A DNA stretch of 64,000 bases, taken from assembly GCF_024172095.1 (NCBI RefSeq), contig NZ_JAMZDX010000007.1:1-64000 (forward strand), written 5' to 3'. Positions 1 through 64,000 of the stretch are shown one piece after another. Numbering within the stretch: the first letter of the stretch is position 1; each line of letters opens with the position of its first letter. This DNA comes from Kitasatospora cinereorecta (lineage in GTDB: Bacteria > Actinomycetota > Actinomycetes > Streptomycetales > Streptomycetaceae). The position numbers and the translations under genes are program-made. The notes under the pieces were generated by a model that saw only the letters and a program-made list of their open reading frames with translations, had not been told where the DNA came from and did not search any database.

Positions 1-449
1 TGGCCGCACAGACCGACGTGGCGCCCGGCCGCGTGGGCGGTGGCGATCAGGCTCTCGATGGATCGGGTGACAGCGGGGTTGTGCTCATCGAAGAGGTGGG
101 CGAGCAGCTCGGAGTCGCGGTCCACCCCGAGGGTCAGCTGGGTGAGGTCGTTGCTACCGATCGAGAAGCCGTCGAAGCGTTCGGCGAACTGCTCGGCGAG
201 CAGGATGTTGGCGGGGATCTCGGCCATGACGTAGACGTGCAACCCCCTGTGCCCGCGCGTCAGGCCGTTCTCGGACATCACCGCGAGTACGCGGTCCGCC
301 TCCTGCGGTGTGCGGCAGAACGGAATCATCACCACCAGGTTGGTGAGGCCCATGTCGTCGCGTACTCTGCGCAGCGCCCGGCACTCCAGGGCGAAGCCCT
401 CCCGGTAGCGCTCGTCGTAGTACCGGCTCGCGCCGCGCCGGCCGAGCAT
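1..449 (-). pseudogene. Phosphoenolpyruvate synthase C-terminal fragment, cut at both ends
   Basis: Reading the minus strand from 449 down to the left edge gives an open frame matching the PEP-binding C-terminal domain of PEP synthase / pyruvate phosphate dikinase. Recognisable blocks in order are [72 protein letters not shown] and GRHVGLCG. The family is about 790 residues; only about 150 are seen and the frame runs off the window. Upstream of 449 the homology stops abruptly and the next sequence belongs to a response-regulator fragment on the other strand, so the N-terminal three quarters are missing. A second, different fragment of the same family lies at 29589-29954. As a truncated gene it is unlikely to be functional. 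Confidence 0.8.
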
Positions 450-504
450 GCCCCGGGAGTCCGAGCGGCCGTCCTGGTCTTCCTGCTCGACACGGCCGCA
501 GGCC

Positions 505-1013
505 GCGGTCCTGGACGTACGGCTGCCCGACGGCGACGGGGTGACCGTCTGCCGCGAGCTGCGCGACCGGATGCCCGAGCTGGTCTGTTTGATGCTCACC
601 TCCTTCGACGATGACGACGCTCTGCTGGGCGCGATCATGGCGGGGCGGCCGGCTACGTGCTCAAGCAGGTCAAGGGCGCGGACCTGGTGAGCGCGGTACG
701 AACGGTGGCCTCGGGCCAGTCGATGCTCGACCCGGCCACCACCCGCAAGCTCATGGAAAGCCTGCGCCACCACGACGAGAGCGACACCGGCGCCGTGCTC
801 GCCCGGCTGACGCCGCGCGAACGCGAGATCCTCGTCCTGGTCGGCGAGGGCAGGACCAACCGGGAGATCGGCAAGGAGCTGTACCTCGCCAAGAAGACCG
901 TGAAGAACCACGTTTCCCGCCTGCTCGCCAAGCTCGGCGTCGAACGCCGTCTCCAGGCCGCCGTGATCGCCGCCCACCCCGACAGTGACCAGCATCCTGG
1001 CCGTCCGCATTGA
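505..1013 (+). pseudogene. NarL/DosR-type response regulator, 5'-truncated and frameshifted
   Basis: Two overlapping frames together encode most of a LuxR-type response regulator. The first (505 to about 645) gives the middle of a receiver domain, starting at the phospho-acceptor strand [12 protein letters not shown] and running through [17 protein letters not shown]. The second (about 650 to 1013) continues with [19 protein letters not shown] and a complete HTH with LTPREREIL and AKKTVKNHVSRLLAKLG. A single missing base near 645 separates them. The first 50 or so receiver residues, including the acidic pair, are absent because homology begins abruptly next to the PEP-synthase fragment. Regulators of this type (DevR/DosR) control dormancy and hypoxia genes like those that follow. 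This copy should be inactive unless the frameshift is a sequencing error, and even then it lacks its 5' end. Confidence 0.8.
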
Positions 1014-1034
1014 GACCGTCCAGCCCAGCAGGTT

Positions 1035-1048
1035 GAGCCGATCGGCCC
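1035..1048. promoter_or_regulatory. Candidate DevR/DosR-type operator upstream of the SHOCT gene
   Basis: The 14-mer GAGCCGATCGGCCC is a 6-2-6 inverted repeat with one mismatch, 78 bases before the SHOCT start. It resembles the palindromes at 12394 and 13384. The geometry equals that of the mycobacterial DosR box. The binding factor is inferred. Confidence 0.35.
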
Positions 1049-1125
1049 AAGCGCCGAGGACGCGCCGGGGCGGACCGTGGTGGTGAGGGGCAGCTGCCCG
1101 CACGAGCACGGCCGAGGAGCCGGCG

Positions 1126-1425
1126 ATGATGTACTGGAACGACCACGGCATGAACGGTTGGGGCCTCGGCTTGATGACCTTCAGCATGCTGCTCTTCCTG
1201 GGGCTGATCATCTTCGGCGTCGTCCTCCTGGTCCGCCACCTCGACGGTAGCCCGCAGCAACACCCCAGCGGTCGGCCCACACCTCCGCCGCCGGAGCGGC
1301 CGGCTCCCGAGCAGCTACTCGCCGAGCGCCTGGCCCGGGGCGAGATCGACGCCGATGACTACCACCAGCGTCTGGAAGCCCTGCGTACGGGCGCGGGTCG
1401 ACCGCCGGCAGGGAGGCCGTCATGA
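1126..1425 (+). CDS. SHOCT-domain small membrane protein
   Basis: A 99-residue protein with one hydrophobic segment (about residues 12-36), a proline-rich linker and a C-terminal SHOCT-like motif (LLAERLARGEIDADDYHQRLEAL, residues about 66-88). SHOCT domains are short oligomerisation helices found at the C-termini of actinobacterial membrane proteins. An alternative start is the second ATG at 1129. The stop overlaps the start of the following nitroreductase remnant (ATGA, 1422-1425), so the two were once co-translated. Such genes commonly sit in actinobacterial universal-stress-protein clusters. Specific function is unknown. Confidence 0.7.
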   Translation: MMYWNDHGMNGWGLGLMTFSMLLFLGLIIFGVVLLVRHLDGSPQQHPSGRPTPPPPERPAPEQLLAERLARGEIDADDYHQRLEALRTGAGRPPAGRPS

Positions 1426-2400
1426 CCACCATCGCGCTGGAGAAACTCGTCTCCGCCGCAGTCGCCGCGCCCTCCATCCACACCAGCCAGCCCTGGCACT
1501 TCCGCCTGCGCCCCGAGACCTCCATGCTCGAGGTACGCGCCCTGCGGGAGCGCTCGGTTCCGGTCACCGACCCGCAAGGCCGGGCCCTGCACGTCTCCGT
1601 CGGTGCCGCCGTGCTCAACCTGCGCGTCGCAGCTCGCCACCCGGGCTGGGCACCCGAGGTACGGCTGCTGCCTGACCCCGCCGAACCGGATCTGCTGGCC
1701 GCCGTCGAGCTGGACCAGCCCTCGCTGGCCACGCTCCCGGCCAATGCCGAGCTCTTCGAAGCGATCTGACACCGGCACACCGTTCGCACGACCTTCACCG
1801 GACCGCCCGTCCCCGCAGCCGTCCTCGAACGGCCGGCCGAGGCCGCCCAGGCGGAGGACGAGACGCTCTACCTGCCCGATTCCGAGGAGCGGGCCAGGCT
1901 GCTGGCTCACGGCCGAGGCCGAGCGCAGCAACACCACCGACCCGGAGCACCGGCCTGAGAGCCGCAGCTGGCTTCAGGGGCCAGGGGCGCCCGCGTACGG
2001 CATCCCGTCCGCCGCCCTCGGGCCGCAGGACCGTGCCGGGCAGCTCCCGATGCGGGACTTCTCGGCGATCCGGCCGGCTGAGCACCTGCCGCCCGCCGTG
2101 TTCGAGGCCGAGCCGTGCATTGCGGTGCTCGCCACCGAGCACGATCGGCCGGTGGACTGGCTGCGCGCCGGGCCGGCATTGGAACACGTGCTGCTGGTGG
2201 CGACCGTGCACGAGGTCCGCGCCTCGCTGCTGCACCAGGCCATGGAGTGGCCCTACCTGCGCTGGGCCGCCCGGGACGCGGAACAGGTGCTGGGACAGGT
2301 CCAGCAGGTCGTCGAGGCGCAGCTGCGGCAGCGGGGTCGGACTCTCCGGTGCGCCGCCCACGGGTCCCTCCGGGTCTCGACGGATACCACTACCCAGACT
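1422..2400 (+). pseudogene. Acg-family FMN-binding nitroreductase, decayed
   Basis: The first 115 residues (MTTIALEKLVSAAVAAPS, SIHTSQPWHFRL) match the start of Acg/Rv2032-type nitroreductase-like proteins, which belong to the DosR regulon in mycobacteria. The frame meets TGA at 1767, continues in frame (HRHTVRTTFTG) to about 1905, then shifts by one base. The new frame carries TAEAERSNTTDPEHRPESRSW, MRDFSAIR and ATEHDRPVDWLRAGPALEHVLL as far as about 2330, then drifts again. At least one in-frame stop and two frameshifts are present in a family of about 330 residues. Overlap with the SHOCT stop indicates an ancestral operon. Almost certainly a pseudogene. Confidence 0.75.
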
Positions 2401-2509
2401 ACGCACCGGACCCGCGCCGCAGCCTCCGTGGCTGGCCAGCCCGGGTCGGACGGGCCCGATGGTGGGTCCGACCGTCGTCCCATGGCGTTCTCGCGCTCGC
2501 GGGCGAACG

Positions 2510-2614
2510 CTGGAGGGGTACCGCTTCGGACTCGACGAGATGCAGGACGCCTACGACGTCTTCGCGGACACCGAAGCCGGCGGTGCCCTGAAGGTCGCGC
2601 TCTTCCGCACCTGA
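2510..2614 (+). pseudogene. C-terminal fragment of a zinc alcohol dehydrogenase
   Basis: The last 34 codons of an open frame read LEGYRFGLDEMQDAYDVF and end in GALKVALFRT followed by TGA. This is the usual C-terminal helix and strand of medium-chain zinc alcohol dehydrogenases. Nothing upstream in this frame encodes the rest of the enzyme. It follows directly on the decayed nitroreductase, so a deletion probably joined the two genes. The complete dehydrogenase at 3410-4444 ends differently, so this is a relic of another paralogue. Confidence 0.6.
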
Positions 2615-2647
2615 ACAGGCCTCAGCCAGGGGCGAGGAGGAACCACC

Positions 2648-3349
2648 GTGAACAGCCCAGCCGACCCCACCGCACATGCCGTACCCCCGCCGGACCCCGC
2701 TGACATCGCCCGACGCATCGCCGAGCGGCAGGGCCGGCTCGAACTCACCGAGGAAGCACTCGCCCGACGCGCCGGCATGGCTCCCACCTACCTACGGCTC
2801 CTGCTGACGGCACGGACCGACTTCGACCCCGCGAGCCTCCTGCGCATCGCCGCCGCGTTGGACCTCACGTACGAGGAACTGCGCGAGGGCCGAAGCGACC
2901 CGCCGCCCGGGCAAGGACCGGCACCGGCACGCCCCGCGCTCGTCCACCTCACCACCCCCGAATGCTGGGACAGGCTCGGACCGAGGGGAGTCGGCCGTAT
3001 CGCACTGTCGACCGGCCCGGGCCCGACCGTCCTCCCGGTCAACTACACCGCCGACGCCGGAACCATCGTCTACCGCACCGATCCCAACGGCGCCGCGGCG
3101 CCCATGCGGGGGACGACAGTGTCCTTCCAGGTCGACCACGTCGACGACCACCTGAGCACGGGCTGGAGCGTCCTCATCACCGGGACCGCCGAGCACATCG
3201 ACGACGTCGAGGCCATCCAGCGACTCGAGACCGCGTACCGGACGGAACCGTGGGCCGGCGGAAACCGACCGCTGTGGGTGCGCATCCAGCCGGACACGAT
3301 CAGCGGTCGCCGCATCGGCACCATCGGCCCGGACAGCCACCTGCACTGA
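2648..3349 (+). CDS. XRE-type helix-turn-helix fused to a pyridoxamine 5'-phosphate oxidase-like domain
   Basis: The 233-residue product has an N-terminal HTH region (about residues 20-80, with TEEALARRAGMAPTYLRLLL) followed by a flavin-binding split-barrel domain (about 95-225, with GVGRIALSTGPGPTVLPVNY and GWSVLITGTAEHI). Flavin split-barrel proteins of this kind bind FMN or F420 and act as oxidoreductases or sensors. Fusion to a DNA-binding domain suggests a flavin-dependent regulator. It begins 7 bases after a GAGGAGGAACC ribosome-binding site, so the ATG at 2648 is well supported. It sits in a run of redox-stress genes on the same strand. Substrate and target promoters cannot be read from the sequence. 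Confidence 0.75.
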   Translation: MNSPADPTAHAVPPPDPADIARRIAERQGRLELTEEALARRAGMAPTYLRLLLTARTDFDPASLLRIAAALDLTYEELREGRSDPPPGQGPAPARPALVHLTTPECWDRLGPRGVGRIALSTGPGPTVLPVNYTADAGTIVYRTDPNGAAAPMRGTTVSFQVDHVDDHLSTGWSVLITGTAEHIDDVEAIQRLETAYRTEPWAGGNRPLWVRIQPDTISGRRIGTIGPDSHLH

Positions 3350-3409
3350 TCCGGCGGTTCCCCGAGCCATCCCCACCCACGCGCGGCAGCCCAGGAAGGA
3401 CGCACGGAG

Positions 3410-4444
3410 ATGTCCGCCCCTGCCCGCCCCACACCAGCCACCACCACCGCCTGGATCGTCGACCACACCGCGCCTGCCGCCGAGAATCCACTGCGGCTGG
3501 TGGAACGTCCGCTGGCTGCGACCGGTGCACGTGACCTGCTCGTCGAGGTCGCAGCCTGCGGTGTCTGCCGCACAGACCTCCACCTGGCCGAGGGCGACCT
3601 CGCCCCGCACCTGCCGCACTGCACCTCTGGCCACGAGATTGTCGGACGGGTCATGCGGATCGGGAACGAGGTCAGCGGCTTCGAGCCCGGCGACCGAGTC
3701 GGCGCCGCCTGGCTCGCAGGCACCTGCGGCGAGTGCCGGTACTGCCGCTCCGAACAGGAGAACCTCTGCCCCCGCTCGACCTACACCGGGTGGGACCGCC
3801 ACGGCGGATACGCCCGGCACACCGTCGTCGACGCCCGATTCGCGTACCACCTCCCAGAGGGGCTGCCAGCCGAGGAGCTCGCCCCGCTGCTGTGTGCCGG
3901 CATCATCGGCTACCGGGCTCTGGAGCGTGCCCAACTGCCGCCCGGCGGCCGCCTGGGCATCTACGGCTTCGGCGCCTCCGCCCACCTCACTGCCCAGCTC
4001 GCACTGTCGCGCGGTGCCACCGTCCACGTCCTCACCCGAGCGGAGGCAGCCCGTCGGCTCGCCCTCGACCTCGGTGCGGCCTCCGCCCGTGGCGCGTACG
4101 ACGCACCGCCGGAGCCGCTCGACTCCGCGATCCTCTTCGCTCCGGTCGGCGACCTCGTCCCCGTCGCGCTGGCTGCGCTCGACCGAGGCGGAACCCTCGC
4201 AGTGGCCGGCATCCACCTCACCGACATCCCCGCCCTGAACTACCGGCAACACCTCTTCCAGGAACGGACCCTGCGCAGCGTCACCGCCAACACCCGCGCG
4301 GACGGCCTCGCCTACCTCGCCGAGGCCACCCGCCGTCGACCCACCGTTCATGTCCAGTCCTACCCCGTGGAGCAGGCACCTGAGGCCCTCGCCGACCTGG
4401 CCGCCGACCGAATCACCGGTGTTGCCGTCCTGATGGCCGATTGA
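3410..4444 (+). CDS. Zinc-dependent alcohol dehydrogenase, medium-chain family
   Basis: A complete 344-residue enzyme. The catalytic zinc site is visible as Cys50 (CGVCRTDLH) and the GHE motif at 74-76. The structural zinc ligands are Cys106, Cys109, Cys112 and Cys120 ([15 protein letters not shown]). The Rossmann glycines are in [10 protein letters not shown] near residue 185. The family oxidises alcohols or reduces aldehydes with NAD(P). The start has a GGAAGGACGCACGGAG leader. It is 60 bases downstream of the XRE/oxidase gene on the same strand and is probably cotranscribed with it. Substrate is unknown. A relic of a second such dehydrogenase lies at 2510-2614. Confidence 0.88.
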
Positions 4445-4862
4445 GTCCTGCCCCCTTCTTGCGTATCTGCGCCCGAAAAGGCAGGTGCTTCCGCAGGTCG
4501 GGCCGTGCTCCAGGCTCACCTACGAAGAGCACGTAGCGTCACGGGGCGGCCGTTGTCGGGCAGCGACGGAGGACCTTCGATCTCCGCAGCGACCCGGAAG
4601 AAGGCTCAGGCGGCGACCGGCTCCTTCCGTAGGTCCCCGGGGAAGAGAAAGCTGAGGGAGAACCGGACGCCTGCGACTACGCCGAAGCCCTGGTTCACCC
4701 CGAGGTCCCGGCCCACCGCGGCGTACCCAGCGGGCACTCCTGCCCTTTGGCCAGACCCGTCATGTCACCGAACACCGGCCTCATCCGTGTAGGGATTCAG
4801 AGCCGCGTTCGAGCGGGTCCGCATGGCCGGCGTGCGAATCGACAACAGAGGACACATCAGAG
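4445..4862. other. Intergenic region without a supported gene
   Basis: About 420 bases with no frame that looks protein-like; the one long frame (4505-4792) is basic, low in hydrophobic residues and lacks a ribosome-binding site. The promoter for the membrane protein/sigma factor pair is presumably in its right half, but no clear -10/-35 pair was recognised. Confidence 0.5.
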
Positions 4863-5651
4863 ATGAAGGACTTCCGCTCAGAACTGAGTGACGAACTGAC
4901 GGCACTCAACCCCCCTCCGCTGGGCGACATCGTCGGATCGGCCATGCGCAGCGGCCGACGGACCCGCCGTGGCCGCGCGATCGGCGCGGTGACCGGCTCG
5001 GTCGTCGCGCTCACAGGGATCGCGGTCCTGCTCGGCGGCCCGCTCGGTGTCGCCGGGCGGACGCCGAACCAGGTCGGCGTGGCGGCTGCGACGGCTTCGT
5101 CGCCGGTCGCGCTGGCCGCCGGTGCCAACCCCACTCCCACGGCCGGCCTGGTTCCCACCACCGGCGCCGCGCTGCTCTCCAGCCTGCTGCGTGTGCTGCC
5201 GCAGGACGCCCAGACCAGCGGCTACGCCGGCGAGACCGCCTGGGTCGCCGGGTCCAACGAGACCGTCGCCCAGGTGTACCTGACCACCCCCGCCGGTACA
5301 GGGATGATCCGGGTCTTCCTCGGCTCCGCCAACCCCGCGATGCCCTGCTCGGCGGAGAACTCATGCGTCCGCGATCAGCGGGGACAGCAGGTGAGGGTCA
5401 TCCACCACAAGGACAACTGCATCCAGAACACCGTTGTGTCGGTGCTGCACGCCGACGGCACCGAGGTGATGCTCGACATGGCCAGCTGCCTCGCCTGGGA
5501 CGGCAAGGGCAACAAGCCGGGCATCCTGGCCCTCACCGAGGAGCAGGCGATCGCCGTGGCCGGTGACCCGGCGATCGGCAAGCTCATGACCCAGGCCGCC
5601 GGTGAAGCCGCCGCCGCTCAGTTCCCGTCCCTACCCCGCCTGACCAGCTGA
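4863..5651 (+). CDS. Membrane-anchored hypothetical protein, possible anti-sigma partner
   Basis: The 262-residue product has a cytoplasmic N-terminus (MKDFRSELSDELTALNPPPLGDIV), an arginine-rich stretch, one transmembrane segment (about residues 40-62) and an extracytoplasmic domain with four cysteines (PCSAENSC and further CIQ and SCLAW). This layout is common among actinobacterial proteins encoded beside SigE-family sigma factors. The sigma gene follows after 87 bases on the same strand, so a role in controlling it is likely but inferred. No known anti-sigma domain was recognised. The ATG at 4863 follows an AGAGGACAC leader. Confidence 0.6.
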   Translation: MKDFRSELSDELTALNPPPLGDIVGSAMRSGRRTRRGRAIGAVTGSVVALTGIAVLLGGPLGVAGRTPNQVGVAAATASSPVALAAGANPTPTAGLVPTTGAALLSSLLRVLPQDAQTSGYAGETAWVAGSNETVAQVYLTTPAGTGMIRVFLGSANPAMPCSAENSCVRDQRGQQVRVIHHKDNCIQNTVVSVLHADGTEVMLDMASCLAWDGKGNKPGILALTEEQAIAVAGDPAIGKLMTQAAGEAAAAQFPSLPRLTS

Positions 5652-5738
5652 CGGTTCCACCTGTCGCGGCCCCGGTGCGCCGGGGCCGCGACACCGCTCC
5701 ACCCACAGACACGGCTGCACCAGAACGGGGTCACCGCA

Positions 5739-6236
5739 GTGCGCAAGGACGAAGAGTTCATAAGTTTCGCCGAGGGGTGCACGGTACGGCTGCGCCAGAT
5801 CGCCTTTCTGATGTGCCGGGACTGGCACCTGGCCCAAGACCTCACCCAGACCACCCTCACCAAGGTCTACATCGCCTGGCCCCGCCTCACCCGCCGGGAC
5901 ACCGACCCCTTCTTCTACGCCCGCAAGGTGCTGCTCAACACCCTGCTCGACCACAAACGCCGGCCCAGCACCAGTGAGCTGGCCACCGACCAACTGCCGG
6001 AGCACCCCGACTCCCCGGACCTCACCGCCGCCCGGCTGACCCTGCTGGGAGCACTCGCCCTGCTCTCCCCCCGCGACCGGGCGATCGTGCTGCTGCGCCA
6101 CTGGGAAGACCACAGCGTGGAGACCACCGCCGAGATCGTCGGCGTCAGCACGTCCGTGGTCAAGACCCAGACCGCCCGCGGCCTCGCCATCCTGCGCGCC
6201 CACCTCGGCGAGGAGCGCATGGCACTCTTCTCCTGA
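5739..6236 (+). CDS. SigE-family ECF RNA polymerase sigma factor
   Basis: A 165-residue sigma-70 family protein starting at GTG 5739. Region 2 is at about residues 10-75 (RQIAFLMCRDWHLAQDLTQTTLTKVY) and region 4 at about 95-155 (LALLSPRDRAIVLLRHWEDHS and the helix-turn-helix EIVGVSTSVVKTQTARGLA). The size and the QDLTQTTLTKVYIAWPR block are typical of the Streptomyces SigE/TIGR02983 group. It directs RNA polymerase to a stress regulon, often held in check by a neighbouring membrane protein; the gene at 4863 is the candidate here, in the unusual order partner first. Confidence 0.85.
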   Translation: MRKDEEFISFAEGCTVRLRQIAFLMCRDWHLAQDLTQTTLTKVYIAWPRLTRRDTDPFFYARKVLLNTLLDHKRRPSTSELATDQLPEHPDSPDLTAARLTLLGALALLSPRDRAIVLLRHWEDHSVETTAEIVGVSTSVVKTQTARGLAILRAHLGEERMALFS

Positions 6237-6279
6237 ACTCCGGTGTGCACCAGGCTCGACCAGAGCAGGACCGCGAGCG

Positions 6280-6319
6280 GGCCCCGCTCTGTAGGTTGTC
6301 ATCCCGGCCGAGCGGGGCC
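6280..6319. terminator. Inverted repeat between convergent genes
   Basis: GGCCCCGCTC at 6280-6289 pairs perfectly with GAGCGGGGCC at 6310-6319 across a 20-base loop. It sits between the sigma factor stop (6236) and the stop of the convergent DUF885 gene (6333), the expected place for a shared terminator. No U-tract is present. Confidence 0.5.
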
Positions 6320-6332
6320 TGTCCCTACCGGT

Positions 6333-8008
6333 TTACAGGGTGGAGAGCTGGTCGACCAGGTCGTCGAGACCGAGCGAGCCCTGGGAGAGCGCCTTCATGT
6401 GCCAGGTCTTCAGGTCGAACGTGCCGCCTTGTCGGCGGCGGGCGGCTTCGCGCCCCCGCAGCCAGGCGCGCTCACCGAGCTTGTAGCCGATGGCCTGACC
6501 TGGCCAGCCGAGGTAACGGACGATCTCGCTGCTGCGCAGTTCGGCCGGGCTGCCGGTGTACGTGGCCATGAACTCCGTGGCGAGCTGCGGGGTCCAGCGC
6601 TCGCCGGGACGGAAGCCCGCATCGGCGGGGATGGCCAGGCCCACATGCATGCCGATGTCGATGATCACCCGGATGGTGCGCAGCATCTGCTCGTCGAGGA
6701 AGCCGAGGCGGTGGGCGGGGTCGGAGAGGAAGCCCAGCTCGTCCATGAGTCGTTCGGCGTACAGGGCCCAGCCTTCGATGTTGGCACTGACAATGCCCAG
6801 CGTGGTCTGGTAGCGGCTGAGTCGGTCGGCGAGGGCGACCCACCGGGAGAGTTGAAGGTGGTGGCCGGGGACGCCCTCGTGGTACCAGGTGGTGACGAGC
6901 TGCCAGGTCGGGAAGGTGTCCCGGCCGAGGGCCGGCAGGTAGGTGCGTCCCGGGCGGCTGAAGTCCAGGCTGGGGCCGGAGTAGTAAGGTGCTGCGGCGC
7001 TGCCGGTCGGCGCGATCCGGGACTCCACCCGGCGCTGGGGGCCGGAGATGTCGAAGTGGGTGCCGTCGAGGGCTGTGATCGCCTGGTCCATGAGCTGTTG
7101 CAGCCAGTCGCGGATCGCTTCCTCGCCCTTGACCGCGTGACCGTGCCGCTCCAGGTGGTGCATGGCGCCCTGGACTCCCGCGCCGGGCAGCACGCGTTCA
7201 GCCTCGGTGCGCATCTCGGCCGCCGTCTGGTGGAACTCGCTCCAGGCCCATGTGTAGGCCTCGTCGAGGTCGAGATCGGCGCCCGTGTGGTAGCGCACGG
7301 CGAGCCGGTAGCGCTCCCGCCCCACGGCGTCCGGGGTGTTGGCGGTGGCCGGGGCATAGGCGTCGCGCAGCCAGTCGCGGAACCCGGCGACGGCGACGGT
7401 GGCCTTGAGGGCGGCGGCGCCGAGTTCGCCGCGCAGCCGCTCGGGGCCCGGGGCAACGAAGTCGGTGAACCACCCCGCGCTGTCGCTGCCCTCGCCGGTC
7501 CAGGCGGTGAGCTGGTCGATGACCGCGGCTGCCTGGCGGGGCGCGGCGAGCAGGCCCCGGGAGATCCCCTCGGTGAGTGTCGCGCGGTACCCGTTGAGCG
7601 CGGCCGGCAGGTTCCGCAGTCGCCCGGCCACCGCTGCCCAGTCGTCGTCGGTGGCGGCCGGCATGAAGGTGAAGATGTCCCGCACGTGGTGGACGTGCGC
7701 GCCGATGTTGCGCAGCTGGCGGAAGTTCTCGCCGGTGTCGTGCATGGCGAGCTCGGCGGTGACGCGCTCCCGGAGCAGCCGGGCGCAGGCCCGGTCGGTG
7801 GGGTCATCGGTGGCGGGGGCGGCGTCGAGCACGGCGAGTGTACGTCGGGCGACATCGGCGAGCGCCTCGAAACCTTCCGGGGAGAGGTCCGGCTGCCGGT
7901 CGTCGCCCGGGTGCAGGCCCAGCCAGCGGCTTCCAGTGGGTCGAGTGCAGCCACCTGGTCGAGGTGACGGTCGGCGATGGTGCGGGGGGTGATCGTTTCA
8001 TCTGCCAT
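6333..8008 (-). pseudogene. DUF885 family protein with a single frameshift near its N-terminus
   Basis: The long minus-strand frame (6333 to about 7925) encodes a DUF885 protein, a zinc-metallopeptidase-like family, with the hallmark WYHEGVPGHHLQLS and the later ANIEGWALYAERLMDELG. The natural start is the ATG at 8008 (MADETITPRTIADRHLDQVA), in a different frame. One base is missing near 7925, between EAAG and LGLHPGDD. Joining the frames gives about 558 residues, the usual family size. Translation from an internal ATG at 7832 would give 499 residues without the N-terminal helices. It is therefore either a very recent pseudogene or carries a sequencing error; the rest is undamaged. It converges on the sigma factor. 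Confidence 0.75.
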
Positions 8009-8364
8009 GCCGTCATCCTGGCGCACCCTCAGGATGACCTGACGAGCGGTAGGCGCCGGGCGCGCGCATCCCGGGTCGGGCGACAGTCTGGGATGCGACG
8101 GAAGGCGGAACGAGTGGTGAAGCCGGGCTGCTTGCCCCGTCTTGGGTGCCCTGCTGAGGATTCCGCAGGCCGCCTGGGTGTGGTGAAGACAGGGTGTGGT
8201 GGCGGCCGTGGCCAATGAACCTGAGGGCATGGCGCCGGCCGGGCCGAGGGTGGGTTGCCATTGCGCTGTGCAGGCGTCCCGGTACTGGCTGTTGATCGAC
8301 GTGTGCGAACCGCGCGAGAGCCCTTTACGCGCCCTCGGCGTGGCGATACCTTGCGGAAACATCC

Positions 8365-8378
8365 TGCAAGTTCTTGCA
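8365..8378. promoter_or_regulatory. MalR/Reg1-like operator upstream of the pullulanase
   Basis: TGCAAGTTCTTGCA is an inverted repeat with perfect 6-base arms and a 2-base centre. An upstream CTTGCGG at 8350 may be an extra half site. TGCAAG/CTTGCA repeats are the binding sites of the LacI-family maltose regulator MalR (Reg1) in front of Streptomyces amylase genes. It lies 199 bases before the pullulanase start. The whole 8009-8576 interval holds no gene. Confidence 0.6.
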
Positions 8379-8576
8379 TCAGTCGGTGTGGCCGTCCAGG
8401 TGTTCACGGCCGCTTCCCCCCACCCAGATGTTCGGGAGCCGCCGCCTGAGCTCCTGCCCAGCTCCCGCTCCCCACCTCCCACCCCCACCCAGCCGGCGCG
8501 GTCGTTGCGGACCGGAGTCGCCCATGCGCGGCTTCCGCACGCCTCGGCGCGCGGCATGCCCAGGAGGCAGCCCCCC

Positions 8577-11138
8577 ATGAGACACAGGCCTCAACCACGT
8601 ACCGGCCCGCGCAGAGCGCCGATCCTCGCCGTGGCAGCTGCTCTTCTCGGCACCGGCACCGTCGTCGTGTCGGCTTCCCCAGCCGGTGCCGTGCCCACCG
8701 CGGTGAGCCTGCCCGCGACCTTCGACAGCGAGATCGGCTGTGCCGCCGACTGGCTGCCCGACTGTACCCAGGCGCAGCTGGCCCAGCGCGCCGACGGTAT
8801 GTGGGCAGCCAGCCTGAGCCTGCCCGCCGGCACCTACGCCTACAAGGTCGCGATCAACAACGGCTGGACCGAGAACTACGGGGCCGGTGGCGCCCCGGGC
8901 GGCGCGAACATCTCCATCACCGTCCCGGCCGGTGGAAAGCTCGTCACGTTCGTCTACGACCCCGTCACCCACGTGGTCACCGACAACTCCATTCAGCAGG
9001 TCGTCACCGCCGTCGGTGACTACCAGTCCGAGCTCGGCTGCGGCGCCGACTGGTCCCCCACCTGTGCGGCGACCACGATGCAGGATCCCGACGGCGACGG
9101 CGTGTACACCTACACCACCACCGCGATCCCCGTCGGCGCCTGGAACACCAAGGTCGCCATCGGGCAGTCCTGGACTGAGAACTACGGTGCCGGCGGTGCT
9201 GCGGGCGGCGTGAACATCGGCTTCACCGTCCCGGCGAACGGGGCGACCACGACGTTCTCGTACAACTCCGTCAGTCACCTGACGACGGTCCAGAGCACCG
9301 GCGGCAGCGGCGGGGGGTCCTCACTCAACACGCTCGGCGCGATCTACACCCCCACCGGCACCACCTTCCGCCTCTGGTCGCCCGACAACTCCAATGTCAC
9401 CGTCACCGTCGGCGGCGCCACCTACCCGCTGAGCCCGACGACCCTCAGCGGCTACTCGAACGTCTACCAGGCGGTGGTCGGCGGTGACCTCAAGGGCCAG
9501 ACCTACCAGTTCGCCGTCGGCGGCACTGCGGTACGCGACCCCTACGCCCAGATGGCCAACCCCGGCACCACCCAGGGCGTCGTGGTCGACAGCGCCGCGG
9601 TCACCCCGACCGGCGGCACCTGGGCACCCCGCCCGGCCCTGGCCAACCGCGAGGACGCGGTCGTGTACGAGCTGAGCGTGCGTGACTTCACCATCGACGC
9701 CAGCTCAGGCGTCGACCCGGCCAAGCGCGGCAAGTTCCTCGGCCTGGTGCAGACCGGCACCACGAACAACGGCGCGAAGACCGGCATCGACCACCTCAAG
9801 GAACTGGGCGTCAACACCGTCCAGATCATGCCGTCCTTCGACTTCGGCAGCACCGCGCCGAACTGGGGCTACGACCCGGTGAACTACAACGTCCCCGAGG
9901 AGCAGTACTCGCAGTACACCCTCCCCGAGGACCGGATCCGGGAATTCAAGGACATGGTCAACGAATTCCACAAGAACGGCATCCGCGTCGTCATGGACGT
10001 GGTCTACAACCACACCTTCAGCCAGTCGGTCCTCGGCGGGATCACCGGCAAGTACTACACGCCGACCGACCTGTCGGGAACAGGCAACTCGATCGACGAC
10101 GGCAACCCCATGGTGAGCCGGATGATCCAGGACTCGCTGGAGCACTGGGTCCGGGACTACAACGTCGACGGGTTCCGCTTCGACCTCATCGGCGTGCACT
10201 ACTGGAACAACGTGTCCACCTGGGCGAACTACCTCAACACCGCGTACGCCGACCGCAACCTGCTCCTCTACGGCGAGCCGTGGAACGGCGGCGCCGCCGA
10301 CTCCGCCGAGGCGCAGAAGGTCCGTTACGGCAACGTCCCCGCGCTCGCGCCCGCGCACGTCGGTGTGTTCAACGGCGTCTATAGGGACGCCATTCGAGGC
10401 GGAACCGACGACAACGTCATGGCGTACATGGGAGGTTCGGGCAACCCCGGCGCCATCGCCTTCGGCATGCGCGGCTCACCGACCGACCTGAAGAGCACCG
10501 CGCCGATCTCCAACCTGTGGACCCCGGCGTTCGCCTACGACCCCGAGCAGACGATGAACTACGCCTCCATCCACGACAACCTCAACCTCTACGACAAGAT
10601 CACCTACTCCGGCGGCAGCGGCGGAGCCACTGGCACCGCCGGGCGCATCGACCGCTTCGCCGTCGGCACGGTCCTCACCTCCCAGGGCATCCCGGTCATC
10701 GCCGAGGGCGACGAGTTCCTCCGCTCCAAGGTCGTGAACGGCGACTACACCACCGCCAAGAACTCCTACAACGCCTCCGACACCGTCAACGCGATCCACT
10801 GGGGCGACAAGACCACCAACGCCAACGTCTTCCGCTACTACCGGGACGCGATCGCCCTCCGGAAGTCCGCGCCCGCCCTGCGGCTGACCACCTGGGACGC
10901 CGTCCACAACCAGATGACCGCCCAGGTGGACGGTTCCGTCGTCGTCGGGCGCTTCAGCTCCAACCCGGCCGCGCCCACGAGCTACGACACCGTCGTGGTC
11001 GACAACCCCACCGGCGCCACCTACAACGTCACGCTGCCTGCGGGCACCTGGACCAAGGTCCTGGACACCAACGGCGCCGTCGTCGCTGGCGACACCGCCT
11101 GCGAGGGCCTCGCCGTGACCGTCTTCAAGAAGAGCTGA
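8577..11138 (+). CDS. Secreted type I pullulanase-like alpha-glucan hydrolase (GH13)
   Basis: The 853-residue product starts at ATG 8577 behind AGGAGGCAG. It has an export signal (RRAPILAVAAALLG, ending near SPAGA), two pullulanase-associated X25-like modules (about residues 42-140 and 145-245, each with GC.ADW and a WTENYGAGGA strand), a CBM48-like module (about 260-350) and a GH13 catalytic domain. Diagnostic motifs are PNWGYDPVNYNVPE (pullulanase YNWGYDP signature), DVVYNHTF, GFRFDLIGVHY with the nucleophile Asp, LLYGEPW with the acid Glu, and SIHDN. It hydrolyses alpha-1,6 branches of pullulan or starch outside the cell. Regulation by maltose is suggested by the palindrome at 8365. Confidence 0.9.
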   Translation: MRHRPQPRTGPRRAPILAVAAALLGTGTVVVSASPAGAVPTAVSLPATFDSEIGCAADWLPDCTQAQLAQRADGMWAASLSLPAGTYAYKVAINNGWTENYGAGGAPGGANISITVPAGGKLVTFVYDPVTHVVTDNSIQQVVTAVGDYQSELGCGADWSPTCAATTMQDPDGDGVYTYTTTAIPVGAWNTKVAIGQSWTENYGAGGAAGGVNIGFTVPANGATTTFSYNSVSHLTTVQSTGGSGGGSSLNTLGAIYTPTGTTFRLWSPDNSNVTVTVGGATYPLSPTTLSGYSNVYQAVVGGDLKGQTYQFAVGGTAVRDPYAQMANPGTTQGVVVDSAAVTPTGGTWAPRPALANREDAVVYELSVRDFTIDASSGVDPAKRGKFLGLVQTGTTNNGAKTGIDHLKELGVNTVQIMPSFDFGSTAPNWGYDPVNYNVPEEQYSQYTLPEDRIREFKDMVNEFHKNGIRVVMDVVYNHTFSQSVLGGITGKYYTPTDLSGTGNSIDDGNPMVSRMIQDSLEHWVRDYNVDGFRFDLIGVHYWNNVSTWANYLNTAYADRNLLLYGEPWNGGAADSAEAQKVRYGNVPALAPAHVGVFNGVYRDAIRGGTDDNVMAYMGGSGNPGAIAFGMRGSPTDLKSTAPISNLWTPAFAYDPEQTMNYASIHDNLNLYDKITYSGGSGGATGTAGRIDRFAVGTVLTSQGIPVIAEGDEFLRSKVVNGDYTTAKNSYNASDTVNAIHWGDKTTNANVFRYYRDAIALRKSAPALRLTTWDAVHNQMTAQVDGSVVVGRFSSNPAAPTSYDTVVVDNPTGATYNVTLPAGTWTKVLDTNGAVVAGDTACEGLAVTVFKKS

Positions 11139-11166
11139 ACCGTACCCGCAGCCGTGGATCCGCGCG

Positions 11167-11200
11167 GCCGCCGCGAGACACCTTTCGAGGTGCCTCGCGG
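11167..11200. terminator. Strong hairpin after the pullulanase gene
   Basis: CGCCGCGAGACACC and GGTGCCTCGCGGCG form a stem with a single A/C mismatch around a six-base loop, 28 bases after the pullulanase stop and before the stop of the convergent CBS gene. Likely a bidirectional terminator. Confidence 0.7.
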
Positions 11201-11238
11201 CGTCCGACGCTCGCCGCGAGACCGTGCGGTCGTCCCCG

Positions 11239-11955
11239 TCAGCGGTGGTGTGCGGAGTGGGAGCCGATGATGCCGCGGACGGCCGACTGGGCGGCGGTGT
11301 CCACGCGGGTGTCGTCGGTCTCGTAGCCGAGCGTCTGGCGGACGGCGACCACCCCGTCCAGTGAACGGCACATCCGCTCGAGGATCGGGACGAGGCTCTT
11401 TCGCTCGACGGTGCCGGTCAGCGTGACGACGCCGTCCTCGACCGACACGTCGACCGCGTCCGCCGGCTGCCACAGCGTTTCGAGCAGGATGTCGTGAGTG
11501 ATCTCCGCGCGGATCGAGGCGTCCTCGCGCAGGAAGGGTCGCAGCACGTCGGCGCGGCTGACGATACCGGTCAGCCGGCCGTCCTGGTCGATGACGGGCA
11601 GCCGCTTGAGCTTCCTGCGGTCCATCACCCGGGCGGTCTTCACCAGGCTCCAGTCGGCCCGCGCGGTGACGACCGGACTGGTCATCAGTTCCTCGGCGAG
11701 CGCCGGCCCAGCAAGGTACGGCCCGTGCGGGTGGACCCACCGGGCGCTCCGGTGGTCCTCGCCCAGGAGACCGGCCTCCTTGCGGATCAGGTCGGCCTCG
11801 GAGACGAGCCCCACCGGGCGGTCCAGCTCGTCGACCACGGGGACGGCGGTGATGCCGCGGCGGTGGAACAGGGCGGCGATCTCCTTGAACGTGGTCTCGG
11901 GGTGGGCGACGACGACATCCCGGGTCATCACGTCCCCGACGGTGCAGTGCTGCAT
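11239..11955 (-). CDS. CBS-domain pair with BON domain
   Basis: The 238-residue protein carries two CBS motifs (about residues 7-62, TVGDVMTRDVVVAHPETTF; and 88-145, ELMTSPVVTARADWSLVKTA with RADV) followed by a BON domain (about 150-212, with VSVEDGVVTLTGTVERKSL). CBS pairs bind adenine nucleotides and serve as energy sensors; BON domains may bind lipid or partner proteins. This architecture is frequent in actinobacterial dormancy and stress clusters next to universal stress proteins, as here. The ATG at 11955 follows GAAGGAGGTCGCACC, an excellent ribosome-binding site. It is on the same strand as the DUF1876 and stress-protein genes. Confidence 0.85.
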   Translation of the reverse strand: MQHCTVGDVMTRDVVVAHPETTFKEIAALFHRRGITAVPVVDELDRPVGLVSEADLIRKEAGLLGEDHRSARWVHPHGPYLAGPALAEELMTSPVVTARADWSLVKTARVMDRRKLKRLPVIDQDGRLTGIVSRADVLRPFLREDASIRAEITHDILLETLWQPADAVDVSVEDGVVTLTGTVERKSLVPILERMCRSLDGVVAVRQTLGYETDDTRVDTAAQSAVRGIIGSHSAHHR

Positions 11956-12013
11956 GGTGCGACCTCCTTCGGGTGAGGGTTCCCGGGCCCCGCCGACAGC
12001 CGCGTTCGCACGG

Positions 12014-12295
12014 TCAGCTGTGCAGCGGCGGTTCGTTGGCGGCGGCGTCGGTCACGCCGAAGTGGAGGAGCTGGTCGCCGAGATCGACCAAGGCCCGGCC
12101 GGCCGCGTACTCGTCGCCGATCTCGGGGACCGGAGGGTCGTGCGGATTGCGGTGGGCTTCGGTGTGGCTCTCCAGCCGGTTGTCCCCGGTGTCGAGGACG
12201 GCGTGAACCTTGGTGACGTCGCCCTCTTCGAAGAGATCCACGCGCAGCGTCCACGTTTTCGTGCGCGTCGGTGTGCCCGTCGTCTGCGTGTCCAT
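12014..12295 (-). CDS. DUF1876 (Rv1738/Rv2632c-like) small protein
   Basis: A 93-residue protein with TKTWTLRVDLFEEGDVTKVH, AVLDTGDNRLESHTEAHRNP and DEYAAGRALVDLGDQLL. This matches the DUF1876 family, which includes mycobacterial Rv1738, a DosR-induced protein with a fold like ribosome hibernation factors. The start ATG 12295 has AGGAAGGACGG upstream. It lies between the CBS gene and the universal stress protein on the same strand. A perfect GGGCCG/CGGCCC palindrome sits about 100 bases upstream. A role in dormancy or ribosome protection is inferred from the family only. Confidence 0.75.
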   Translation of the reverse strand: MDTQTTGTPTRTKTWTLRVDLFEEGDVTKVHAVLDTGDNRLESHTEAHRNPHDPPVPEIGDEYAAGRALVDLGDQLLHFGVTDAAANEPPLHS

Positions 12296-12393
12296 GGCCT
12301 GGTCCGTCCTTCCTGCGGTCGGCCGGCCTCGCGTCCCGGGTGACCTCGGGAGGCCGTGTCTCCAGCCTGCTCCGGGACGTGGCCCGCGGGAAT

Positions 12394-12407
12394 GGGCCGC
12401 CCGGCCC
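12394..12407. promoter_or_regulatory. Perfect GGGCCG-CC-CGGCCC palindrome upstream of DUF1876 gene
   Basis: A 14-base perfect inverted repeat (6-2-6) in the 149-base gap between the universal stress protein stop and the DUF1876 start, 99 bases before that start. Spacing equals that of a DosR-box. It is the strongest of the three similar sites in this window. The regulator is inferred. Confidence 0.4.
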
Positions 12408-12444
12408 CAATGGCGGTGCCGGGCGGGTCGCGGGTGGCGTCCCG

Positions 12445-13293
12445 TCAGCCGTACGGGACCACCGCGAGCGGGCTGTGGACGTGGTGGACCGCCGCCTCGG
12501 TGACCGGTCCCAGGTGGGGTCCGCCGGAACCGGCGCCGCTGCGCCGGCCGACGACCAGAAGGTCCGGCCGGCCCACGGCATCGATCAGCGTCGCCGCGGG
12601 GCTGCCGCGCAGCAGGGACGCCACCACCGTCACGTCGGGGTACTTCTCCCGCCAGGGCTCGACCGCGGCGGTGAAGCGCTCCATCGCGTCCGCCGCCATC
12701 TCCTCCTCGAGCTCCGCGACCACCGCCGGGGCCAGGTCGCCGCCGCCCGGCGGCCGCCAGGCGTGGACCACCCGCAGCGGCACCGAGCGCAGGGCGGCCG
12801 ACTCGAACGCGAATGCGATCACCCCGCCGCAATGGTGGTCCAGGTCCAGGCCGAGGACCACCTCGCCGGTGGATCGCGGCGTGTCCCTCGTCGGGCGGAC
12901 GAGGACGATCGGGCAGGCGGCGCGCTCGAGAACGTGCCGGCCCACCGGTCCGACGAGGAAACCGCGCAAGGTGCTCAGACCCCGGGAGCCCAGCGCCAGC
13001 ATCGCGGCGTGCTCGCCGGCCTCGACCAGCGCCTGGCCGGCGCTGCCGGTCCACTGGACGGCGGTCACGTCGACGGTCGACAGCTGCGCGCGCAGCTCGG
13101 CCTCCTGCCGGCCGAGCCGACTGCGGGACTCGGCCACGGCGTCCGGCTGCCCGAGCATCTCCTCGGCCATCCAGGGCCAGGCAAGCAGGAGCTCCAAGCG
13201 CAGACCGCGCAGTTCCGCCTCGCGTACGGCCCACTGCGCGGCGGCGGTGCTTTCGGGTGATCCGTCGTATCCGACGGTGATCGGGGCGGTCAC
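12445..13293 (-). CDS. Universal stress protein with two USP domains
   Basis: The 282-residue product has two USP modules: residues about 3-140 (ITVGYDGSPESTAAAQWAV, ending ALGSRGLSTLRGFLVGPV and CPIVLVRP) and about 150-282 (GEVVLGLDLDHHCGG, ending LLVVGRRSGAG and SPLAVVPYG). The G-2x-G-9x-G-(S/T) ATP-binding signature is recognisable in the first half and altered in the second. Start is GTG 13293 behind CGGAGGTCGCC; extending further upstream gives low-complexity sequence. Tandem USPs are hallmark members of DosR-type regulons. It is divergent from the hydrogenase maturation protease gene, sharing a 248-base control region. Confidence 0.88.
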   Translation of the reverse strand: MTAPITVGYDGSPESTAAAQWAVREAELRGLRLELLLAWPWMAEEMLGQPDAVAESRSRLGRQEAELRAQLSTVDVTAVQWTGSAGQALVEAGEHAAMLALGSRGLSTLRGFLVGPVGRHVLERAACPIVLVRPTRDTPRSTGEVVLGLDLDHHCGGVIAFAFESAALRSVPLRVVHAWRPPGGGDLAPAVVAELEEEMAADAMERFTAAVEPWREKYPDVTVVASLLRGSPAATLIDAVGRPDLLVVGRRSGAGSGGPHLGPVTEAAVHHVHSPLAVVPYG

Positions 13294-13383
13294 GGCGACC
13301 TCCGAGAGGCTCGGACGGGCTGGTCTGCTGTCAGTCTCGTCCGCCCGACGCCGATGCGGCCGGTGCCGGTCGGCCCCGATCGC

Positions 13384-13397
13384 GGGCTGACCGGCCC
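13384..13397. promoter_or_regulatory. Palindrome in the stress-protein/hydrogenase divergent promoter region
   Basis: GGGCTGACCGGCCC is a one-mismatch version of the GGGCCG-N2-CGGCCC repeat. It is 91 bases before the universal stress protein start and 145 bases before the hydrogenase protease start, so it could serve both divergent units. The regulator is inferred. Confidence 0.35.
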
Positions 13398-13541
13398 TGA
13401 CCGGGCTCCGGTCGCTCGTGCCGACCGGCTCCTCGCCGCTGTCCGACCGGGCGGACCCGCGCGCCGCCGGGCCGGTGGGGCTCTCTGAGTGCAGGATCGG
13501 TGCCACCCGGGCGTCCGGGTCAGCGCCGCTGGGGAGGACGC

Positions 13542-14063
13542 ATGGGTGCCACCGCAGAACGGGCCTCGCCGCCCGACCGCATCGTCGTCATCGGTGTCGG
13601 CAACCCGCTGCGGGGCGACGACGGCGTTGGCACCGCCGTGGTGGACGTGCTGGCCGCCGACCCCTGCCCGGTGGCACGCCTCGCGGTCTGCGACGGTGAA
13701 CCCGCGCGTCTGATCGAGCTGTGGGACGGTGCGGAGCTGGCCGTCGTGCTGGACGCGGTGAGGGTGCCGCCGGAGCGGGCCGGCCGGTTGCACCGGCTGC
13801 GGCTCACCGGGAACGGAGCGTCGGCACCCGGGGAGGTGACCGTCGAGCCGACTGCGGCCGGGTCGCACGGGCTCGGCCTCGGCCACGCCCTCGCGCTGGC
13901 CACGGTGCTCGGCCGGGTGCCCCGCCGCCTCGTCCTGCTCGCGATCGGGGGAAGCGCCTTCGGGCTCGGACACGGACTCGGCCCGGCCGTCGCCGAGGCC
14001 GTCCCGGGAGCCGCGGCGGCGGTCCGCGGGATCGTGGCCCGGCACCGCGCGGGTCGTCGATGA
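13542..14063 (+). CDS. [NiFe]-hydrogenase maturation protease
   Basis: A 173-residue M52/HycI-like endopeptidase with the diagnostic start IVVIGVGNPLRGDDGVGTAV (residues about 14-33) and the later conserved Asp in LAVVLDAVR and His in GSHGLGLGHALAL. These acidic and His residues bind the nickel of the immature large subunit before its C-terminal peptide is removed. The expected substrate is the large subunit encoded at 17459, which ends with a short extension after its last motif. Start ATG 13542 is preceded by GGGGAGGACGC. It leads the hydrogenase set and is divergent from the universal stress protein. Confidence 0.88.
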   Translation: MGATAERASPPDRIVVIGVGNPLRGDDGVGTAVVDVLAADPCPVARLAVCDGEPARLIELWDGAELAVVLDAVRVPPERAGRLHRLRLTGNGASAPGEVTVEPTAAGSHGLGLGHALALATVLGRVPRRLVLLAIGGSAFGLGHGLGPAVAEAVPGAAAAVRGIVARHRAGRR

Positions 14064-14238
14064 CCGTCGGGCGCCGGGCGGTCGACCCGAACACTTCGCC
14101 CGTCCGGGGGAGCCGTGGCGTCGGTCCGGCGCGGCGGCGGGCCTCCGCCGCAGCTTTCCGGCGTCGGCGGCACAGGATGGGCGCACGACTCCAGGGCCGG
14201 CTGCCCGGTGGCGCCCGTCAGCTGCAGGAGGTAGCACC

Positions 14239-15393
14239 ATGACCAGCGCTCCGGCGGCCACCGCGGTCATCGACCGGGCGGGGCTCGACGCGCTGATCCG
14301 CGTGCTCGCCGCGCATGGCCGTACCGTGGTCGGGCCGACCGTGCGCGACGGTGCCATCGTGCTGGCCGAGCTCGCCTCCGGCGAGGAGCTTCCGTACGGC
14401 TGGGGCGTCGAGCTGGAGGCCGGCCACTACCGGCTCCGCCCCCGTCCCGACGGCGCGGCCTTCGCCCACAGCGCGGGGCCCAACTCGTGGAAGACGTTCC
14501 TGCACCCGCAGCGCGAGCGGCAGTGGAGCGCGGACCGAGCATCCGACGGCGGCACGGCGTTCCGTACCGACCCGCCGCCGACCGTCTCCTACGCCTTCCT
14601 CGGCGTGCGCCCCTGCGACCTGAGGGCCATCGCGATGCAGGACCGGGTGCTCACCGGCGGACCGCACGCCGACGGGCGCTACCGGTCCCGGCGTTCCCGG
14701 GCGTTCCTGGTCGCCGTCGAGTGCACCGAGCCGGGCGCCACCTGTTTCTGCGTCTCGATGGGGACCGGACCCGCAGCTGGACCGGGCTACGACCTGGCCC
14801 TGACCGAGCTGGTCGACGAGGACGGCCACCGGTTCCTGGTCCGGGCGGGCAGCCCGGAGGGCGAGCAGGTGCTGGCCGAGCTGCGCCTCCGCCCGGCCGA
14901 CCCGGACACCCGGGACGAGGCCGCCCGGGTCGTGCGGGAGGCGGCGGACCGGATGGGCCGCACCATGCCGCCGGTCGACCTGCGGGCCCTGATGCGCGAC
15001 ACCCTGGACGCCGAGCGCTGGGACGACGTCACCGCGCGCTGTCTGACCTGCGGCAACTGCACCATGGTGTGCCCCACCTGCTTCTGCACGACCGCCGAGG
15101 ACGTCACCGACCTGACCGGTGACCACGCCGAGCGCTGGCGGCGCTGGGAGTCCTGCTTCGACCTGGAGTTCACCCACCTGCCGACCGGACCGGTCCGCTC
15201 CTCGCCGCGCAGCCGCTACCGGCAGTGGCTCACCCACAAGATCGGCACCTGGCACGACCGGTTCGGCAGCTCCGGCTGCGTCGGCTGCGGCAGGTGCATC
15301 GTCTGGTGCCCGGTCGGCATCGACATCACCGAGGAGGCCCACGCCCTCAACCAGGAGCGTAGGACTGTGGCCGACCGCCAGGAGATGCCGTGA
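14239..15393 (+). CDS. hyhB: Group 3b [NiFe]-hydrogenase (sulfhydrogenase) beta subunit, iron-sulfur protein
   Basis: A 384-residue protein of the HydB/HyhB family. The first 250 residues form the family domain (YAFLGVRPCDLRAIAMQD, FCVSMGTGPAAGPGYDLAL). Two [4Fe-4S] cluster motifs follow: CLTCGNCTMVCPTC from residue 268 and CVGCGRCIVWCPVG from residue 347. It passes electrons between the small subunit and the flavin subunit. The start ATG 14239 is behind CTGCAGGAGGTAGCACC. Its stop overlaps the next start by four bases (ATGA at 15390), indicating translational coupling. Similar to the anaerobic sulfite reductase A family, but operon context identifies it as hydrogenase beta. Confidence 0.88.
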   Translation: MTSAPAATAVIDRAGLDALIRVLAAHGRTVVGPTVRDGAIVLAELASGEELPYGWGVELEAGHYRLRPRPDGAAFAHSAGPNSWKTFLHPQRERQWSADRASDGGTAFRTDPPPTVSYAFLGVRPCDLRAIAMQDRVLTGGPHADGRYRSRRSRAFLVAVECTEPGATCFCVSMGTGPAAGPGYDLALTELVDEDGHRFLVRAGSPEGEQVLAELRLRPADPDTRDEAARVVREAADRMGRTMPPVDLRALMRDTLDAERWDDVTARCLTCGNCTMVCPTCFCTTAEDVTDLTGDHAERWRRWESCFDLEFTHLPTGPVRSSPRSRYRQWLTHKIGTWHDRFGSSGCVGCGRCIVWCPVGIDITEEAHALNQERRTVADRQEMP

Positions 15394-15854
15394 CGGCACT
15401 GCTCGCCGGGCTGGCCGCCGACCACCGCGATCGGCTGCTCGCTCTCGGCCGAGACGTCGCCTGGGCCGACGGGGCCCGGATCTTCGAGGAGGGTGGGCCG
15501 GCCGACCGGTTCTGGCTGGTCCGGAGCGGCCTGGTCGCGCTCGACGTTCACGTGCCGGGCCGTGGCACGCTCGTCGTCGAGACTCTCGGCGAGGGGGAAC
15601 TCCTCGGCTGGTCCTGGCTGTTCGAGCCGTACCGCTGGCAGCTCGGGGCGGTGGCCCGCGGCGTGGTCGACGCGATCGAGTTCGACGCCGCGGCGGTGCG
15701 GGCGGCGATGGACGACGAGCCGGCCTTCGGCCTGGAACTGCTGCGGCTGATCGGGGCGGGGACAATCGGGCCGCGGCTGCACGCGGCCCGCACCCGGCTG
15801 CTCGACCTCTACGGCGGTGGGCAGGACACCGCCGGGACCGGTCCCGCGCGGTGA
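15390..15854 (+). CDS. Cyclic-nucleotide-binding domain protein without DNA-binding domain
   Basis: A 154-residue protein consisting of a Crp-like beta-barrel (about residues 10-115, with GPADRFWLVRSGLVALDV and LGEGELLGWSWLFEPYRWQ) and a short C-terminal helix. A Crp/Fnr HTH is absent: the protein ends at RTRLLDLYGG plus a short tail. It is embedded between hyhB and hyhG with four-base overlaps on both sides (ATGA, GTGA), so it is translated with the hydrogenase subunits. It may be an accessory or sensing subunit rather than a transcription factor. Whether it binds a nucleotide cannot be decided; the canonical cAMP-pocket Arg/Ser pair is not evident. Confidence 0.8.
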   Translation: MTALLAGLAADHRDRLLALGRDVAWADGARIFEEGGPADRFWLVRSGLVALDVHVPGRGTLVVETLGEGELLGWSWLFEPYRWQLGAVARGVVDAIEFDAAAVRAAMDDEPAFGLELLRLIGAGTIGPRLHAARTRLLDLYGGGQDTAGTGPAR

Positions 15855-16678
15855 CGGGCGCGCCGCCCGCGGCCGCACCGCCCGTCCGCTACCGGGTCAC
15901 CGCGCGCACGGCCGAAACGGCGGACACGGCCAGCATCGTCCTCGAGCCGGTCACGGACGCACTCCCGCCGTTCGCACCGGGCCAGTTCGCGATGGTCTAC
16001 GCCTTCGGCGTCGGTGACATCCCGCTCTCGGTCAGTGGGATCGACGGCCACAGGCTGACTCACACCGTCCGTGCGGTCGGCGCGGTCTCACGTGCGCTGC
16101 ACGGGATGCGCCCGGGGGAGACGGTGGGCGTGCGCGGACCGTTCGGTACCGCGTGGCGGCTGCCCGACACGCCCGGCGCGGACGTGCTGGTGGTCGCCGG
16201 GGGCATCGGGCTGGCACCGCTGCGGCCGCTGGTGGAGCGGACCCTCGCCGCACACAGGCGTACCGGCGGGCCGGCCGTGCTGGTCGGCGCCCGTACCCCC
16301 GCCGACCTGTTCTTCGCCGCGGACGTCGAACGCTGGCGGACGGCCGGTGCCCGGGTGCTCACCACGGTCGACCGCCCGGATCCGCAGTGGTACGGCGAGG
16401 TCGGCGTGGTGACCACCCTGCTAGACCGGGCCGCCGTCGACCCGCCTCGCACCACCGCCTACCTCTGCGGGCCCGAGGTGATGATCCGCGCGGCAGCCCG
16501 CGCGGTGGTGCACCGCGGGGTGGCCCCGGACCGGATTCACGTCTCGCTGGAGCGCACCATGCACTGCGGCACCGGACACTGCGGCCACTGCCAACTCGGC
16601 CCACTGCTGCTCTGCCGCGACGGCCCGGTGGTCACCTGGAGCCAGGCGGAACAGCTGCTCTCAGTAAGGGAGTTGTGA
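15851..16678 (+). CDS. hyhG: Group 3b [NiFe]-hydrogenase gamma subunit, FAD/NAD(P)-binding
   Basis: The 275-residue product has the layout of the dihydroorotate-dehydrogenase electron-transfer subunit/HydG family. An FAD-binding barrel is at about 15-100 ([20 protein letters not shown]). An NAD(P)-binding domain is at about 110-225 ([30 protein letters not shown]). A C-terminal [2Fe-2S] site carries cysteines in [14 protein letters not shown] and LLCRDGP. It is the NAD(P)H-reacting diaphorase part of the complex. Start is GTG 15851, overlapping the previous stop; the open frame extends far upstream but that part shadows hyhB. Confidence 0.87.
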
Positions 16679-16679
16679 G

Positions 16680-17462
16680 ATGGACCGGCCACGGCTGGCG
16701 GTGTGGAAGTTCGCCTCCTGCGACGGCTGCCAGCTCACCCTGCTCGACTGCGAGGACGAACTCCTCGACCTCGCCGAACGCCTGGAGATCGCCCACTTCC
16801 TCGAGGCGGCCACCGCGCCCGCCGCAGGCCCGTACGACCTCTCGCTGGTCGAGGGCTCGATCACCACCGCCCAGGACGCCGAGCGGATCCGACGGGTCCG
16901 GGCTGCGTCCCGGTACCTGGTGACCATCGGCGCCTGCGCCACCGCCGGCGGCATCCAGGCGCTGCGCAACAACGCGGACGTGGCCGAGTACCGCGCGGTG
17001 GTGTACGCGCGGCCGGAGTACGTCGAGACCCTGGTCACCTCCACCCCGATCAGCGCCCACGTCCCGGTCGACTTCGAGCTGCGTGGTTGCCCGATCGACC
17101 GCGGGCAGCTGATCGAGGTGATCACCGCGTACCTGGCGGACCGCACGCCCGACGTGCCGAGGCACAGCGTCTGCTTCGAGTGCAAGCGCCGAGGCACCGT
17201 GTGCGTGACCGTCGCGCACGGCACCCCGTGCCTGGGGCCGGTCACCCATGCCGGATGCGGCGCGCTCTGCCCCGCGTACGCGCGCGGCTGCTACGGCTGC
17301 TTCGGCCCATCGGACTCGACCAACCTGCCGGCCTTCGTCCCACTGCTGCGCCGCGGGGGGCTCGCCGGGCCGGACGTCGTCCGGGTGCTGCGCACCTTCA
17401 ACACTGCCGCCCCCGAGTTCGACACCGCCGCCCGGCAGGCCGCCGAGGAGGCGGACCGATGA
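16680..17462 (+). CDS. hyhS: Group 3b [NiFe]-hydrogenase small subunit
   Basis: A 260-residue small subunit without a Tat signal, so cytoplasmic. Cluster ligands are Cys14 and Cys17 ([10 protein letters not shown]), the Cys in [13 protein letters not shown] in [11 protein letters not shown], and the later [11 protein letters not shown] and [20 protein letters not shown] groups. Three clusters in series carry electrons from the NiFe site to the beta subunit. It starts one base after the hyhG stop and overlaps the large subunit start (ATGA at 17459). The cytoplasmic location and gene order agree with bidirectional NADP-linked group 3b enzymes. Confidence 0.9.
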
Positions 17463-18802
17463 CCGGCGACGGCACGCGCCAGCTGCACCTCGGCCCGCTC
17501 GGCCGCGTCGAGGGCGAGGGCTCGCTGCACCTGGTCCTGCGCGACGGCGAACTCGCCGAGGCCAGACTGGCGATCTACGAACCACCCCGGTTCTTCGAGG
17601 CCTTCCTGCGCGGCCGAGGCCACACCGAACCGCCCGACCTCACCTCCCGCATCTGCGGCATCTGCCCCGTCGCCTACCAGCTCAGCGCCTGCCGCGCGCT
17701 GGAGGACGCCTGCGGGGTGCGCGTCGAGGGCCAACTGGCCGCGCTGCGCCGACTGCTCTACTGCGGCGAGTGGATCGAGAGCCAGGCCCTGCACGTCCAC
17801 CTGCTGCACGCCCCCGACTTCTTCGGCTGCGACAGCGCCATCGAACTCGCCCGCACCCACCGCGAGGACGTCGCCCGCGGCCTGCGGGTCAAACAGGCCG
17901 GCAACGCGATCGTCGAACTCCTCGGCGGCCGCGCCATTCACCCGGTCAACGTCCGGCTCGGCGGCTTCCACCGGGTACCCGCCCCGGCCGAGCTGCGGCC
18001 GCTGGCCGAACTCCTGCGCCGGGCGCGGGACGACGCCGAGGAGTCGGTCCACTGGGTGAGCGGCTTCGACTTCCCGGACGCGGTCTGCGACGCCGACCTG
18101 TTCGCTCTGGCCGAGCCCGACCACTACGCCGTCGAGTCCGGCACCCCCACCGTGCTGCGCACCGACGGCGACCGGCGCGGCAGCGTCCACGCCTTCCCGC
18201 TGGCCGAGTTCGGGACACACGTGGTCGAGCACCAGGTGCCGTACTCGACCGCGCTGCACTCCCGGCTCGACGGCCGCAGGCACCTGACCGGTTCACTGGC
18301 CCGGTTCGCGATCAGCGGGCACCGGATGCCGGCCGGACTGCTGGACCTCGCGGTGGCCGGCGGCCTCGGGGACCCCCGCACCGGCGCGGTCTGCCGGAAC
18401 CCCTACCGTTCCATCGTGATCCGGGCGATCGAGGTGCTGTACGCGGTCGACGAGGCGCTGCGGATCATCGACGAGTACCGGCCGCCCCCGCGCCCGTACA
18501 TCCCCGTCCCCGCCCGCGCCGCGACCGGCCACGGCGCGACCGAGGCGCCCCGCGGTCTGCTCTACCACCGCTACATGCTCGCCGCCGACGGGACAGTCAC
18601 CGACGCGGTCCTGGTGCCGCCGACGGCGCAGAACCAGGGCGCGATCGAGGCGGACGTGGCGCGCGCGGTGCGCGCCCGCCTGGCCGTCGGCCCACCCGCC
18701 GAGGACGCCGAGCTGGCCACGCTGAGCGAGCGGGCGATCCGCAACCATGATCCGTGCATCTCCTGCTCGGCGCACTTCCTCAGGCTCTCCGTCGAGCGCT
18801 GA
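17459..18802 (+). CDS. hyhL: Group 3b [NiFe]-hydrogenase large (catalytic) subunit
   Basis: A 447-residue subunit holding the NiFe centre. The L1 motif RICGICP supplies Cys66 and Cys69. The L2 motif DPCISCSAH supplies Cys433 and Cys436. His439 is followed by the eight-residue tail FLRLSVER, which the protease encoded at 13542 is expected to remove. The length fits group 3b (about 420-450) rather than group 1 uptake enzymes (about 590). The catalysed reaction is H2 plus NAD(P)+ to NAD(P)H plus H+, reversible. The start overlaps hyhS by four bases. No hypABCDEF genes are in the window, so cofactor assembly must come from elsewhere. Confidence 0.92.
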
Positions 18803-18947
18803 ACCGGCGGGCGTCCGGGACACCGCGAGCCCCCGCGGACCGTCGATGGGACACTGGTGAGGGTGGCCGCCTGCATGGCGTGGTGGAGTGGTGTGCCCGC
18901 GCCGCGCGCGGACCGCCCGGGGCGCCGAGAACGACGGGAGCCGACCG

Positions 18948-19586
18948 ATGTCACGCACCGTTGGCAGTGAACACCGAGCATTCCTCGGCGAGTTGGCCGA
19001 ACTGGTCCGCCTCGCGCGGACGGCGTTGGAGGGCGCGACTTCGGCGCTGACGGAGCCGGACGGCGCGGCGGACGGGGTCGTCACCGCCGAGAAGGCGCTG
19101 TCCGAGCTGTGCGGGCGGATCGAGGAGGACGCGGCCGACACACCGCCGGAGCCCGTGGCGGTCGTGGCCGGCGTCCACGTGGGCAGCGAGGTGGAGTGGC
19201 TCGCGTTGCTCGCCCGGCGGCTGCTGGAGATCGCCTGGGCACGGCAGGGGAGCCAGCCGTTTCCCGAACGGGTGCTCGCACCCCTGAGCGGACTCGCCGA
19301 GGCGGCCGTCGGCCTGGTCGGCCGGGCGGCCGACGTCCTGACGGAGGGCACGCCCGAGGGTGTCGCGGACCTGCTGTCGGACCTGCACGAGGCGGGCCTG
19401 CGCCAGCGGCTGCTGTACGACCTGCTGCTCGCCGATCCCCCTCCAGTGGGTTCCGCCGAGACCGCCGAACTCACCCTGCTGTCCTGCCACTACCGCCAGT
19501 GCGCGGAGCACGCCGCTGCCATCGCCAGACCCGTCGTGGTGTTCGCGGACGCCGGAGTGCGTACCCGGCCCGGCGACGAGCCGTAG
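18948..19586 (+). CDS. PhoU-like helical protein
   Basis: A 212-residue, predominantly helical, acidic protein. The N-terminal half has HRAFLGELAELVRLARTALE. The C-terminal half ends LLSCHYRQCAEHAAAIARPV, reminiscent of the metal-binding helices of PhoU-domain proteins. The ATG at 18948 lies behind CGGGAGCCGACC; an upstream ATG at 18888 adds a poorly conserved basic extension. It follows the hydrogenase genes by 145 bases on the same strand. PhoU proteins modulate phosphate or other transporters and kinases; the partner here is unknown. The assignment rests on pattern only. Confidence 0.55.
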   Translation: MSRTVGSEHRAFLGELAELVRLARTALEGATSALTEPDGAADGVVTAEKALSELCGRIEEDAADTPPEPVAVVAGVHVGSEVEWLALLARRLLEIAWARQGSQPFPERVLAPLSGLAEAAVGLVGRAADVLTEGTPEGVADLLSDLHEAGLRQRLLYDLLLADPPPVGSAETAELTLLSCHYRQCAEHAAAIARPVVVFADAGVRTRPGDEP

Positions 19587-19615
19587 GCTCCGCCGGCGGC
19601 CGGTCGGGGCACCGC

Positions 19616-20782
19616 CTACGGCAGGCCTGCCGCAGCCGTTGCCTCGGCCAGCAGCCGGGCGGTGGGCCCGTGCCGCACCGTCCCGCGGTGGGTCACCACC
19701 ATGGCGTCCAGCACCGGGTCGGTCGGATCGACCGTGAGTGGGCCGCCGTGCGTCAGGTGGGCGAGCAGTGCCAGCACGTTGTGGGCGTACGCGAGCGACG
19801 CGGTCGTCGGGACCCCGGCGGCGAGGTCACCGGCTCCGATCACCGTCACCCCGTCACCGACCAGCGTCGTGGTGTCCGGCCCGATGCCCTCGATGTTGCC
19901 GCCTCCCGGACCCGCCGCCAGGTCGACCAGCACCGACCCCGGCCGCATGGTGGCCACCGTGTCCCGGTCCAGCACCGTCGGCGGCTCGTGGTCCGGCAGA
20001 TCGAGGGCGGTCAGCACGAGGTCGTGGCGGACGGCGGCCGCCGCGACCCCGCTGCGGAGCACGGAGCGCCGGTGCTCGAGCGCCTCGCGCAGCGCGAGGT
20101 CGTCGTCCACCGGGTGCAGGCCGGGCAGGTCCAGCAGCTCGGCCCCGAGCGCGACGGCCTGCGCACGCTCCGGGCCGCGCAACTCGACGACGTGCACCAG
20201 GGCGCCGAGCCGGTGGGCGGTGTCGATCGCCTGCAGCCCCGGGTGGCCGGCGCCGACCACCAGGACCCGGACCGGGGCGAACAGGCCGTCCGAGGTGCCC
20301 CACGGCGGCAGGCAGCTGCCCAGCCGGGCGGCCGCCAGCAGCACGGCGCGGTAACCGGCGATCCTCCCCTGGGAGGCCGCGGCGTCCATCGGATACGCCG
20401 CGGGCAGCCGGGCGGGGGCGAGGTCGAGGCCGATCGAGGTGACCCCGAGGTCGGCCCACTGCCGGACCAGGAAGGCGATCCGCGTGGGACGCACCATCGT
20501 GACCAGCACCTGCCCGCGACGCAGCCGCCGCGACGAGTCACCGGTGGGCGGGTGAATGCCCAGCAGCACGTCCGCGTGGAGTAGTAGTTCCGCACGCCCG
20601 GTGAGCTCGGCTCCTGCCGCGGTGTAAGCCACGTCGTGATGCCGGGCCCGGGCACCCGCGCCCGCCTCGACGAGGACCTTCAGACCGAGCCGGCCGACGG
20701 CCGGTACCAGGTCCGGCACCAGCGCGACGCGCCGCTCACCCGGCACGGTCTCCCGCAGCACCCCCACCGTGGTGGCCACCAT
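19616..20782 (-). CDS. NAD(P) transhydrogenase alpha subunit-like (PntA/PntAA) protein
   Basis: A 388-residue protein of the alanine dehydrogenase/transhydrogenase family. It begins TVGVLRETVPGERRVALVPD, followed by VEAGAGARARHHD, then the linker DAAASQGRIAGYRAVLLAAARLG, then a Rossmann domain (VLVVGAGHPGLQAIDTAHRLG) and NIEGIGPDTTTLVGDGVTV. The size fits the split alpha-1 subunit (NAD-binding domain I) of proton-translocating transhydrogenase. No membrane subunit (PntB or alpha-2) is in the window. It could therefore work alone as an NAD-binding protein or pair with distant subunits. ATG 20782 is chosen because the open frame further up is low-complexity antisense sequence. It is divergent from the 5-oxoprolinase gene. 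Confidence 0.78.
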   Translation of the reverse strand: MVATTVGVLRETVPGERRVALVPDLVPAVGRLGLKVLVEAGAGARARHHDVAYTAAGAELTGRAELLLHADVLLGIHPPTGDSSRRLRRGQVLVTMVRPTRIAFLVRQWADLGVTSIGLDLAPARLPAAYPMDAAASQGRIAGYRAVLLAAARLGSCLPPWGTSDGLFAPVRVLVVGAGHPGLQAIDTAHRLGALVHVVELRGPERAQAVALGAELLDLPGLHPVDDDLALREALEHRRSVLRSGVAAAAVRHDLVLTALDLPDHEPPTVLDRDTVATMRPGSVLVDLAAGPGGGNIEGIGPDTTTLVGDGVTVIGAGDLAAGVPTTASLAYAHNVLALLAHLTHGGPLTVDPTDPVLDAMVVTHRGTVRHGPTARLLAEATAAAGLP

Positions 20783-20932
20783 GAGCGCGTCACCGCCCTC
20801 CGGGGCGCAGCCGAGTCGCCCGTCTCCACCATTGTCCCCGTGTTTTGCGGCTCCCACCCGCCGGTCGGATACTCGACGGTGGGACGCCGCCCGGTGCCCG
20901 GCGCGCCGCGCGGCACAGCGGAGGGAGCCGGA

Positions 20933-23900
20933 ATGGCGAGCCGCGGCTGGCAGTTCTGGGTGGACCGGGGCGGGACTTTCACCGACGTCGTCGCGCTGGC
21001 CCCGGACGGCCGGCTGCTGACCCGCAAACTGCTCTCGCACGACCCCGCCCGCTACCCCGACCCCGCCATCGCCGGAATCCGCGCCCTCCTGCCGTCCGGC
21101 GGTGCACGCGTCGACTCGGTGCGGATGGGTACCACGGTCGCCACCAACGCCCTGCTGGAGCGCACTGGTGAGCCGACCGCCCTGGTGATCACCCGGGGTT
21201 TCGCCGACGCCCTGCGGATCGGCTACCAGAACCGTCCGCGGATATTCGCCCGCGAGATCACCCTGCCCGAGCCGCTGTACGCCCGCGTGATCGAGGTGGA
21301 CGAGCGGATCGCCGCCGACGGTTCGGTGCTGCGCCCACCGGACCTCGAACGGCTCGCGCAGGAGCTGCGCCGGTGTCACCGCGACGGCATCCGCTCGCTC
21401 GCGGTGGTATGCCTGCACAGCTACCTGCACCCCGCGCACGAGCAGGCGATCGGCCGACTCGCCGAGCGGCTGGGCTTTCCCCAGGTGTCGCTGTCCAGCG
21501 AGGCGAGCCCGCTGATGAAGTTGGTCCCGCGCGGCGACACCGCGGTCGTCGATGCCTACCTGTCGCCCGGCCTGCGCCGCTACGTCCGGCAGGTGGCGCG
21601 GGAGTTGAGCGACATCCCGCTCATGTTCATGCAGTCCAACGGCGGCCTCGCCGAGGCCGGCCACTTCCGCGGCAAGGATGCCATCCTGTCCGGCCCGGCC
21701 GGCGGCATCGTCGGCATGGTGCGGATGTCCCGACTCGCCGGATTCGAGCGGGTGATCGGCTTCGACATGGGCGGAACCTCCACCGATGTGTCGCACTTCG
21801 CCGGCGAGTTCGAGCGGGTGGTGACCACCGAGGTCGCCGGAGTCCGGCTACGGGCACCGATGCTGGCGATCCACACGGTCGCGGCCGGCGGCGGTTCGGT
21901 GCTGCGCTTCGGCGGTGGACGGCTGCGGGTCGGCCCCGACTCGGCCGGCGCGGACCCCGGCCCCGCCTGCTACCGGCGCGACGGTCCGCTCACCGTCACC
22001 GACGCCAACCTGCTGCTCGGCCGGATCCAGGCGGCCCACTTCCCCCACGTCTTCGGACCCGCCGGCAACCAGCCGGTCGACCTCGACCCGGTGCGGCGCC
22101 GGTTCGCCACTCTCGCGGCCGAGATCGCCGCGGACTCGGGCGCGGCCTGCACGGCGGAGCAGGCGGCCGAGGGCTTCCTGCGGATCGCGGTCGGGAACAT
22201 CGCGAACGCGATCAAACGGATCTCGGTGCAACAGGGCCACGACGTCACCCGATACGCGCTGACCACGTTCGGCGGTGCGGGCGGCCAGCACGCGTGTGCG
22301 GTCGCGCAGGCCCTCGGCATCCGTACGGTGCTGGTGCCGCCGATGGCCGGAGTGCTCTCCGCGCTCGGCATCGGCCTCGCCGACACCACCGTCCTGCGCG
22401 AGCACGCCGTCGAACGCCCGCTGGCGCAGGAGTCCATGGCCGCCGTGCGGGCACTGGCCGAGAAGCTGGCGGCCCTGGCCACGGCCGAGCTGGTCGACCA
22501 GGGGATCGCACCGGAGCGGATCCGGCTGGCGCACCGGGTCAGGCTGCGGTACCAGGGTACCGACACCACGCTGGACACCGCCCTGGCGGAACCCCCCGCG
22601 ATGACCGACGAGTTCGAGACGCGTCACCGCGCCACCTACTCCTTCCTGATGGACCGTCCGATAGTCGTCGAGTCGCTGGCGGTGGAGGCAACCGGACTCA
22701 CCGAGCAGCCTGACCTGGAGGCGCTCGGAGCCACGCCGGACGTTGGCGACGGGCCCGTCGAGCCCCGCACCGTCCGGATGTTCACCGGCGGCCGGTGGAG
22801 CGACGTGCCGGTACGGGAGCGAGAGCGGATGCGTCCGGCCGAGACCGTCACCGGGCCGGCCCTCATCGCCGAGGCCGGTGCCACGACGGTCGTGGACGAC
22901 GGATGGAGTGCCACGGTGACGCCGGTCGGCCACCTGCTGGTGGAACAGGTCGGGGACTTCGCGGAACCCTCCGTCACCGCCGAGGCCGACCCGGTCCTGC
23001 TGGAGCTCTTCAACAACCTCTTCACGGCGATCGCGCAGCAGATGGGCGCCCGGCTGGAATCGACGGCACAGTCGGTCAACATCAAGGAACGGCTCGACTT
23101 CTCCTGCGCGCTCTTCGACCCGGACGGCAACCTGGTCGCCAACGCCCCCCACATCCCCGTCCACCTCGGCTCGATGGGCACCACGGTCAAGGAGGTGCTC
23201 CGCCGCCGCGGCCCGTCGATCCGGCCGGGCGACGCCTACGCCGTCAACGACCCGTACCACGGCGGCACGCACCTGCCCGACATCACCGTCGTCACCCCCG
23301 TCTTCGACCCGGCCGGGCAGGACATCCTCTTCTTCGTGGCCTCGCGCGGGCACCACGCCGAGATCGGCGGGATCACCCCCGGCTCGATGCCCGCGACCAG
23401 CCGGGAGATCCACGAGGAAGGCGTGCTCCTCGACAACTGGCTGCTGGTGTCGGACGGCAGGCTCCGCGAGGCCGAGACACTGCGGCTGCTCGCCGAGGCG
23501 CCGTACCCCTCGCGCGACCCGGCCACCAACCTCGCCGACCTGCGGGCCCAGATCGCCGCCAACCGCAAGGGTGTCGACGAAGTCCTCGCGATGATCGACC
23601 AGTTCGGCCTCGACGTGGTCCGGGCCTACATGCGCCACGTGCAGGACAACGCCGAGCGGGCCGTGCGCGAGGTGATCGGCGAGCTCGCTGACGGCGCCTA
23701 CCGGTACGAGACCGACTCCGGCGCGGTGATTGCAGTACGGGTCGAGGTGGACCGCCGACAGCGCACCGCCACCGTGGACTTCACCGGTACCTCCGCCCAG
23801 CTCGACGGGAACTTCAACGCACCCTCCGCCGTGGTGAACGCGGCGGTCCTGTACGTCTTCCGTACCCTGGTGGCCGACGACATCCCGCTGAACGACGGCT

Positions 23901-24526
23901 GCCTGAGGCCGCTGCGGATCATCGTCCCACCCGGCTCGATGCTCGCCCCGCGCTACCCGGCCGCCGTGGCCGCCGGCAACGTCGAGACCTCGCAGGCCAT
24001 CACCGGCGCGCTCTACGCCGCACTCGGCGTCCAGGCCGAGGGCTCCGGCACCATGAACAACCTCAGCCTCGGCAACGAGGACCACCAGTACTACGAGACG
24101 ATCGCCTCCGGCTCCGGTGCCGGCCCCGGCTACGACGGCGCCGCCGCGGTCCAGACCCACATGACCAACTCGCGGCTCACCGACCCGGAGGTCCTGGAGT
24201 GGCGGCTGCCCGTGCTGCTGGAGCAGTTCGCGGTGCGCCCCGGAAGCGGCGGCGCGGGGCGATGGCGGGGCGGCGACGGAGTGGTGCGCCGGATCCGCTT
24301 CCGCGAACCGATGACGGTGAGCCTGCTCTCCGGGCACCGGAGCGTGGCACCCTACGGCATGGCCGGTGGCGCGCCGGGAGGGCTCGGCGCCAACCGGCTG
24401 CTGCGGCGCGACGGCAGGACCGAGCCACTGGGCGGCTGTGCGACCGCGGACGTCGAGCCCGGCGACGTGCTGGAGATCGAGACGCCCGGCGGCGGCGGGT
24501 ACGGCGACCCAGGCCCGGCCGGGTGA
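20933..24526 (+). CDS. 5-oxoprolinase / N-methylhydantoinase, fused HyuA-HyuB
   Basis: The 1197-residue product joins both hydantoinase families. The HyuA part (about 1-660) starts FWVDRGGTFTDVVALAPDG and has the ASKHA-type FDMGGTSTDVSHF and TFGGAGGQHA. The HyuB part (about 685-1197) has GDAYAVNDPYHGGTHLPDI, FFVASRGHHAEIGG and the glycine-rich end GGGGYGDPG. The full-length fusion matches ATP-dependent 5-oxoprolinase (about 1200-1290 residues), which opens 5-oxo-L-proline to glutamate. N-methylhydantoinase or acetophenone carboxylase activity cannot be excluded. ATG 20933 has GCGGAGGGAGCCGG in front. It is divergent from the PntA-like gene with a 150-base gap. Confidence 0.88.
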   Translation: MASRGWQFWVDRGGTFTDVVALAPDGRLLTRKLLSHDPARYPDPAIAGIRALLPSGGARVDSVRMGTTVATNALLERTGEPTALVITRGFADALRIGYQNRPRIFAREITLPEPLYARVIEVDERIAADGSVLRPPDLERLAQELRRCHRDGIRSLAVVCLHSYLHPAHEQAIGRLAERLGFPQVSLSSEASPLMKLVPRGDTAVVDAYLSPGLRRYVRQVARELSDIPLMFMQSNGGLAEAGHFRGKDAILSGPAGGIVGMVRMSRLAGFERVIGFDMGGTSTDVSHFAGEFERVVTTEVAGVRLRAPMLAIHTVAAGGGSVLRFGGGRLRVGPDSAGADPGPACYRRDGPLTVTDANLLLGRIQAAHFPHVFGPAGNQPVDLDPVRRRFATLAAEIAADSGAACTAEQAAEGFLRIAVGNIANAIKRISVQQGHDVTRYALTTFGGAGGQHACAVAQALGIRTVLVPPMAGVLSALGIGLADTTVLREHAVERPLAQESMAAVRALAEKLAALATAELVDQGIAPERIRLAHRVRLRYQGTDTTLDTALAEPPAMTDEFETRHRATYSFLMDRPIVVESLAVEATGLTEQPDLEALGATPDVGDGPVEPRTVRMFTGGRWSDVPVRERERMRPAETVTGPALIAEAGATTVVDDGWSATVTPVGHLLVEQVGDFAEPSVTAEADPVLLELFNNLFTAIAQQMGARLESTAQSVNIKERLDFSCALFDPDGNLVANAPHIPVHLGSMGTTVKEVLRRRGPSIRPGDAYAVNDPYHGGTHLPDITVVTPVFDPAGQDILFFVASRGHHAEIGGITPGSMPATSREIHEEGVLLDNWLLVSDGRLREAETLRLLAEAPYPSRDPATNLADLRAQIAANRKGVDEVLAMIDQFGLDVVRAYMRHVQDNAERAVREVIGELADGAYRYETDSGAVIAVRVEVDRRQRTATVDFTGTSAQLDGNFNAPSAVVNAAVLYVFRTLVADDIPLNDGCLRPLRIIVPPGSMLAPRYPAAVAAGNVETSQAITGALYAALGVQAEGSGTMNNLSLGNEDHQYYETIASGSGAGPGYDGAAAVQTHMTNSRLTDPEVLEWRLPVLLEQFAVRPGSGGAGRWRGGDGVVRRIRFREPMTVSLLSGHRSVAPYGMAGGAPGGLGANRLLRRDGRTEPLGGCATADVEPGDVLEIETPGGGGYGDPGPAG

Positions 24527-24729
24527 CCACGGGTGAACCTCACCGCGCAATCGACGCGTTGAGCTGGGCTATCGACCGGGCCCGCACCCGCGGCGCCGTC
24601 ACCGAGGCGCTCACCGCCCGGCAGGACCCGGTCTCCACCGCCGGTCGTGCAGGTCGGCACCGTTTCCTGCCTGCTGGAGGTGGCCCGGGGCGCCGACAAC
24701 GGCGTCCTGATTCTGCGGGCATGCTCCAG

Positions 24730-26100
24730 TCAGCCGGCCGGGGGGACAACTCCCGTAGCAGCCGCAGGATCGTCTGGCTGTGGTGGGGTGCGCAGGGCGA
24801 GGACGGCCAGGTCGTCGTGGCCGTCGCCCGGCTGGGCGTCGGCCAACGTGCGGCACAGGTCGTCCAGCGGCAGGCGGGCGTGCGCGGCCGCGATTCGGGC
24901 GAGAGCGGTGAGGCCGGCGTCGATGGGGTGGTCGGGGTGCTCGACCAGGCCGTCCGTGAACAGCACGAGGGTGGCGTCGCCGGGGAGGGGGTGCTTGTGG
25001 TCGGGTCGTGGCATGTCGGTGTCCACGCCGAGCGGCAGGCCGGGGTCGGCGTGCAGATAGTGGGCGGTGCCGTCGGGGCCGATCACGAGTGGCGGCGGGT
25101 GTCCGGCGGTGCTCCAGTGCACTGTCCAGCCGTTCTCGGCGGGCTCGATGCGTACCAGACAGGCGGTGGTGATCGGGTTGTCGGTGATCGCGTCCAGGGT
25201 GCGGTCGAGCTGCGTCAGAATCGCGCTGGGTGGGGTGCGGCGGTCGTACAGCAGGGCGCGGAGCATGTTGCGGGTCTGGGCCATGGTGGCGGCAGCCTTG
25301 AGGTCGTGACCGACGACGTCGCCGATGACCAGGGCGCAGGCGCCGTCGGGGAGCATCAGGGCGTCGTACCAGTCGCCGCCGACGTGGTCCGGGGCGGCGG
25401 CGGGCCGGTACACGGCGGCGGTCTTGAACGGGTCGAGGGCCGGCAGTTGCGGGAGCAGGAGGCGCTGGAAGTATTCGGCGTTGGCGCGGACCTGCCGGTA
25501 GAGGCGGGCGTTCTCGATCGCGAGGCCGGCTGCTCCGGCGAGCGCTACGACGATGTCCTGGTCGTGGCGGTCGAAGGGCCGGCCGTCGCGTCGCTCGGTG
25601 AGGTACAGGTTGCCGTAGACGCGTCCGCGGGAGGTGATCGCCACCCCGAGCAGGGCCTGCATCGGCGGGTGGCCGGGCGGGAAGCCCACCGACTGTGGGT
25701 GGGCGCCGATGTCCGCGACGCGCAGCGGTTCGGGGTGCTCGATGAGGTGCCCCAGGAGTCCGCGGCCGTGGGGAAGCGCTACTCCTGCGAGGTCCGATGT
25801 CTCCCGGTCGCTCAGCCCGACGGGGATGAAGTCCTCCAGGCGTTCGCCGTCCTCGCTGAGCACGCCGAGCGCGCCGTAGCGGGCGTCGACCAGGCCCATC
25901 GCCGTGCTGATCAGGCGTCTTAGCACGACCGGGAGGTCCAGCTCCCGGCCGACCGCCATCACGGCATCCAGCAGGTCCTGGAAACGGCGCTGGGCATGGG
26001 CCAGGTCCCGCAGACGCTCGACGATCCGGTCCATCTCGTCGTCGACGTGATGGCCGGGGTCGGGAACATCCGGCCGCGCAGATCCATCCTCCGGATCCAT
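24730..26100 (-). CDS. GAF-domain PP2C-type serine/threonine phosphatase (RsbU-like)
   Basis: A 456-residue regulator phosphatase. After an N-terminal helix (DDEMDRIVERLRDLAHAQRR) comes a GAF domain (about 45-200, VDARYGALGVLSEDG, LLGVAITSRGRVYGNLYLTE). A PP2C/SpoIIE domain follows (about 215-445), with GGDWYDALMLPDG, VIGDVVGHDLKAAATMA and the final metal-binding DGHDDLAVLALR. Such proteins dephosphorylate anti-anti-sigma factors in partner-switching stress pathways. Start ATG 26100 follows GAGGGCGGGCTTG. A truncated near-copy of the first 82 residues is at 35105-35353. Signal and partner are unknown. Confidence 0.88.
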   Translation of the reverse strand: MDPEDGSARPDVPDPGHHVDDEMDRIVERLRDLAHAQRRFQDLLDAVMAVGRELDLPVVLRRLISTAMGLVDARYGALGVLSEDGERLEDFIPVGLSDRETSDLAGVALPHGRGLLGHLIEHPEPLRVADIGAHPQSVGFPPGHPPMQALLGVAITSRGRVYGNLYLTERRDGRPFDRHDQDIVVALAGAAGLAIENARLYRQVRANAEYFQRLLLPQLPALDPFKTAAVYRPAAAPDHVGGDWYDALMLPDGACALVIGDVVGHDLKAAATMAQTRNMLRALLYDRRTPPSAILTQLDRTLDAITDNPITTACLVRIEPAENGWTVHWSTAGHPPPLVIGPDGTAHYLHADPGLPLGVDTDMPRPDHKHPLPGDATLVLFTDGLVEHPDHPIDAGLTALARIAAAHARLPLDDLCRTLADAQPGDGHDDLAVLALRTPPQPDDPAAATGVVPPAG

Positions 26101-26206
26101 CAAGCCCGCCCTCGGATGGTGTGCTGGACGACTACCACCCCAGGCGACGCGTCGCCGTGAACACGCCGCAACCTGCCCACACACCTGCTCCGGTTGGCGG
26201 TGGTGG

Positions 26207-26455
26207 TCACGCGTCAGTCCAGCCCGCGGCAGGGTCCCTGCCATCGGTGCCGAACGGAGGGAAGGCCTCGGCGAGAATCGCCGCGAGGTGGCGCTTCTCG
26301 ACCCCCGCCTCCCGAGCCGCCCGAATCGGTGCGGCAATATCGCCGGGCAGACGACCCGCCGGGACCGGCGCCCAGCCGCCCGCGTCGTCCGGTCCCACGG
26401 AAACACGGCCGGTCATAGGCGTGCCCCTGACGCCGGGCATGCCGGCTCGTGCCAC
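26207..26455 (-). CDS. Small hypothetical protein
   Basis: A possible 82-residue protein; an internal ATG at 26416 would give 69 residues (MTGRVSVGPDDAGGWAP). The segment IAAPIRAAREAGVEKRHLAAILA is amphipathic and helical and codon use is G/C at third positions. No ribosome-binding site stands out, and no family is recognised. It is on the same strand as the phosphatase, in a zone of gene debris. Confidence 0.3.
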   Translation of the reverse strand: MARAGMPGVRGTPMTGRVSVGPDDAGGWAPVPAGRLPGDIAAPIRAAREAGVEKRHLAAILAEAFPPFGTDGRDPAAGWTDA

Positions 26456-26777
26456 GAGGTGGTCACCACCGCCCCGCCCGGCAGCAGGTGCTCACTGCTC
26501 CAAGTCCGGCAGCAGCACACAGTCGGACACGGGTCGGACCGTGCCGCCGGAGCGGTTGAATGAGCTGACGTAACGGACGCGGCGGCATGTGCGGGCCGCC
26601 GGCGGCGCCGGCCGCCCGTAGTAGGTCTCGTCACTACCGCCCTGTCCCACGCCCCGCGCCTGCCTAACCGCGAACCACCCGAACGGAGGCAGGCAGGGCC
26701 TCTCGCAGCTCGTGTGACTCGTCGCAGAGTGCTGAGCATCGCACCGCTACGAGGCTCAGCAGGTCGGCACCTCACGG

Positions 26778-27584
26778 TCAGTCGATCGCGAACCAGTCTC
26801 GGACCAGGGTCAGGTGGTCGATGTAACGCTCGCCGGAGACGTCCACGACGACCTCGTCGACCGTATCTCCGGTGAAGTGGAACGGCCCCCTGGTCGTCGG
26901 GCGTGACGGGCGAGGCGTCGTCGCGGCCCACGCAGATCCCGTTCCCGACGACGCAGAAGTAGCCGGGCTGGGCTGCCCAGCTCGTCGACGTGTTCCAGGG
27001 ACAGTTCAGTCGGCGCGGGCGCGCCGTTGAAGAACCGTCACTTGTTGTTCTGTCAGGCCCGTCCCTCGCCGCTGCCGCCGTTGTCCGAGACGGCCCTGGT
27101 GATCGTGTTGTCGAGCTCGCCGACGGCCTCCAGGAAGTCGATCAGCCGGCCGAGCTGGCGCGTCGCTGTACGAGACGTAGCCGGCGAAGACCTCGGCCAT
27201 CCTGATGAAGAGCCGCTGCTCGCCCGCGCTGAGCGTCTCCCAGGGCCGGACGGTGTCGAGCCTCGGCCACGGCTGCCCGTTCGGGCCGGTCACGTTCGCT
27301 CCCCGTGGGGGTTGATTGCGGACAGCTCGGTGTCCTCCGGCAGCAGGCCGAGCTCCTTCTGGCGCCGGAGGATCTCTGGCCGGATCGCCTCGTAGCCCTC
27401 GTCGAACACATCCTTGTATGCGTCGGCCCATTCCTTGAGGACGTGGTGCGGGGCGTGGGCCGCGTCCAGCGCCAGGGACATGAAGAACGGTTTCTCGGGC
27501 TCGACGACCTCGGCGTCGCGTATGAACTCGATGGCCTAGTCGGACGGGTCCTTGGCGATGTGGTCGGTGTCAGGCGCGCTGCAG
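26778..27584 (-). pseudogene. Arylsulfatase remnant with stops, frameshifts and internal deletion
   Basis: From high to low coordinates the minus strand encodes pieces of one arylsulfatase in order. DTDHIAKDPSD meets TAG, then AIEFIRDAEVVEPEKPFF and AHAPHHVLKEWADAYKDVFDEG, and a shift near 27300. NGQPWPRLDTVRPWETLS and MAEVFAGYVSYSD follow, then a shift near 27160. A gap is followed by ICVGRDDASPVTPDDQG and the C-terminal strand TVDEVVVDVSGERYID ending at 26778. The order matches the intact sulfatase at 42789, but the N-terminal half with the formylglycine motif and most of the C-terminal half are gone. It is non-functional, and differs enough from 42789 to be a different paralogue. Confidence 0.75.
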
Positions 27585-28317
27585 GCGCGGCCACGGCGAC
27601 CCCTGGGTCGGGATGCCTGCACGCACCTCAAACGGAGCATTCGACCGGCGGGCAGGAGCGTGTCGCGAGCACAGCGCGCGGTGCGGGCGGCGGGAGCAGG
27701 GCAGGGTATCGATATGCCGGAGCGCCGTTTTCGCCGCCGCGTTCGTGTCCGTGCCGTTGCGCGTGGTGGCACGCGCGTCGTCCACCGCGATCGTGAGCGG
27801 AGAGGCAGACCGGTGCTTCGGCGTTCCCCGCCGCGCAGCGTCGTGAGAGTGCCGATCATGAGGGAGCCGCCGTCGGAGCGGTCCGCGGCCTGCTGCTCGG
27901 CTACCCGAACCCGCCAGATCCTTGAGGGCGGGACGGTCGTCATACTCCTGCGCCATCTGGCAGGCTGCCCGGTCTGGTCAGTACGCTGAGCTCCCCCGGG
28001 GGCCCGTATCTGTGGCGGTCAGCCCACCACTGCTCCAGTCGCCGCCGGTGCCCTCCTCCTGGTCGCCGTCGGGACCGACAGACTGTCCTCCAAGGCGGTG
28101 GAGTGCCAGTGGCCGGCCGACGTGTTCGCCGAGTAGATCGAGCACCCCGAGCAGTATGAGGTCGGTTGCGGCCTCAGCCGACTCGTCCCACCAGCCACCG
28201 CTTCGACCACCTTCCGATGTGGGTGGCTCGGAAGCGGCGGTGAAGGGTTGGCGTTCGGTGTTATCGGTTGTGGCGACCCGCGCGGTTTCCTGCGCTCCGT
28301 GGCGCTTGGTCACTGAG
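27585..28317. other. Gene-free stretch within the debris zone
   Basis: About 730 bases between the arylsulfatase and xthA remnants. Several frames are open for 60-130 codons, but none has a ribosome-binding site, recognised motif or consistent codon bias. Short protein-like pieces on the minus strand (for example DLILLGVLDLLGEHVGRPL near 28120-28170) suggest further unidentified gene relics. Confidence 0.4.
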
Positions 28318-28485
28318 TCAGAACTTGTGGTCGAAGACCGCCGTGACCGGTGCGTGATCGGACCAGCGTTCAGCGTGGGTGGCGGCGCGCTCGACGTGGG
28401 CGTCGGTGCAGCGGGCGGCGAGGCCCGGGGTGGCGAGCTGGTAGTCGATGCGCCATGCCGCGTCGTTGTCGACCATGCCGACGGG
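28318..28485 (-). pseudogene. 3' fragment of exodeoxyribonuclease III (xthA)
   Basis: The minus strand encodes VDNDAAWRIDYQLATPGLAA and WSDHAPVTAVFDHKF followed by TGA, the last 50 or so residues of an XthA-type nuclease. The catalytic SDHAP loop is present, but the remaining four fifths of the enzyme are missing. At nucleotide level about 140 bases (28331-28471) align to 46174-46314 of the intact xthA with about seven differences. Upstream of 28485 the frame leads into unrelated sequence. A partial gene duplicate or relic of a paralogue. Confidence 0.75.
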
Positions 28486-29150
28486 ACAACGATGTTCGGC
28501 TCGGCCTGTAGCAGCTTCACCCCGCTTGCCGCGCGGCCCGGAATCAGTGGCAGTACCACGAATGTCGGCACGAACACCACCACGACGGGCAGCGGGGCCC
28601 AGCAGGCGAGCCAAGGCGAGGTAGGAGTGGGACCCACTGCACCCCGGAGACTGCACAGTGGCCGTGGTCGAAGCCGACCGGCGCGCCGAACCGAGCCGCC
28701 TGCTCGGCCGCCGATGCGCATGAGTGCGGTTCGGCGACAAGTCCACCAGACAGACAGGCATGTGCACCATGGCGCTCGGTTCTCGTGAGCCGCTGGTACT
28801 GGTCATCGCTCTCCTCCGAGGTCGGCTCCTCTCCCAGGGGCTGCCAGTGTGAGGCGTCCCGCACCTGTTCTGCAGCGGCGTCCCGCTCGTGTCCGCGACC
28901 GCCGGTGGCGCGAGCCGACCGCGGCGCGTACGTCGCCACAGCCGCGCCGCGCCGCGTCGTGTCGGTTCGGCTCCCTGGCCGCGGGGGCCACTGCGGTGTA
29001 CCGTCTTGATCAAGCAGTCGTGGTTCCGAAGTTCTCGCCCGCGGTCACATGCCGTGGGCGTTCTTGCTGTTCAACGCCTCTCCGGACCAAGGCGATCACC
29101 TCCCGGCCCGCACCAGCGGGACCCGATCAGTTCCCACGAAGGAGAAGCGC
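28486..29150. other. Gene-free stretch before the cold-shock gene
   Basis: On the minus strand about 28500-28620 encodes a hydrophobic piece (PLPVVVVFVPTFVVLPLIPG) that looks like part of a lost membrane protein; the rest shows no coherent frame. The last 150 bases must contain the cold-shock promoter and leader; AAGGAGAAGCGC immediately precedes its start. Confidence 0.4.
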
Positions 29151-29354
29151 ATGGCTACTGGCACTGTGAAATGGTTCAACGCCGAAAAGGGCTTCGGCTT
29201 CATCGAGCAGGACGGCGGCGGCCCCGACGTGTTCGCCCACTACTCGAACATCGACGCCCAGGGCTTCCGTGAACTCCTGGAGGGCCAGAAGGTCACCTTC
29301 GACGTCGTGCAGGGCCAGAAGGGCCCGCAGGCGGAGCACATCCGCCCCGCCTGA
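29151..29354 (+). CDS. Cold-shock domain protein, CspA family
   Basis: A complete 67-residue cold-shock protein. The RNP1 motif is [10 protein letters not shown] and RNP2 is VFAHYSNI; it opens [20 protein letters not shown]. It binds single-stranded RNA or DNA and acts as an RNA chaperone. The start ATG 29151 follows GAAGGAGAAGCGC; an open extension to 29049 is not protein-like. A near-perfect hairpin terminator follows at 29371, so it is a single-gene unit. Aromatic nucleic-acid-binding residues (Trp8, Phe15, Phe17 and His in FAHY) are all in place. Confidence 0.93.
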
Positions 29355-29370
29355 CAGCAGCGCATGAGCG

Positions 29371-29402
29371 GGCGCCCCGCACGTACCAACGTGCGGGGCG
29401 CC
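29371..29402 (+). terminator. Terminator of the cold-shock gene
   Basis: GGCGCCCCGCACGT and ACGTGCGGGGCGCC form a perfect 14-base-pair stem around a four-base loop, 16 bases after the cold-shock stop codon. Confidence 0.85.
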
Positions 29403-29588
29403 TCTGCGTCTCCGCTGGCACACGAGTCGCGCCCTCTTCGCCGTCGCCTGCCACCTGATCGGTGCCGTGAGCAAGGATTTGGCCTTGGGACTGCGACAAG
29501 TGCTTTTACGCCTCGCTGTCGGCGATGCCGCCGCGGTCGTCTGCCGTGCCGGGGACGTTCTGGCTGACGTGGCGCGCCGTCAAGGGGG

Positions 29589-29954
29589 CTGAAGGTGTAC
29601 GTCATGGCGGAGATCCCGGCCAACGTGATCCTCGCGGCGGAGTTCGCCGAACGGTTCGACGGCTTCTCCATCGGCAGCAACGACCTCACCCAGCTCACCC
29701 TGGGCGTCGACCGTGAATCCGACGCCCTCGCGCACCTCTTCGACGAGACCGATCCTGCCGTCAACCGGAGCATCGAGACCCTGATCGCCACGGCGCGCGC
29801 GGTCGGCCGCCCGGTGGGGCTGTGCGGCCAGAGGCCCAGTGACGACCCGGCGTTCACCCGATTCCTGGTGAGTGCCGCGCTCGACTCGATCTCGGTGGCG
29901 CCGGACAGCTTCGTGGCCGTGAAGGAGCACGTGGCCGCCGCCGAACGGGCCTGA
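29589..29954 (+). pseudogene. Phosphoenolpyruvate synthase C-terminal fragment (second copy)
   Basis: An open frame of 122 codons begins LKVYVMAEIPANVILAAEFA and continues FSIGSNDLTQLTLGVDRES, GRPVGLCGQRPSDDPAFTRF and ISVAPDSFVAVKEHVAAAE to a natural stop. These are the last residues of PEP synthase, including the active-site Cys of LCGQ. The rest of the enzyme is absent upstream: homology begins sharply at 29589. It overlaps in content with the minus-strand fragment at 1-449 but is not identical. With no start signal (internal ATG at 29604) and no mobile phosphohistidine domain it cannot be an active synthase. Confidence 0.8.
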
Positions 29955-30041
29955 CGGCACGTGCCAGGCCGCGGGTGGCACAGGCGGGATTCGCCGGCCG
30001 GAGGCTGCCGGGGCAGGTGCTGGACGGCCGGGGGCCGGTGA

Positions 30042-31787
30042 TCAGGGGCGGGGAGCGGTCCGTTGCCTCCGATCGCGGGTCCGCAGGGCCGAGTCGACGG
30101 TTCTGCGCACCTCGACGGCGATCTCCTCAAGGGGAATCCGCCGCGTCTCGGCCGATGCCCGTTCGGTCAGCTCCACCACCCCGTCGGCGAGTCCGCGTTT
30201 GCCGACGGTGACGCGCAGCGGGATGCCGACGAGTTCGGCGTCCCGGAATTTGACGCCGACCCGCTCGGAGCGGTCGTCGATGATCGTGTCCACCCCGCTG
30301 GCGAGCAGTTGCCGGTAGACCTGCTCACCGGCCGCGTCGGTGGCCTCGTCGTCGGGCTGGGCCACCACGACGACCGCCTCGAAGGGAGCGACGGCCATCG
30401 GCCAGACGATTCCCTTGTCGTCGTGGTGGCACTCGACGGCGGCTGCCATCGACCGCTCGATGCCGATGCCGTAGCAGCCCATGATGACCTTCCTGGGGCT
30501 CCCGTCGGCGTCCAGGACGGTGAGGCCGAAGGCCTCGCTGTACTTGTAGCCGAGTTTGAAGATGTGGCCGACCTCGATCGTCTTCTGGACCTGCAGCGGC
30601 CGTTCGCACCGCACGCAAGGTTCCCCGGAGGCGACCTCGCGCAGGTCCGTCCACCTGGAGACGGCGATGTCCCGCTCCAGGTCGACGCCCCGCAGGTGGA
30701 CACCGTCCTCGTTGGCGCCGGTGAACATGTCCCTGCGGCCCCGCAGGGCCTCGTCCGCGAGGATGGTCACCGACGCCACCCCGACAGCGCCGAGGCTTCC
30801 CGGTAGGGCGCCGAGGGCTTCTCGGATCTCCTCGGGCCGGGCGGGCCGCACCGTGCCGACGCCGCCGGCATCCGCGAGCTTCTGCTCGACCAGCGCGTGG
30901 TCGCCGCGCAGGAGGACGATGGAGAGCTGCCCGTCCAGGACGTAGACGAGGGTCTTCACCTGGCGCTCGGCGGACGCGTCGAAGCGCGCGGCCAGGTCGT
31001 CGATCGTCCGCACACCGGGGGTGTCGAACGGCTCCGGCGCGGGCAGGCCCGGACCGTCCGCGATCGCGGTGAGCCGGGAGGTGGCCCTTTCACTATTGGC
31101 CGCGTAACCGCACGAGGGGCAGTGGACGACGAAGTCCTCACCGGCCTCGGCCGGGCACATGAACTCCGTCGACGTGGCCCCGCCCATGCTGCCGCTGGAC
31201 GCCTCCACCGGGATGGCCGGAATCCCCAGTCGCGCGAAGATCCGCAGGTAGGCCTCACGGTGCAGGTCGAACGACCGGTCCAGGCCCTCCTGCGTGAGGT
31301 CGAAGCTGTAGGAGTCCTTCATCGTGAACTCCCGGGTCCGTAGCAAGCCGCCCTTGGCGCGGGGCTCATCACGGAACTTGGTCTGGAACTGGTACCACGT
31401 CTGCGGCAGTTCGCGGTACGACTTCAGCTCGGTGGCGAGCGACGTGAAGATCTCCTCGTGCGTCATGCCCAGCGTCAGTTCGGCGCCCTTGCGGTCCTTC
31501 AGACGGAACATCTCTTCCCCCATGGCGTCCCACCGGCCGCTGCGCCGCCACACCTGCGCCGGGTGCATTGCCGGCAGGGAGAACTCCTGCGCCCCGATGG
31601 CGGTCATCTCCTCCCGGATGATGGTGACGATCTTCGACCGCACCCGGACGGCGAGCGGCAGCAGCGAGTAGTGGCCCGCCATGAGCTGCCGGATGAATCC
31701 GGCGCGAAGCAGGAGCTGGTGGCTCGGAGCGTCGGCCTCCGCCGGGTTCTCGCGAAGGGTCGGGATGTGTGTCTGGGACCAGCGCAT
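30042..31787 (-). CDS. proS: Prolyl-tRNA synthetase, bacterial type
   Basis: A 581-residue class II synthetase. Motif 2 is seen as FRDEPRAKGGLLRTREFTMKDSYSF and motif 3 as MGCYGIGIERSMAAAVE. Between them lies the bacterial editing (YbaK/INS) insertion of about 180 residues (about 225-400, with VKTLVYVLDGQLSIVLLRGDH). The anticodon-binding domain closes the protein. It charges tRNA-Pro with proline. Start ATG 31787 opens the family-typical MRWSQTHIPTLRENPAEAD; a longer frame runs to 32060 but its extra residues are atypical. The gene stands alone amid debris rather than in a translation cluster, so it may be a second copy in the genome. Confidence 0.9.
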   Translation of the reverse strand: MRWSQTHIPTLRENPAEADAPSHQLLLRAGFIRQLMAGHYSLLPLAVRVRSKIVTIIREEMTAIGAQEFSLPAMHPAQVWRRSGRWDAMGEEMFRLKDRKGAELTLGMTHEEIFTSLATELKSYRELPQTWYQFQTKFRDEPRAKGGLLRTREFTMKDSYSFDLTQEGLDRSFDLHREAYLRIFARLGIPAIPVEASSGSMGGATSTEFMCPAEAGEDFVVHCPSCGYAANSERATSRLTAIADGPGLPAPEPFDTPGVRTIDDLAARFDASAERQVKTLVYVLDGQLSIVLLRGDHALVEQKLADAGGVGTVRPARPEEIREALGALPGSLGAVGVASVTILADEALRGRRDMFTGANEDGVHLRGVDLERDIAVSRWTDLREVASGEPCVRCERPLQVQKTIEVGHIFKLGYKYSEAFGLTVLDADGSPRKVIMGCYGIGIERSMAAAVECHHDDKGIVWPMAVAPFEAVVVVAQPDDEATDAAGEQVYRQLLASGVDTIIDDRSERVGVKFRDAELVGIPLRVTVGKRGLADGVVELTERASAETRRIPLEEIAVEVRRTVDSALRTRDRRQRTAPRP

Positions 31788-32148
31788 GGCCGGCAGCTTT
31801 CGCTCGACGGCCGACGGGTCTGCCGCGGCCGTTTCCAGGGGATCTTCGACAGGAGACGGATTGATGCGTTCCGAAGGTTCGTCGGCGGTTGTCGGTGACT
31901 CCAGTGGACCCGCATCCGCAGGCCAGGTGCGGCCCGCCCCCTTCGATGGTGCTCCCTGCCCGAGACATCCGGCGACGCGAGTGCCGGAGACCAGCCCGAG
32001 CATCCGGCCTGCTCCGGTGTCCGCTGAGATCGTGGTCCAGCCCGGCGCCCTCACTGGCACTGAGCCGTTCCGTGGTCGCCGGTCACGCCCTTGCAGGTGC
32101 GACGATCGGCGACGTGAGTGCGATCCAGGGGCGCGCGCAGCGTCGAGG

Positions 32149-34905
<2,757 letters not shown>

Positions 34906-35104
34906 GGAACAGACGTTAGGTCCGGCTCAAAGCCCGCCGGCGGAACGACACCTCAGGCCGAGCCTTGTGGCTGCCCGTGCAGCCTGGGGGAGGGAGGCAG
35001 CACACGCCGGCGGCTGGGGGGTGCTCCCGATCGCGCCACCTGTGCTCGCGCAGCAGGATGGAAGGAGTGACCGCGTGAGGAGGTCGAGATGGCGGGCGAT
35101 CTGC

Positions 35105-35353
35105 TCAGCTGAGCACGCCGAGTGCGCCGTAGCGGGCGTCGACCAGGCCCATCGCGGTGGTGATCACCCGGCGGAGCACGACCGGCAGCTCCAGGTCCCG
35201 GCCCACCGACATCACCGCGTCCAGCAGGTCCTGGAAACGGCGCTGGGTGTGGGCCAGGTCCCGTAGACGTTCGACGATCCGGTCCATCTCGTCGTCGATT
35301 CGATGGCTGCGGTCGGAAACGTCCGCCCACCCGGATCCATCCTCCGGATCCAC
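35105..35353 (-). pseudogene. Truncated copy of the GAF/PP2C phosphatase N-terminus
   Basis: Eighty-two codons (GTG 35353 to TGA 35105) reproduce the start of the phosphatase at 24730: DDEMDRIVERLRDLAHTQRR, RFQDLLDAVMSVGRDLELPV and VDARYGALGVLS. It ends exactly at GVLS, where the full-length copy continues with EDGERL. By eye about nine in ten bases agree with 25852-26100. The GAF domain is cut and the phosphatase domain missing. It could be translated as a short helical peptide, but is best read as a partial duplicate. The sequence from 35354 to 35677 holds no recognisable gene. Confidence 0.75.
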
Positions 35354-35677
35354 CCGGCCCACCTTCGATTCCCCTGCTGGACGGCCGCACCTTCGACGCG
35401 TCGTGCATCCAGGAGACGGACGCATCGGCGCGTCGTGCTGATTTCAACCGTAGGCAGGCTCGTCGCCGATCGCTACTGCGACGGGCGCCGCCGATCCTCG
35501 GCCGCCGCGGCATCACTCGGCCGATCTCCCGCGGTGGGGTGGCCACGGTTCTCGACCTGAGCGGCCGCGGTGGGTGATCGGGAGGGGTGCCGTAGCCTGT
35601 GCGGACTCCGCTACGCCCGGCGGTGCTCCCACGCCCGCCCAGTGACGTGCGACCACGCCCTCCGCTCGGCCGTGTCG

Positions 35678-36046
35678 TCAGCGGTGCCACCGTCGTTGCT
35701 CTGCCATCCGGCGCCGGATGACGACCAGGTCGATCACCGCGACGACCGTGGACACGGCGCACAGCACGGCGAGGCCCGTGAAGAACGCACGGTCGGCGCG
35801 CGGTGCGGGGAGTGCGTTCGTCGCGAGCAACGTGAAGACGATGGTCCCGAGCAGGAAGAACGGGACGAAGATTCTTCCGAGTAGTCGTCGGGCCGGCAGA
35901 TCACTGCGCGCCCAGCGTGGCTCGGTGCCGACGTGCCGCCACCGCCGGGCGGCGGCCCGCGAGCGGTGGTCGGCCGCCACGGCTTTCCAGCGCTCGACGA
36001 GGCGGCGCGGCCCGTGGTGCGGTGTGTGGAACGGCTGCGTCATCAT
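35678..36046 (-). CDS. Small membrane protein with two transmembrane segments
   Basis: A 122-residue protein with a basic N-terminal half (RRWRHVGTEPRWARSDLPAR) and two hydrophobic segments (about residues 60-80, LGRIFVPFFLLGTIVFTLLA, and 90-110, LAVLCAVSTVVAVIDLVVI) linked by a short loop. The start is the ATG pair at 36043-36046 behind GGAAGACC. GTEPRWARS resembles the N-terminus of DUF6343-type actinobacterial membrane proteins, but this is uncertain. Function unknown. Confidence 0.55.
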   Translation of the reverse strand: MMTQPFHTPHHGPRRLVERWKAVAADHRSRAAARRWRHVGTEPRWARSDLPARRLLGRIFVPFFLLGTIVFTLLATNALPAPRADRAFFTGLAVLCAVSTVVAVIDLVVIRRRMAEQRRWHR

Positions 36047-36133
36047 CTGGATGGTCTTCCGTACGGTGTGCTCCGCGCGTCGCCCGGTGAACGCCGCGCG
36101 CCCTCGGCCTCGGGCGGGGGAGGACGGTGGTGT

Positions 36134-37033
36134 CTACGGGATCCCGGTCACCCTGTTGGGTACCGGTACGTGAACGGGGTCGGGCGCAGGCAGGTGAACG
36201 GGTTTGGCCGCGAGCTGGGCGTCCGGGGTGTCCTGGGGCGGCTGTGGTGCGGGAGCGGCGGCCGCGGTCGCCTCGCGGGAGAGGAAGGAGCCGAGTTCGC
36301 CGATGGTGCTCATCAGGGGTGCGGGGAAGACGACGGTGCTGTTCTTGTCGACGGCGATCTCGACGAGGCTCTGAAGGTTGCGCAGCTGGAGGGCGAGCGG
36401 GTGGGCCATCATCGTGTCGGAGGCTTCGCCGAGTGCGGAGGCGGCCAGGGCTTCTCCCTGTGCGCTGATGATCTTGGCGCGCTTCTCCCGCTCGGCTTCG
36501 GCCTGCTTGGCCATTGCGCGTTTCATGGTGTCGGGCAGTTGGATGTCCTTGAGTTCGACCAGGGTGACGTCCACGCCCCATTCGGTTGTGGTGACGTCCA
36601 GGATCTGGCGGATGTCCAGGTTGATGCGGTCGGTCTCGGAAAGGGTTTCGTCCAGGGTGTGCCGGCCGACGACCTTGCGGAGGGTCGTTTGGGCGATCTG
36701 GTTGATCGCGGAGCTCACGTTCTCGATGGCGATGACCGACTTGATGGCGTCCACGACGCGGAAGTAGGCGACGGCGGAGACATCGACGCTGACGTTGTCG
36801 CGGGTGATGATGCCCTGGGACTGGATCGGCATGGTGACGATCCGCAGCGAGATGTGGTGCATGACATCGGCGAACGGGATGATCAGGCGCAGTCCCGGGT
36901 CGCGTGCTCCGATGATCCGGCCGAACCGGAAGACGACCCCCTTCTCGTACTGGCGGACGATGCGGATCGACATCGCGAGCCCGATCAGGACCAGGATGAC
37001 GAGCACCACCAGGACTGCGATCACGGCGGTCAT
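36134..37033 (-). CDS. Slipin / SPFH (band 7) membrane protein
   Basis: The 299-residue protein has an N-terminal membrane anchor (residues 3-22, [18 protein letters not shown]), an SPFH domain (about 25-190, with [37 protein letters not shown] and [14 protein letters not shown]) and a helical region ([20 protein letters not shown]). A proline-rich tail of about 50 residues closes it. Slipins form oligomers on membrane microdomains and often work with an NfeD partner, which is absent here. ATG 37033 follows CGGAGGGAGCCGAA; longer open frames upstream are not conserved in character. Confidence 0.88.
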
Positions 37034-37296
37034 TTCGGCTCCCTCCGATGGCGGACCTGCGGCAACAGCCAGGCCCGGGAACGCGTCGCCAGGAGCAGAG
37101 CGACCGGGAGGCGCGGGGCCGGTCTTCGGCCCTACCGCGAGCCTGCCCCGCACCCGGAGCGAGCGACAGGGCCGAAGGGGCCTAATGCCGTCGTGACCGG
37201 CCCACAACGTATGCAACATCTCCCGCACCGACGGGTCGGCGATGGAGTCCCCGGGACGCAACCGTTGCCCCAACACCGGACCGGAGCGGATCGTCG

Positions 37297-37545
37297 TCAG
37301 TACTCGGAGCCGCTTCGCAGGTAGGTGCCCGCGATTTGGAGCCACGCTCCGGGGCTGAAGCACGTCTCGATCCGGTGCGGCGTGTCCTCGAAGACCCTCA
37401 GGACGCGCAGCGCACCGCTCGGGTGCAGGTCGTACTCGAAGGTGACGCCGTCGTCCGTGCCGTCCTCGTACTGCAGGTCCAACGGCCCCTTTGACGGCTC
37501 CGCCGGCGCCCGAGCGTCGGCCGAGAGCTTCACGTAGACGGACAT
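37297..37545 (-). CDS. Small hypothetical protein
   Basis: An 82-residue acidic protein: [18 protein letters not shown], then [20 protein letters not shown] and [34 protein letters not shown] leader precedes ATG 37545. A degenerate partial copy at 38878-39005 on the opposite strand preserves the same central and C-terminal codons, which supports this being a real gene. No family recognised; probably a small soluble beta-rich protein. Confidence 0.6.
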
Positions 37546-37597
37546 CTCTGCGTCCCGCCTTCCTGTCTGCCCCGAGGGGCCTGTGGGGCCGGTCCAC

Positions 37598-38095
37598 TCA
37601 GGTCGCTTCGCCCAGTGGCTCGGATCCGATGCCGGTGGCGACGAGGATCTGCCGTGCCGAGTCGGTTCCGCCGGCCTCGACCGCGCGTGCCATCGCGGCC
37701 AGGGCCGCCTCCCGGCTCGCCTGCGGGGGGACGACGAGCAGGCTGAAGTGATCGCGGTCGCCGCGCGTGACGATCACCGTGTCGTCACCGACCGGGTACC
37801 GGTCGATGTGCACCGACCGGCCGTCGACGACCAGCCGGGCCGACACGTCGTCCCAGGCTTCGGCGTCCAGCCCGAGGCTCACCACGGAGCCGAGATGTTC
37901 GGTCAACGCCCTCATCAGACCGGGTAGTTCGGCGCCGGCGTCCCGTGAACGCGGCCACCACGCGCCGTCGAGGACGCTCTCACGCGACTGCGTGCTCTCC
38001 AGACGCAACAGGACCGTCCCCGGCTTCGCGGCCTGCCGGAACCCGATCCGGCCGGTCGGGAGAGCTGGCGCGGGGGCCGGCTCTCTCCGCGCCAC
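37598..38095 (-). CDS. DUF5994 family protein
   Basis: About 165 residues from GTG 38095. Diagnostic segments are LDGAWWPRSRDAGAELPGLM, DDVSARLVVDGRSVHIDRY and FSLLVVPPQASREAALAAMA. The same LDGAWWPRS signature is in the protein at 40294-40770, so the two are paralogues. DUF5994 proteins are actinobacterial, of unknown function, and often several per genome. The start is uncertain: the open frame runs to 38359, but that part shadows a decayed phosphatase fragment in another frame, so GTG 38095 is preferred. Confidence 0.7.
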   Translation of the reverse strand: MARREPAPAPALPTGRIGFRQAAKPGTVLLRLESTQSRESVLDGAWWPRSRDAGAELPGLMRALTEHLGSVVSLGLDAEAWDDVSARLVVDGRSVHIDRYPVGDDTVIVTRGDRDHFSLLVVPPQASREAALAAMARAVEAGGTDSARQILVATGIGSEPLGEAT

Positions 38096-38300
38096 TCGAT
38101 CAGTAAGAGGGTGGCGTCGTCGCTCGGGCGACCGCCCCGCTTCTCCTTCAGGACATGCGAGAGCGCGCGCACGACGGCGCCCATCCCGACCTGCGAACGC
38201 TCGACACGTCGACCCAGCCGATGAGCTGCTCCTCCCCGAACTGCTCCCCGCCGGGCTCGCACTCCTCGACCAAGCCGTCGGCGGAGCACAGGACCCGTCG
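38081..38300 (-). pseudogene. C-terminal fragment of a PP2C-type (RsbU-like) phosphatase
   Basis: The minus strand encodes RRVLCSADGLVEECEPGGEQ and FGEEQLIGWVDV. After a one-base shift near 38205 it continues VGMGAVVRALSHVLKEKRGG and PSDDATLLLIEWRGE. This is the closing part of Streptomyces GAF/PP2C phosphatases, including the metal-binding SDDATLLLIEWRG. Only about 70 residues remain, with a frameshift and no start. It does not match the C-terminus of the intact phosphatase at 24730, so it comes from another member of the family. Confidence 0.7.
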
Positions 38301-38349
38301 ACCCCCGCACCGCCCGGCACTGCGCGAGGCCCGCTCGCCGCGGGCTTTT

Positions 38350-38598
38350 CTACGGCCACTCCGCGTGCCCGGCGGCGGAGTTCTCCGATCCGCCCGCTTC
38401 CCAGACGTCGGCGACAACGCGTGCCGGTCGCATCGGACCCTGATCGTCCCCGCTCTGCTTCACGGCCGTGTCAACCAGGAACTCGGCGTACTCCTGCGCA
38501 GTTCCATCGAAGTCGCCCTCGGCGTGCTCACCATGCCGCGTGGTGATCTCCACGTCTTCTTCCGAGAGCACACGCACACGCGATCGGTATTTCGCCAT
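38350..38598 (-). CDS. Small acidic hypothetical protein
   Basis: An 82-residue protein beginning MAKYRSRVRVLSEEDVEITT with EGDFDGTAQEYAEFLVDTAV in the middle. ATG 38598 is preceded by CGGAGGGCGAG, a strong ribosome-binding site. No family recognised. It lies just upstream of the decayed phosphatase fragment on the same strand and could have been its operon partner. Confidence 0.55.
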   Translation of the reverse strand: MAKYRSRVRVLSEEDVEITTRHGEHAEGDFDGTAQEYAEFLVDTAVKQSGDDQGPMRPARVVADVWEAGGSENSAAGHAEWP

Positions 38599-38877
38599 CT
38601 CGCCCTCCGATTAACTGCCCTCCTGACCGTACAGCCGGTGTTCGTCCGTTGCTCGACGAGTGGCCCGGAAACGTGAGCCCATGCCCACGGCGAGGCTCGG
38701 CGCCTCGGGTGTGGAAAGCGGTCTCGGCCTGGTTGACGCGTTCTAGGGCATGAGGCGGGAACGACACCCGAGATCCGTCCTCCAGAGGGACGTGCAGTCA
38801 TCCGCGTTCATCGATGCGAACAATGCCTTGACCGACTCGCCCGGCGGAACGCCGGGGCCGACGTCGCCCCCCGCCGG

Positions 38878-39005
38878 CATCCGAGCGGAGCACTGCGGAT
38901 CCTGCGCGTCTTCGAGGACACTCCGCATATGGTCGGGCGCACTTCAGCCCCGTGGCGTGGCTCCAGGTCGCGGGCACCCATGTGCGAAGCGGATCCCCCC
39001 ACTGA
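38878..39005 (+). pseudogene. Degenerate copy of the small gene at 37297-37545
   Basis: The plus strand reads [17 protein letters not shown], then shifts frame and continues FSPVAWLQVAGTHVRSGSPH to a TGA. The intact gene has [17 protein letters not shown] and [20 protein letters not shown]. The first half of the gene is missing or unrecognisable. An inverted, decayed duplicate; the surrounding 38599-38877 holds no gene. Confidence 0.6.
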
Positions 39006-39039
39006 TCCGTGGACCGGGCTGTCGGTGCCGCGGCGGATT

Positions 39040-39207
39040 TCAGCGGTTGGGGGAGCGGCCGCCGTGCCGGAACCGGACGGCGGAGACGATCACGGCGATG
39101 ATCAGTACAGCGATGCCGATGAAAAGCAGGTAGAGCAGGCCGTGGGTGACCACGCCGACGATGCCGAGCACGATTGCCAGGATGATCAGGAACAGCACCA
39201 GTGCCAT
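39040..39207 (-). CDS. Small hydrophobic membrane protein
   Basis: A 55-residue protein almost entirely made of two hydrophobic segments (MALVLFLIILAIVLGIVGVV and YLLFIGIAVLIIAVIVSAV) with a basic tail (RFRHGGRSPNR). An excellent AAGGAGATCGAAG site precedes ATG 39207. It follows the PRC-barrel gene by 28 bases on the same strand and is probably cotranscribed. Small proteins of this sort resemble DUF6131-like stress membrane peptides; that assignment is tentative. Confidence 0.65.
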   Translation of the reverse strand: MALVLFLIILAIVLGIVGVVTHGLLYLLFIGIAVLIIAVIVSAVRFRHGGRSPNR

Positions 39208-39235
39208 CTTCGATCTCCTTCGGTGTCCGCCGGTC

Positions 39236-39619
39236 CTATCGGCGTGCCAGGCGGCGTTCACCGCCCGCGGCCGGGGCGTAGTCCAGTTCGTAGTGGGCGA
39301 AGATCGCCGCCTCGTCCTCGGCCGGCAGTATGCCGTCGGTGTCGATGGCCGGCGCCTTCTTGACCCGGCTCTTGGGCCAGGCGACCTGCAGATGGCCTGG
39401 GCCGACCCGCGAGTGGGCGAGGGGGACGAAGACCAGGCGGCGGCGCGTGGGCAGCCCGACCGTGACGGTGGCGAACGAGGGCTGGTCCGTTGCGGTGTCG
39501 ACGTAGACGGACTCCAGCGTGCCGATCTTGTGGCGGTCGGCATCCACCACGTCGTGGCCGCGCCATTCCCGGATGTCACCCGCTTCGAACATCAGCAGCC
39601 TCCGACTGTCTGTGGGCAT
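39236..39619 (-). CDS. PRC-barrel domain protein
   Basis: A 127-residue protein with the PRC-barrel pattern: EWRGHDVVDADRHKIGTLES, VYVDTATDQPSFATVTVGLP and RRLVFVPLAHSRVGPGHLQV. PRC-barrels occur in photosynthetic reaction centre H subunits and in small stress or RNA-processing proteins. In actinobacteria they are common next to general-stress genes. ATG 39619 has AAGGAAGAATGGGAG in front; an internal ATG (MFEAGDIREW) is possible. It heads a likely two-gene unit with the small membrane protein at 39040. Confidence 0.8.
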   Translation of the reverse strand: MPTDSRRLLMFEAGDIREWRGHDVVDADRHKIGTLESVYVDTATDQPSFATVTVGLPTRRRLVFVPLAHSRVGPGHLQVAWPKSRVKKAPAIDTDGILPAEDEAAIFAHYELDYAPAAGGERRLARR

Positions 39620-39790
39620 CTCCCATTCTTCCTTCGGCGCGTGCCGCCGTCACCTGCCCGGTGTGCAGGAAGGGACTCGGTACGACCACTGGCCGCGCTT
39701 TCGGCGCTGGTGGAAGCCGTCCGGTCGCCGGTGGCCTGTCGGGCGCCTACGGTCGTGTTCTGACACGGCCCGTCGTTGCGGGAGGCCAGG

Positions 39791-40042
39791 ATGGGGTACT
39801 ACCGGTGGATTCTCCGGACAGAGGACGACGACGGCCGCTGGTGCCAGCAGGACGGCGCTCCCATGCCGAACCCCCTGGAGTACGACGGGCCGCCCCAGCA
39901 GGCGGCGAACCACCTGCGGGACGTGTTCGTCCGCACGCTCTCCAGCCCCGCTCCCGGCCCCCGTGCGATCACGGTCCGGGTCTGGGAGGGCCGCCATTCG
40001 GTCGGCGAACCCCAGGCCGAGACCGAGTGGTCCCGCGAGTAG
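39791..40042 (+). CDS. Small hypothetical protein
   Basis: An 83-residue protein starting MGYYRWILRTEDDDGRWCQQ with VFVRTLSSPAPGPRAITVRV later. ATG 39791 lies behind GGGAGGCCAGG. Codon use is strongly G/C-ending. No known domain. It is divergent from the PRC-barrel gene and stands alone; 40043-40293 has no gene. Confidence 0.55.
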   Translation: MGYYRWILRTEDDDGRWCQQDGAPMPNPLEYDGPPQQAANHLRDVFVRTLSSPAPGPRAITVRVWEGRHSVGEPQAETEWSRE

Positions 40043-40293
40043 CCGGACCACCCGCTACCAGGCCACCAGGAGGACGGGCCGCGGTTCGCCGCATCACCGA
40101 TGCCTGCATCGAAGGTGAATCAGCGCGGGACGGCTCCGGTCATCGACTGCGAGGCCGCCGTGGTTGCAGGGTTCCCCGGGGCCCGTGCGGCGGCGCATGT
40201 CCGGGCGAGGTCTGCGCACCTGCCCGCTGGATCCGGGGTGCAGTCGGGCGCGGCTGGCGGCGAACGGCAGGATGTCGTCTGCCGAGATCGTCG

Positions 40294-40770
40294 TCATCCG
40301 CCGGCCCGCGGGTCCGCGGTCGGCGCACCCGCAGCTGTGAGGAGGTCGGTGCCGGTGCGGGTGTTGGCCGGGTCTGACGCCGCCGTCATCAGCCACTCGG
40401 CGGCGGAGGCCTCGGTCTCGGGGGGAATCACCAGGAGCTCGATACGCAGCGGGATGAAGGAGCACACCATCACCTCGTCCGCATCCTGTTCCTGTTCGAA
40501 CCATCCGACGTGGATGACGTGGCCTTCGACCGGGACCCGCCGGGGGATGACCGGCCAATGCGTCGGATTCACGGTGACGCGGGTGATCTTCCCCCAGTTG
40601 GGGTCCAGTGCTGCCGCCAGCGGGGGGAGTTCGCGCAGGAGGTCGTGCGAGCGGGGCCACCAGGCTCCGTCCAGTCGTCCCGGGGTGGCGCCCTCCGGTG
40701 TCAGTGAGAGGCGCACCGGGGGCTCCGGCCCGGGTGGCTGGGCAGCGGTGGGATCGGAAGCCGCGGTCAT
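40294..40770 (-). CDS. DUF5994 family protein (second copy)
   Basis: A 158-residue protein with the family blocks LDGAWWPRSHDLLRELPPLA, TRVTVNPTHWPVIPRRVPVE and VCSFIPLRIELLVIPPETEA. It is a paralogue of 37598-38095 and closer to the family consensus. ATG 40770 (MTAASDPTAAQPPGP) is chosen because the open frame upstream is not conserved in character. Function unknown; DUF5994 genes often flank stress regulators in Streptomyces. Confidence 0.75.
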   Translation of the reverse strand: MTAASDPTAAQPPGPEPPVRLSLTPEGATPGRLDGAWWPRSHDLLRELPPLAAALDPNWGKITRVTVNPTHWPVIPRRVPVEGHVIHVGWFEQEQDADEVMVCSFIPLRIELLVIPPETEASAAEWLMTAASDPANTRTGTDLLTAAGAPTADPRAGG

Positions 40771-41390
40771 GTCGAACACCCGCCTGGGCTCGTTGGTGTG
40801 GACGGCCTGGTGCCGGCGCCTGGCACTGCAGGAATCCCGCAGGCCGTTGACGGTGAGTAATTCCACCGTACTCCGGCCGGGCCGGCCTCCGAGCGAGGAA
40901 GGGAGCGGTCGGTGGGTTGCTGCCGGCCGGGCTGCGTCGCTGTGAAGGCCGGATCGGCGAGCTTCGGCGCATCTCGTGGGCCCGGTCCAGGATCCGCCCC
41001 AGCGGCCGATCACCGAATCCTTCCGACCGGTCCGCGGCCGGTCCGCGGTATCTCCCGCGCGAAATCCGCCATGAGCACCTCGGTTCCTGCAGCAGTCCTT
41101 TTCCCTGAGCAGGCTCCCTGCCTGGCCTCCCCACGGACCGGCGCACGCCTCAACGGCATTTCCCTGTCCCGGCCTGACACCGGCTCTCACCCGCGACACC
41201 TCAGCCAGGGTGGGTTCTGCCGCTGTGGAGTGCAGCCAAAGTATCTGTCGGATGACTTTTCTGGCCAAACACGAGGAAGTAGTCGTTTTTGAAGAGATTT
41301 ATGTGCATGGGGGCTCGAATTCCGGTGGTGCGGAGTATTCTGGGAAGTGCCGGGAGAAGTTACCGGTAGGACGATCGCGAGGAGGCGAAT
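40771..41390. other. Intergenic region, right half unusually AT-rich
   Basis: No supported gene. On the minus strand RPLGRILDRAHEM near 41010 faintly recalls the N-terminus of a PP2C-type regulator but is isolated. From about 41210 onward runs such as TTTTTGAAGAGATTTATG make it clearly richer in A and T than anything nearby, a feature of imported DNA or of a promoter for the small frame at 41391. Confidence 0.4.
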
Positions 41391-41477
41391 ATGCGGATCA
41401 GTGAGGCAGGATTCCTGACTCTGCAACTCGTGATCGCAAAAATGCCCACCCTTTTCGGCGGGAAGATCATGGGGTGA
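41391..41477 (+). CDS. Candidate 28-residue peptide gene
   Basis: ATG 41391 follows GCGAGGAGGCGAAT, among the best ribosome-binding sites in the window, and opens a 28-codon frame (MRISEAGFLTLQLVIAKMPT, then LFGGKIMG) ending in TGA at 41475. The peptide is amphipathic with a hydrophobic core. The region is AT-rich and a TATTCT stretch about 55 bases upstream could be a -10 element. It could be a genuine small peptide, a leader peptide, or the surviving start of a gene cut off by the transposase insertion that follows. No family recognised. Confidence 0.35.
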   Translation: MRISEAGFLTLQLVIAKMPTLFGGKIMG

Positions 41478-41702
41478 CGGGCGCTGGGGGTGTGGATTCA
41501 GATCCTGTCGTCCCGGTCGGTGTTACGTTTGCGCAGGCCGGAAAGGCCACCTCCGCAGTGATGCGGGGGTGGCATTTTGTGGGGCGGGTGAGTGCAATGG
41601 TTCGTAGGGGGCATGGAGTCTCCCATCGCTGCTGACTTTCGGTGGTCGATGCAGGATTGCTTGGACCTGGAAGCCGAGCATGCGCTCGTTGAATAGGTCA
41701 CC

Positions 41703-42079
41703 ATGCCGATCGTGGCCCGCGAGGGTGGCCGCCGATACAAGCTGCGACCCTCCCAGCGAGCCCTGGTCGCGCTGGTGTACCTGTGGAAGCACGACACCCT
41801 CGCCCAGATCGCCGCCGGCTTCGCCATCAGCGTCGGCACCGCCCACGCCTACGTCCACCAGGTCACCGAGCTGCCCGCCCGCGAGGCACCCGGCCTGACC
41901 GAGGCCCTGCGCGACGCCGACCCGGATTCCTCCTGGTCGACGGCACCCGCTCCGCTACCCCGTCGAACGCGGCGTAGCCGCCGTGAAGCGATGGAGGATC
42001 TTCCGCCACGCCCGCTGCAGTCCGAACTGGCTGACGCCGGCAGCCAAGGCGGGTCCTTACCCTGGAGCTGCATCGCTGA
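41703..42079 (+). pseudogene. IS5-family transposase remnant
   Basis: The frame opens MPIVAREGGRRYKLRPSQRA with LVYLWKHDTLAQIAAGFAIS and VGTAHAYVHQVTEL, the N-terminal HTH of Streptomyces IS5-family transposases. After the LRDADP block it jumps, with frame changes, to GVAAVKRWRIFRHARCSPNW and a C-terminal TLELHR. About half of the catalytic DDE domain in the middle is missing. Terminal inverted repeats were not recognised. Its presence marks past insertion in this rearranged zone; it cannot transpose by itself. Confidence 0.75.
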
Positions 42080-42279
42080 AAAGGCGCACTGGTTTGGGTC
42101 GTGGTGAGGTCCGGAGCGCGACCAGGGCCTCCTGTAGGGAGACGGCGGGGAAGGGCTGTGAAGGGCTTCGAAACGGCGGGCGACGAGGAGGGGAAGGCGT
42201 AGCACGAGCCAGCCGCGGCCCGGGCGGCTCGCCCCAAGGGCGCAACCCCGGGTGCGCCTTCAGGCGCGTTGCGTATCCA

Positions 42280-42723
42280 ATGGGCGGTGAGCGGCGGTTT
42301 CGCCGCGACCGTCCCCGGGAGTGCCATGAGTACGTCGCGCGAGCCGCCTTCGTCCGGGCCACCCGATGGGCCGCCTACCGGCGGTGGATCACCCTCGGTG
42401 TTCTGCTGATTCCCGTCCTGGTGCTCGCGCTGTGGAGCCACCCGATGGTGCTGACCGCCCTGCTCCTGGTGCTCATCCTGCTCGCGGCACTCGCCGTGCT
42501 CGCGCTGCTGGTGGCGACCGGGCGGGCAGCCAGCAGAGTCCAGGGCCCGGACAGGCCGAGGGGGAGTAGCCGGGAGCGGCCACCGCGACCGGGCGCCGCA
42601 CCTCACGCCGGCGAAGCCTGCCGCAGTGGCCATTCGCGTGGAGAAGCCCGGGTCGAATCCCGGCCGACGGTCGACGACAGGGGCCCTGCCCGGCCATTTC
42701 GATCGCACTCTGCGTCGGTGTGA
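42280..42723 (+). CDS. Possible small membrane protein
   Basis: An open frame of 147 codons from ATG 42280 encodes RATRWAAYRRWITLGVLLIP followed by long hydrophobic runs (two transmembrane segments, residues about 40-85) and a basic, proline-rich tail. There is no clear ribosome-binding site and the tail looks like non-coding GC-rich sequence, so the gene may be shorter or not real. Confidence 0.25.
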   Translation: MGGERRFRRDRPRECHEYVARAAFVRATRWAAYRRWITLGVLLIPVLVLALWSHPMVLTALLLVLILLAALAVLALLVATGRAASRVQGPDRPRGSSRERPPRPGAAPHAGEACRSGHSRGEARVESRPTVDDRGPARPFRSHSASV

Positions 42724-42788
42724 GGCCCTGTGGAGACCCGCACACAAACATCACCGGTGCTCGCGCCGATGACGGGACGGAGAACGAA

Positions 42789-45149
42789 ATGACGCAGGCA
42801 CCGTGGAGTGAGTACCGGCCGGGCCAGCAGTTCCCCGGGGTGGTGGGTCGGACGACCGAGGAGTCGAGTCCGGCCTGGCCGCGACCGGTGCGGGCGGCGG
42901 CGGGTGCGCCGAACGTGCTGTTCATCGTGTTCGACGACACCGGGTTCGGCCAGTTCGGCTGCTACGGCAGCCCGATCGAGACGCCGAATCTGGACGCGCT
43001 GGCCGCGGGCGGTCTGCTGTACAGCAACATGCACACCACCGCGCTGTGTTCGCCGTCGCGCTCGTGCATCATGACGGGCCGCAACCACCACGCCAACGGC
43101 ATGGCGGCGATCACGGAGCTGGCCACCGGCTATCCGGGCTACAACGGGCAGATCCCGTTCGAGAACGGGTTCCTGTCGGAGATGTTGCTGCAGCACGGCT
43201 ACAACACGTACATGGTCGGCAAGTGGCACCTGATGCCCTCGGAGCAGGAGTCGGCCGCGGGCCCGTACGACCGGTGGCCGCTGGGGCGGGGCTTCGAGCG
43301 GTTCTACGGGTTCCTGGGCGGGGATTCCAGCCAGTGGTACCCGGACCTGGTGTACGACAACCACCAGGTGGAGCCGCCGGCCACGCCGGAGGAGGGCTAC
43401 CACCTGACGGAGGACCTGGTCGGGCGGGCGATGTCGTTCATCGCCGATGCCAAGCAGGTCGCCCCGGACAAGCCGTTCTTCCTGAACCTGTGCCCCGGCG
43501 CCACCCATGCCCCGCACCATGTGCCGAAGGAGTGGGCGGACCGCTACCGGGGCCGGTTCGACGACGGCTGGGAGGCCTACCGCGAGCGGACCTTTGCTCG
43601 GCAGAAGGAGCTCGGCGTGGTGCCGGCGGACGCGCAGCTGTCCCCGCACGATCCGGACGTGCCCGCGTGGGAGTCGCTCACGCCCGAGGCGCGGCGGTTG
43701 GCCGCGCGGATGATGGAGGTCTACGCCGGCTTCCTCTCCCACACCGACCACCACATCGGGCGGTTGGTGGAGTTCCTGAAGGAGACCGGCGAGTTCGACA
43801 ACACGCTGATCATGGTGGTCTCCGACAACGGGGCGAGCGCCGAGGGCGGAGTGACCGGAACCACCAACGAGCTGCAGTTCTTCAACAACGCGCCCGAGAC
43901 GTTGGAGGAGAGCCTGGCGCGGATCGAGGAGATCGGCGGCCCGGAGACGTTCAACCACTATCCGTGGGGCTGGACGTGGGCGGGCAACACCCCGTTCCGC
44001 CGGTGGAAGCGGGAGACCTACCGCGGCGGCGTCAGCGACCCGTTCCTCGTCCACTGGCCCGCCGGCATCCGCGCCCGCGGTGAGGTCCGCGACCAGTTCG
44101 CGCACATCATCGACATGCTCCCCACCGTCCTGGACGTGCTCGGCATCGAGCCGCCAGCGACCATTCGGGGTGTCACCCAGTCGCCCCTGCACGGGGTCAG
44201 CTTCGCCCACACTTTCGACGACGCCGGTGCGGCGACCCGTCACCGTACCCAGTACTACGAGATGCTCGGGCACCGGGCGATCGACCACGACGGCTGGCGG
44301 GCGGTCTGCCCCTGGCCCGGCCCCTCCTTCGAGGAGGCCGAGCGGCCCTTCGGCACCCCGATCACCATGGCCGACCTCGACGACCTCGACGCCCACCACT
44401 GGGAGCTCTACCACGTCGACGAGGACATCGCCGAGACCAGGAACCTCGCCCAGGAACAGCGCAGCAAACTGATCGAAATGATCGCGCTGTGGTACGTGGA
44501 GGCGGGCAGGTACAACGTGATGCCGATCGACGGCAGCGTCCTGCAGCGCATCATGACCGAGCGCCCGCAGATCACCGAGGCTCGCACCAGCTACACCTTC
44601 CGTCCCGGCACGCAGACCCTGCCGGCCGCGGTCGCGCCCCGGCTCCTCAACCGCCCGCACAGCGTCACCGCCGACGTCGAGATCCCGCCCGGCGGCGCGG
44701 AGGGCGTCCTGCTCTGCCAGGGCACCAACGCCGGCGGCTGGTCCCTCTACCTCAAGAACGGCCACCTCCACTACGCCCACAACTACGTCCAGCGGACCCT
44801 GCACCACGTGGCCTCCAGCGAGGGCGTGCCCGACGGGCGGCACACCCTGCGCTTCGAGTTCGAGCCCACCGGCGCCCCGGACATCGCCCATGGCAAGGGC
44901 GCACCCGGCCGGGCCCAGCTGTACATCGACGGCCGCCTCGTCGGCGAGACCGACATGCCGGTCACCACCCCGATCGCCTTCAACCCCGGCGGCATGGCCT
45001 GCGGCGCCAACCCCGGCTCGGCCGTCAGCCCCGACTACCAGGCACCGTTCCGCTTCACCGGCACCCTCCACAGCGTCACCGTCGACCTGTCCGGCGACCT
45101 GATCGTCGACGCAGGCAGCGAGATGCGCATGCACATGGCCCGCCAGTAG
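42789..45149 (+). CDS. Arylsulfatase, type I sulfatase family
   Basis: A 786-residue sulfatase. Metal-binding Asp49-Asp50 are in VLFIVFDDTGFGQFGCYGSP. The formylglycine motif is CSPSR at residue 87, a Cys-type sulfatase needing a formylglycine-generating enzyme. GKWHL, HAPHHVPKEW and SDNGASAEGG complete the active site. The C-terminal third includes a concanavalin-like sugar-binding domain (about 610-780, VLLCQGTNAGGWSLYLKNGH). It hydrolyses sulfate esters. No signal peptide is visible, so it is cytoplasmic or exported in an unusual way. Start ATG 42789 has GACGGAGAACGAA. A decayed paralogue is at 26778-27584. Confidence 0.92.
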   Translation: MTQAPWSEYRPGQQFPGVVGRTTEESSPAWPRPVRAAAGAPNVLFIVFDDTGFGQFGCYGSPIETPNLDALAAGGLLYSNMHTTALCSPSRSCIMTGRNHHANGMAAITELATGYPGYNGQIPFENGFLSEMLLQHGYNTYMVGKWHLMPSEQESAAGPYDRWPLGRGFERFYGFLGGDSSQWYPDLVYDNHQVEPPATPEEGYHLTEDLVGRAMSFIADAKQVAPDKPFFLNLCPGATHAPHHVPKEWADRYRGRFDDGWEAYRERTFARQKELGVVPADAQLSPHDPDVPAWESLTPEARRLAARMMEVYAGFLSHTDHHIGRLVEFLKETGEFDNTLIMVVSDNGASAEGGVTGTTNELQFFNNAPETLEESLARIEEIGGPETFNHYPWGWTWAGNTPFRRWKRETYRGGVSDPFLVHWPAGIRARGEVRDQFAHIIDMLPTVLDVLGIEPPATIRGVTQSPLHGVSFAHTFDDAGAATRHRTQYYEMLGHRAIDHDGWRAVCPWPGPSFEEAERPFGTPITMADLDDLDAHHWELYHVDEDIAETRNLAQEQRSKLIEMIALWYVEAGRYNVMPIDGSVLQRIMTERPQITEARTSYTFRPGTQTLPAAVAPRLLNRPHSVTADVEIPPGGAEGVLLCQGTNAGGWSLYLKNGHLHYAHNYVQRTLHHVASSEGVPDGRHTLRFEFEPTGAPDIAHGKGAPGRAQLYIDGRLVGETDMPVTTPIAFNPGGMACGANPGSAVSPDYQAPFRFTGTLHSVTVDLSGDLIVDAGSEMRMHMARQ

Positions 45150-45169
45150 GCGACCCGCCGACTGGGCCC

Positions 45170-45580
45170 GTCGTCCCGGCGGCGTTGGTCACCGGGCCGC
45201 CGCCGGCCAGGGCGAGCAGGCCGAGCGAGGATCCGGACTTGTTGACGGTGGCGGCCTGTCCGCCGGTCGCGGCGTTGTCCGGGTTGTCGTCGGCGACGTT
45301 GGGCCAGGTGAAGGCGAATCCGGAGGAGTTGAACGTCGAGCCGGAAGCGATGCCGGCGGCCGCCAGGGTGTTGGACGACAGCGTCGAGCCGCTGCCGTCG
45401 AGTCCCGGGCCGACGCTGGCGGGCGTCCCGTTGGAGTCGCCGGTGATCCCGACGCAGTTGTACGCGGACGCGACGGACCGGACGAGCATCGCGGCGACGC
45501 CCCACCGCTGGGAGGTGTGCCCGGTCGAGTCGGTGACGGTCAGCGGGATTCTGGCCTGACCGGTCGGTGTGGCCGGGCTC
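45170..45580 (-). pseudogene. Fragment of a secreted beta-sandwich protein (GH92-like C-terminal region)
   Basis: The minus strand encodes QARIPLTVTDSTGHTSQRWG, AYNCVGITGDSNGTPASVG, LSSNTLAAAGIASGSTFNSS and GFAFTWPNVADDNPDNAATG, in one frame but without start or end. Such blocks occur near the C-terminus of large Streptomyces secreted glycosidases with NPCBM/alpha-mannosidase-like architecture. Homology stops next to the arylsulfatase stop, so the 3' end was lost when these genes were joined. Family assignment is tentative. Confidence 0.5.
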
Positions 45581-46154
45581 GAGAAGCCGGGCGACAAGCT
45601 CCGGCGGGATTGCAACTCGACCGTGTCCGGGCCCGGTCGTCACGATCGGAAGCGTCCACGACTACGCACCACAGCCCTCGCGCACGACATCCTGCCGATA
45701 CCCCGGTCCGGCTCGAAGCGCCACGTCGTCACCGACGCAGGTGCCGGTGTCGACCAGGTCGGGCCCGGTGGCGTTCGCGGGCGTCACCCGCCGCCAACCG
45801 GGCCGGATCCGGCTGTCCCTGGTGCTCTTTCGCCCGCCGTCCTGGCGATGGTCCTTGTTGAGCTCGACGAGATGGCTCCACCGCGGCCGGAGCCCATGTA
45901 CTGCTCTGCGATCACCCCCACGCCGCGCTGCGCGGTGGGGGCGGTGTTGGCAGCCTGGACTGAGGCCGGCCGATCCGACTTCCTACAAATCGAGTCGTTT
46001 CCTGGTCCGCCGGCTGGCCTCTCGAGTTCAAACGGTGCTACCTCCGCCGCGTGGTGGGCGGTGCAGTGATGGGCGGCTGAACGCCCCGATTCTGCGCAGA
46101 GAACAGGTGACTGTGACCGAGGTCCTCGCCAGGTCATTTCATCTTCCGTCCGCG
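45581..46154. other. Gene-free junction between debris zone and conserved chromosome
   Basis: About 570 bases with no convincing frame on either strand. CCCCCACGCCGCG and GCGCGGTGGGGG near 45914-45942 form a hairpin that could be a terminator. Gene density and integrity change to normal right of this point. Confidence 0.4.
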
Positions 46155-46964
46155 TTAAAGGAGTTGGCCGCGATCGAAGACCGCCGTGACGGGGGCGTGG
46201 TCGGACCAGCGTTCGGCGTGGGTGGCGGCGCGCTCGACGTGGGCGTCGGTGCAGCGGGCGGCGAGGCCCGGGGTGGCGAGCTGGTAGTCGATGCGCCAGC
46301 CGGCGTCGTTGTCGAAGGCGCGGCCGCGGTAGGACCACCAGGAGTAGGGGCCCTCCTGGTCGGGGTTGAGTCGGCGGACGACGTCGACGTAGCCGGCCTC
46401 GTCGAGGACGCGGGTGAACCAGGCGCGCTCCTCGGGGAGGAAGCCGGCCTTCTTCTGGTTGGCCCTCCAGTTCTTGAGGTCGGCCTCGCGGTGGGCGATG
46501 TTCCAGTCGCCGCAGACGACGACCTCGCGGCCCTCCGCGGCGGAGCGGGCGCGCAGCTCGGTGAGGTGGACGATGAATTCCGCCATGAAGCGTTCCTTCT
46601 CGTCCTGGCGCTCGGTGCCGACCTCGCCGGAGGGGAGGTAGAGGCTGGCCACCGTCAGTCCGGGGAGGTCGATTTCGGCATACCTGCCCGAATTGTCGAA
46701 TTCCGCCGAGCCGAACCCGATCGCGGTCCGCTCCGGCTCGCGCCGGGAGAGCACGGCGACGCCCGCGCGCCCCTTCGCCGCGGCCGGCGCCCAGACGGCG
46801 TGCCAGCCGTCCAGCTCGCGCAGCACCTCGGGGAACTGGTCGACCTCGGCGCGCACCTCCTGGAGGCACACCACCTCGGCCTTGGTGTCGGCCATCCACT
46901 CCAGGAAGCCCTTCTTGGCGGCGGCGCGGATGCCGTTGACGTTGGCGCTCGAGATGACGGTCAC
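46155..46964 (-). CDS. xthA: Exodeoxyribonuclease III
   Basis: A 269-residue AP endonuclease/3' exonuclease of the EEP fold. Catalytic motifs are SSANVNGIRAAAKKGFLEWM, the metal-binding Glu of CLQEVRAEVDQF, VVCGDWNIAH, DYQLATPGL and the final SDHAPVTAVFD. It repairs abasic and oxidised DNA ends. GTG 46964 is chosen since the typical VTVISSANVNGIR begins there and AGGGTACCCTCTCCCG precedes. The family is 255-270 residues, so the gene is complete. Its last 140 bases are nearly duplicated at 28331-28471. Confidence 0.93.
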   Translation of the reverse strand: MTVISSANVNGIRAAAKKGFLEWMADTKAEVVCLQEVRAEVDQFPEVLRELDGWHAVWAPAAAKGRAGVAVLSRREPERTAIGFGSAEFDNSGRYAEIDLPGLTVASLYLPSGEVGTERQDEKERFMAEFIVHLTELRARSAAEGREVVVCGDWNIAHREADLKNWRANQKKAGFLPEERAWFTRVLDEAGYVDVVRRLNPDQEGPYSWWSYRGRAFDNDAGWRIDYQLATPGLAARCTDAHVERAATHAERWSDHAPVTAVFDRGQLL

Positions 46965-47155
46965 CGGGAGAGGGTACCCGGCGGCGGGAGCGACCCCGGG
47001 CCGCGCGGTGGCGTCATTGGTCTTGACCATCTCCCGACGCACCCCCTAGGGTCGCCTTACTGCAAAGACCTTTAATAAAGAAGGACGGATAAAGCCCGCC
47101 CTCCCCACCTGCCGAAACGGGGGAGCCGGGTGCCGCCTTCAGGGTGGAGGACACG

Positions 47156-47926
47156 GTGGGGCAAGGACAGCTCTCAGCGGTGCCGGAGCCGAAGTACTGG
47201 CATCTGCGTACGGTGCTGGTGCGCACCATCGACGCCGAGTTCTCCACCGGTCAGATCCTGCCGAACGAGCGTGAGCTCGCCGCCCGCTTCGGCGTGGCCC
47301 GGGCCACCCTCCGCCAGGCCCTCGACCAGCTGGAGCTGGAGGGCCGCCTGGTGCGTCGCCGCGGCATCGGCACGCTGATCGCCGCGCCGCGCGTCGGCGT
47401 CCCGGTCAACGGGCGCGAGGAGGGCTGGCCGGGCTCCGGACGCAGCCAGGCGTGGCGCATCGTCGACTGCGTCACCGCCCCCGCCACCGCCCAGCTGGCC
47501 CGCGTCCTCGGCGTGGCCGAGGGCGAGGCGGTGCACACCGTACGGCGGCTGCGCCTGGTGCAGGGCATCGCGATGGCCACCGAGTCGCTGCACGTCCCGG
47601 CCGCGGCGCTGCCGCACGTGGCCGGCTTCGCCGCCGAGAGCGACCGCGCCCGCGGTGTGCTCCGCCAGATCGAGCGGCTCGGCATCGACGGCGAGTCCCG
47701 CTCGGTCGAGCTGGGCGTCGCCGAGGCCGAGCAGGCCGCCCTGCTGGAGCGCCCGCCGGGCACCCCGGTGCTGGTCGTGACCACCCAGTACGCCGCCGCC
47801 GGGAAGCTCGCCGCGGTGGCCGTCTCCACCTACCGCGCCGACACCTGCAAGCTCACCTTCGGGGAGGCCGGTCTGGTGGAGGTCACCCCGGTCCAGGCCG
47901 GGAGCCCGGTGCGCTCCGCCTCCTGA
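47156..47926 (+). CDS. GntR-family transcriptional regulator with UTRA domain
   Basis: About 256 residues. The winged HTH is at about 10-75 (LRTVLVRTIDAEFSTGQILP, RELAARFGVARATLRQALDQ) and a UTRA ligand-binding domain at about 90-250 (VHTVRRLRLVQGIAMATESL, PVLVVTTQYAAAGKLAAVAV). HutC/DasR-type repressors bind sugars or amino acids through UTRA. GTG 47156 is favoured, five bases after GGAGG; GTG 47144 is possible. The AT-rich near-palindrome CCTTTAATAAAGAAGG about 47068 could be its operator. It converges on a ROK-type regulator, suggesting sugar-linked control of both. Confidence 0.85.
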   Translation: MGQGQLSAVPEPKYWHLRTVLVRTIDAEFSTGQILPNERELAARFGVARATLRQALDQLELEGRLVRRRGIGTLIAAPRVGVPVNGREEGWPGSGRSQAWRIVDCVTAPATAQLARVLGVAEGEAVHTVRRLRLVQGIAMATESLHVPAAALPHVAGFAAESDRARGVLRQIERLGIDGESRSVELGVAEAEQAALLERPPGTPVLVVTTQYAAAGKLAAVAVSTYRADTCKLTFGEAGLVEVTPVQAGSPVRSAS

Positions 47927-47940
47927 CCGACGACGCGAAC

Positions 47941-47973
47941 AAGGGCCCGCACGAGAGGATCGTGCGGGCCCTT
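47941..47973. terminator. Bidirectional terminator between GntR and ROK genes
   Basis: AAGGGCCCGCACG and CGTGCGGGCCCTT form a perfect 13-base-pair stem with a seven-base loop. The leading AA and trailing TT make it usable from either side. It lies 14 bases after the GntR stop and 50 bases from the convergent ROK stop. Confidence 0.88.
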
Positions 47974-48023
47974 CGGCGTACCACCACCGAACCGGCGTAC
48001 CACCACCGGACCGGCGGGGGCGG

Positions 48024-49181
48024 TCACCGGGCGGGGGGCGGGTCGACGGTGAAGAGCTGCTCCTCGACGTGGTCCAGACCAACGCGGAGGGCGCCCATGG
48101 CGACGACCTCGCTGCCGAGGGCGGCGAGGGCGACCTCGGGGGCGCGGAGGGTGTAGAGGGAGAGCTGTTCGCGCAGCGGTTCGAGGACGCCGTCGAGGCC
48201 GGCGGCCCAGCCGCCGACCACGACGAGTTCGGGGTCGAGGGCGAGGACCAGCGCGGTGACGTCGTGGACGAGGCGGCGCAGGAAGCGGTCGGTGGCGACC
48301 CGGGCGACCTCGTCGCCCTCGCGGGCGAGCCGCAGGACGCGGGCGACGGCGGCCTCGTCCAGCGGGTCGAGGGGCTTGCCGGTGGTCGAGAGCAGCCGCT
48401 CGGGGGTGGCCTCCTGGCCGAGCAGGTGCAGGGCGCCGATCTCGCCGGCGGCGCCGCCGAAACCGCGGTGCAGCCGGCCGCCGATGAGGGAGCCGGCGCC
48501 GGGGCTGAGTCCGGCCATCACGAACACCACGTCGCCCTTGCCGACCGCGGCGCCCTTCCAGTGCTCGGCGATGGCGGCGAGGTTGGCGTCGTTCTCGATG
48601 ACGACGGGGCAGCGGAAGGAGCGGCGGAGCCGGGCGCCGAGGTCGAGGCCGGTCCAGCCGGGCATGGCGGTGCCGAGGCGGACGGTCCCGTCCCGGTCGA
48701 CGATGCCGGGGGTGCCGACGGCGACCGACCACAGGCTGTCCCGGGAGACGCCCGCCTTGCGCAGGACCTCGGCGACGGTGGAGCGGACGACACCGAGGCG
48801 TTCCTCGGCGTCGAGGGTCTCGTCGGCCTCCTTGGCGTGGGTGGCGAGCACGTCGCCGGCCAGGTCGGCCAGGATGACCCGGATGTCGTGCACCCCGACC
48901 TCGATGCCGAGCACGTGTCCGGCCTCCGCGCGGAAGCGGAACCAGCGCGCCGGGCGTCCGCGTTGGCGGCCGGCCTCCTGCTGGGCCGGTTCGACCTCGG
49001 CGACCAGTCCGGACTCCACCAGCCCCTCGATCACGCCTTCGACGGTCGGCCGGGACAGGCCGGTGTCCCCGACGAGCTGGGTGAGCGTGACCGACTGGCC
49101 GTCACGCAGCGCCCGCAGGGTCACCGCCGCGTTGATCCTGCGCAGGAGCGAGGAGTCCCCTCCGGTGAGCCGATCCGCCAA
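48024..49181 (-). CDS. ROK-family transcriptional regulator
   Basis: A 385-residue NagC/XylR-type protein: N-terminal winged HTH (about 12-70, LRALRDGQSVTLTQLVGDTG, LSRPTVEGVIEGLVESGLVA) and a ROK sugar-kinase-like domain (about 85-380). The latter includes VLGIEVGVHDIRVILADLAG, VAVGTPGIVDRDG and a GGAAGEIGALH segment. The zinc-binding cysteine cluster of typical ROK kinases is absent, which fits a regulator. Start is TTG 49181 with GGAAGG eight bases before it. It probably represses carbohydrate genes outside the window. Confidence 0.85.
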   Translation of the reverse strand: MADRLTGGDSSLLRRINAAVTLRALRDGQSVTLTQLVGDTGLSRPTVEGVIEGLVESGLVAEVEPAQQEAGRQRGRPARWFRFRAEAGHVLGIEVGVHDIRVILADLAGDVLATHAKEADETLDAEERLGVVRSTVAEVLRKAGVSRDSLWSVAVGTPGIVDRDGTVRLGTAMPGWTGLDLGARLRRSFRCPVVIENDANLAAIAEHWKGAAVGKGDVVFVMAGLSPGAGSLIGGRLHRGFGGAAGEIGALHLLGQEATPERLLSTTGKPLDPLDEAAVARVLRLAREGDEVARVATDRFLRRLVHDVTALVLALDPELVVVGGWAAGLDGVLEPLREQLSLYTLRAPEVALAALGSEVVAMGALRVGLDHVEEQLFTVDPPPAR

Positions 49182-49535
49182 GTCGCTGCCTTCCGCCGTC
49201 GCGCGACGTCCGTGGCGCGCGGTGCCGTGTGCACGGGCCCGCCGGGACGGCGTCGCCGCCGGCCGGCCCGGGAGTGGTGGCCCGTTCCGGGGCACGGCAC
49301 GGTGCCGCGTCGCGACCCGGGGGCGTCAGCCGGATCGTACTCGGGCGCCCCCGCGGCCGCGAGCATCTCCGCAGCTCATCACGGCTTCGGTATCGAACCG
49401 GTACGTGATCCGTGATCACGCGGTGACGCGCGGGCGTCGAAGCGCCGACGCCTCGCGCGGCGGCGGCCGACCGGGTCCTGCGACGCGAGGCCTGGGCGGA
49501 CACCGGCACCGGTCCGTCCGCTCTATGCTGCGGGC

Positions 49536-50219
49536 ATGCCGAACTCGACGACCGTCCGTCAGCCGGCCGCGCCCACCGGCGCGGACACCGCCTTCGTACG
49601 GGAGCACACCAGCCCGGCGCCCGTACCGTCCGTGCCGGAGGTCCGGCTGCACATGGCCGAGGACGCCATCGCGCTGTGGGAGACCACCGAGTCGGCACGC
49701 GGCGAGATCGGGCTGCCGCCGCCGTTCTGGGCGTTCGCCTGGGCGGGCGGGGTGGCGGTGGCCCGGTACGTACTGGACCACCCGGAGACGGTGGCCGGGA
49801 AGTCCGTCCTCGACCTGGCCGCCGGGTCGGGCCTGGTCGGCATCGCGGCCGCGCTGCGCGGCGCCGCGTCCGTACGGGCCGCCGAGATCGACGCGTACGC
49901 GGTGGCGGCGATCGAGGTGAACGCGGTGGCGAACGGCGTCCGGGTGGACGCGGCGGTCGAGGACCTGCTGGACGGCGACGGCGCCCCGGCGCAGGTGGTG
50001 CTCGCCGGCGACGTGTTCTACGAACGGGCGATGGCCGCACGCTTCCTGCCCTTCCTGGAGCGGGCCAGGGCCCGCGGCGCCCGGGTGATCGTCGGCGACC
50101 CCGGCCGCAAGTACCTGCCGCGCGAACGCTTCACCGCGCTGGCCGCGCACGAGGTGCCGGTGGTCGCCGACCTGGAGGACACCGCGCTGAAGACAACCAC
50201 CGTCTGGGAACTGCTCTGA
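49536..50219 (+). CDS. Class I SAM-dependent methyltransferase
   Basis: A 227-residue enzyme with the Rossmann motifs in order: motif I VLDLAAGSGLVGIAAALRGA, acidic motif II VRAAEIDAYAVAAIEVNAVA, and a motif III/IV region QVVLAGDVFYERAMAARFLP. The EV.LHMAEDAIALWETTE start and PPPFWAFAWAGG block resemble the nicotinamide N-methyltransferase/METTL-like (Nnt1) group that often modifies proteins or small amines. Acceptor unknown. ATG 49536. Transcribed away from the ROK regulator and ahead of the acetyltransferase. Confidence 0.85.
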   Translation: MPNSTTVRQPAAPTGADTAFVREHTSPAPVPSVPEVRLHMAEDAIALWETTESARGEIGLPPPFWAFAWAGGVAVARYVLDHPETVAGKSVLDLAAGSGLVGIAAALRGAASVRAAEIDAYAVAAIEVNAVANGVRVDAAVEDLLDGDGAPAQVVLAGDVFYERAMAARFLPFLERARARGARVIVGDPGRKYLPRERFTALAAHEVPVVADLEDTALKTTTVWELL

Positions 50220-50280
50220 GCAGGTGTCCGCGGGCCGGAATTCCCGGCGCCGGCTGCGCCCCCGCTGCTAGACAGGCCCG

Positions 50281-50706
50281 ATGAACGATCTTGTGATCCG
50301 TACCGCGACCGTCGACGAGATCCCCGCGCTGCTGGCGTTCTGGGCCGGGGCCGCCGAGGGCGCCAGCATCACCGACGACCCCGACGGCCTCGCCCGGCTG
50401 ATCACCCGCGACCCGGAGGCGCTGATCGTCGCCGAGCGCGGCGGCCGGATCGCGGGCACCGTGATCGCCGGCTACGACGGCTGGCGCTGCCACCTCTACC
50501 GGCTCGCCGTCGACCCGGAGCAGCGCCGCCGGGGCATCGCCCGCAGCCTGCTCGACGCCGCCCACGAGCGCTTCGTCCGCCTCGGCGGGCGCCGGGCCGA
50601 CGCGATGGTCCTCGACCACAACGAACTCGGGCAGAGCGCCTGGCTCGCCGCCGGTTACGGCCGCGAGGAGCAGTGGCGCCGCTGGGTCAGGCCGCTCGAC
50701 GCATGA
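50281..50706 (+). CDS. GNAT-family N-acetyltransferase
   Basis: A 141-residue GNAT domain. The acetyl-CoA loop is LAVDPEQRRRGIARSLLDAA (about residues 78-97) and LGGRRADAMVLDHNELGQSA forms the C-terminal part. The YGREEQWRRWV ending is typical of small-molecule or ribosomal-protein acetyltransferases. Its stop overlaps the start of the next gene by four bases (ATGA at 50703), so both are translated together. Substrate unknown. Confidence 0.85.
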   Translation: MNDLVIRTATVDEIPALLAFWAGAAEGASITDDPDGLARLITRDPEALIVAERGGRIAGTVIAGYDGWRCHLYRLAVDPEQRRRGIARSLLDAAHERFVRLGGRRADAMVLDHNELGQSAWLAAGYGREEQWRRWVRPLDA

Positions 50707-51281
50707 CCGGGACCGACGTCGGCGGTGCGACCGGGCGCCCCGGCCTGCTCGTCGTCAGCGGGCCGCCGGGGGCGGGCAAGACGACGCTGGCGCACGCGCT
50801 CGCCGAGGCGCTCGGCCGGCCGCTGGTCTGCCGGGACGAGCTCAAGGAACGGATGGCCGCTGAGGCCTCGGGCCTGACGGACGACCTGGACCGCGAGGCG
50901 TACCGGGAGTTCTTCCGGATGCTCCGTGAGCTGCTGGAGTCGCAGACGGGCGTGGTTGCCGAGGCCGCCTTCCAGGACCGGCTGTGGCGTCCCGGCCTGG
51001 CGCCGCTGCTGGACCTGTGCGACCTGCGGGTGGTGCGCTGTCTCGTCGACCCCGAGGTGGCCCGGCAGCGCATCGCCCGGCGGGCCGTGGAGGATCCGGC
51101 GCGGGCCGTCCACGCCGACGCCGAGCTGTTGCGCCGCATCGACGGGGGCGAGCGGCCGATCGAGTCGTGGGTCCCGATCGCGCTCGACGCGCCGTGCCTG
51201 ACGGTGGACACCACCCGGAGGTGGGAGCCCTCGTTGGCACGGATCGTCGAGTTCGCGGCGCGGGTTGGAGCCGCCGGGTAG
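50703..51281 (+). CDS. P-loop kinase-like ATPase (AAA family small kinase)
   Basis: A 192-residue nucleotide kinase-like protein with Walker A GPPGAGKTT at about residue 19-27, the lid-like basic segment VARQRIARRAVEDPARAV and a C-terminal VDTTRRWEPSLARIVEF. It resembles chloramphenicol phosphotransferase/zeta-like or cytidylate-type kinases, but no residue set fixes the substrate. ATG 50703 overlaps the acetyltransferase stop, so the pair likely modifies one compound or works in one stress response. It ends six bases before the convergent enoyl-reductase-like gene. Confidence 0.75.
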   Translation: MTGTDVGGATGRPGLLVVSGPPGAGKTTLAHALAEALGRPLVCRDELKERMAAEASGLTDDLDREAYREFFRMLRELLESQTGVVAEAAFQDRLWRPGLAPLLDLCDLRVVRCLVDPEVARQRIARRAVEDPARAVHADAELLRRIDGGERPIESWVPIALDAPCLTVDTTRRWEPSLARIVEFAARVGAAG

Positions 51282-51286
51282 CCGGG

Positions 51287-52501
51287 TCAGGAGCGGCGGC
51301 GCGGGCCGGGGGCATCGGTGGGCGGGGTGTCGAGGACGGTGAACGAGATGCCCGCCTTGCTCAGACGGTCGATCAGGGCCGGTCCCATGGCGGCGGCGGT
51401 GGTGAGCTGGCCGGCGGTGGGCGGCAGTTCGTCGAAGGCGAGGCAGAGCGCGCTCTCGGAGAGGATCTTGGCGGTTTCGCCGTAGCCCGGGTCGCCGCCG
51501 GAGACCTCGGTGACCACGCGCTGCCCGTCGCTCTCACCGACGAACCTGACGGTGAACCAGGACCGCGCCCGCAGCTCCTCGCTCGGCCCCTGGCCCGGAC
51601 GGTGCAGCGCGGACATCGCCCGCCGCAGCGGCGGCAGCTGGGCGGCGAGGGCGACCACCGCCAGCCCGGCGGTGACCGCGACCGCCACCGGCAGCCACTT
51701 GACGGCGGCGTAGTGCCCGTAGCGGAAGTCCGGTCCGTACGCGGGGAGGGCCGCCGCCGAGCGGGCGACGATCTGCGGGTCGACGGCCGGCATCGGCAGC
51801 ACCCACGCGCGGGCGTCCCGGGAGCGGCGCGGCGGGCCGAAGACCACGGCCGCCCGCCGGTCGGCCGGCCGGGGCTCGACCGCCTGCCGTTCCCGGGCGG
51901 CTCGCAGCATCGCCCGGGGGCGGGAGAAGGCCAGGAGGACGGACGCGAAGGTGCCGCCGGAGATCGACCCGCCCGCCCGGACGAACCCCTGCACCGACAT
52001 CGGCGAACCGGGCGGCAGCTGACCGACCGTGAACAGCGCACCCAGGTCCGCCGGGACCGAGTCGAAGCCGCACGCGTGCACCAGCCGGGCGCCGGTCTCC
52101 ACCGCCCGGGCGTGGTGGCGGACGTACATCAGGTCGATGAACTCCGGTTCGCCGGTGAGGTCCACGTAGTCCGTCCCGGCGTCCGCGCAGGCCGCGACCA
52201 GCGGCTCGCCGTGGTGGAGGTACGGGCCGACCGTGGTGATCACCACCCGGGTCGACGCCGCCACCTCGCGCAGCGACACCGGGTCGGCGGCGTCCGCCCG
52301 CAGCAGCGGCAGCTCCGCGCACGCCGGGTCGATGGCCGCCAGGCGGGCGCGCAGCTGCTCCAGCTTCGCCGGGTTGCGGCCCGCCACCGCCCAGCGGCAG
52401 CCGGCCGGCACGTTGCGGGCCAGGTACTCGGCGGTCAGCCCGCCGGTGAACCCGGTGGCACCGAACAGGACGAGGTCGTACGGGCGGGGCTGCGCGGGCA
52501 T
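51287..52501 (-). CDS. Saccharopine dehydrogenase-like / trans-acting enoyl reductase family protein
   Basis: A 404-residue oxidoreductase with an N-terminal NAD(P)-binding fold (LVLFGATGFTGGLTAEYLAR, RWAVAGRNPAKLEQLRA) and the family blocks TRVVITTVGPYLHHGEPLVA, DYVDLTGEPEFIDLMY and ACGFDSVPADLGALF. The same architecture is found in mycobacterial Rv2953 (trans-acting enoyl reductase) and in eukaryotic saccharopine dehydrogenase-like proteins. C-terminal hydrophobic segment (about 280-300, PVAVAVTAGLAVVALAAQLP) suggests membrane association. Substrate unknown. Start ATG 52501. Confidence 0.85.
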   Translation of the reverse strand: MPAQPRPYDLVLFGATGFTGGLTAEYLARNVPAGCRWAVAGRNPAKLEQLRARLAAIDPACAELPLLRADAADPVSLREVAASTRVVITTVGPYLHHGEPLVAACADAGTDYVDLTGEPEFIDLMYVRHHARAVETGARLVHACGFDSVPADLGALFTVGQLPPGSPMSVQGFVRAGGSISGGTFASVLLAFSRPRAMLRAARERQAVEPRPADRRAAVVFGPPRRSRDARAWVLPMPAVDPQIVARSAAALPAYGPDFRYGHYAAVKWLPVAVAVTAGLAVVALAAQLPPLRRAMSALHRPGQGPSEELRARSWFTVRFVGESDGQRVVTEVSGGDPGYGETAKILSESALCLAFDELPPTAGQLTTAAAMGPALIDRLSKAGISFTVLDTPPTDAPGPRRRS

Positions 52502-52615
52502 GCCGGTTCCCTACTGGGCTGCTGGGCTACTGGGCGGTAATGAGGTGGATGCCCACGCTAGAGAGCCGCTCGCGACGGTGTCAACGGGTTGCCCGTACGA
52601 CCGGTCGGGAGATGG

Positions 52616-53140
52616 TCAGGACACGGTCAGCGTGCCGGTCATGTTCGGGTGGATGGTGCATTTGAACGGGTACGGGCCGGACTTCGCCGGGGCCGTGATG
52701 CTCGTCGACTGGCCGGGCGCGAGCGTGCCGGTGTCGAAGGCGCCGCTGGTGGTGGAGGTGAGGGTGTGCGCGGTCGAGTCCTGGTTGGTCACGGTGACCT
52801 TGGCGCCCGGCGCGACGGTGAACGTCGACGGATGGAAGGCGAAGTCCTTGATGATGACCACCATCGCCGGGCCACCGCTCGCGGAGCCGGACGCCGATCC
52901 TGAGGGGGAGCCGGAGGCCGAGGCGGAGCCCGAACCGGACGGTGATGCGGAGGCCGCAGGCGACGCGGAGCCGGTGGCCGCCGGGGACGGGCTGGTGGTG
53001 GCGGCCGGAGACGTCGTGGTCGACGTGCTCTTGCTGCTGGAGCACGCCGCCAGCAGCGCCGCGACCGCCGCACCGCCCGCACCGCGCAGCAACTGCCGCC
53101 GGGTCGGAGCCGAGACCGTACCGAGGTGCCGCTCGCCCAT
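52616..53140 (-). CDS. Cupredoxin-domain lipoprotein (blue copper-like)
   Basis: A 174-residue exported protein. A Tat-like twin arginine (RR at 14-15, RRQLLRGAGG) leads into a lipobox LLAAC with Cys33. A low-complexity Ser/Ala/Gly linker (about 34-95) follows, then a plastocyanin-like domain. The four type 1 copper ligands are visible: His in STAHTLTST, Cys161, His164 and Met167 (FKCTIHPNM). It should be a membrane-anchored electron carrier or copper buffer outside the cell. ATG 53140 is preferred; the frame extends upstream to 53227 but with no sensible signal. Confidence 0.87.
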   Translation of the reverse strand: MGERHLGTVSAPTRRQLLRGAGGAAVAALLAACSSSKSTSTTTSPAATTSPSPAATGSASPAASASPSGSGSASASGSPSGSASGSASGGPAMVVIIKDFAFHPSTFTVAPGAKVTVTNQDSTAHTLTSTTSGAFDTGTLAPGQSTSITAPAKSGPYPFKCTIHPNMTGTLTVS

Positions 53141-53302
53141 CAACGCCCCATCTCTCTCACCCGCCCGACCGACCGGGCGGCCGAGGGACAGACTGGGCCA
53201 TGACGAGCCCCGGCCGGGGGCGCACACGCCCGGTCCGGGCGGTGAGTCACCCGGACGGGTGCGGTGGCGGTGGCTCAGGGGAGCGGGCTCAGGTAGGCGG
53301 GC

Positions 53303-54034
53303 TCAGGGAAGCGGGGCGAAACGGGCGGCGAAGGCGTCAGCGTCCCACGTGCCGCCGAGTGCGGGGGCGAGCGACGCCCGCGCGATCGTGCGGAAGGGTT
53401 CGCCGCCCTCGGCGGCGGCCCCGTGCGGGAGGGCACCGAGCAGCGGCACCCCGGCGACGTCCGGGAGATCGGCGAGGTTGCAGCGGGCGGCCAGATCGGG
53501 GTCGGCCGGCCAGGAACCGATCACGATGCCGCGCGCGGACAGGCCGCGGGCCCGCAGCGCCTCCATGGTGAGTGCGGTGGTGTTCAGTGTGCCGAGACCG
53601 GCCGCGACCACCACCAGGACCTCGGCCGCCACCCCCAGGGCGGCCGTCGCCAGCGCCGCGTCGGCGAGGGTGTGCCCCTGCTCGTCGTAGCGGACCAGCA
53701 GGCCGCCCGCCCCCTCGGCGAGCACCGTGTCGTGACGCTCCGCCAGCTCGGCGACCGCCTCCGCGACCTGCTTCGGGCCGACCGTCGGCATCCCCGCACG
53801 GCGGGCGGCCGTGTCCGGCGCCAGCGGCTCCGGGTAGCGCGCCAGCTCCGCCGTCGCCACCTGCGGCCCCGCCAGGCGGACGACCTCCGCCGCGTCGCCG
53901 GGCTCGCCCGGCGCGACACCGGTCTGGCCCGGCTTCAGCACCGCCACCCGGGGCCCCGCCAGGGCGGCCACGGCGGCGGTCACCACGGTCTTGCCGACCT
54001 CGGTGCCGGTGCCGGTGACGAACAGGACGGTCAT
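53303..54034 (-). CDS. bioD: Dethiobiotin synthetase
   Basis: A 243-residue enzyme with the P-loop [12 protein letters not shown] (residues 5-16), [24 protein letters not shown] and [12 protein letters not shown]. It closes the ureido ring of dethiobiotin from diaminopelargonate, CO2 and ATP. ATG 54034 has GAAGGAACCCAAG in front. It is the last of the three biotin genes here, separated from bioA by 250 bases that hold a repeat (54105-54279). Complete by length. Confidence 0.93.
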
Positions 54035-54067
54035 CTTGGGTTCCTTCACAAGTGCGGTTGACAACAG

Positions 54068-54279
54068 CAGGGGCGCGGGGAACTGCGCGAAGCGGAGGGA
54101 CGCGGGCGGATACTCCGGAACGTTGCCGGGTGCACCGGCTGCCCTGCCGCTACGCGCAGTTCTCCGCGCCCGTGGGGTTCACGTGAATTTCGCGGTCACG
54201 GGCGGACACTCCGGAACGTTGCCGGGTGCACCGGCTGCCCTGCCGCTGCGCGCAGTTCCCCGCGCCCCTGGGGTTCACC
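54068..54279. repeat. 96-base-spaced direct repeat with an inverted partner between bioD and bioA
   Basis: A unit of about 79 bases starting GGGCGGATACTCCGGAACGT occurs at 54105-54183 and again at 54201-54279 with only a few differences. Each copy ends in GCGCAGTTCCCCGCGCCC (one base different in the first copy). At 54068-54089 the same end is found inverted (CAGGGGCGCGGGGAACTGCG). This short GC-rich element is of the kind dispersed in many Streptomyces intergenic regions. It could fold into a long hairpin between bioA and bioD. Confidence 0.8.
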
Positions 54280-54284
54280 TTGGT

Positions 54285-55577
54285 TTACGAGGTCTGGGCT
54301 GCGGCCAGGACGCCCTCGCAGATGCGGGCGACGTCCGCGTCCTCGGTGATGTACGGCGGCATGGTGTAGATCAGGTCGCGGAACGGCCGCAACCACACCC
54401 CGGCCTCCGCGGCCGCCGCCGTGGCGGCCCGCATGTCGACGGGGTGGTCGAGCTGCACCACGCCGATCGCGCCGAGCACCCGGACGTCCCGGACGCCGGG
54501 GAGGTCGGCGGCGGCCGCGAGGCCGTCCCGCAGGCCGGTTTCGATGCGCTTGATGTCGACCTGCCAGTCCTGGCGGAGCAGGAGGTCGAGGGAGGCGTTG
54601 GCGACGGCGGCGGCGAGCGGGTTGCCCATGAAGGTGGGGCCGTGGGCGAGGACGGGGAGCCGGCCGCGGCTGATGCCGTCGGCGACGCGCGGGGTGCAGA
54701 GGGTGGCGGCCATGGTGAGGTAGCCGCCGGTGAGGGCCTTGCCGAGGCAGAGGACGTCGGGGGAGAGGCCGGCGTGGTCGGCGGCGAAGAGTTCGCCGGT
54801 GCGGCCGAAGCCGGTGGCGATCTCGTCGAAGACGAGCAGGACGTCGTGCCGGTCGCACAGTTCGCGCAGCAGCCGCAGGTACGCGGGGGAGTGGAAGCGC
54901 ATGCCGCCGGCGCCCTGGACGACGGGTTCGACGATGACGGCGGCCAGCTCGTCGGCGTGACGTTCGATCAGGTCGGCGAGGTGGTCGGCGTACGCCGGGT
55001 CGAGCGGGGCGTCGAAGCCGGCGGGGGGCTCGTCGGCGAAGAGCTGCTGGGGCAGGACGCCGGTCCACAGGGCGTGCATGCCGCCGTCGGGGTCGCAGAC
55101 GGACATCGGGTGGAAGGTGTCGCCGTGGTAGCCGCCGCGCCAGGTGAGCAGGCGGCGCTTGGCCGGGCGGCCGAGCGACTGCCAGTACTGGAGGCACATC
55201 TTGACGGCGACCTCGACGGAGACCGAGCCGGAGTCGGCGAGGAAGACGTGCTGCAGCGGTTCGGGGGTGATCTCGACCAGCCGGGCGGCGAGGCGGACGG
55301 CGGGCTCGTGGGTGAGCCCGCCGAACATCACGTGGCTCATCCGGCCGAGCTGGGCGCGGACCGCCTCGTCCAGCTCGGGGTGGCCGTACCCGTGGATGGC
55401 GGCCCACCAGGAGGACATGCCGTCCACGAGTTCGCGGTGCCCGGCGACCGGCTCGGCGAGCCGGAGCCGGACACCGGAGGCGGACTCGACCACGAACGGC
55501 TCCACGGCGCCGGGCATCGGCGCGTACGGGTGCCAGACGTGGGCGCGGTCCAGGTCGAGCAGGGTGCGGGTGTCCAT
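54285..55577 (-). CDS. bioA: Adenosylmethionine--8-amino-7-oxononanoate aminotransferase
   Basis: A 430-residue PLP enzyme of class III. It opens [39 protein letters not shown] and [13 protein letters not shown] are family blocks. The cofactor Asp is in [19 protein letters not shown] and the Schiff-base lysine in [11 protein letters not shown]. It makes diaminopelargonic acid in biotin synthesis. ATG 55577 shares its A with the bioB stop (TGATG), so the two are translationally coupled. The frame extends back through bioB, but that part is shadow. Confidence 0.94.
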
Positions 55578-56821
55578 CAGGCGTTGGGGGCCAGCTCGGT
55601 GCCGGCGCCGCGGCGGCGCACCCGGACCAGGTCGGTGCGGGCGTCGTCGGTGAGCGCCTCCTCGGCGGCGTCGACCACCTCGGCGGCCTCGGCGACCGCA
55701 GCGGTGTCCGCGTCCGCGTGCCCGCCGCAGACGGAACCGCAGCCGCCACCGCCGCAGGCGTGCCCGTCGCCCTCGGCGCTGTCGCCGCAGACCGAGCCGC
55801 AGCCGCCGGCGGCCGCCGCGCGGTCGGCGGGCAGGGTGCGCTCGTCGGCGCCCTCGATCTCGAACCCGGCGTCCTTGATCATGTCGAGGTCGGCCTGGCC
55901 GGCCTGGCCCTCGCTGGTCAGGTAGTCGCCGAGGAAGATGGAGTTGGCGATGTGCAGGCCGAGCGGCTGCATGCTGCGCAGGTGGACCTCGCGGCCGCCG
56001 GCGATCCGGACCTCGACGTCGGGGCAGACGAAGCGGACCATGGCGAGGATGCGCAGGCAGCGCTGCGGGGTGAGGTTCCACTCCTTGGCGAGCGGGGTGC
56101 CCTCGAACGGGATGAGGAAGTTGACCGGCACCGAGTCGGAGCCGAGGTCGCGCAGCGCGAAGACCACGTCGACCAGGTCCTCGTCGCTCTCGCCCATGCC
56201 GGCGATCAGGCCGGAGCAGGCGGAAAGGCCCGCGCCGTGCGCCTTGGTGACGGTGTCCACCCGGTCCGCGTAGGTGTGGGTGGTGGTGATGTCGCCGTAC
56301 GTGGCCTCGGAGGTGTTGAGGTTGTGGTTGTAGGCGTCGGCGCCGGCCGCCTTCAGCCGCTCGGCCTGGTTGTCGGAGAGCAGGCCGAGGCAGGCGCACA
56401 CCTCGACCTTCTCGTCCGCGTCCTTGATGGCGGCGATGGTGTCGGCGACCCGGTCGATGTCACGGTCCGTCGGGCCGCGGCCGCTGGCGACCAGGCAGAC
56501 CCGCTTGGCGCCGCCCGCCACACCGGCGGCGGCGGCCTCGGCGGCCTGCTCGGGCTTCAGCCAGGTGTACTTGAGGATCTCCGCCTTCGAGCCGAGGCGC
56601 TGCGAGCAGTAGTTGCAGTCCTCCGGGCAGAGGCCGCTCTTCAGGTTGACCAGGTAGTTGAGCTTGACCCGCCGGCCGAACCACTGACGGCGGACCCGCC
56701 CGGCGGCCGCGACCACGTCGAGCAGCTCGTCGTCGGTGGTGGCGAGGACGGCCAGGGCCTCCTCGCGGGTGGGGAGTTCCCGGCGCAGGCCCTTGGCGGT
56801 GAGGGTGTCGAGCAGATCCAT
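55577..56821 (-). CDS. bioB: Biotin synthase with cysteine-rich C-terminal extension
   Basis: A 414-residue radical-SAM enzyme. The SAM cluster motif CPEDCNYC uses Cys65, Cys69 and Cys72. [30 protein letters not shown] and [15 protein letters not shown] are standard BioB blocks. The [2Fe-2S] sulfur-donor site uses downstream Cys and an Arg ([15 protein letters not shown]). Typical BioB is 320-350 residues. Here about 79 more residues follow (from 336), with five cysteines in two CGSVCG repeats and an acidic helix. First gene of the biotin set; overlaps bioA by one base. Confidence 0.94.
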
Positions 56822-56988
56822 GCGCCTGATCCTGCCCGGCTGGCCTCGACTTTCGCCAGAGGGAACCGACCAGAAGATCCGCGCGAAGGTGTGCGAGTTG
56901 TCACAGTGTCGCCGCTCTGGGTAGTGGCGCAGGTCACGTGCGCCCCCAGCGGAGGGATCCGTCGGATCAGATGCTTACAATCTGCGCC

Positions 56989-57684
56989 ATGACCACTCGT
57001 CGCCCTGGGCGGCACCGGATAGCCGTCTGGTGCGCCGTCGCAGGCGTGGCCGCGGGCGGTGCCTGGGCGGTCTCCCGGCCGAACCCGGGGGACCTGCTGC
57101 CCGGCCTCGGGCCCACCAGCACCACGCCGTCCGCCGCCGCGCCCGCCTCCGGCGCGCCCGATCTCCAGGCGCTGACGGAGGCTCAGGCGTTCACCGCCGA
57201 GCGCTACTTCCCGGCCCAGCGCGCCGTCGACCAGGACGGCTACAAGGCCCGCCGCACCGCCGCCCACCAGGGCGGCGACTGCGTCGAGACGCAGGCCGAC
57301 CGGGCCCACGACGCGCTCAAGGACCTGGGCTGCCAGGGCTACGTCGCCGTCGCGTTCACCCGGACCGACCAGCCGGTGGTCACCAGCGTGACCGTGCTGC
57401 GGTTCGCCGACGCGGGCGCCGCGGGCAAGGCGGAGCAGGCGCTCGGCGACAAGGTGCCGAGCTTCCTGTTCACCCTTCCGGACGGTTCGCCCGTCCCGGC
57501 CGCCACCCCGAGCAGCACCGCCAAGCCGATGCAGGCGGCGAAGCTCGCCCTGGCCGGGCACTACCTGACCGTCACCGTCTCCCGCTACGCCGACCAGCGC
57601 ACCGGTGCCACGCCCGACCAGGCGCTGGTGGAGTCGACCCGGGCCGCCGCGTACACCGCCCGGGTGCCGTTCGTCTGGATGTGA
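56989..57684 (+). CDS. Secreted or membrane-anchored hypothetical protein
   Basis: A 231-residue protein with an N-terminal signal or anchor (residues 9-28, HRIAVWCAVAGVAAGGAWAV), a Ser/Ala/Pro linker and a mixed alpha-beta domain with two cysteines (GGDCVETQ, DLGCQGYVAVAF). No family recognised; common in Streptomyces beside bioB. TACAAT at 56976-56981 is a good -10 hexamer seven bases before the ATG, so the transcript may be leaderless. Divergent from bioB, with 167 bases between. Confidence 0.75.
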   Translation: MTTRRPGRHRIAVWCAVAGVAAGGAWAVSRPNPGDLLPGLGPTSTTPSAAAPASGAPDLQALTEAQAFTAERYFPAQRAVDQDGYKARRTAAHQGGDCVETQADRAHDALKDLGCQGYVAVAFTRTDQPVVTSVTVLRFADAGAAGKAEQALGDKVPSFLFTLPDGSPVPAATPSSTAKPMQAAKLALAGHYLTVTVSRYADQRTGATPDQALVESTRAAAYTARVPFVWM

Positions 57685-57734
57685 GCACCCGGCCGTGAGC
57701 ACCCGGCCGTTCGTCCGGATGTGAGCACCCGGCC
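57669..57734. repeat. Short duplication at the gene's 3' end
   Basis: GTTCGTCTGGATGTGAGCAC (with the stop TGA) at 57669 recurs 40 bases later as GTTCGTCCGGATGTGAGCAC, each followed by CCGGCC. A further GTGAGCACCCGGCC sits between them. This is a small tandem duplication of the last codons and stop of the preceding gene. Confidence 0.75.
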
Positions 57735-57754
57735 CCTCGTCAGGCCGAGGGGCC
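57731..57754. terminator. Bidirectional terminator
   Basis: GGCCCCTCG and CGAGGGGCC form a nine-base-pair stem with a six-base loop, between the stops of the convergent hypothetical gene (57684) and helicase (57782). A second GC-rich palindrome follows directly. Confidence 0.75.
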
Positions 57755-57781
57755 GGCCGTGTCGGCCGGCCCCGGACGGGC

Positions 57782-60292
57782 TCAGAGGCGGTTGACCCCG
57801 GTGACCTTCAGGACCGCGCGGCCCTCCTCGTCCGACCCGTAGAGGTCGACCTCGGCGCTGATGCCCCAGTCGTGGTCGCCCGCCGGGTCGTCGAAGATCT
57901 GCCGGACCCGCCACAGGCCCTCGTCCTCGACCTCCTCGATGAGCAGCATCTTCGGCCCGCGCGCGTTCGGCCCGGTGGAGAGGTCGTCGTACTCCTCCCA
58001 GTAGCCGTCCATCGCGTCGGCCCAGCGGTCGCCGTCCCAGCCGTACTCGCCGTCCAGCTCGCCGAGTTCGTCGTAGTGCTCGAGGGCGGCCAGCTCGACC
58101 CGGCGGAACAGCTCGTTGCGCACCAGCACCCGGAACGCCCGGGCGTTGGCGGTCACCGGCGCCGGCTTGTCGTCCAGGCGGACCTCGCCCGCCTCCGGCT
58201 CGGTCGGGTTGGCCAGCGCCTCCCACTCGTCCAGCAGCGAGGAGTCGACCTGGCGGACCAGCTCGCCGAGCCAGGCGATGACGTCCTTCAGGTCGTCGCT
58301 CTTCAGGTCGTCCGGGACGGTCTGCTCCAGCGCCTTGTACGCGCCCGCCAGGTAGCGCAGCACGATGCCCTCGGTGCGGGCCAGGTCGTAGAAGCCGACG
58401 TAGTCGGTGAAGGTCATCGCCCGCTCGTACAGGTCGCGGACCACCGACTTCGGCTGCAGCGGGTGGTCGCCGATCCACGGGTGCGCCCGCCGGTAGACCT
58501 CGTACGCGTGGCCGAGCAGCTCCTCCAGCGGCTTCGGGTAGGTGATCTCCTGGAGCCGCTCCATCCGCTCCTCGTACTCGATGCCGTCGCGCTTCATCTC
58601 GGCGACGGCCTCGCCTCGGGCCTTGTTCTCCTGCGAGGCGAGGATCTGCCGCGGGTCGTCCAGGGTCGCCTCGACCACCGAGACCACGTCGAGCGCGTAC
58701 GACGGCGACTCGGGGTCGAGCACGTCGAAGGCGGCCAGCGCGAAGGTCGACAGCGGCTGGTTGAGGGCGAAGTTCTCCTGGAGGTCGAGGGTGAGGCGCA
58801 CGGTGCGGCCCTCGGAGTCCGGCTCGGCCAGCTTCTCCACCACGCCGCCCTGGAGCAGCGAGCGGAAGATGGCGATCGCCGAGCGGATGTGCCGGCGCTG
58901 CGCCGGGCGTTCCTCGTGGTTGTCGGTGAGCAGCTTGCGCATCGCCTCGAACGGGTCGCCGGGGCGGCCGATCACCGACAGCAGCATGGCGTGGCTGACC
59001 TTGAAGCGGGAGACCAGCGGCTCCGGGTCGGCCGCGATCAGGCGCTCGAAGGTTTCCTCGGACCAGCCGACGAAGCCCTCCGGTGCCTTCTTGCGGACCA
59101 CCTTGCGCTTCTTCTTCGGGTCGTCGCCGGCCTTGGCGAGCATCTTGTCGTTCTCCACCACGTGCTCGGGCGCCTGCGCGACGACCTGGCCGACGGTGTC
59201 GAACCCGGCCCGTCCGGCGCGGCCGGCGATCTGGTGGAACTCGCGGGCCCGCAGCACCCGCACCCGCTGGCCGTCGTACTTGGACAGCGCGGTGAACAGC
59301 ACCGTGCGGATCGGCACGTTCACGCCGACGCCGAGGGTGTCGGTGCCGCAGATCACCTTCAGCAGGCCGGCCTGGGCGAGGCGCTCGACCAGCCGCCGGT
59401 ACTTGGGCAGCATGCCGGCGTGGTGCACGCCGATGCCGTGCCGGACGTACCGGGACAGGTTGCGGCCGAATTTGGTGGTGAACCGGAAGTTGCCGATCAG
59501 CTCGGCGATGGCGTCCTTCTCCGCCTTCGAGCACATGTTGATGCTCATCAGCGACTGGGCCCGCTCCACCGCCTCCTTCTGGGTGAAGTGCACGACGTAG
59601 ACCGGCGCCTGACCGGTCTGCAGCAGCTCCTCCAGGGTGTCGTGCAGGGTGGTGCGCCGGTACTCGTAGAACAGCGGGACCGGGCGGGTCGCCGAGCGGA
59701 CCACGGTGGTCGGGCGGCCGGTGCGCCGGGTCAGGTCCTCCTCGAAGCGGCGGACGTCGCCGAGGGTGGCCGACATCAGCAGGAACTGCGCCTGCGGCAG
59801 CTCCAGCAGCGGGATCTGCCAGGCCCAGCCGCGGTCCGGCTCGGCGTAGAAGTGGAACTCGTCCATCACGACCTGGCCGATGTCGGCCCGCGGGCCGTCG
59901 TGCAGCGCGATCTGCGCCAGCACCTCGGCGGTGCAGCAGATGATCGGCGCGGTCGGGTTCACCGAGGCGTCGCCGGTCATCATGCCGACCTGTTCGGTGC
60001 CGAAGATCTTGCACAGGTCGAAGAACTTCTCCGACACCAGCGCCTTGATCGGCGCGGTGTAGAAGGTCCGCTTGCCCTCGGCCAGCGCGGAGAAGTGCGC
60101 ACCCGCCGCGACCAGCGACTTCCCGGAGCCGGTCGGGGTCGCCAGGATCACGTTGTTCCCGGAGACCAGCTCGATCAGCGCCTCCTCCTGGGCGGGGTAG
60201 AGGGCGATGCCGCGCTCCGACGCCCACTCGGCGAAGGTCTCGAACAGCGAGTCGGGCGTGGCGGGCTTGGGCATCAGGTCCAGGAGGGTCAC
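57782..60292 (-). CDS. DEAD/DEAH-box helicase of the Ski2-like DUF3516 family
   Basis: An 836-residue helicase. Walker A is ATPTGSGKS (51-59), motif II is the unusual DEFH (VVMDEFHFYAEPDRGWAWQI), motif III is LLMSATLGDVRRF, and motif VI is QIAGRAGRAGFD. The C-terminal half is the DUF3516 domain. It probably unwinds RNA. GTG 60292 (VTLLDLMPKPATPDSLF) is chosen by family resemblance; ATG 60274 is possible. It converges on the gene at 56989 and is divergent from the molybdoenzyme. Confidence 0.9.
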   Translation of the reverse strand: MTLLDLMPKPATPDSLFETFAEWASERGIALYPAQEEALIELVSGNNVILATPTGSGKSLVAAGAHFSALAEGKRTFYTAPIKALVSEKFFDLCKIFGTEQVGMMTGDASVNPTAPIICCTAEVLAQIALHDGPRADIGQVVMDEFHFYAEPDRGWAWQIPLLELPQAQFLLMSATLGDVRRFEEDLTRRTGRPTTVVRSATRPVPLFYEYRRTTLHDTLEELLQTGQAPVYVVHFTQKEAVERAQSLMSINMCSKAEKDAIAELIGNFRFTTKFGRNLSRYVRHGIGVHHAGMLPKYRRLVERLAQAGLLKVICGTDTLGVGVNVPIRTVLFTALSKYDGQRVRVLRAREFHQIAGRAGRAGFDTVGQVVAQAPEHVVENDKMLAKAGDDPKKKRKVVRKKAPEGFVGWSEETFERLIAADPEPLVSRFKVSHAMLLSVIGRPGDPFEAMRKLLTDNHEERPAQRRHIRSAIAIFRSLLQGGVVEKLAEPDSEGRTVRLTLDLQENFALNQPLSTFALAAFDVLDPESPSYALDVVSVVEATLDDPRQILASQENKARGEAVAEMKRDGIEYEERMERLQEITYPKPLEELLGHAYEVYRRAHPWIGDHPLQPKSVVRDLYERAMTFTDYVGFYDLARTEGIVLRYLAGAYKALEQTVPDDLKSDDLKDVIAWLGELVRQVDSSLLDEWEALANPTEPEAGEVRLDDKPAPVTANARAFRVLVRNELFRRVELAALEHYDELGELDGEYGWDGDRWADAMDGYWEEYDDLSTGPNARGPKMLLIEEVEDEGLWRVRQIFDDPAGDHDWGISAEVDLYGSDEEGRAVLKVTGVNRL

Positions 60293-60397
60293 GTCGCTAT
60301 CTTGCCTGCTGACGGTGATCACGGGCAAAGAACAGCTGTCCGGGGCCGCCCCGCCCCCCGGATGCCTGCCCCCGCCGCCCGGGCCGATACTGCAGAC

Positions 60398-61594
60398 ATG
60401 GACGGCTCCACCGCTGCCACGGACCGCTCCGCCGCCGGCCCCGCCGCCGCGCACGGCCCCGCCGCCGCGCACGGCCCCGCCGCCGCGCACGGCCCCGCCG
60501 AGGGCATCAGCCTCCCGGCCCGGATCGCCGAGCCCGGCGAGGCCATCACCCTGGACGAGCTGCGCCTGGCCGGCCGCAACCACGCCCTGCCCCTGGAAGC
60601 GCTGCGCCACGACCTCACCCCGGTCGGCCTGCACTACCTGCTGGTCCACTACGACATCCCCGACCTCGACCCGGCCGGCTTCCGGCTGACCGTCGACGGC
60701 GCGGTCGAGCGGCCGCTCACCGTCGACCTGGCCGCCCTGCGGGCCGGCCCCCGGGCCGCGCACACCGTCACCCTGGAATGCGCCGGCAACGGCCGGGCCC
60801 TGCTGGAGCCCCGCCCGCTCAGCCAGCCCTGGCTGGACGGCGCCGTCGGCACCGCCCGCTGGGAGGGCACCCCGCTGGCCCCCCTGCTGCGCGCCGCCGG
60901 CCTGCGCCCCGGCGCCGTCGAGGTCGCCTTCCTCGGCGCCGACCACGGCATCGAACGCGGCGTCGAACAGGACTACACCCGCGCCCTGCCGCTGGCCGAG
61001 GCGCTGCGCCCCGACACCCTGCTCGCCGACACCATGAACGGCGCCCCGCTGCCACCCCAGCACGGCGCCCCGCTGCGCCTGATCGCCCCCGGCTGGTACG
61101 GCATGGCCCAGGTGAAGTGGCTGCGCCGGATCACCGTCCTCGACCGTCCCTTCGACGGCTTCCAGAACGCCGTCGCCTACCGCCTCAAGCGCGACGTGGA
61201 CGACATCGGGGAACCGGTCACCCGGATCCGCCCGCGCGCCCTGATGACCCCGCCCGGCTTCCCCGACTTCATGAGCCGCACCCGGGTCGTCGACACCGGC
61301 GAGCAGCTGCTCACCGGCCGGGCCTGGTCCGGCGGGGCACCGGTCGCCCGGGTCGAGGTCAGCTGCGACGCCGGCGCGACCTGGGCCGACGCCGAGCTCG
61401 GCGAACCGCTCGACCGCTACGCCTGGCTGCCCTGGCGCCACCACTGGAGCGCCGACCGGCCCGGCCCGCACCAATTGCGCGTCCGCGCCACCGACGCGGC
61501 CGGCGCCGTCCAGCCCGCCGACCAGGACTGGAACCGCCAGGGCATGGCCAACAACGCCGTCCAGCGGGTCGACGTGCTCGTGCGCAGCTCATAG
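60398..61594 (+). CDS. Sulfite oxidase-family molybdopterin enzyme
   Basis: A 398-residue protein with the molybdopterin domain (about 50-285): the cofactor Cys128 lies in VTLECAGNGRALLEPRPLSQ and GAPLRLIAPGWYGMAQVKWL is a strong family block. A dimerisation domain ends it (about 300-395, VARVEVSCDAGATWADAEL). No export signal or heme domain is seen, so it is a cytoplasmic sulfite oxidase-like oxidoreductase of unknown substrate. The N-terminus carries three copies of a six-residue repeat (AAHGPA) from an 18-base DNA repeat at 60440-60495. ATG 60398; divergent from the helicase. Confidence 0.87.
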   Translation: MDGSTAATDRSAAGPAAAHGPAAAHGPAAAHGPAEGISLPARIAEPGEAITLDELRLAGRNHALPLEALRHDLTPVGLHYLLVHYDIPDLDPAGFRLTVDGAVERPLTVDLAALRAGPRAAHTVTLECAGNGRALLEPRPLSQPWLDGAVGTARWEGTPLAPLLRAAGLRPGAVEVAFLGADHGIERGVEQDYTRALPLAEALRPDTLLADTMNGAPLPPQHGAPLRLIAPGWYGMAQVKWLRRITVLDRPFDGFQNAVAYRLKRDVDDIGEPVTRIRPRALMTPPGFPDFMSRTRVVDTGEQLLTGRAWSGGAPVARVEVSCDAGATWADAELGEPLDRYAWLPWRHHWSADRPGPHQLRVRATDAAGAVQPADQDWNRQGMANNAVQRVDVLVRSS

Positions 61595-61731
61595 CGCGGA
61601 CGATGGGTGGAGGGTGATTCGCGGCGCAACGCAAATTGTCCGAGGCCGTTACAGCGTGGCACTCCGCCTGGCTGGGCAGAACTCCTAGTCTCGACGGGTC
61701 GACAGCGCCTTTCCGCGAGGAGTTGAGTGCC

Positions 61732-62574
61732 ATGCCGCGTGTGGTTCGTGCCGCCCTTTTCCAGACCGCGTGGACGGGCAAGAAGGAAACGATGATCGAC
61801 GCCCACGAGCGGGCGGCCCGCGACGCCGCCGCCCAGGGCGCACAGATCATCGGCTTCCAGGAGGTCTTCAACGCGCCGTACTTCTGCCAGGTGCAGGAGC
61901 CCGAGCACTACTCCTGGGCCGAGCCGGTGCCGGACGGCCCGACCGTCCAGCGGATGCGCGCCCTCGCCCGCGAGCTGGGCCTGGTCATCGTGGTGCCGGT
62001 GTACGAGATCGAGCAGTCCGGCTTCTACTACAACACCGCCGCCGTCATCGACGCCGACGGCACCTACCTCGGCAAGTACCGCAAGCACCACATCCCGCAG
62101 GTCAAGGGCTTCTGGGAGAAGTACTACTTCAAGCCCGGCAACGTCGGCTGGCCGGTCTTCGACACCGCCGTCGGCAAGGTCGGCGTGTACATCTGCTACG
62201 ACCGGCACTTCCCCGAGGGCTGGCGCGCCCTCGGCCTGGCCGGCGCCGAGATCGTCTACAACCCCTCCGCCACCAGCCGCGGCCTGTCCGCGTACCTGTG
62301 GCAGCTGGAGCAGCCCGCCGCCGCCGTCGCCAACGAGTACTACATCGCCGCGATCAACCGGGTCGGCGTCGAGGAGTACGGCGACAACGACTTCTACGGC
62401 ACCAGCTACTTCGTCGACCCGCGCGGACAGTTCGTCGGCGAGGTCGCCTCCGACAAGAACGAGGAGCTGGTCGTCCGCGACCTCGACCTCGACGTGATCG
62501 AGCAGGTCCGCCAGCAGTGGGCGTTCTACCGCGACCGCCGCCCGGACGCCTACGGCCCGCTCACCGGGGCCTGA
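61732..62574 (+). CDS. Nitrilase-superfamily amidohydrolase, probable beta-ureidopropionase
   Basis: A 280-residue C-N hydrolase with the Glu-Lys-Cys triad: Glu44 in GFQEVFNAPYFCQVQEPEHY, Lys118 in GKYRKHHIPQVKGFWEKYYF and Cys155 in GVYICYDRHFPEGWRALGL. The NPSATSRGLSAYLWQLEQPA block is typical of N-carbamoyl-beta-alanine/N-carbamoyl amino acid hydrolases. ATG 61732 follows CGAGGAGTTGAGTGCC. The hydantoinase begins 11 bases after its stop, so together they should convert dihydrouracil to beta-alanine, CO2 and ammonia (or an equivalent hydantoin). Confidence 0.88.
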   Translation: MPRVVRAALFQTAWTGKKETMIDAHERAARDAAAQGAQIIGFQEVFNAPYFCQVQEPEHYSWAEPVPDGPTVQRMRALARELGLVIVVPVYEIEQSGFYYNTAAVIDADGTYLGKYRKHHIPQVKGFWEKYYFKPGNVGWPVFDTAVGKVGVYICYDRHFPEGWRALGLAGAEIVYNPSATSRGLSAYLWQLEQPAAAVANEYYIAAINRVGVEEYGDNDFYGTSYFVDPRGQFVGEVASDKNEELVVRDLDLDVIEQVRQQWAFYRDRRPDAYGPLTGA

Positions 62575-62585
62575 GAGGAGCACCC

Positions 62586-63989
62586 GTGACCCGCACCGTG
62601 ATCCGCGGCGGCCTGGTGGTCACCGCCGCCGAGGAGATGCACGCGGACGTACTGATCGAGGGCGAGCGCGTGGTCGCCCTCGCCGCCTTCGGCACCTCCG
62701 CCGCCGAGGGCTGGACCGCCGACCGGGAGATCGACGCCCGCGGGCTGTACGTCATCCCGGGCGGCGTCGACGCCCACACCCACATGGAACTGCCGTTCGG
62801 CGGCACCTCCGCCTCCGACACCTTCGAGACCGGCACCCGGGCCGCCGCCTGGGGCGGCACCACCACCATCGTCGACTTCGCCGTGCAGAGCGTCGGCGCC
62901 GCCCTGCGCGAGGGCCTGGACGCCTGGCACGAGAAGGCCCAGGGCAACTGCGCGGTCGACTACGGCTTCCACATGATCCTCGCCGACGTCAACGAGTCCA
63001 GCCTCAAGGAGATGGACCTGCTGGTCGCCGAGGGCGTCACCTCCTTCAAGCTGTTCATGGCCTACCCCGGCGTGTTCTACAGCGACGACGGCCGGATCCT
63101 GCGCGCCATGCAGCGCGGCGCCGACAACGGCGGGCTGGTCATGATGCACGCCGAGAACGGCATCGCCATCGACGTCCTGGTCGAACAGGCGCTCGCCGAG
63201 GGCAAGACCGACCCCCGCTACCACGGCGAGGTCCGCCGCGAACTGCTGGAGGCCGAGGCCACCCACCGCGCGATCAAGCTCGCCCAGGTGGCCGGCTCCC
63301 CGCTGTACGTCGTCCACGTCTCGGCCGCCTCCGCCGTCGCCGAACTCGCCGCCGCCCGCGACCAAGGGCTGCCCGTCTTCGGCGAGACCTGCCCGCAGTA
63401 CCTGTTCCTGTCCACCGACAACCTGGCCGAGCCCGGGTTCGAGGGCGCCAAGTACGTCTGCTCCACCCCGCTGCGCCCCAAGGAGCACCAGGCGGCCCTC
63501 TGGCGCGGCCTGCGCACCAACGACCTCCAGGTGGTCTCCACCGACCACTGCCCGTTCTGCTTCGTCGGCCAGAAGGACCTCGGCCGCGGCGACTTCTCCA
63601 AGATCCCCAACGGCCTGCCCGGCGTGGAGAACCGGATGGACCTGCTCCACCAGGCCGTCGTCGACGGGCACATCACCCGCCGCCGCTGGATCGAGATCGC
63701 CTGCGCCACCCCAGCCCGGATGTTCGGGCTCTACCCGCGCAAGGGCACCATCGCCCCCGGCTCCGACGCCGACATCGTCCTCTACGACCCGACGGCCACC
63801 CAGACCATCTCCGCCGACACCCACCACATGAACGTCGACTACTCGGCGTACGAGGGCAAGGAGATCACCGGGAAGGTCCGCACCGTCCTCTCCCGGGGCA
63901 CGGTGGTCGTCGACGGCGGCACCTACCACGGCCGCCCCGGCCACGGCCGCTTCCAGCCGCGCGCCACCTGCCAGTACCTCGACCGCTAG
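62586..63989 (+). CDS. hydA: Dihydropyrimidinase / D-hydantoinase
   Basis: A 467-residue cyclic amidohydrolase. Metal ligands are His64 and His66 (GVDAHTHMELPFGG), the carboxylated Lys155 (GVTSFKLFMAYPG), His in MMHAENG, His in YVVHVSAASAV and Asp in STDHCPFCF. It opens the ring of dihydropyrimidines or hydantoins, giving the substrate of the upstream nitrilase. GTG 62586 has GAGAGGAGCACCC in front. It is complete and ends ten bases before the window edge; transaminase or regulator genes of the pathway may follow. Confidence 0.93.
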   Translation: MTRTVIRGGLVVTAAEEMHADVLIEGERVVALAAFGTSAAEGWTADREIDARGLYVIPGGVDAHTHMELPFGGTSASDTFETGTRAAAWGGTTTIVDFAVQSVGAALREGLDAWHEKAQGNCAVDYGFHMILADVNESSLKEMDLLVAEGVTSFKLFMAYPGVFYSDDGRILRAMQRGADNGGLVMMHAENGIAIDVLVEQALAEGKTDPRYHGEVRRELLEAEATHRAIKLAQVAGSPLYVVHVSAASAVAELAAARDQGLPVFGETCPQYLFLSTDNLAEPGFEGAKYVCSTPLRPKEHQAALWRGLRTNDLQVVSTDHCPFCFVGQKDLGRGDFSKIPNGLPGVENRMDLLHQAVVDGHITRRRWIEIACATPARMFGLYPRKGTIAPGSDADIVLYDPTATQTISADTHHMNVDYSAYEGKEITGKVRTVLSRGTVVVDGGTYHGRPGHGRFQPRATCQYLDR

Positions 63990-64000
63990 GAGCCCTGTGG

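Follow-up and report, generated by a model that had tools for sequence, protein, structure and literature searches.

The question raised by this locus was whether similar 14-bp palindromes of 6-2-6 layout, spread over 64 kb of Kitasatospora cinereorecta DNA (the window, 64,000 nucleotides), belong to one regulon of the mycobacterial DosR type, and whether that regulon takes in the neighbouring hydrogenase. All four palindromes of the original prediction were found at 1035, 12394, 13384 and 37169. They fit the published Streptomyces OsdR (DevR/DosR-type) box AGGGCCGATCGGCCCT, and the proposed DosR-type motif was thereby identified as a box already in print (PMC5069765). The box at 13384 has a partner, GTGCCGGTCGGCCC, at 13363, 21 bp off and absent from the original list; of this pair, the nearer box (13363) carries the promoter geometry. 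Taken as a whole, the explanation that the palindromes are boxes of class II promoters for OsdR, a response regulator of the DevR/DosR type, is held with high confidence. The boxes and predicted -10-like hexamers were placed as follows, USP denoting universal stress protein.

1034..1049, + strand: OsdR box TGAGCCGATCGGCCCA, SHOCT promoter, centre at -43.5 from the predicted transcription start (~1085)
1073..1078, + strand: predicted -10-like hexamer GACCGT, SHOCT promoter, 32 nt past the box centre
12393..12408, - strand: OsdR box GGGGCCGGGCGGCCCA, DUF1876 promoter, 106 nt from the DUF1876 start, exact 14-mer
12364..12369, - strand: predicted -10-like hexamer CAGGCT, DUF1876 promoter, 32 nt from the box centre
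13362..13377, - strand: proximal OsdR box GGGGCCGACCGGCACC, USP promoter, centre at -43.5 from the predicted transcription start
13383..13398, - strand: distal OsdR box AGGGCCGGTCAGCCCG, USP promoter, 21 bp from the proximal box
13333..13338, - strand: predicted -10-like hexamer GAGACT, USP promoter, with GAGACT/AAGACT equally spaced in the C4 paralogue and G006
37168..37183, - strand: OsdR box AGGCCCCTTCGGCCCT, slipin promoter, 143 nt from the slipin start, top matrix score in the window
37140..37145, - strand: predicted -10-like hexamer CAGGCT, slipin promoter, 31 nt from the box centre, kept in L199, L200 and L202

Boxes were scored with a matrix built from 25 published OsdR sites, giving 14.5 bits at 37168, 13.4 at 13383, 12.9 at 13362, 9.3 at 1034 and 8.9 at 12393. 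The last two, the SHOCT and DUF1876 boxes (~9 bits), score lower than any of the 25 published sites (11.4-18.7 bits), and the site at 37169, previously described as a weaker relative, is in fact the strongest match in the window. The boxes are intergenic and lie 77-143 nt upstream of the stress-type genes for USP, SHOCT, DUF1876 and slipin. The genes and gene remnants concerned are given below.

486..1010, + strand: broken copy of osdR/devR that lacks its 5' part and has its receiver and HTH portions in separate frames
1126..1425, + strand: SHOCT-domain small membrane protein (PF09851, E 3e-5; score of 24 bits, short of the curated 27-bit cut-off)
1419..2280, + strand: broken Acg-type nitroreductase (tblastn with C4 acg: 69% and 74%, frames 3 and 1)
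12014..12295, - strand: DUF1876 / Rv2632c-like protein (PF08962, E 1.5e-20)
12445..13293, - strand: USP with two Usp domains (PF00582 at 12454-12861 and 12895-13284)
36134..37033, - strand: slipin (Band 7; PF01145, E 6e-38)

The palindrome at 1035 does precede the SHOCT gene, but inside a decayed duplicate of an osdR-SHOCT-Acg cassette. Searching the window by tblastn with the C4 osdR protein gave matches at 487-645 in frame 1 (87%) and 642-1010 in frame 3 (81%), with a GerE domain within 681-992 of the broken copy; the SHOCT protein matched C4 SHOCT at 58%. The C4 acg gene matches PF00881, and Acg, named as a DosR-type target, is present in the window only as a broken remnant. The P-type ATPase had also been counted in the regulon, a claim that found no support: 34601-37100, which includes the upstream side of its gene, has no OsdR-matrix match of at least 5 bits.

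In a genome of 72% G+C, such palindromes might be chance GC-rich sequences, intergenic by luck, and the bare motif counts are indeed those of shuffles and controls. With up to two mismatches, GGGCCG-N2-CGGCCC matched the window 49 times, against 50.7 +/- 6.95 in 100 shuffles; genome-wide, the scan with up to one mismatch that had been proposed as a check gave 836 sites against 1147 for the reversed pattern, and exact sites numbered 46 against 55, with no excess in any of these counts. The bare 14-mers are no commoner than chance, and their credibility comes from position and promoter grammar. Gene starts and intergenic status were taken from a codon-usage gene caller, not from annotation. Half of the exact sites (23/46) lie within genes and one lies at a gene start, but the 22 between genes exceed the share among control palindromes (22/46 versus 1/33, with 33 of 55 controls examined; Fisher 8e-6). 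Seven of the 46 fall in a 29-kb stretch of the osd core; the Poisson probability is 3e-10 for this region, which was chosen post hoc. At stress promoters, where a test for enrichment had likewise been proposed, a box of at least 12 bits lay within 200 bp at 5 of the 14 USP promoters examined (from 23 of 28 Usp-domain matches) versus 1/69 control genes; the other 9/14 USP genes had none. A wider control of 320 genes, including motif-selected loci, had 15 with a box.

A -10-like xANNNT hexamer starting 31-33 nt after the box centre was present in 54/108 streptomycete box-to-gene cases, drawn from 34 of 51 streptomycete loci scanned, compared with 183/3793 random promoter positions; a second distance peak was found at 52-55 nt. 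In the window, 4/32 box orientations obey the 31-33 nt rule, facing SHOCT (1034), DUF1876 (12393), USP (13362) and slipin (37168), and none of the remaining 28 does. These window sites were themselves part of the set in which the rule was originally spotted. For boxes of at least 12 bits in the same genome, the hexamer was at 31-33 nt in 13/35 box-to-gene cases and at either distance in 19/35. A genome-wide search with a composite IUPAC pattern (offset of 31 nt, 2 mismatches) gave no enrichment (258/284 versus 302/301 for the control), a scan thought uninformative because mismatches are spent freely.

The SHOCT, USP-proximal and DUF1876 boxes are retained in alignments with diverged paralogues close to the osdR-osdK core of this genome: the 1034 box aligns with the C4 paralogue box AGAGCCGACCGGCCCA, and the 16-mer of the 12393 box recurs identically at C4:577027 in an aligned paralogous segment. 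The proximal USP box (13362) is kept in G006, where the distal one (13383) is absent. The slipin box and its hexamer are kept in the genus relatives L199, L200 and L202, and relative L201 has no box. Chance alone would be expected to give about two composite matches among 32 orientations at 5-6% each; against it stand the direction of all four matches toward the right genes, the sharp hexamer peak at 31-33 nt, and the boxes retained both by the diverged paralogues and by most of the slipin relatives. Box placement is taken to be non-random on account of the hexamer spacing and of the alignments with paralogues, and the chance explanation is regarded as improbable. Still less probable is that 12394 is the transcription terminator of the USP gene and no operator. 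The original prediction was right that this palindrome lies upstream of DUF1876 but omitted that it also sits just 3' of the USP gene, at 44 bp, a position in favour of a terminator; however, no adjoining T run was seen, the spacer is of two bases, toward DUF1876 there is a hexamer at the distance set by the rule, and at C4:577027 the 16-mer and a similar hexamer precede a different gene.

Intact osdR-like genes were found in the same genome outside the window, at C4:594128, C4:604603 and C6:462352. The best solved-structure match of an intact OsdR orthologue was DevR, with the helix stretch AEKTVKN identical, and the kinase adjoining the intact orthologues combines GAF, HisKA_3 and HATPase domains, with matches to DevS haem-GAF structures. 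Boxes of the NarL family can look alike, and the OsdR protein query gave 92 matches in the genome, so that another NarL/LuxR-type regulator might read these sites. Only three intact genes, however, reach at least 65% identity to OsdR, the rest staying at or below 52% with the broken window copy excepted, and the box, identical with the OsdR consensus, is concentrated near osdR itself; a different reader is accordingly given little credence.

The hydrogenase, which the original prediction placed under the same control, is laid out as follows.

13542..14063, + strand: hydrogenase maturation protease (hycI/hupD-like; TIGR00072 over cut-off)
14064..14238, + strand: leader of the hydrogenase structural operon, without an OsdR box (best match 3.9 bits in the 500 bp before the beta gene)
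14239..18802, + strand: group 3b-like [NiFe]-hydrogenase, with beta, cNMP-domain protein, gamma, delta and alpha (sulfhydrogenase-subunit models and Pfam)

For alpha and delta the leading models are those of sulfhydrogenase subunits, which also rank near the top for beta and gamma, every one of these matches being under its cut-off; Pfam supports beta, the cNMP protein, gamma and delta. For hydrogenase control as originally proposed, hycI and thereby the hydrogenase would be driven from the 13362/13383 pair, acting as a bidirectional element shared with USP. USP and hycI diverge around two boxes in the streptomycete loci L039, L048, L049 and L060, SCO0207/0208 of S. coelicolor share boxes at up to -158, and the box kept in G006 is 88 bp from hycI. 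In this window, however, the distances of the two boxes to hycI are 152 and 173 bp, none of the boxes 13362, 13383 and 13417 has a hexamer at 31-33 nt in the hycI direction, the distal box is the one missing from G006, and the structural leader is without a box, so that neither hycI nor the beta gene has a box with a hexamer at rule distance upstream of it. In the hydrogenase's own tree group, 0/17 scored leaders reach 12 bits, and a search for a shared leader motif in that group returned no OsdR box and only stretches of loose conservation, CCGTACGGGG and ATACTGG among them (poor alignment). The genus relative L175 runs counter to this group pattern; it and L189 have a box and hexamer directly before the beta gene. 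We consider the bidirectional element unlikely, and the hydrogenase operon is most likely no direct OsdR target in this strain. The proposal of one shared regulon is upheld for the SHOCT, DUF1876, USP and slipin promoters but not for the hydrogenase or the P-type ATPase; a known regulon had been correctly spotted and its reach overstated on these two counts.

Among streptomycete hydrogenase leaders, 16/50 have a box of at least 12 bits 30-200 bp before the structural operon, a number reached by 0/300 column-shuffled matrices; coding windows gave 2/500. For this count, 29 of 80 hydrogenase loci (non-Streptomycetaceae) and L063 (no beta anchor) were left out, and L040, labelled only 'Actinobacteria bacterium', was counted among the streptomycetes. 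Boxes were present in 15/19 rows of the sister group, in which the hydrogenase operon is probably a direct OsdR target, judging from these leaders. S. antibioticus (L043) is one carrier of a hydrogenase of this box group. As one joint claim, which we favour with some reserve, the 31-33 nt box-to-hexamer rule would be a promoter grammar letting OsdR regulons be read from sequence alone, and OsdR would directly control a group 3b-like [NiFe]-hydrogenase in one Streptomyces group by means of boxes around -78 and -100 relative to the start codon that frequently come in pairs. Under the same claim, the window genome would belong to a sister group mostly without a structural-operon box, with only the divergent USP gene keeping one.

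The group 3b enzymes include Hyh/Hyd3 of M. smegmatis. This four-subunit hydrogenase is induced at low oxygen (PMC8125079, PMC2799521), and the text available of one of these papers counts it in the dos regulon (PMC8125079), which speaks for hydrogenase control; genus and box letters differ from those studied here, and the window hydrogenase is without a correctly placed box. With a crude pattern, DosR-like boxes were found before mycobacterial hydrogenase operons in 2/22 leaders versus 4/220 coding windows, and a direct DosR-like box is therefore not demonstrated in those leaders. No OsdR-hydrogenase link was found in the open-access literature searched.

The mycobacterial DosR consensus is GGGACT-N2-AGTCCC, and DUF1876-type genes are targets of the M. 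tuberculosis DevR/DosR regulon. The window boxes have the 6-2-6 geometry of that regulon, but their arms are of the GGGCCG type and not of the GGGACT type, and the supposed equality with the mycobacterial box extends to geometry and not to letters. A stringent mycobacterial form is given as GGGACTTNNGNCCCT (PMC6448022). USP targets are common to both regulons in the portions consulted of the S. coelicolor OsdR paper (PMC5069765). M. tuberculosis DevR is described as using at least two closely packed sites, of which the proximal overlaps the -35 element (PMC3029386, in the sections available); the predicted window promoters resemble this arrangement, with box centres at -42.5 to -43.5 from predicted starts. 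The S. coelicolor OsdR regulon (SCO0204), as far as the available text goes, has the same 16-bp palindrome as the window, like kinds of target (USP, nitroreductase, pyruvate phosphate dikinase) and sites clustered round osdRK as in this genome, and its predicted site at SCO0355, AGGGCTGACCGGCCCG, has the same 14-mer core as window 13384 (PMC5069765). Slipin and SHOCT are missing from Table 1 of that paper, its main text mentions neither 'hydrogenase' nor 'DUF1876', and no box-to-hexamer distance rule was seen in the available text.

The sequences, their conservation and geometry, and the presence of the regulators and DevS-type kinases are observed. From them we infer OsdR binding and activation, an oxygen signal and the start sites at the window promoters. 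At low oxygen, or when redox stress sets in, OsdR would be phosphorylated by an OsdK-type kinase. An OsdR dimer would then bind the box whose centre lies some 43 bp ahead of the transcription start, at the would-be -35 element, and in many cases a second dimer would sit another 20-23 bp upstream. Bound OsdR may then recruit RNA polymerase to the weak xANNNT -10 element. The putative targets in the window are USP (13362 and 13383), DUF1876 (12393), slipin (37168) and SHOCT (1034), the last within the decayed duplicate of the osd core; with the local osdR copy broken, the regulator would act from elsewhere in the genome.

The outcome is a small set of promoters predicted together with their start sites, near 1085 for SHOCT, 12357 for DUF1876, 13326 for USP and 37133 for slipin. 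The distance rule would offer a simple means to find OsdR targets in high-G+C genomes, in which the box alone is not informative. Oxygen or dormancy control would be linked to hydrogenase expression in part of Streptomyces and, if this is true, dormancy control of hydrogen metabolism would be common to mycobacteria and streptomycetes.

The four 6-2-6 palindromes of the original prediction were all found where it had placed them. The box of OsdR, the Streptomyces counterpart of the mycobacterial DosR/DevR response regulator, was derived by Urem et al. 2016 (PMC5069765) as AGGGCCGATCGGCCCT, and AGGGCTGACCGGCCCG, listed in Table 1 of that paper, has a core identical to the window site at 13384. 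A scoring matrix was built from 25 sites of the same table. With it, the slipin box at 37168 ranked top in the window (14.5 bits), followed by the two boxes of the universal stress protein (USP) gene at 13383 (13.4 bits) and 13362 (12.9 bits); lower scores were obtained for the SHOCT box at 1034 (9.3 bits) and the DUF1876 box at 12393 (8.9 bits), and intragenic matches also occurred, for example at 12560 (11.5 bits). No over-representation of the motif appeared in the genome (8.64 Mb in nine contigs, with the window taking up 64 kb from the start of contig C7): 836 sites with up to one mismatch were counted vs 1147 for the reversed control, and 46 exact sites vs 55. Plain 14-mer sites within the window were likewise not in excess (49 vs 50.7 in shuffled sequence).

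Placement of the sites was then compared. Assigning every one of the 46 exact sites to its gene context gave 23 intragenic sites, one at a gene start and 22 intergenic ones, 18 of the latter at most 350 bp upstream of a gene; 32 of 33 reversed-control sites (33 examined of 55) were intragenic. Seven of the 46 were concentrated in 29 kb of a core region on contig C4, where boxes lie mostly 70–130 bp upstream of genes, and the intergenic share still differed with that core excluded (15 of 39 vs 1 of 33). A box scoring 12 bits or more lay no further than 200 bp from 5 of 14 USP genes examined vs 1 of 69 control genes; in a wider set, motif-selected loci included, 15 of 320 genes had a box. A strong exact box at C4:586908 is flanked by the 3' ends of two converging genes and faces no gene that it could drive. 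The regulatory genes and the duplicate at the start of the window are as follows.

C4:573-608 kb, osd core: USPs, two osdR, two DevS-type kinases, Acg-type nitroreductase and a SHOCT gene
C4:594128, intact OsdR-like gene
C4:604603, intact OsdR-like gene (75%)
C6:462352, intact OsdR-like gene (65%)
493-2614, right where contig C7 begins: decayed second copy of the C4 cassette osdR-SHOCT-Acg-osdK-adh

The best structure match of OsdR1 was the M. tuberculosis DevR entry (2e-71), and the recognition-helix stretch AEKTVKN is identical between the two; residues K179, K182 and N183 contact DNA. For the first kinase of the core, DevS haem-GAF structures were best, together with a near-equal relative. 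The osdR copy in the window is broken, lacking its 5' part and with its frame changed; Acg is split over two frames, and only fragments of osdK and adh are left. Two further stretches resemble OsdK: a GAF+SpoIIE phosphatase at 24730-26034 (-), with an N-terminal part about 50% identical to it, and, on the upstream side of the P-type ATPase at 35105-35362 (-), a second short fragment of that N-terminal region.

A diverged copy (68%) of C4:575949-577117 occupies 12317-13386, and the boxes stand out in the alignments of window and C4 paralogues. Both copies of the SHOCT box read GAGCCGAyCGGCCCAAGCGCCG, the off-consensus GAG arm being kept as well, and both copies of the USP box read GGGGCCGnnCGGCACC, with the off-consensus GGCACC also kept. 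Of the box 3' of USP, the 16-mer GGGGCCGGGCGGCCCA is identical in the two copies; the gene that follows differs, being DUF1876 in the window and a gene with no Pfam match on C4.

Reading downstream toward the gene, a -10-like hexamer (xANNNT), a predicted promoter element, often begins 31–33 nt past the box centre. The spacing was first noticed on a set containing the window sites; in 108 box-to-gene cases that exclude the window, many of them from related loci, it was found in 54, vs 183 of 3793 random promoter positions. These cases are intergenic boxes of at least 12 bits, contributed by 34 of the 51 hydrogenase loci from streptomycetes that were scanned. A second peak at 52–55 nt brings the cases covered to 82 of 108, and is consistent with the distal box of a pair: 17 of 28 spacings between neighbouring intergenic boxes (8–60 bp apart) were 20–23 bp. 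Cases from the organism's own genome, motif-selected loci among them, fitted at 31–33 nt in 13 of 35 and at either distance in 19 of 35. Judged by hexamer distance, the proximal box would sit near -43 relative to the predicted start of transcription. DevR promoters are arranged alike, their proximal site being described as overlapping the -35 element (PMC3029386).

When the 16 window matches of at least 8.5 bits were read in both directions, exactly four of 32 orientations had the hexamer at 31–33 nt: SHOCT (+), DUF1876 (-), USP (-) and slipin (-), each facing its gene; the other 28 failed. About two would pass by chance, so the weight rests on which four passed. Box and hexamer recurred before slipin in four of seven other loci of the genus, with protein identities of 99% (L199, a near-copy), 95% (L200), 90% (L202) and 77% (L203, whose paired boxes lie about 210 bp upstream). 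No fitting box and hexamer were found in L204, the boxes of L205 had no hexamer, and the box was absent from L201 (96%, match beginning at residue 23).

The original prediction had also drawn the hydrogenase into the regulon, and for the window this was unsupported.

14239-18802 (+), [NiFe]-hydrogenase operon, group 3b-like
15390-15854 (+), cNMP-binding-domain gene flanked by the hydrogenase genes for beta and gamma

The group 3b-like call follows NCBIfam sulfhydrogenase-subunit models, which were best or among the best, far under their cut-offs; the hydrogenases most similar to it in the named collection came from a Kitasatospora and from Streptomyces oryzae (74% each). A protein with a start similar in appearance to that of the cNMP-domain protein is encoded on the opposite strand in L046. 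The best match within 500 bp upstream of beta, the first structural gene, reached 3.9 bits, and the boxes before the maturation protease gene hycI, 152 and 173 bp away, had no hexamer. USP and hycI diverge around two boxes, more compactly than in the window, in L039, L048, L049 and L060, and the box kept in genome G006 has USP at a distance of 75 bp and hycI at 88 bp; on these arrangements, indirect or weak control of the window hydrogenase by OsdR may be possible.

Among streptomycete leaders, 16 of 50 had a box that scored at least 12 bits and lay 30–200 bp upstream of beta, a number reached by none of 300 column-shuffled palindromic matrices (mean 0.4, largest 12); coding windows gave 2 of 500. 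An alignment of 17 leaders, selected because they contain a box, has its invariant columns in the box region. The alpha-subunit tree placed 15 of 16 box-bearing rows in a single 19-member group (support 86/88) and the window in a sister group of 20 (support 86/91). In the sister group, none of 17 leaders scored reached 12 bits, nor did L029 and the window in a separate scan, and L063 was without a leader. Leaders of the no-box group (window 14064-14238; L024-L028, L075) share two kinds of loosely conserved stretch, CCGTACGGGG-like and ATACTGG. Within the genus, 28 of 70 genomes searched had a match; among 24 long relatives outside the organism's own genome, a box scoring 12 bits or more lay no further than 100 bp from beta in L175, L184 and L189, accompanied by the hexamer in L175 and L189. 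The beta protein of L175 is 78% identical to that of the window, so relatives near the window do not all lack a box.

For another streptomycete group, though not for the window, sequence gives good support to the general idea that this hydrogenase family can come under OsdR control. The locus itself very probably does belong to a known regulon, here in a new genome.
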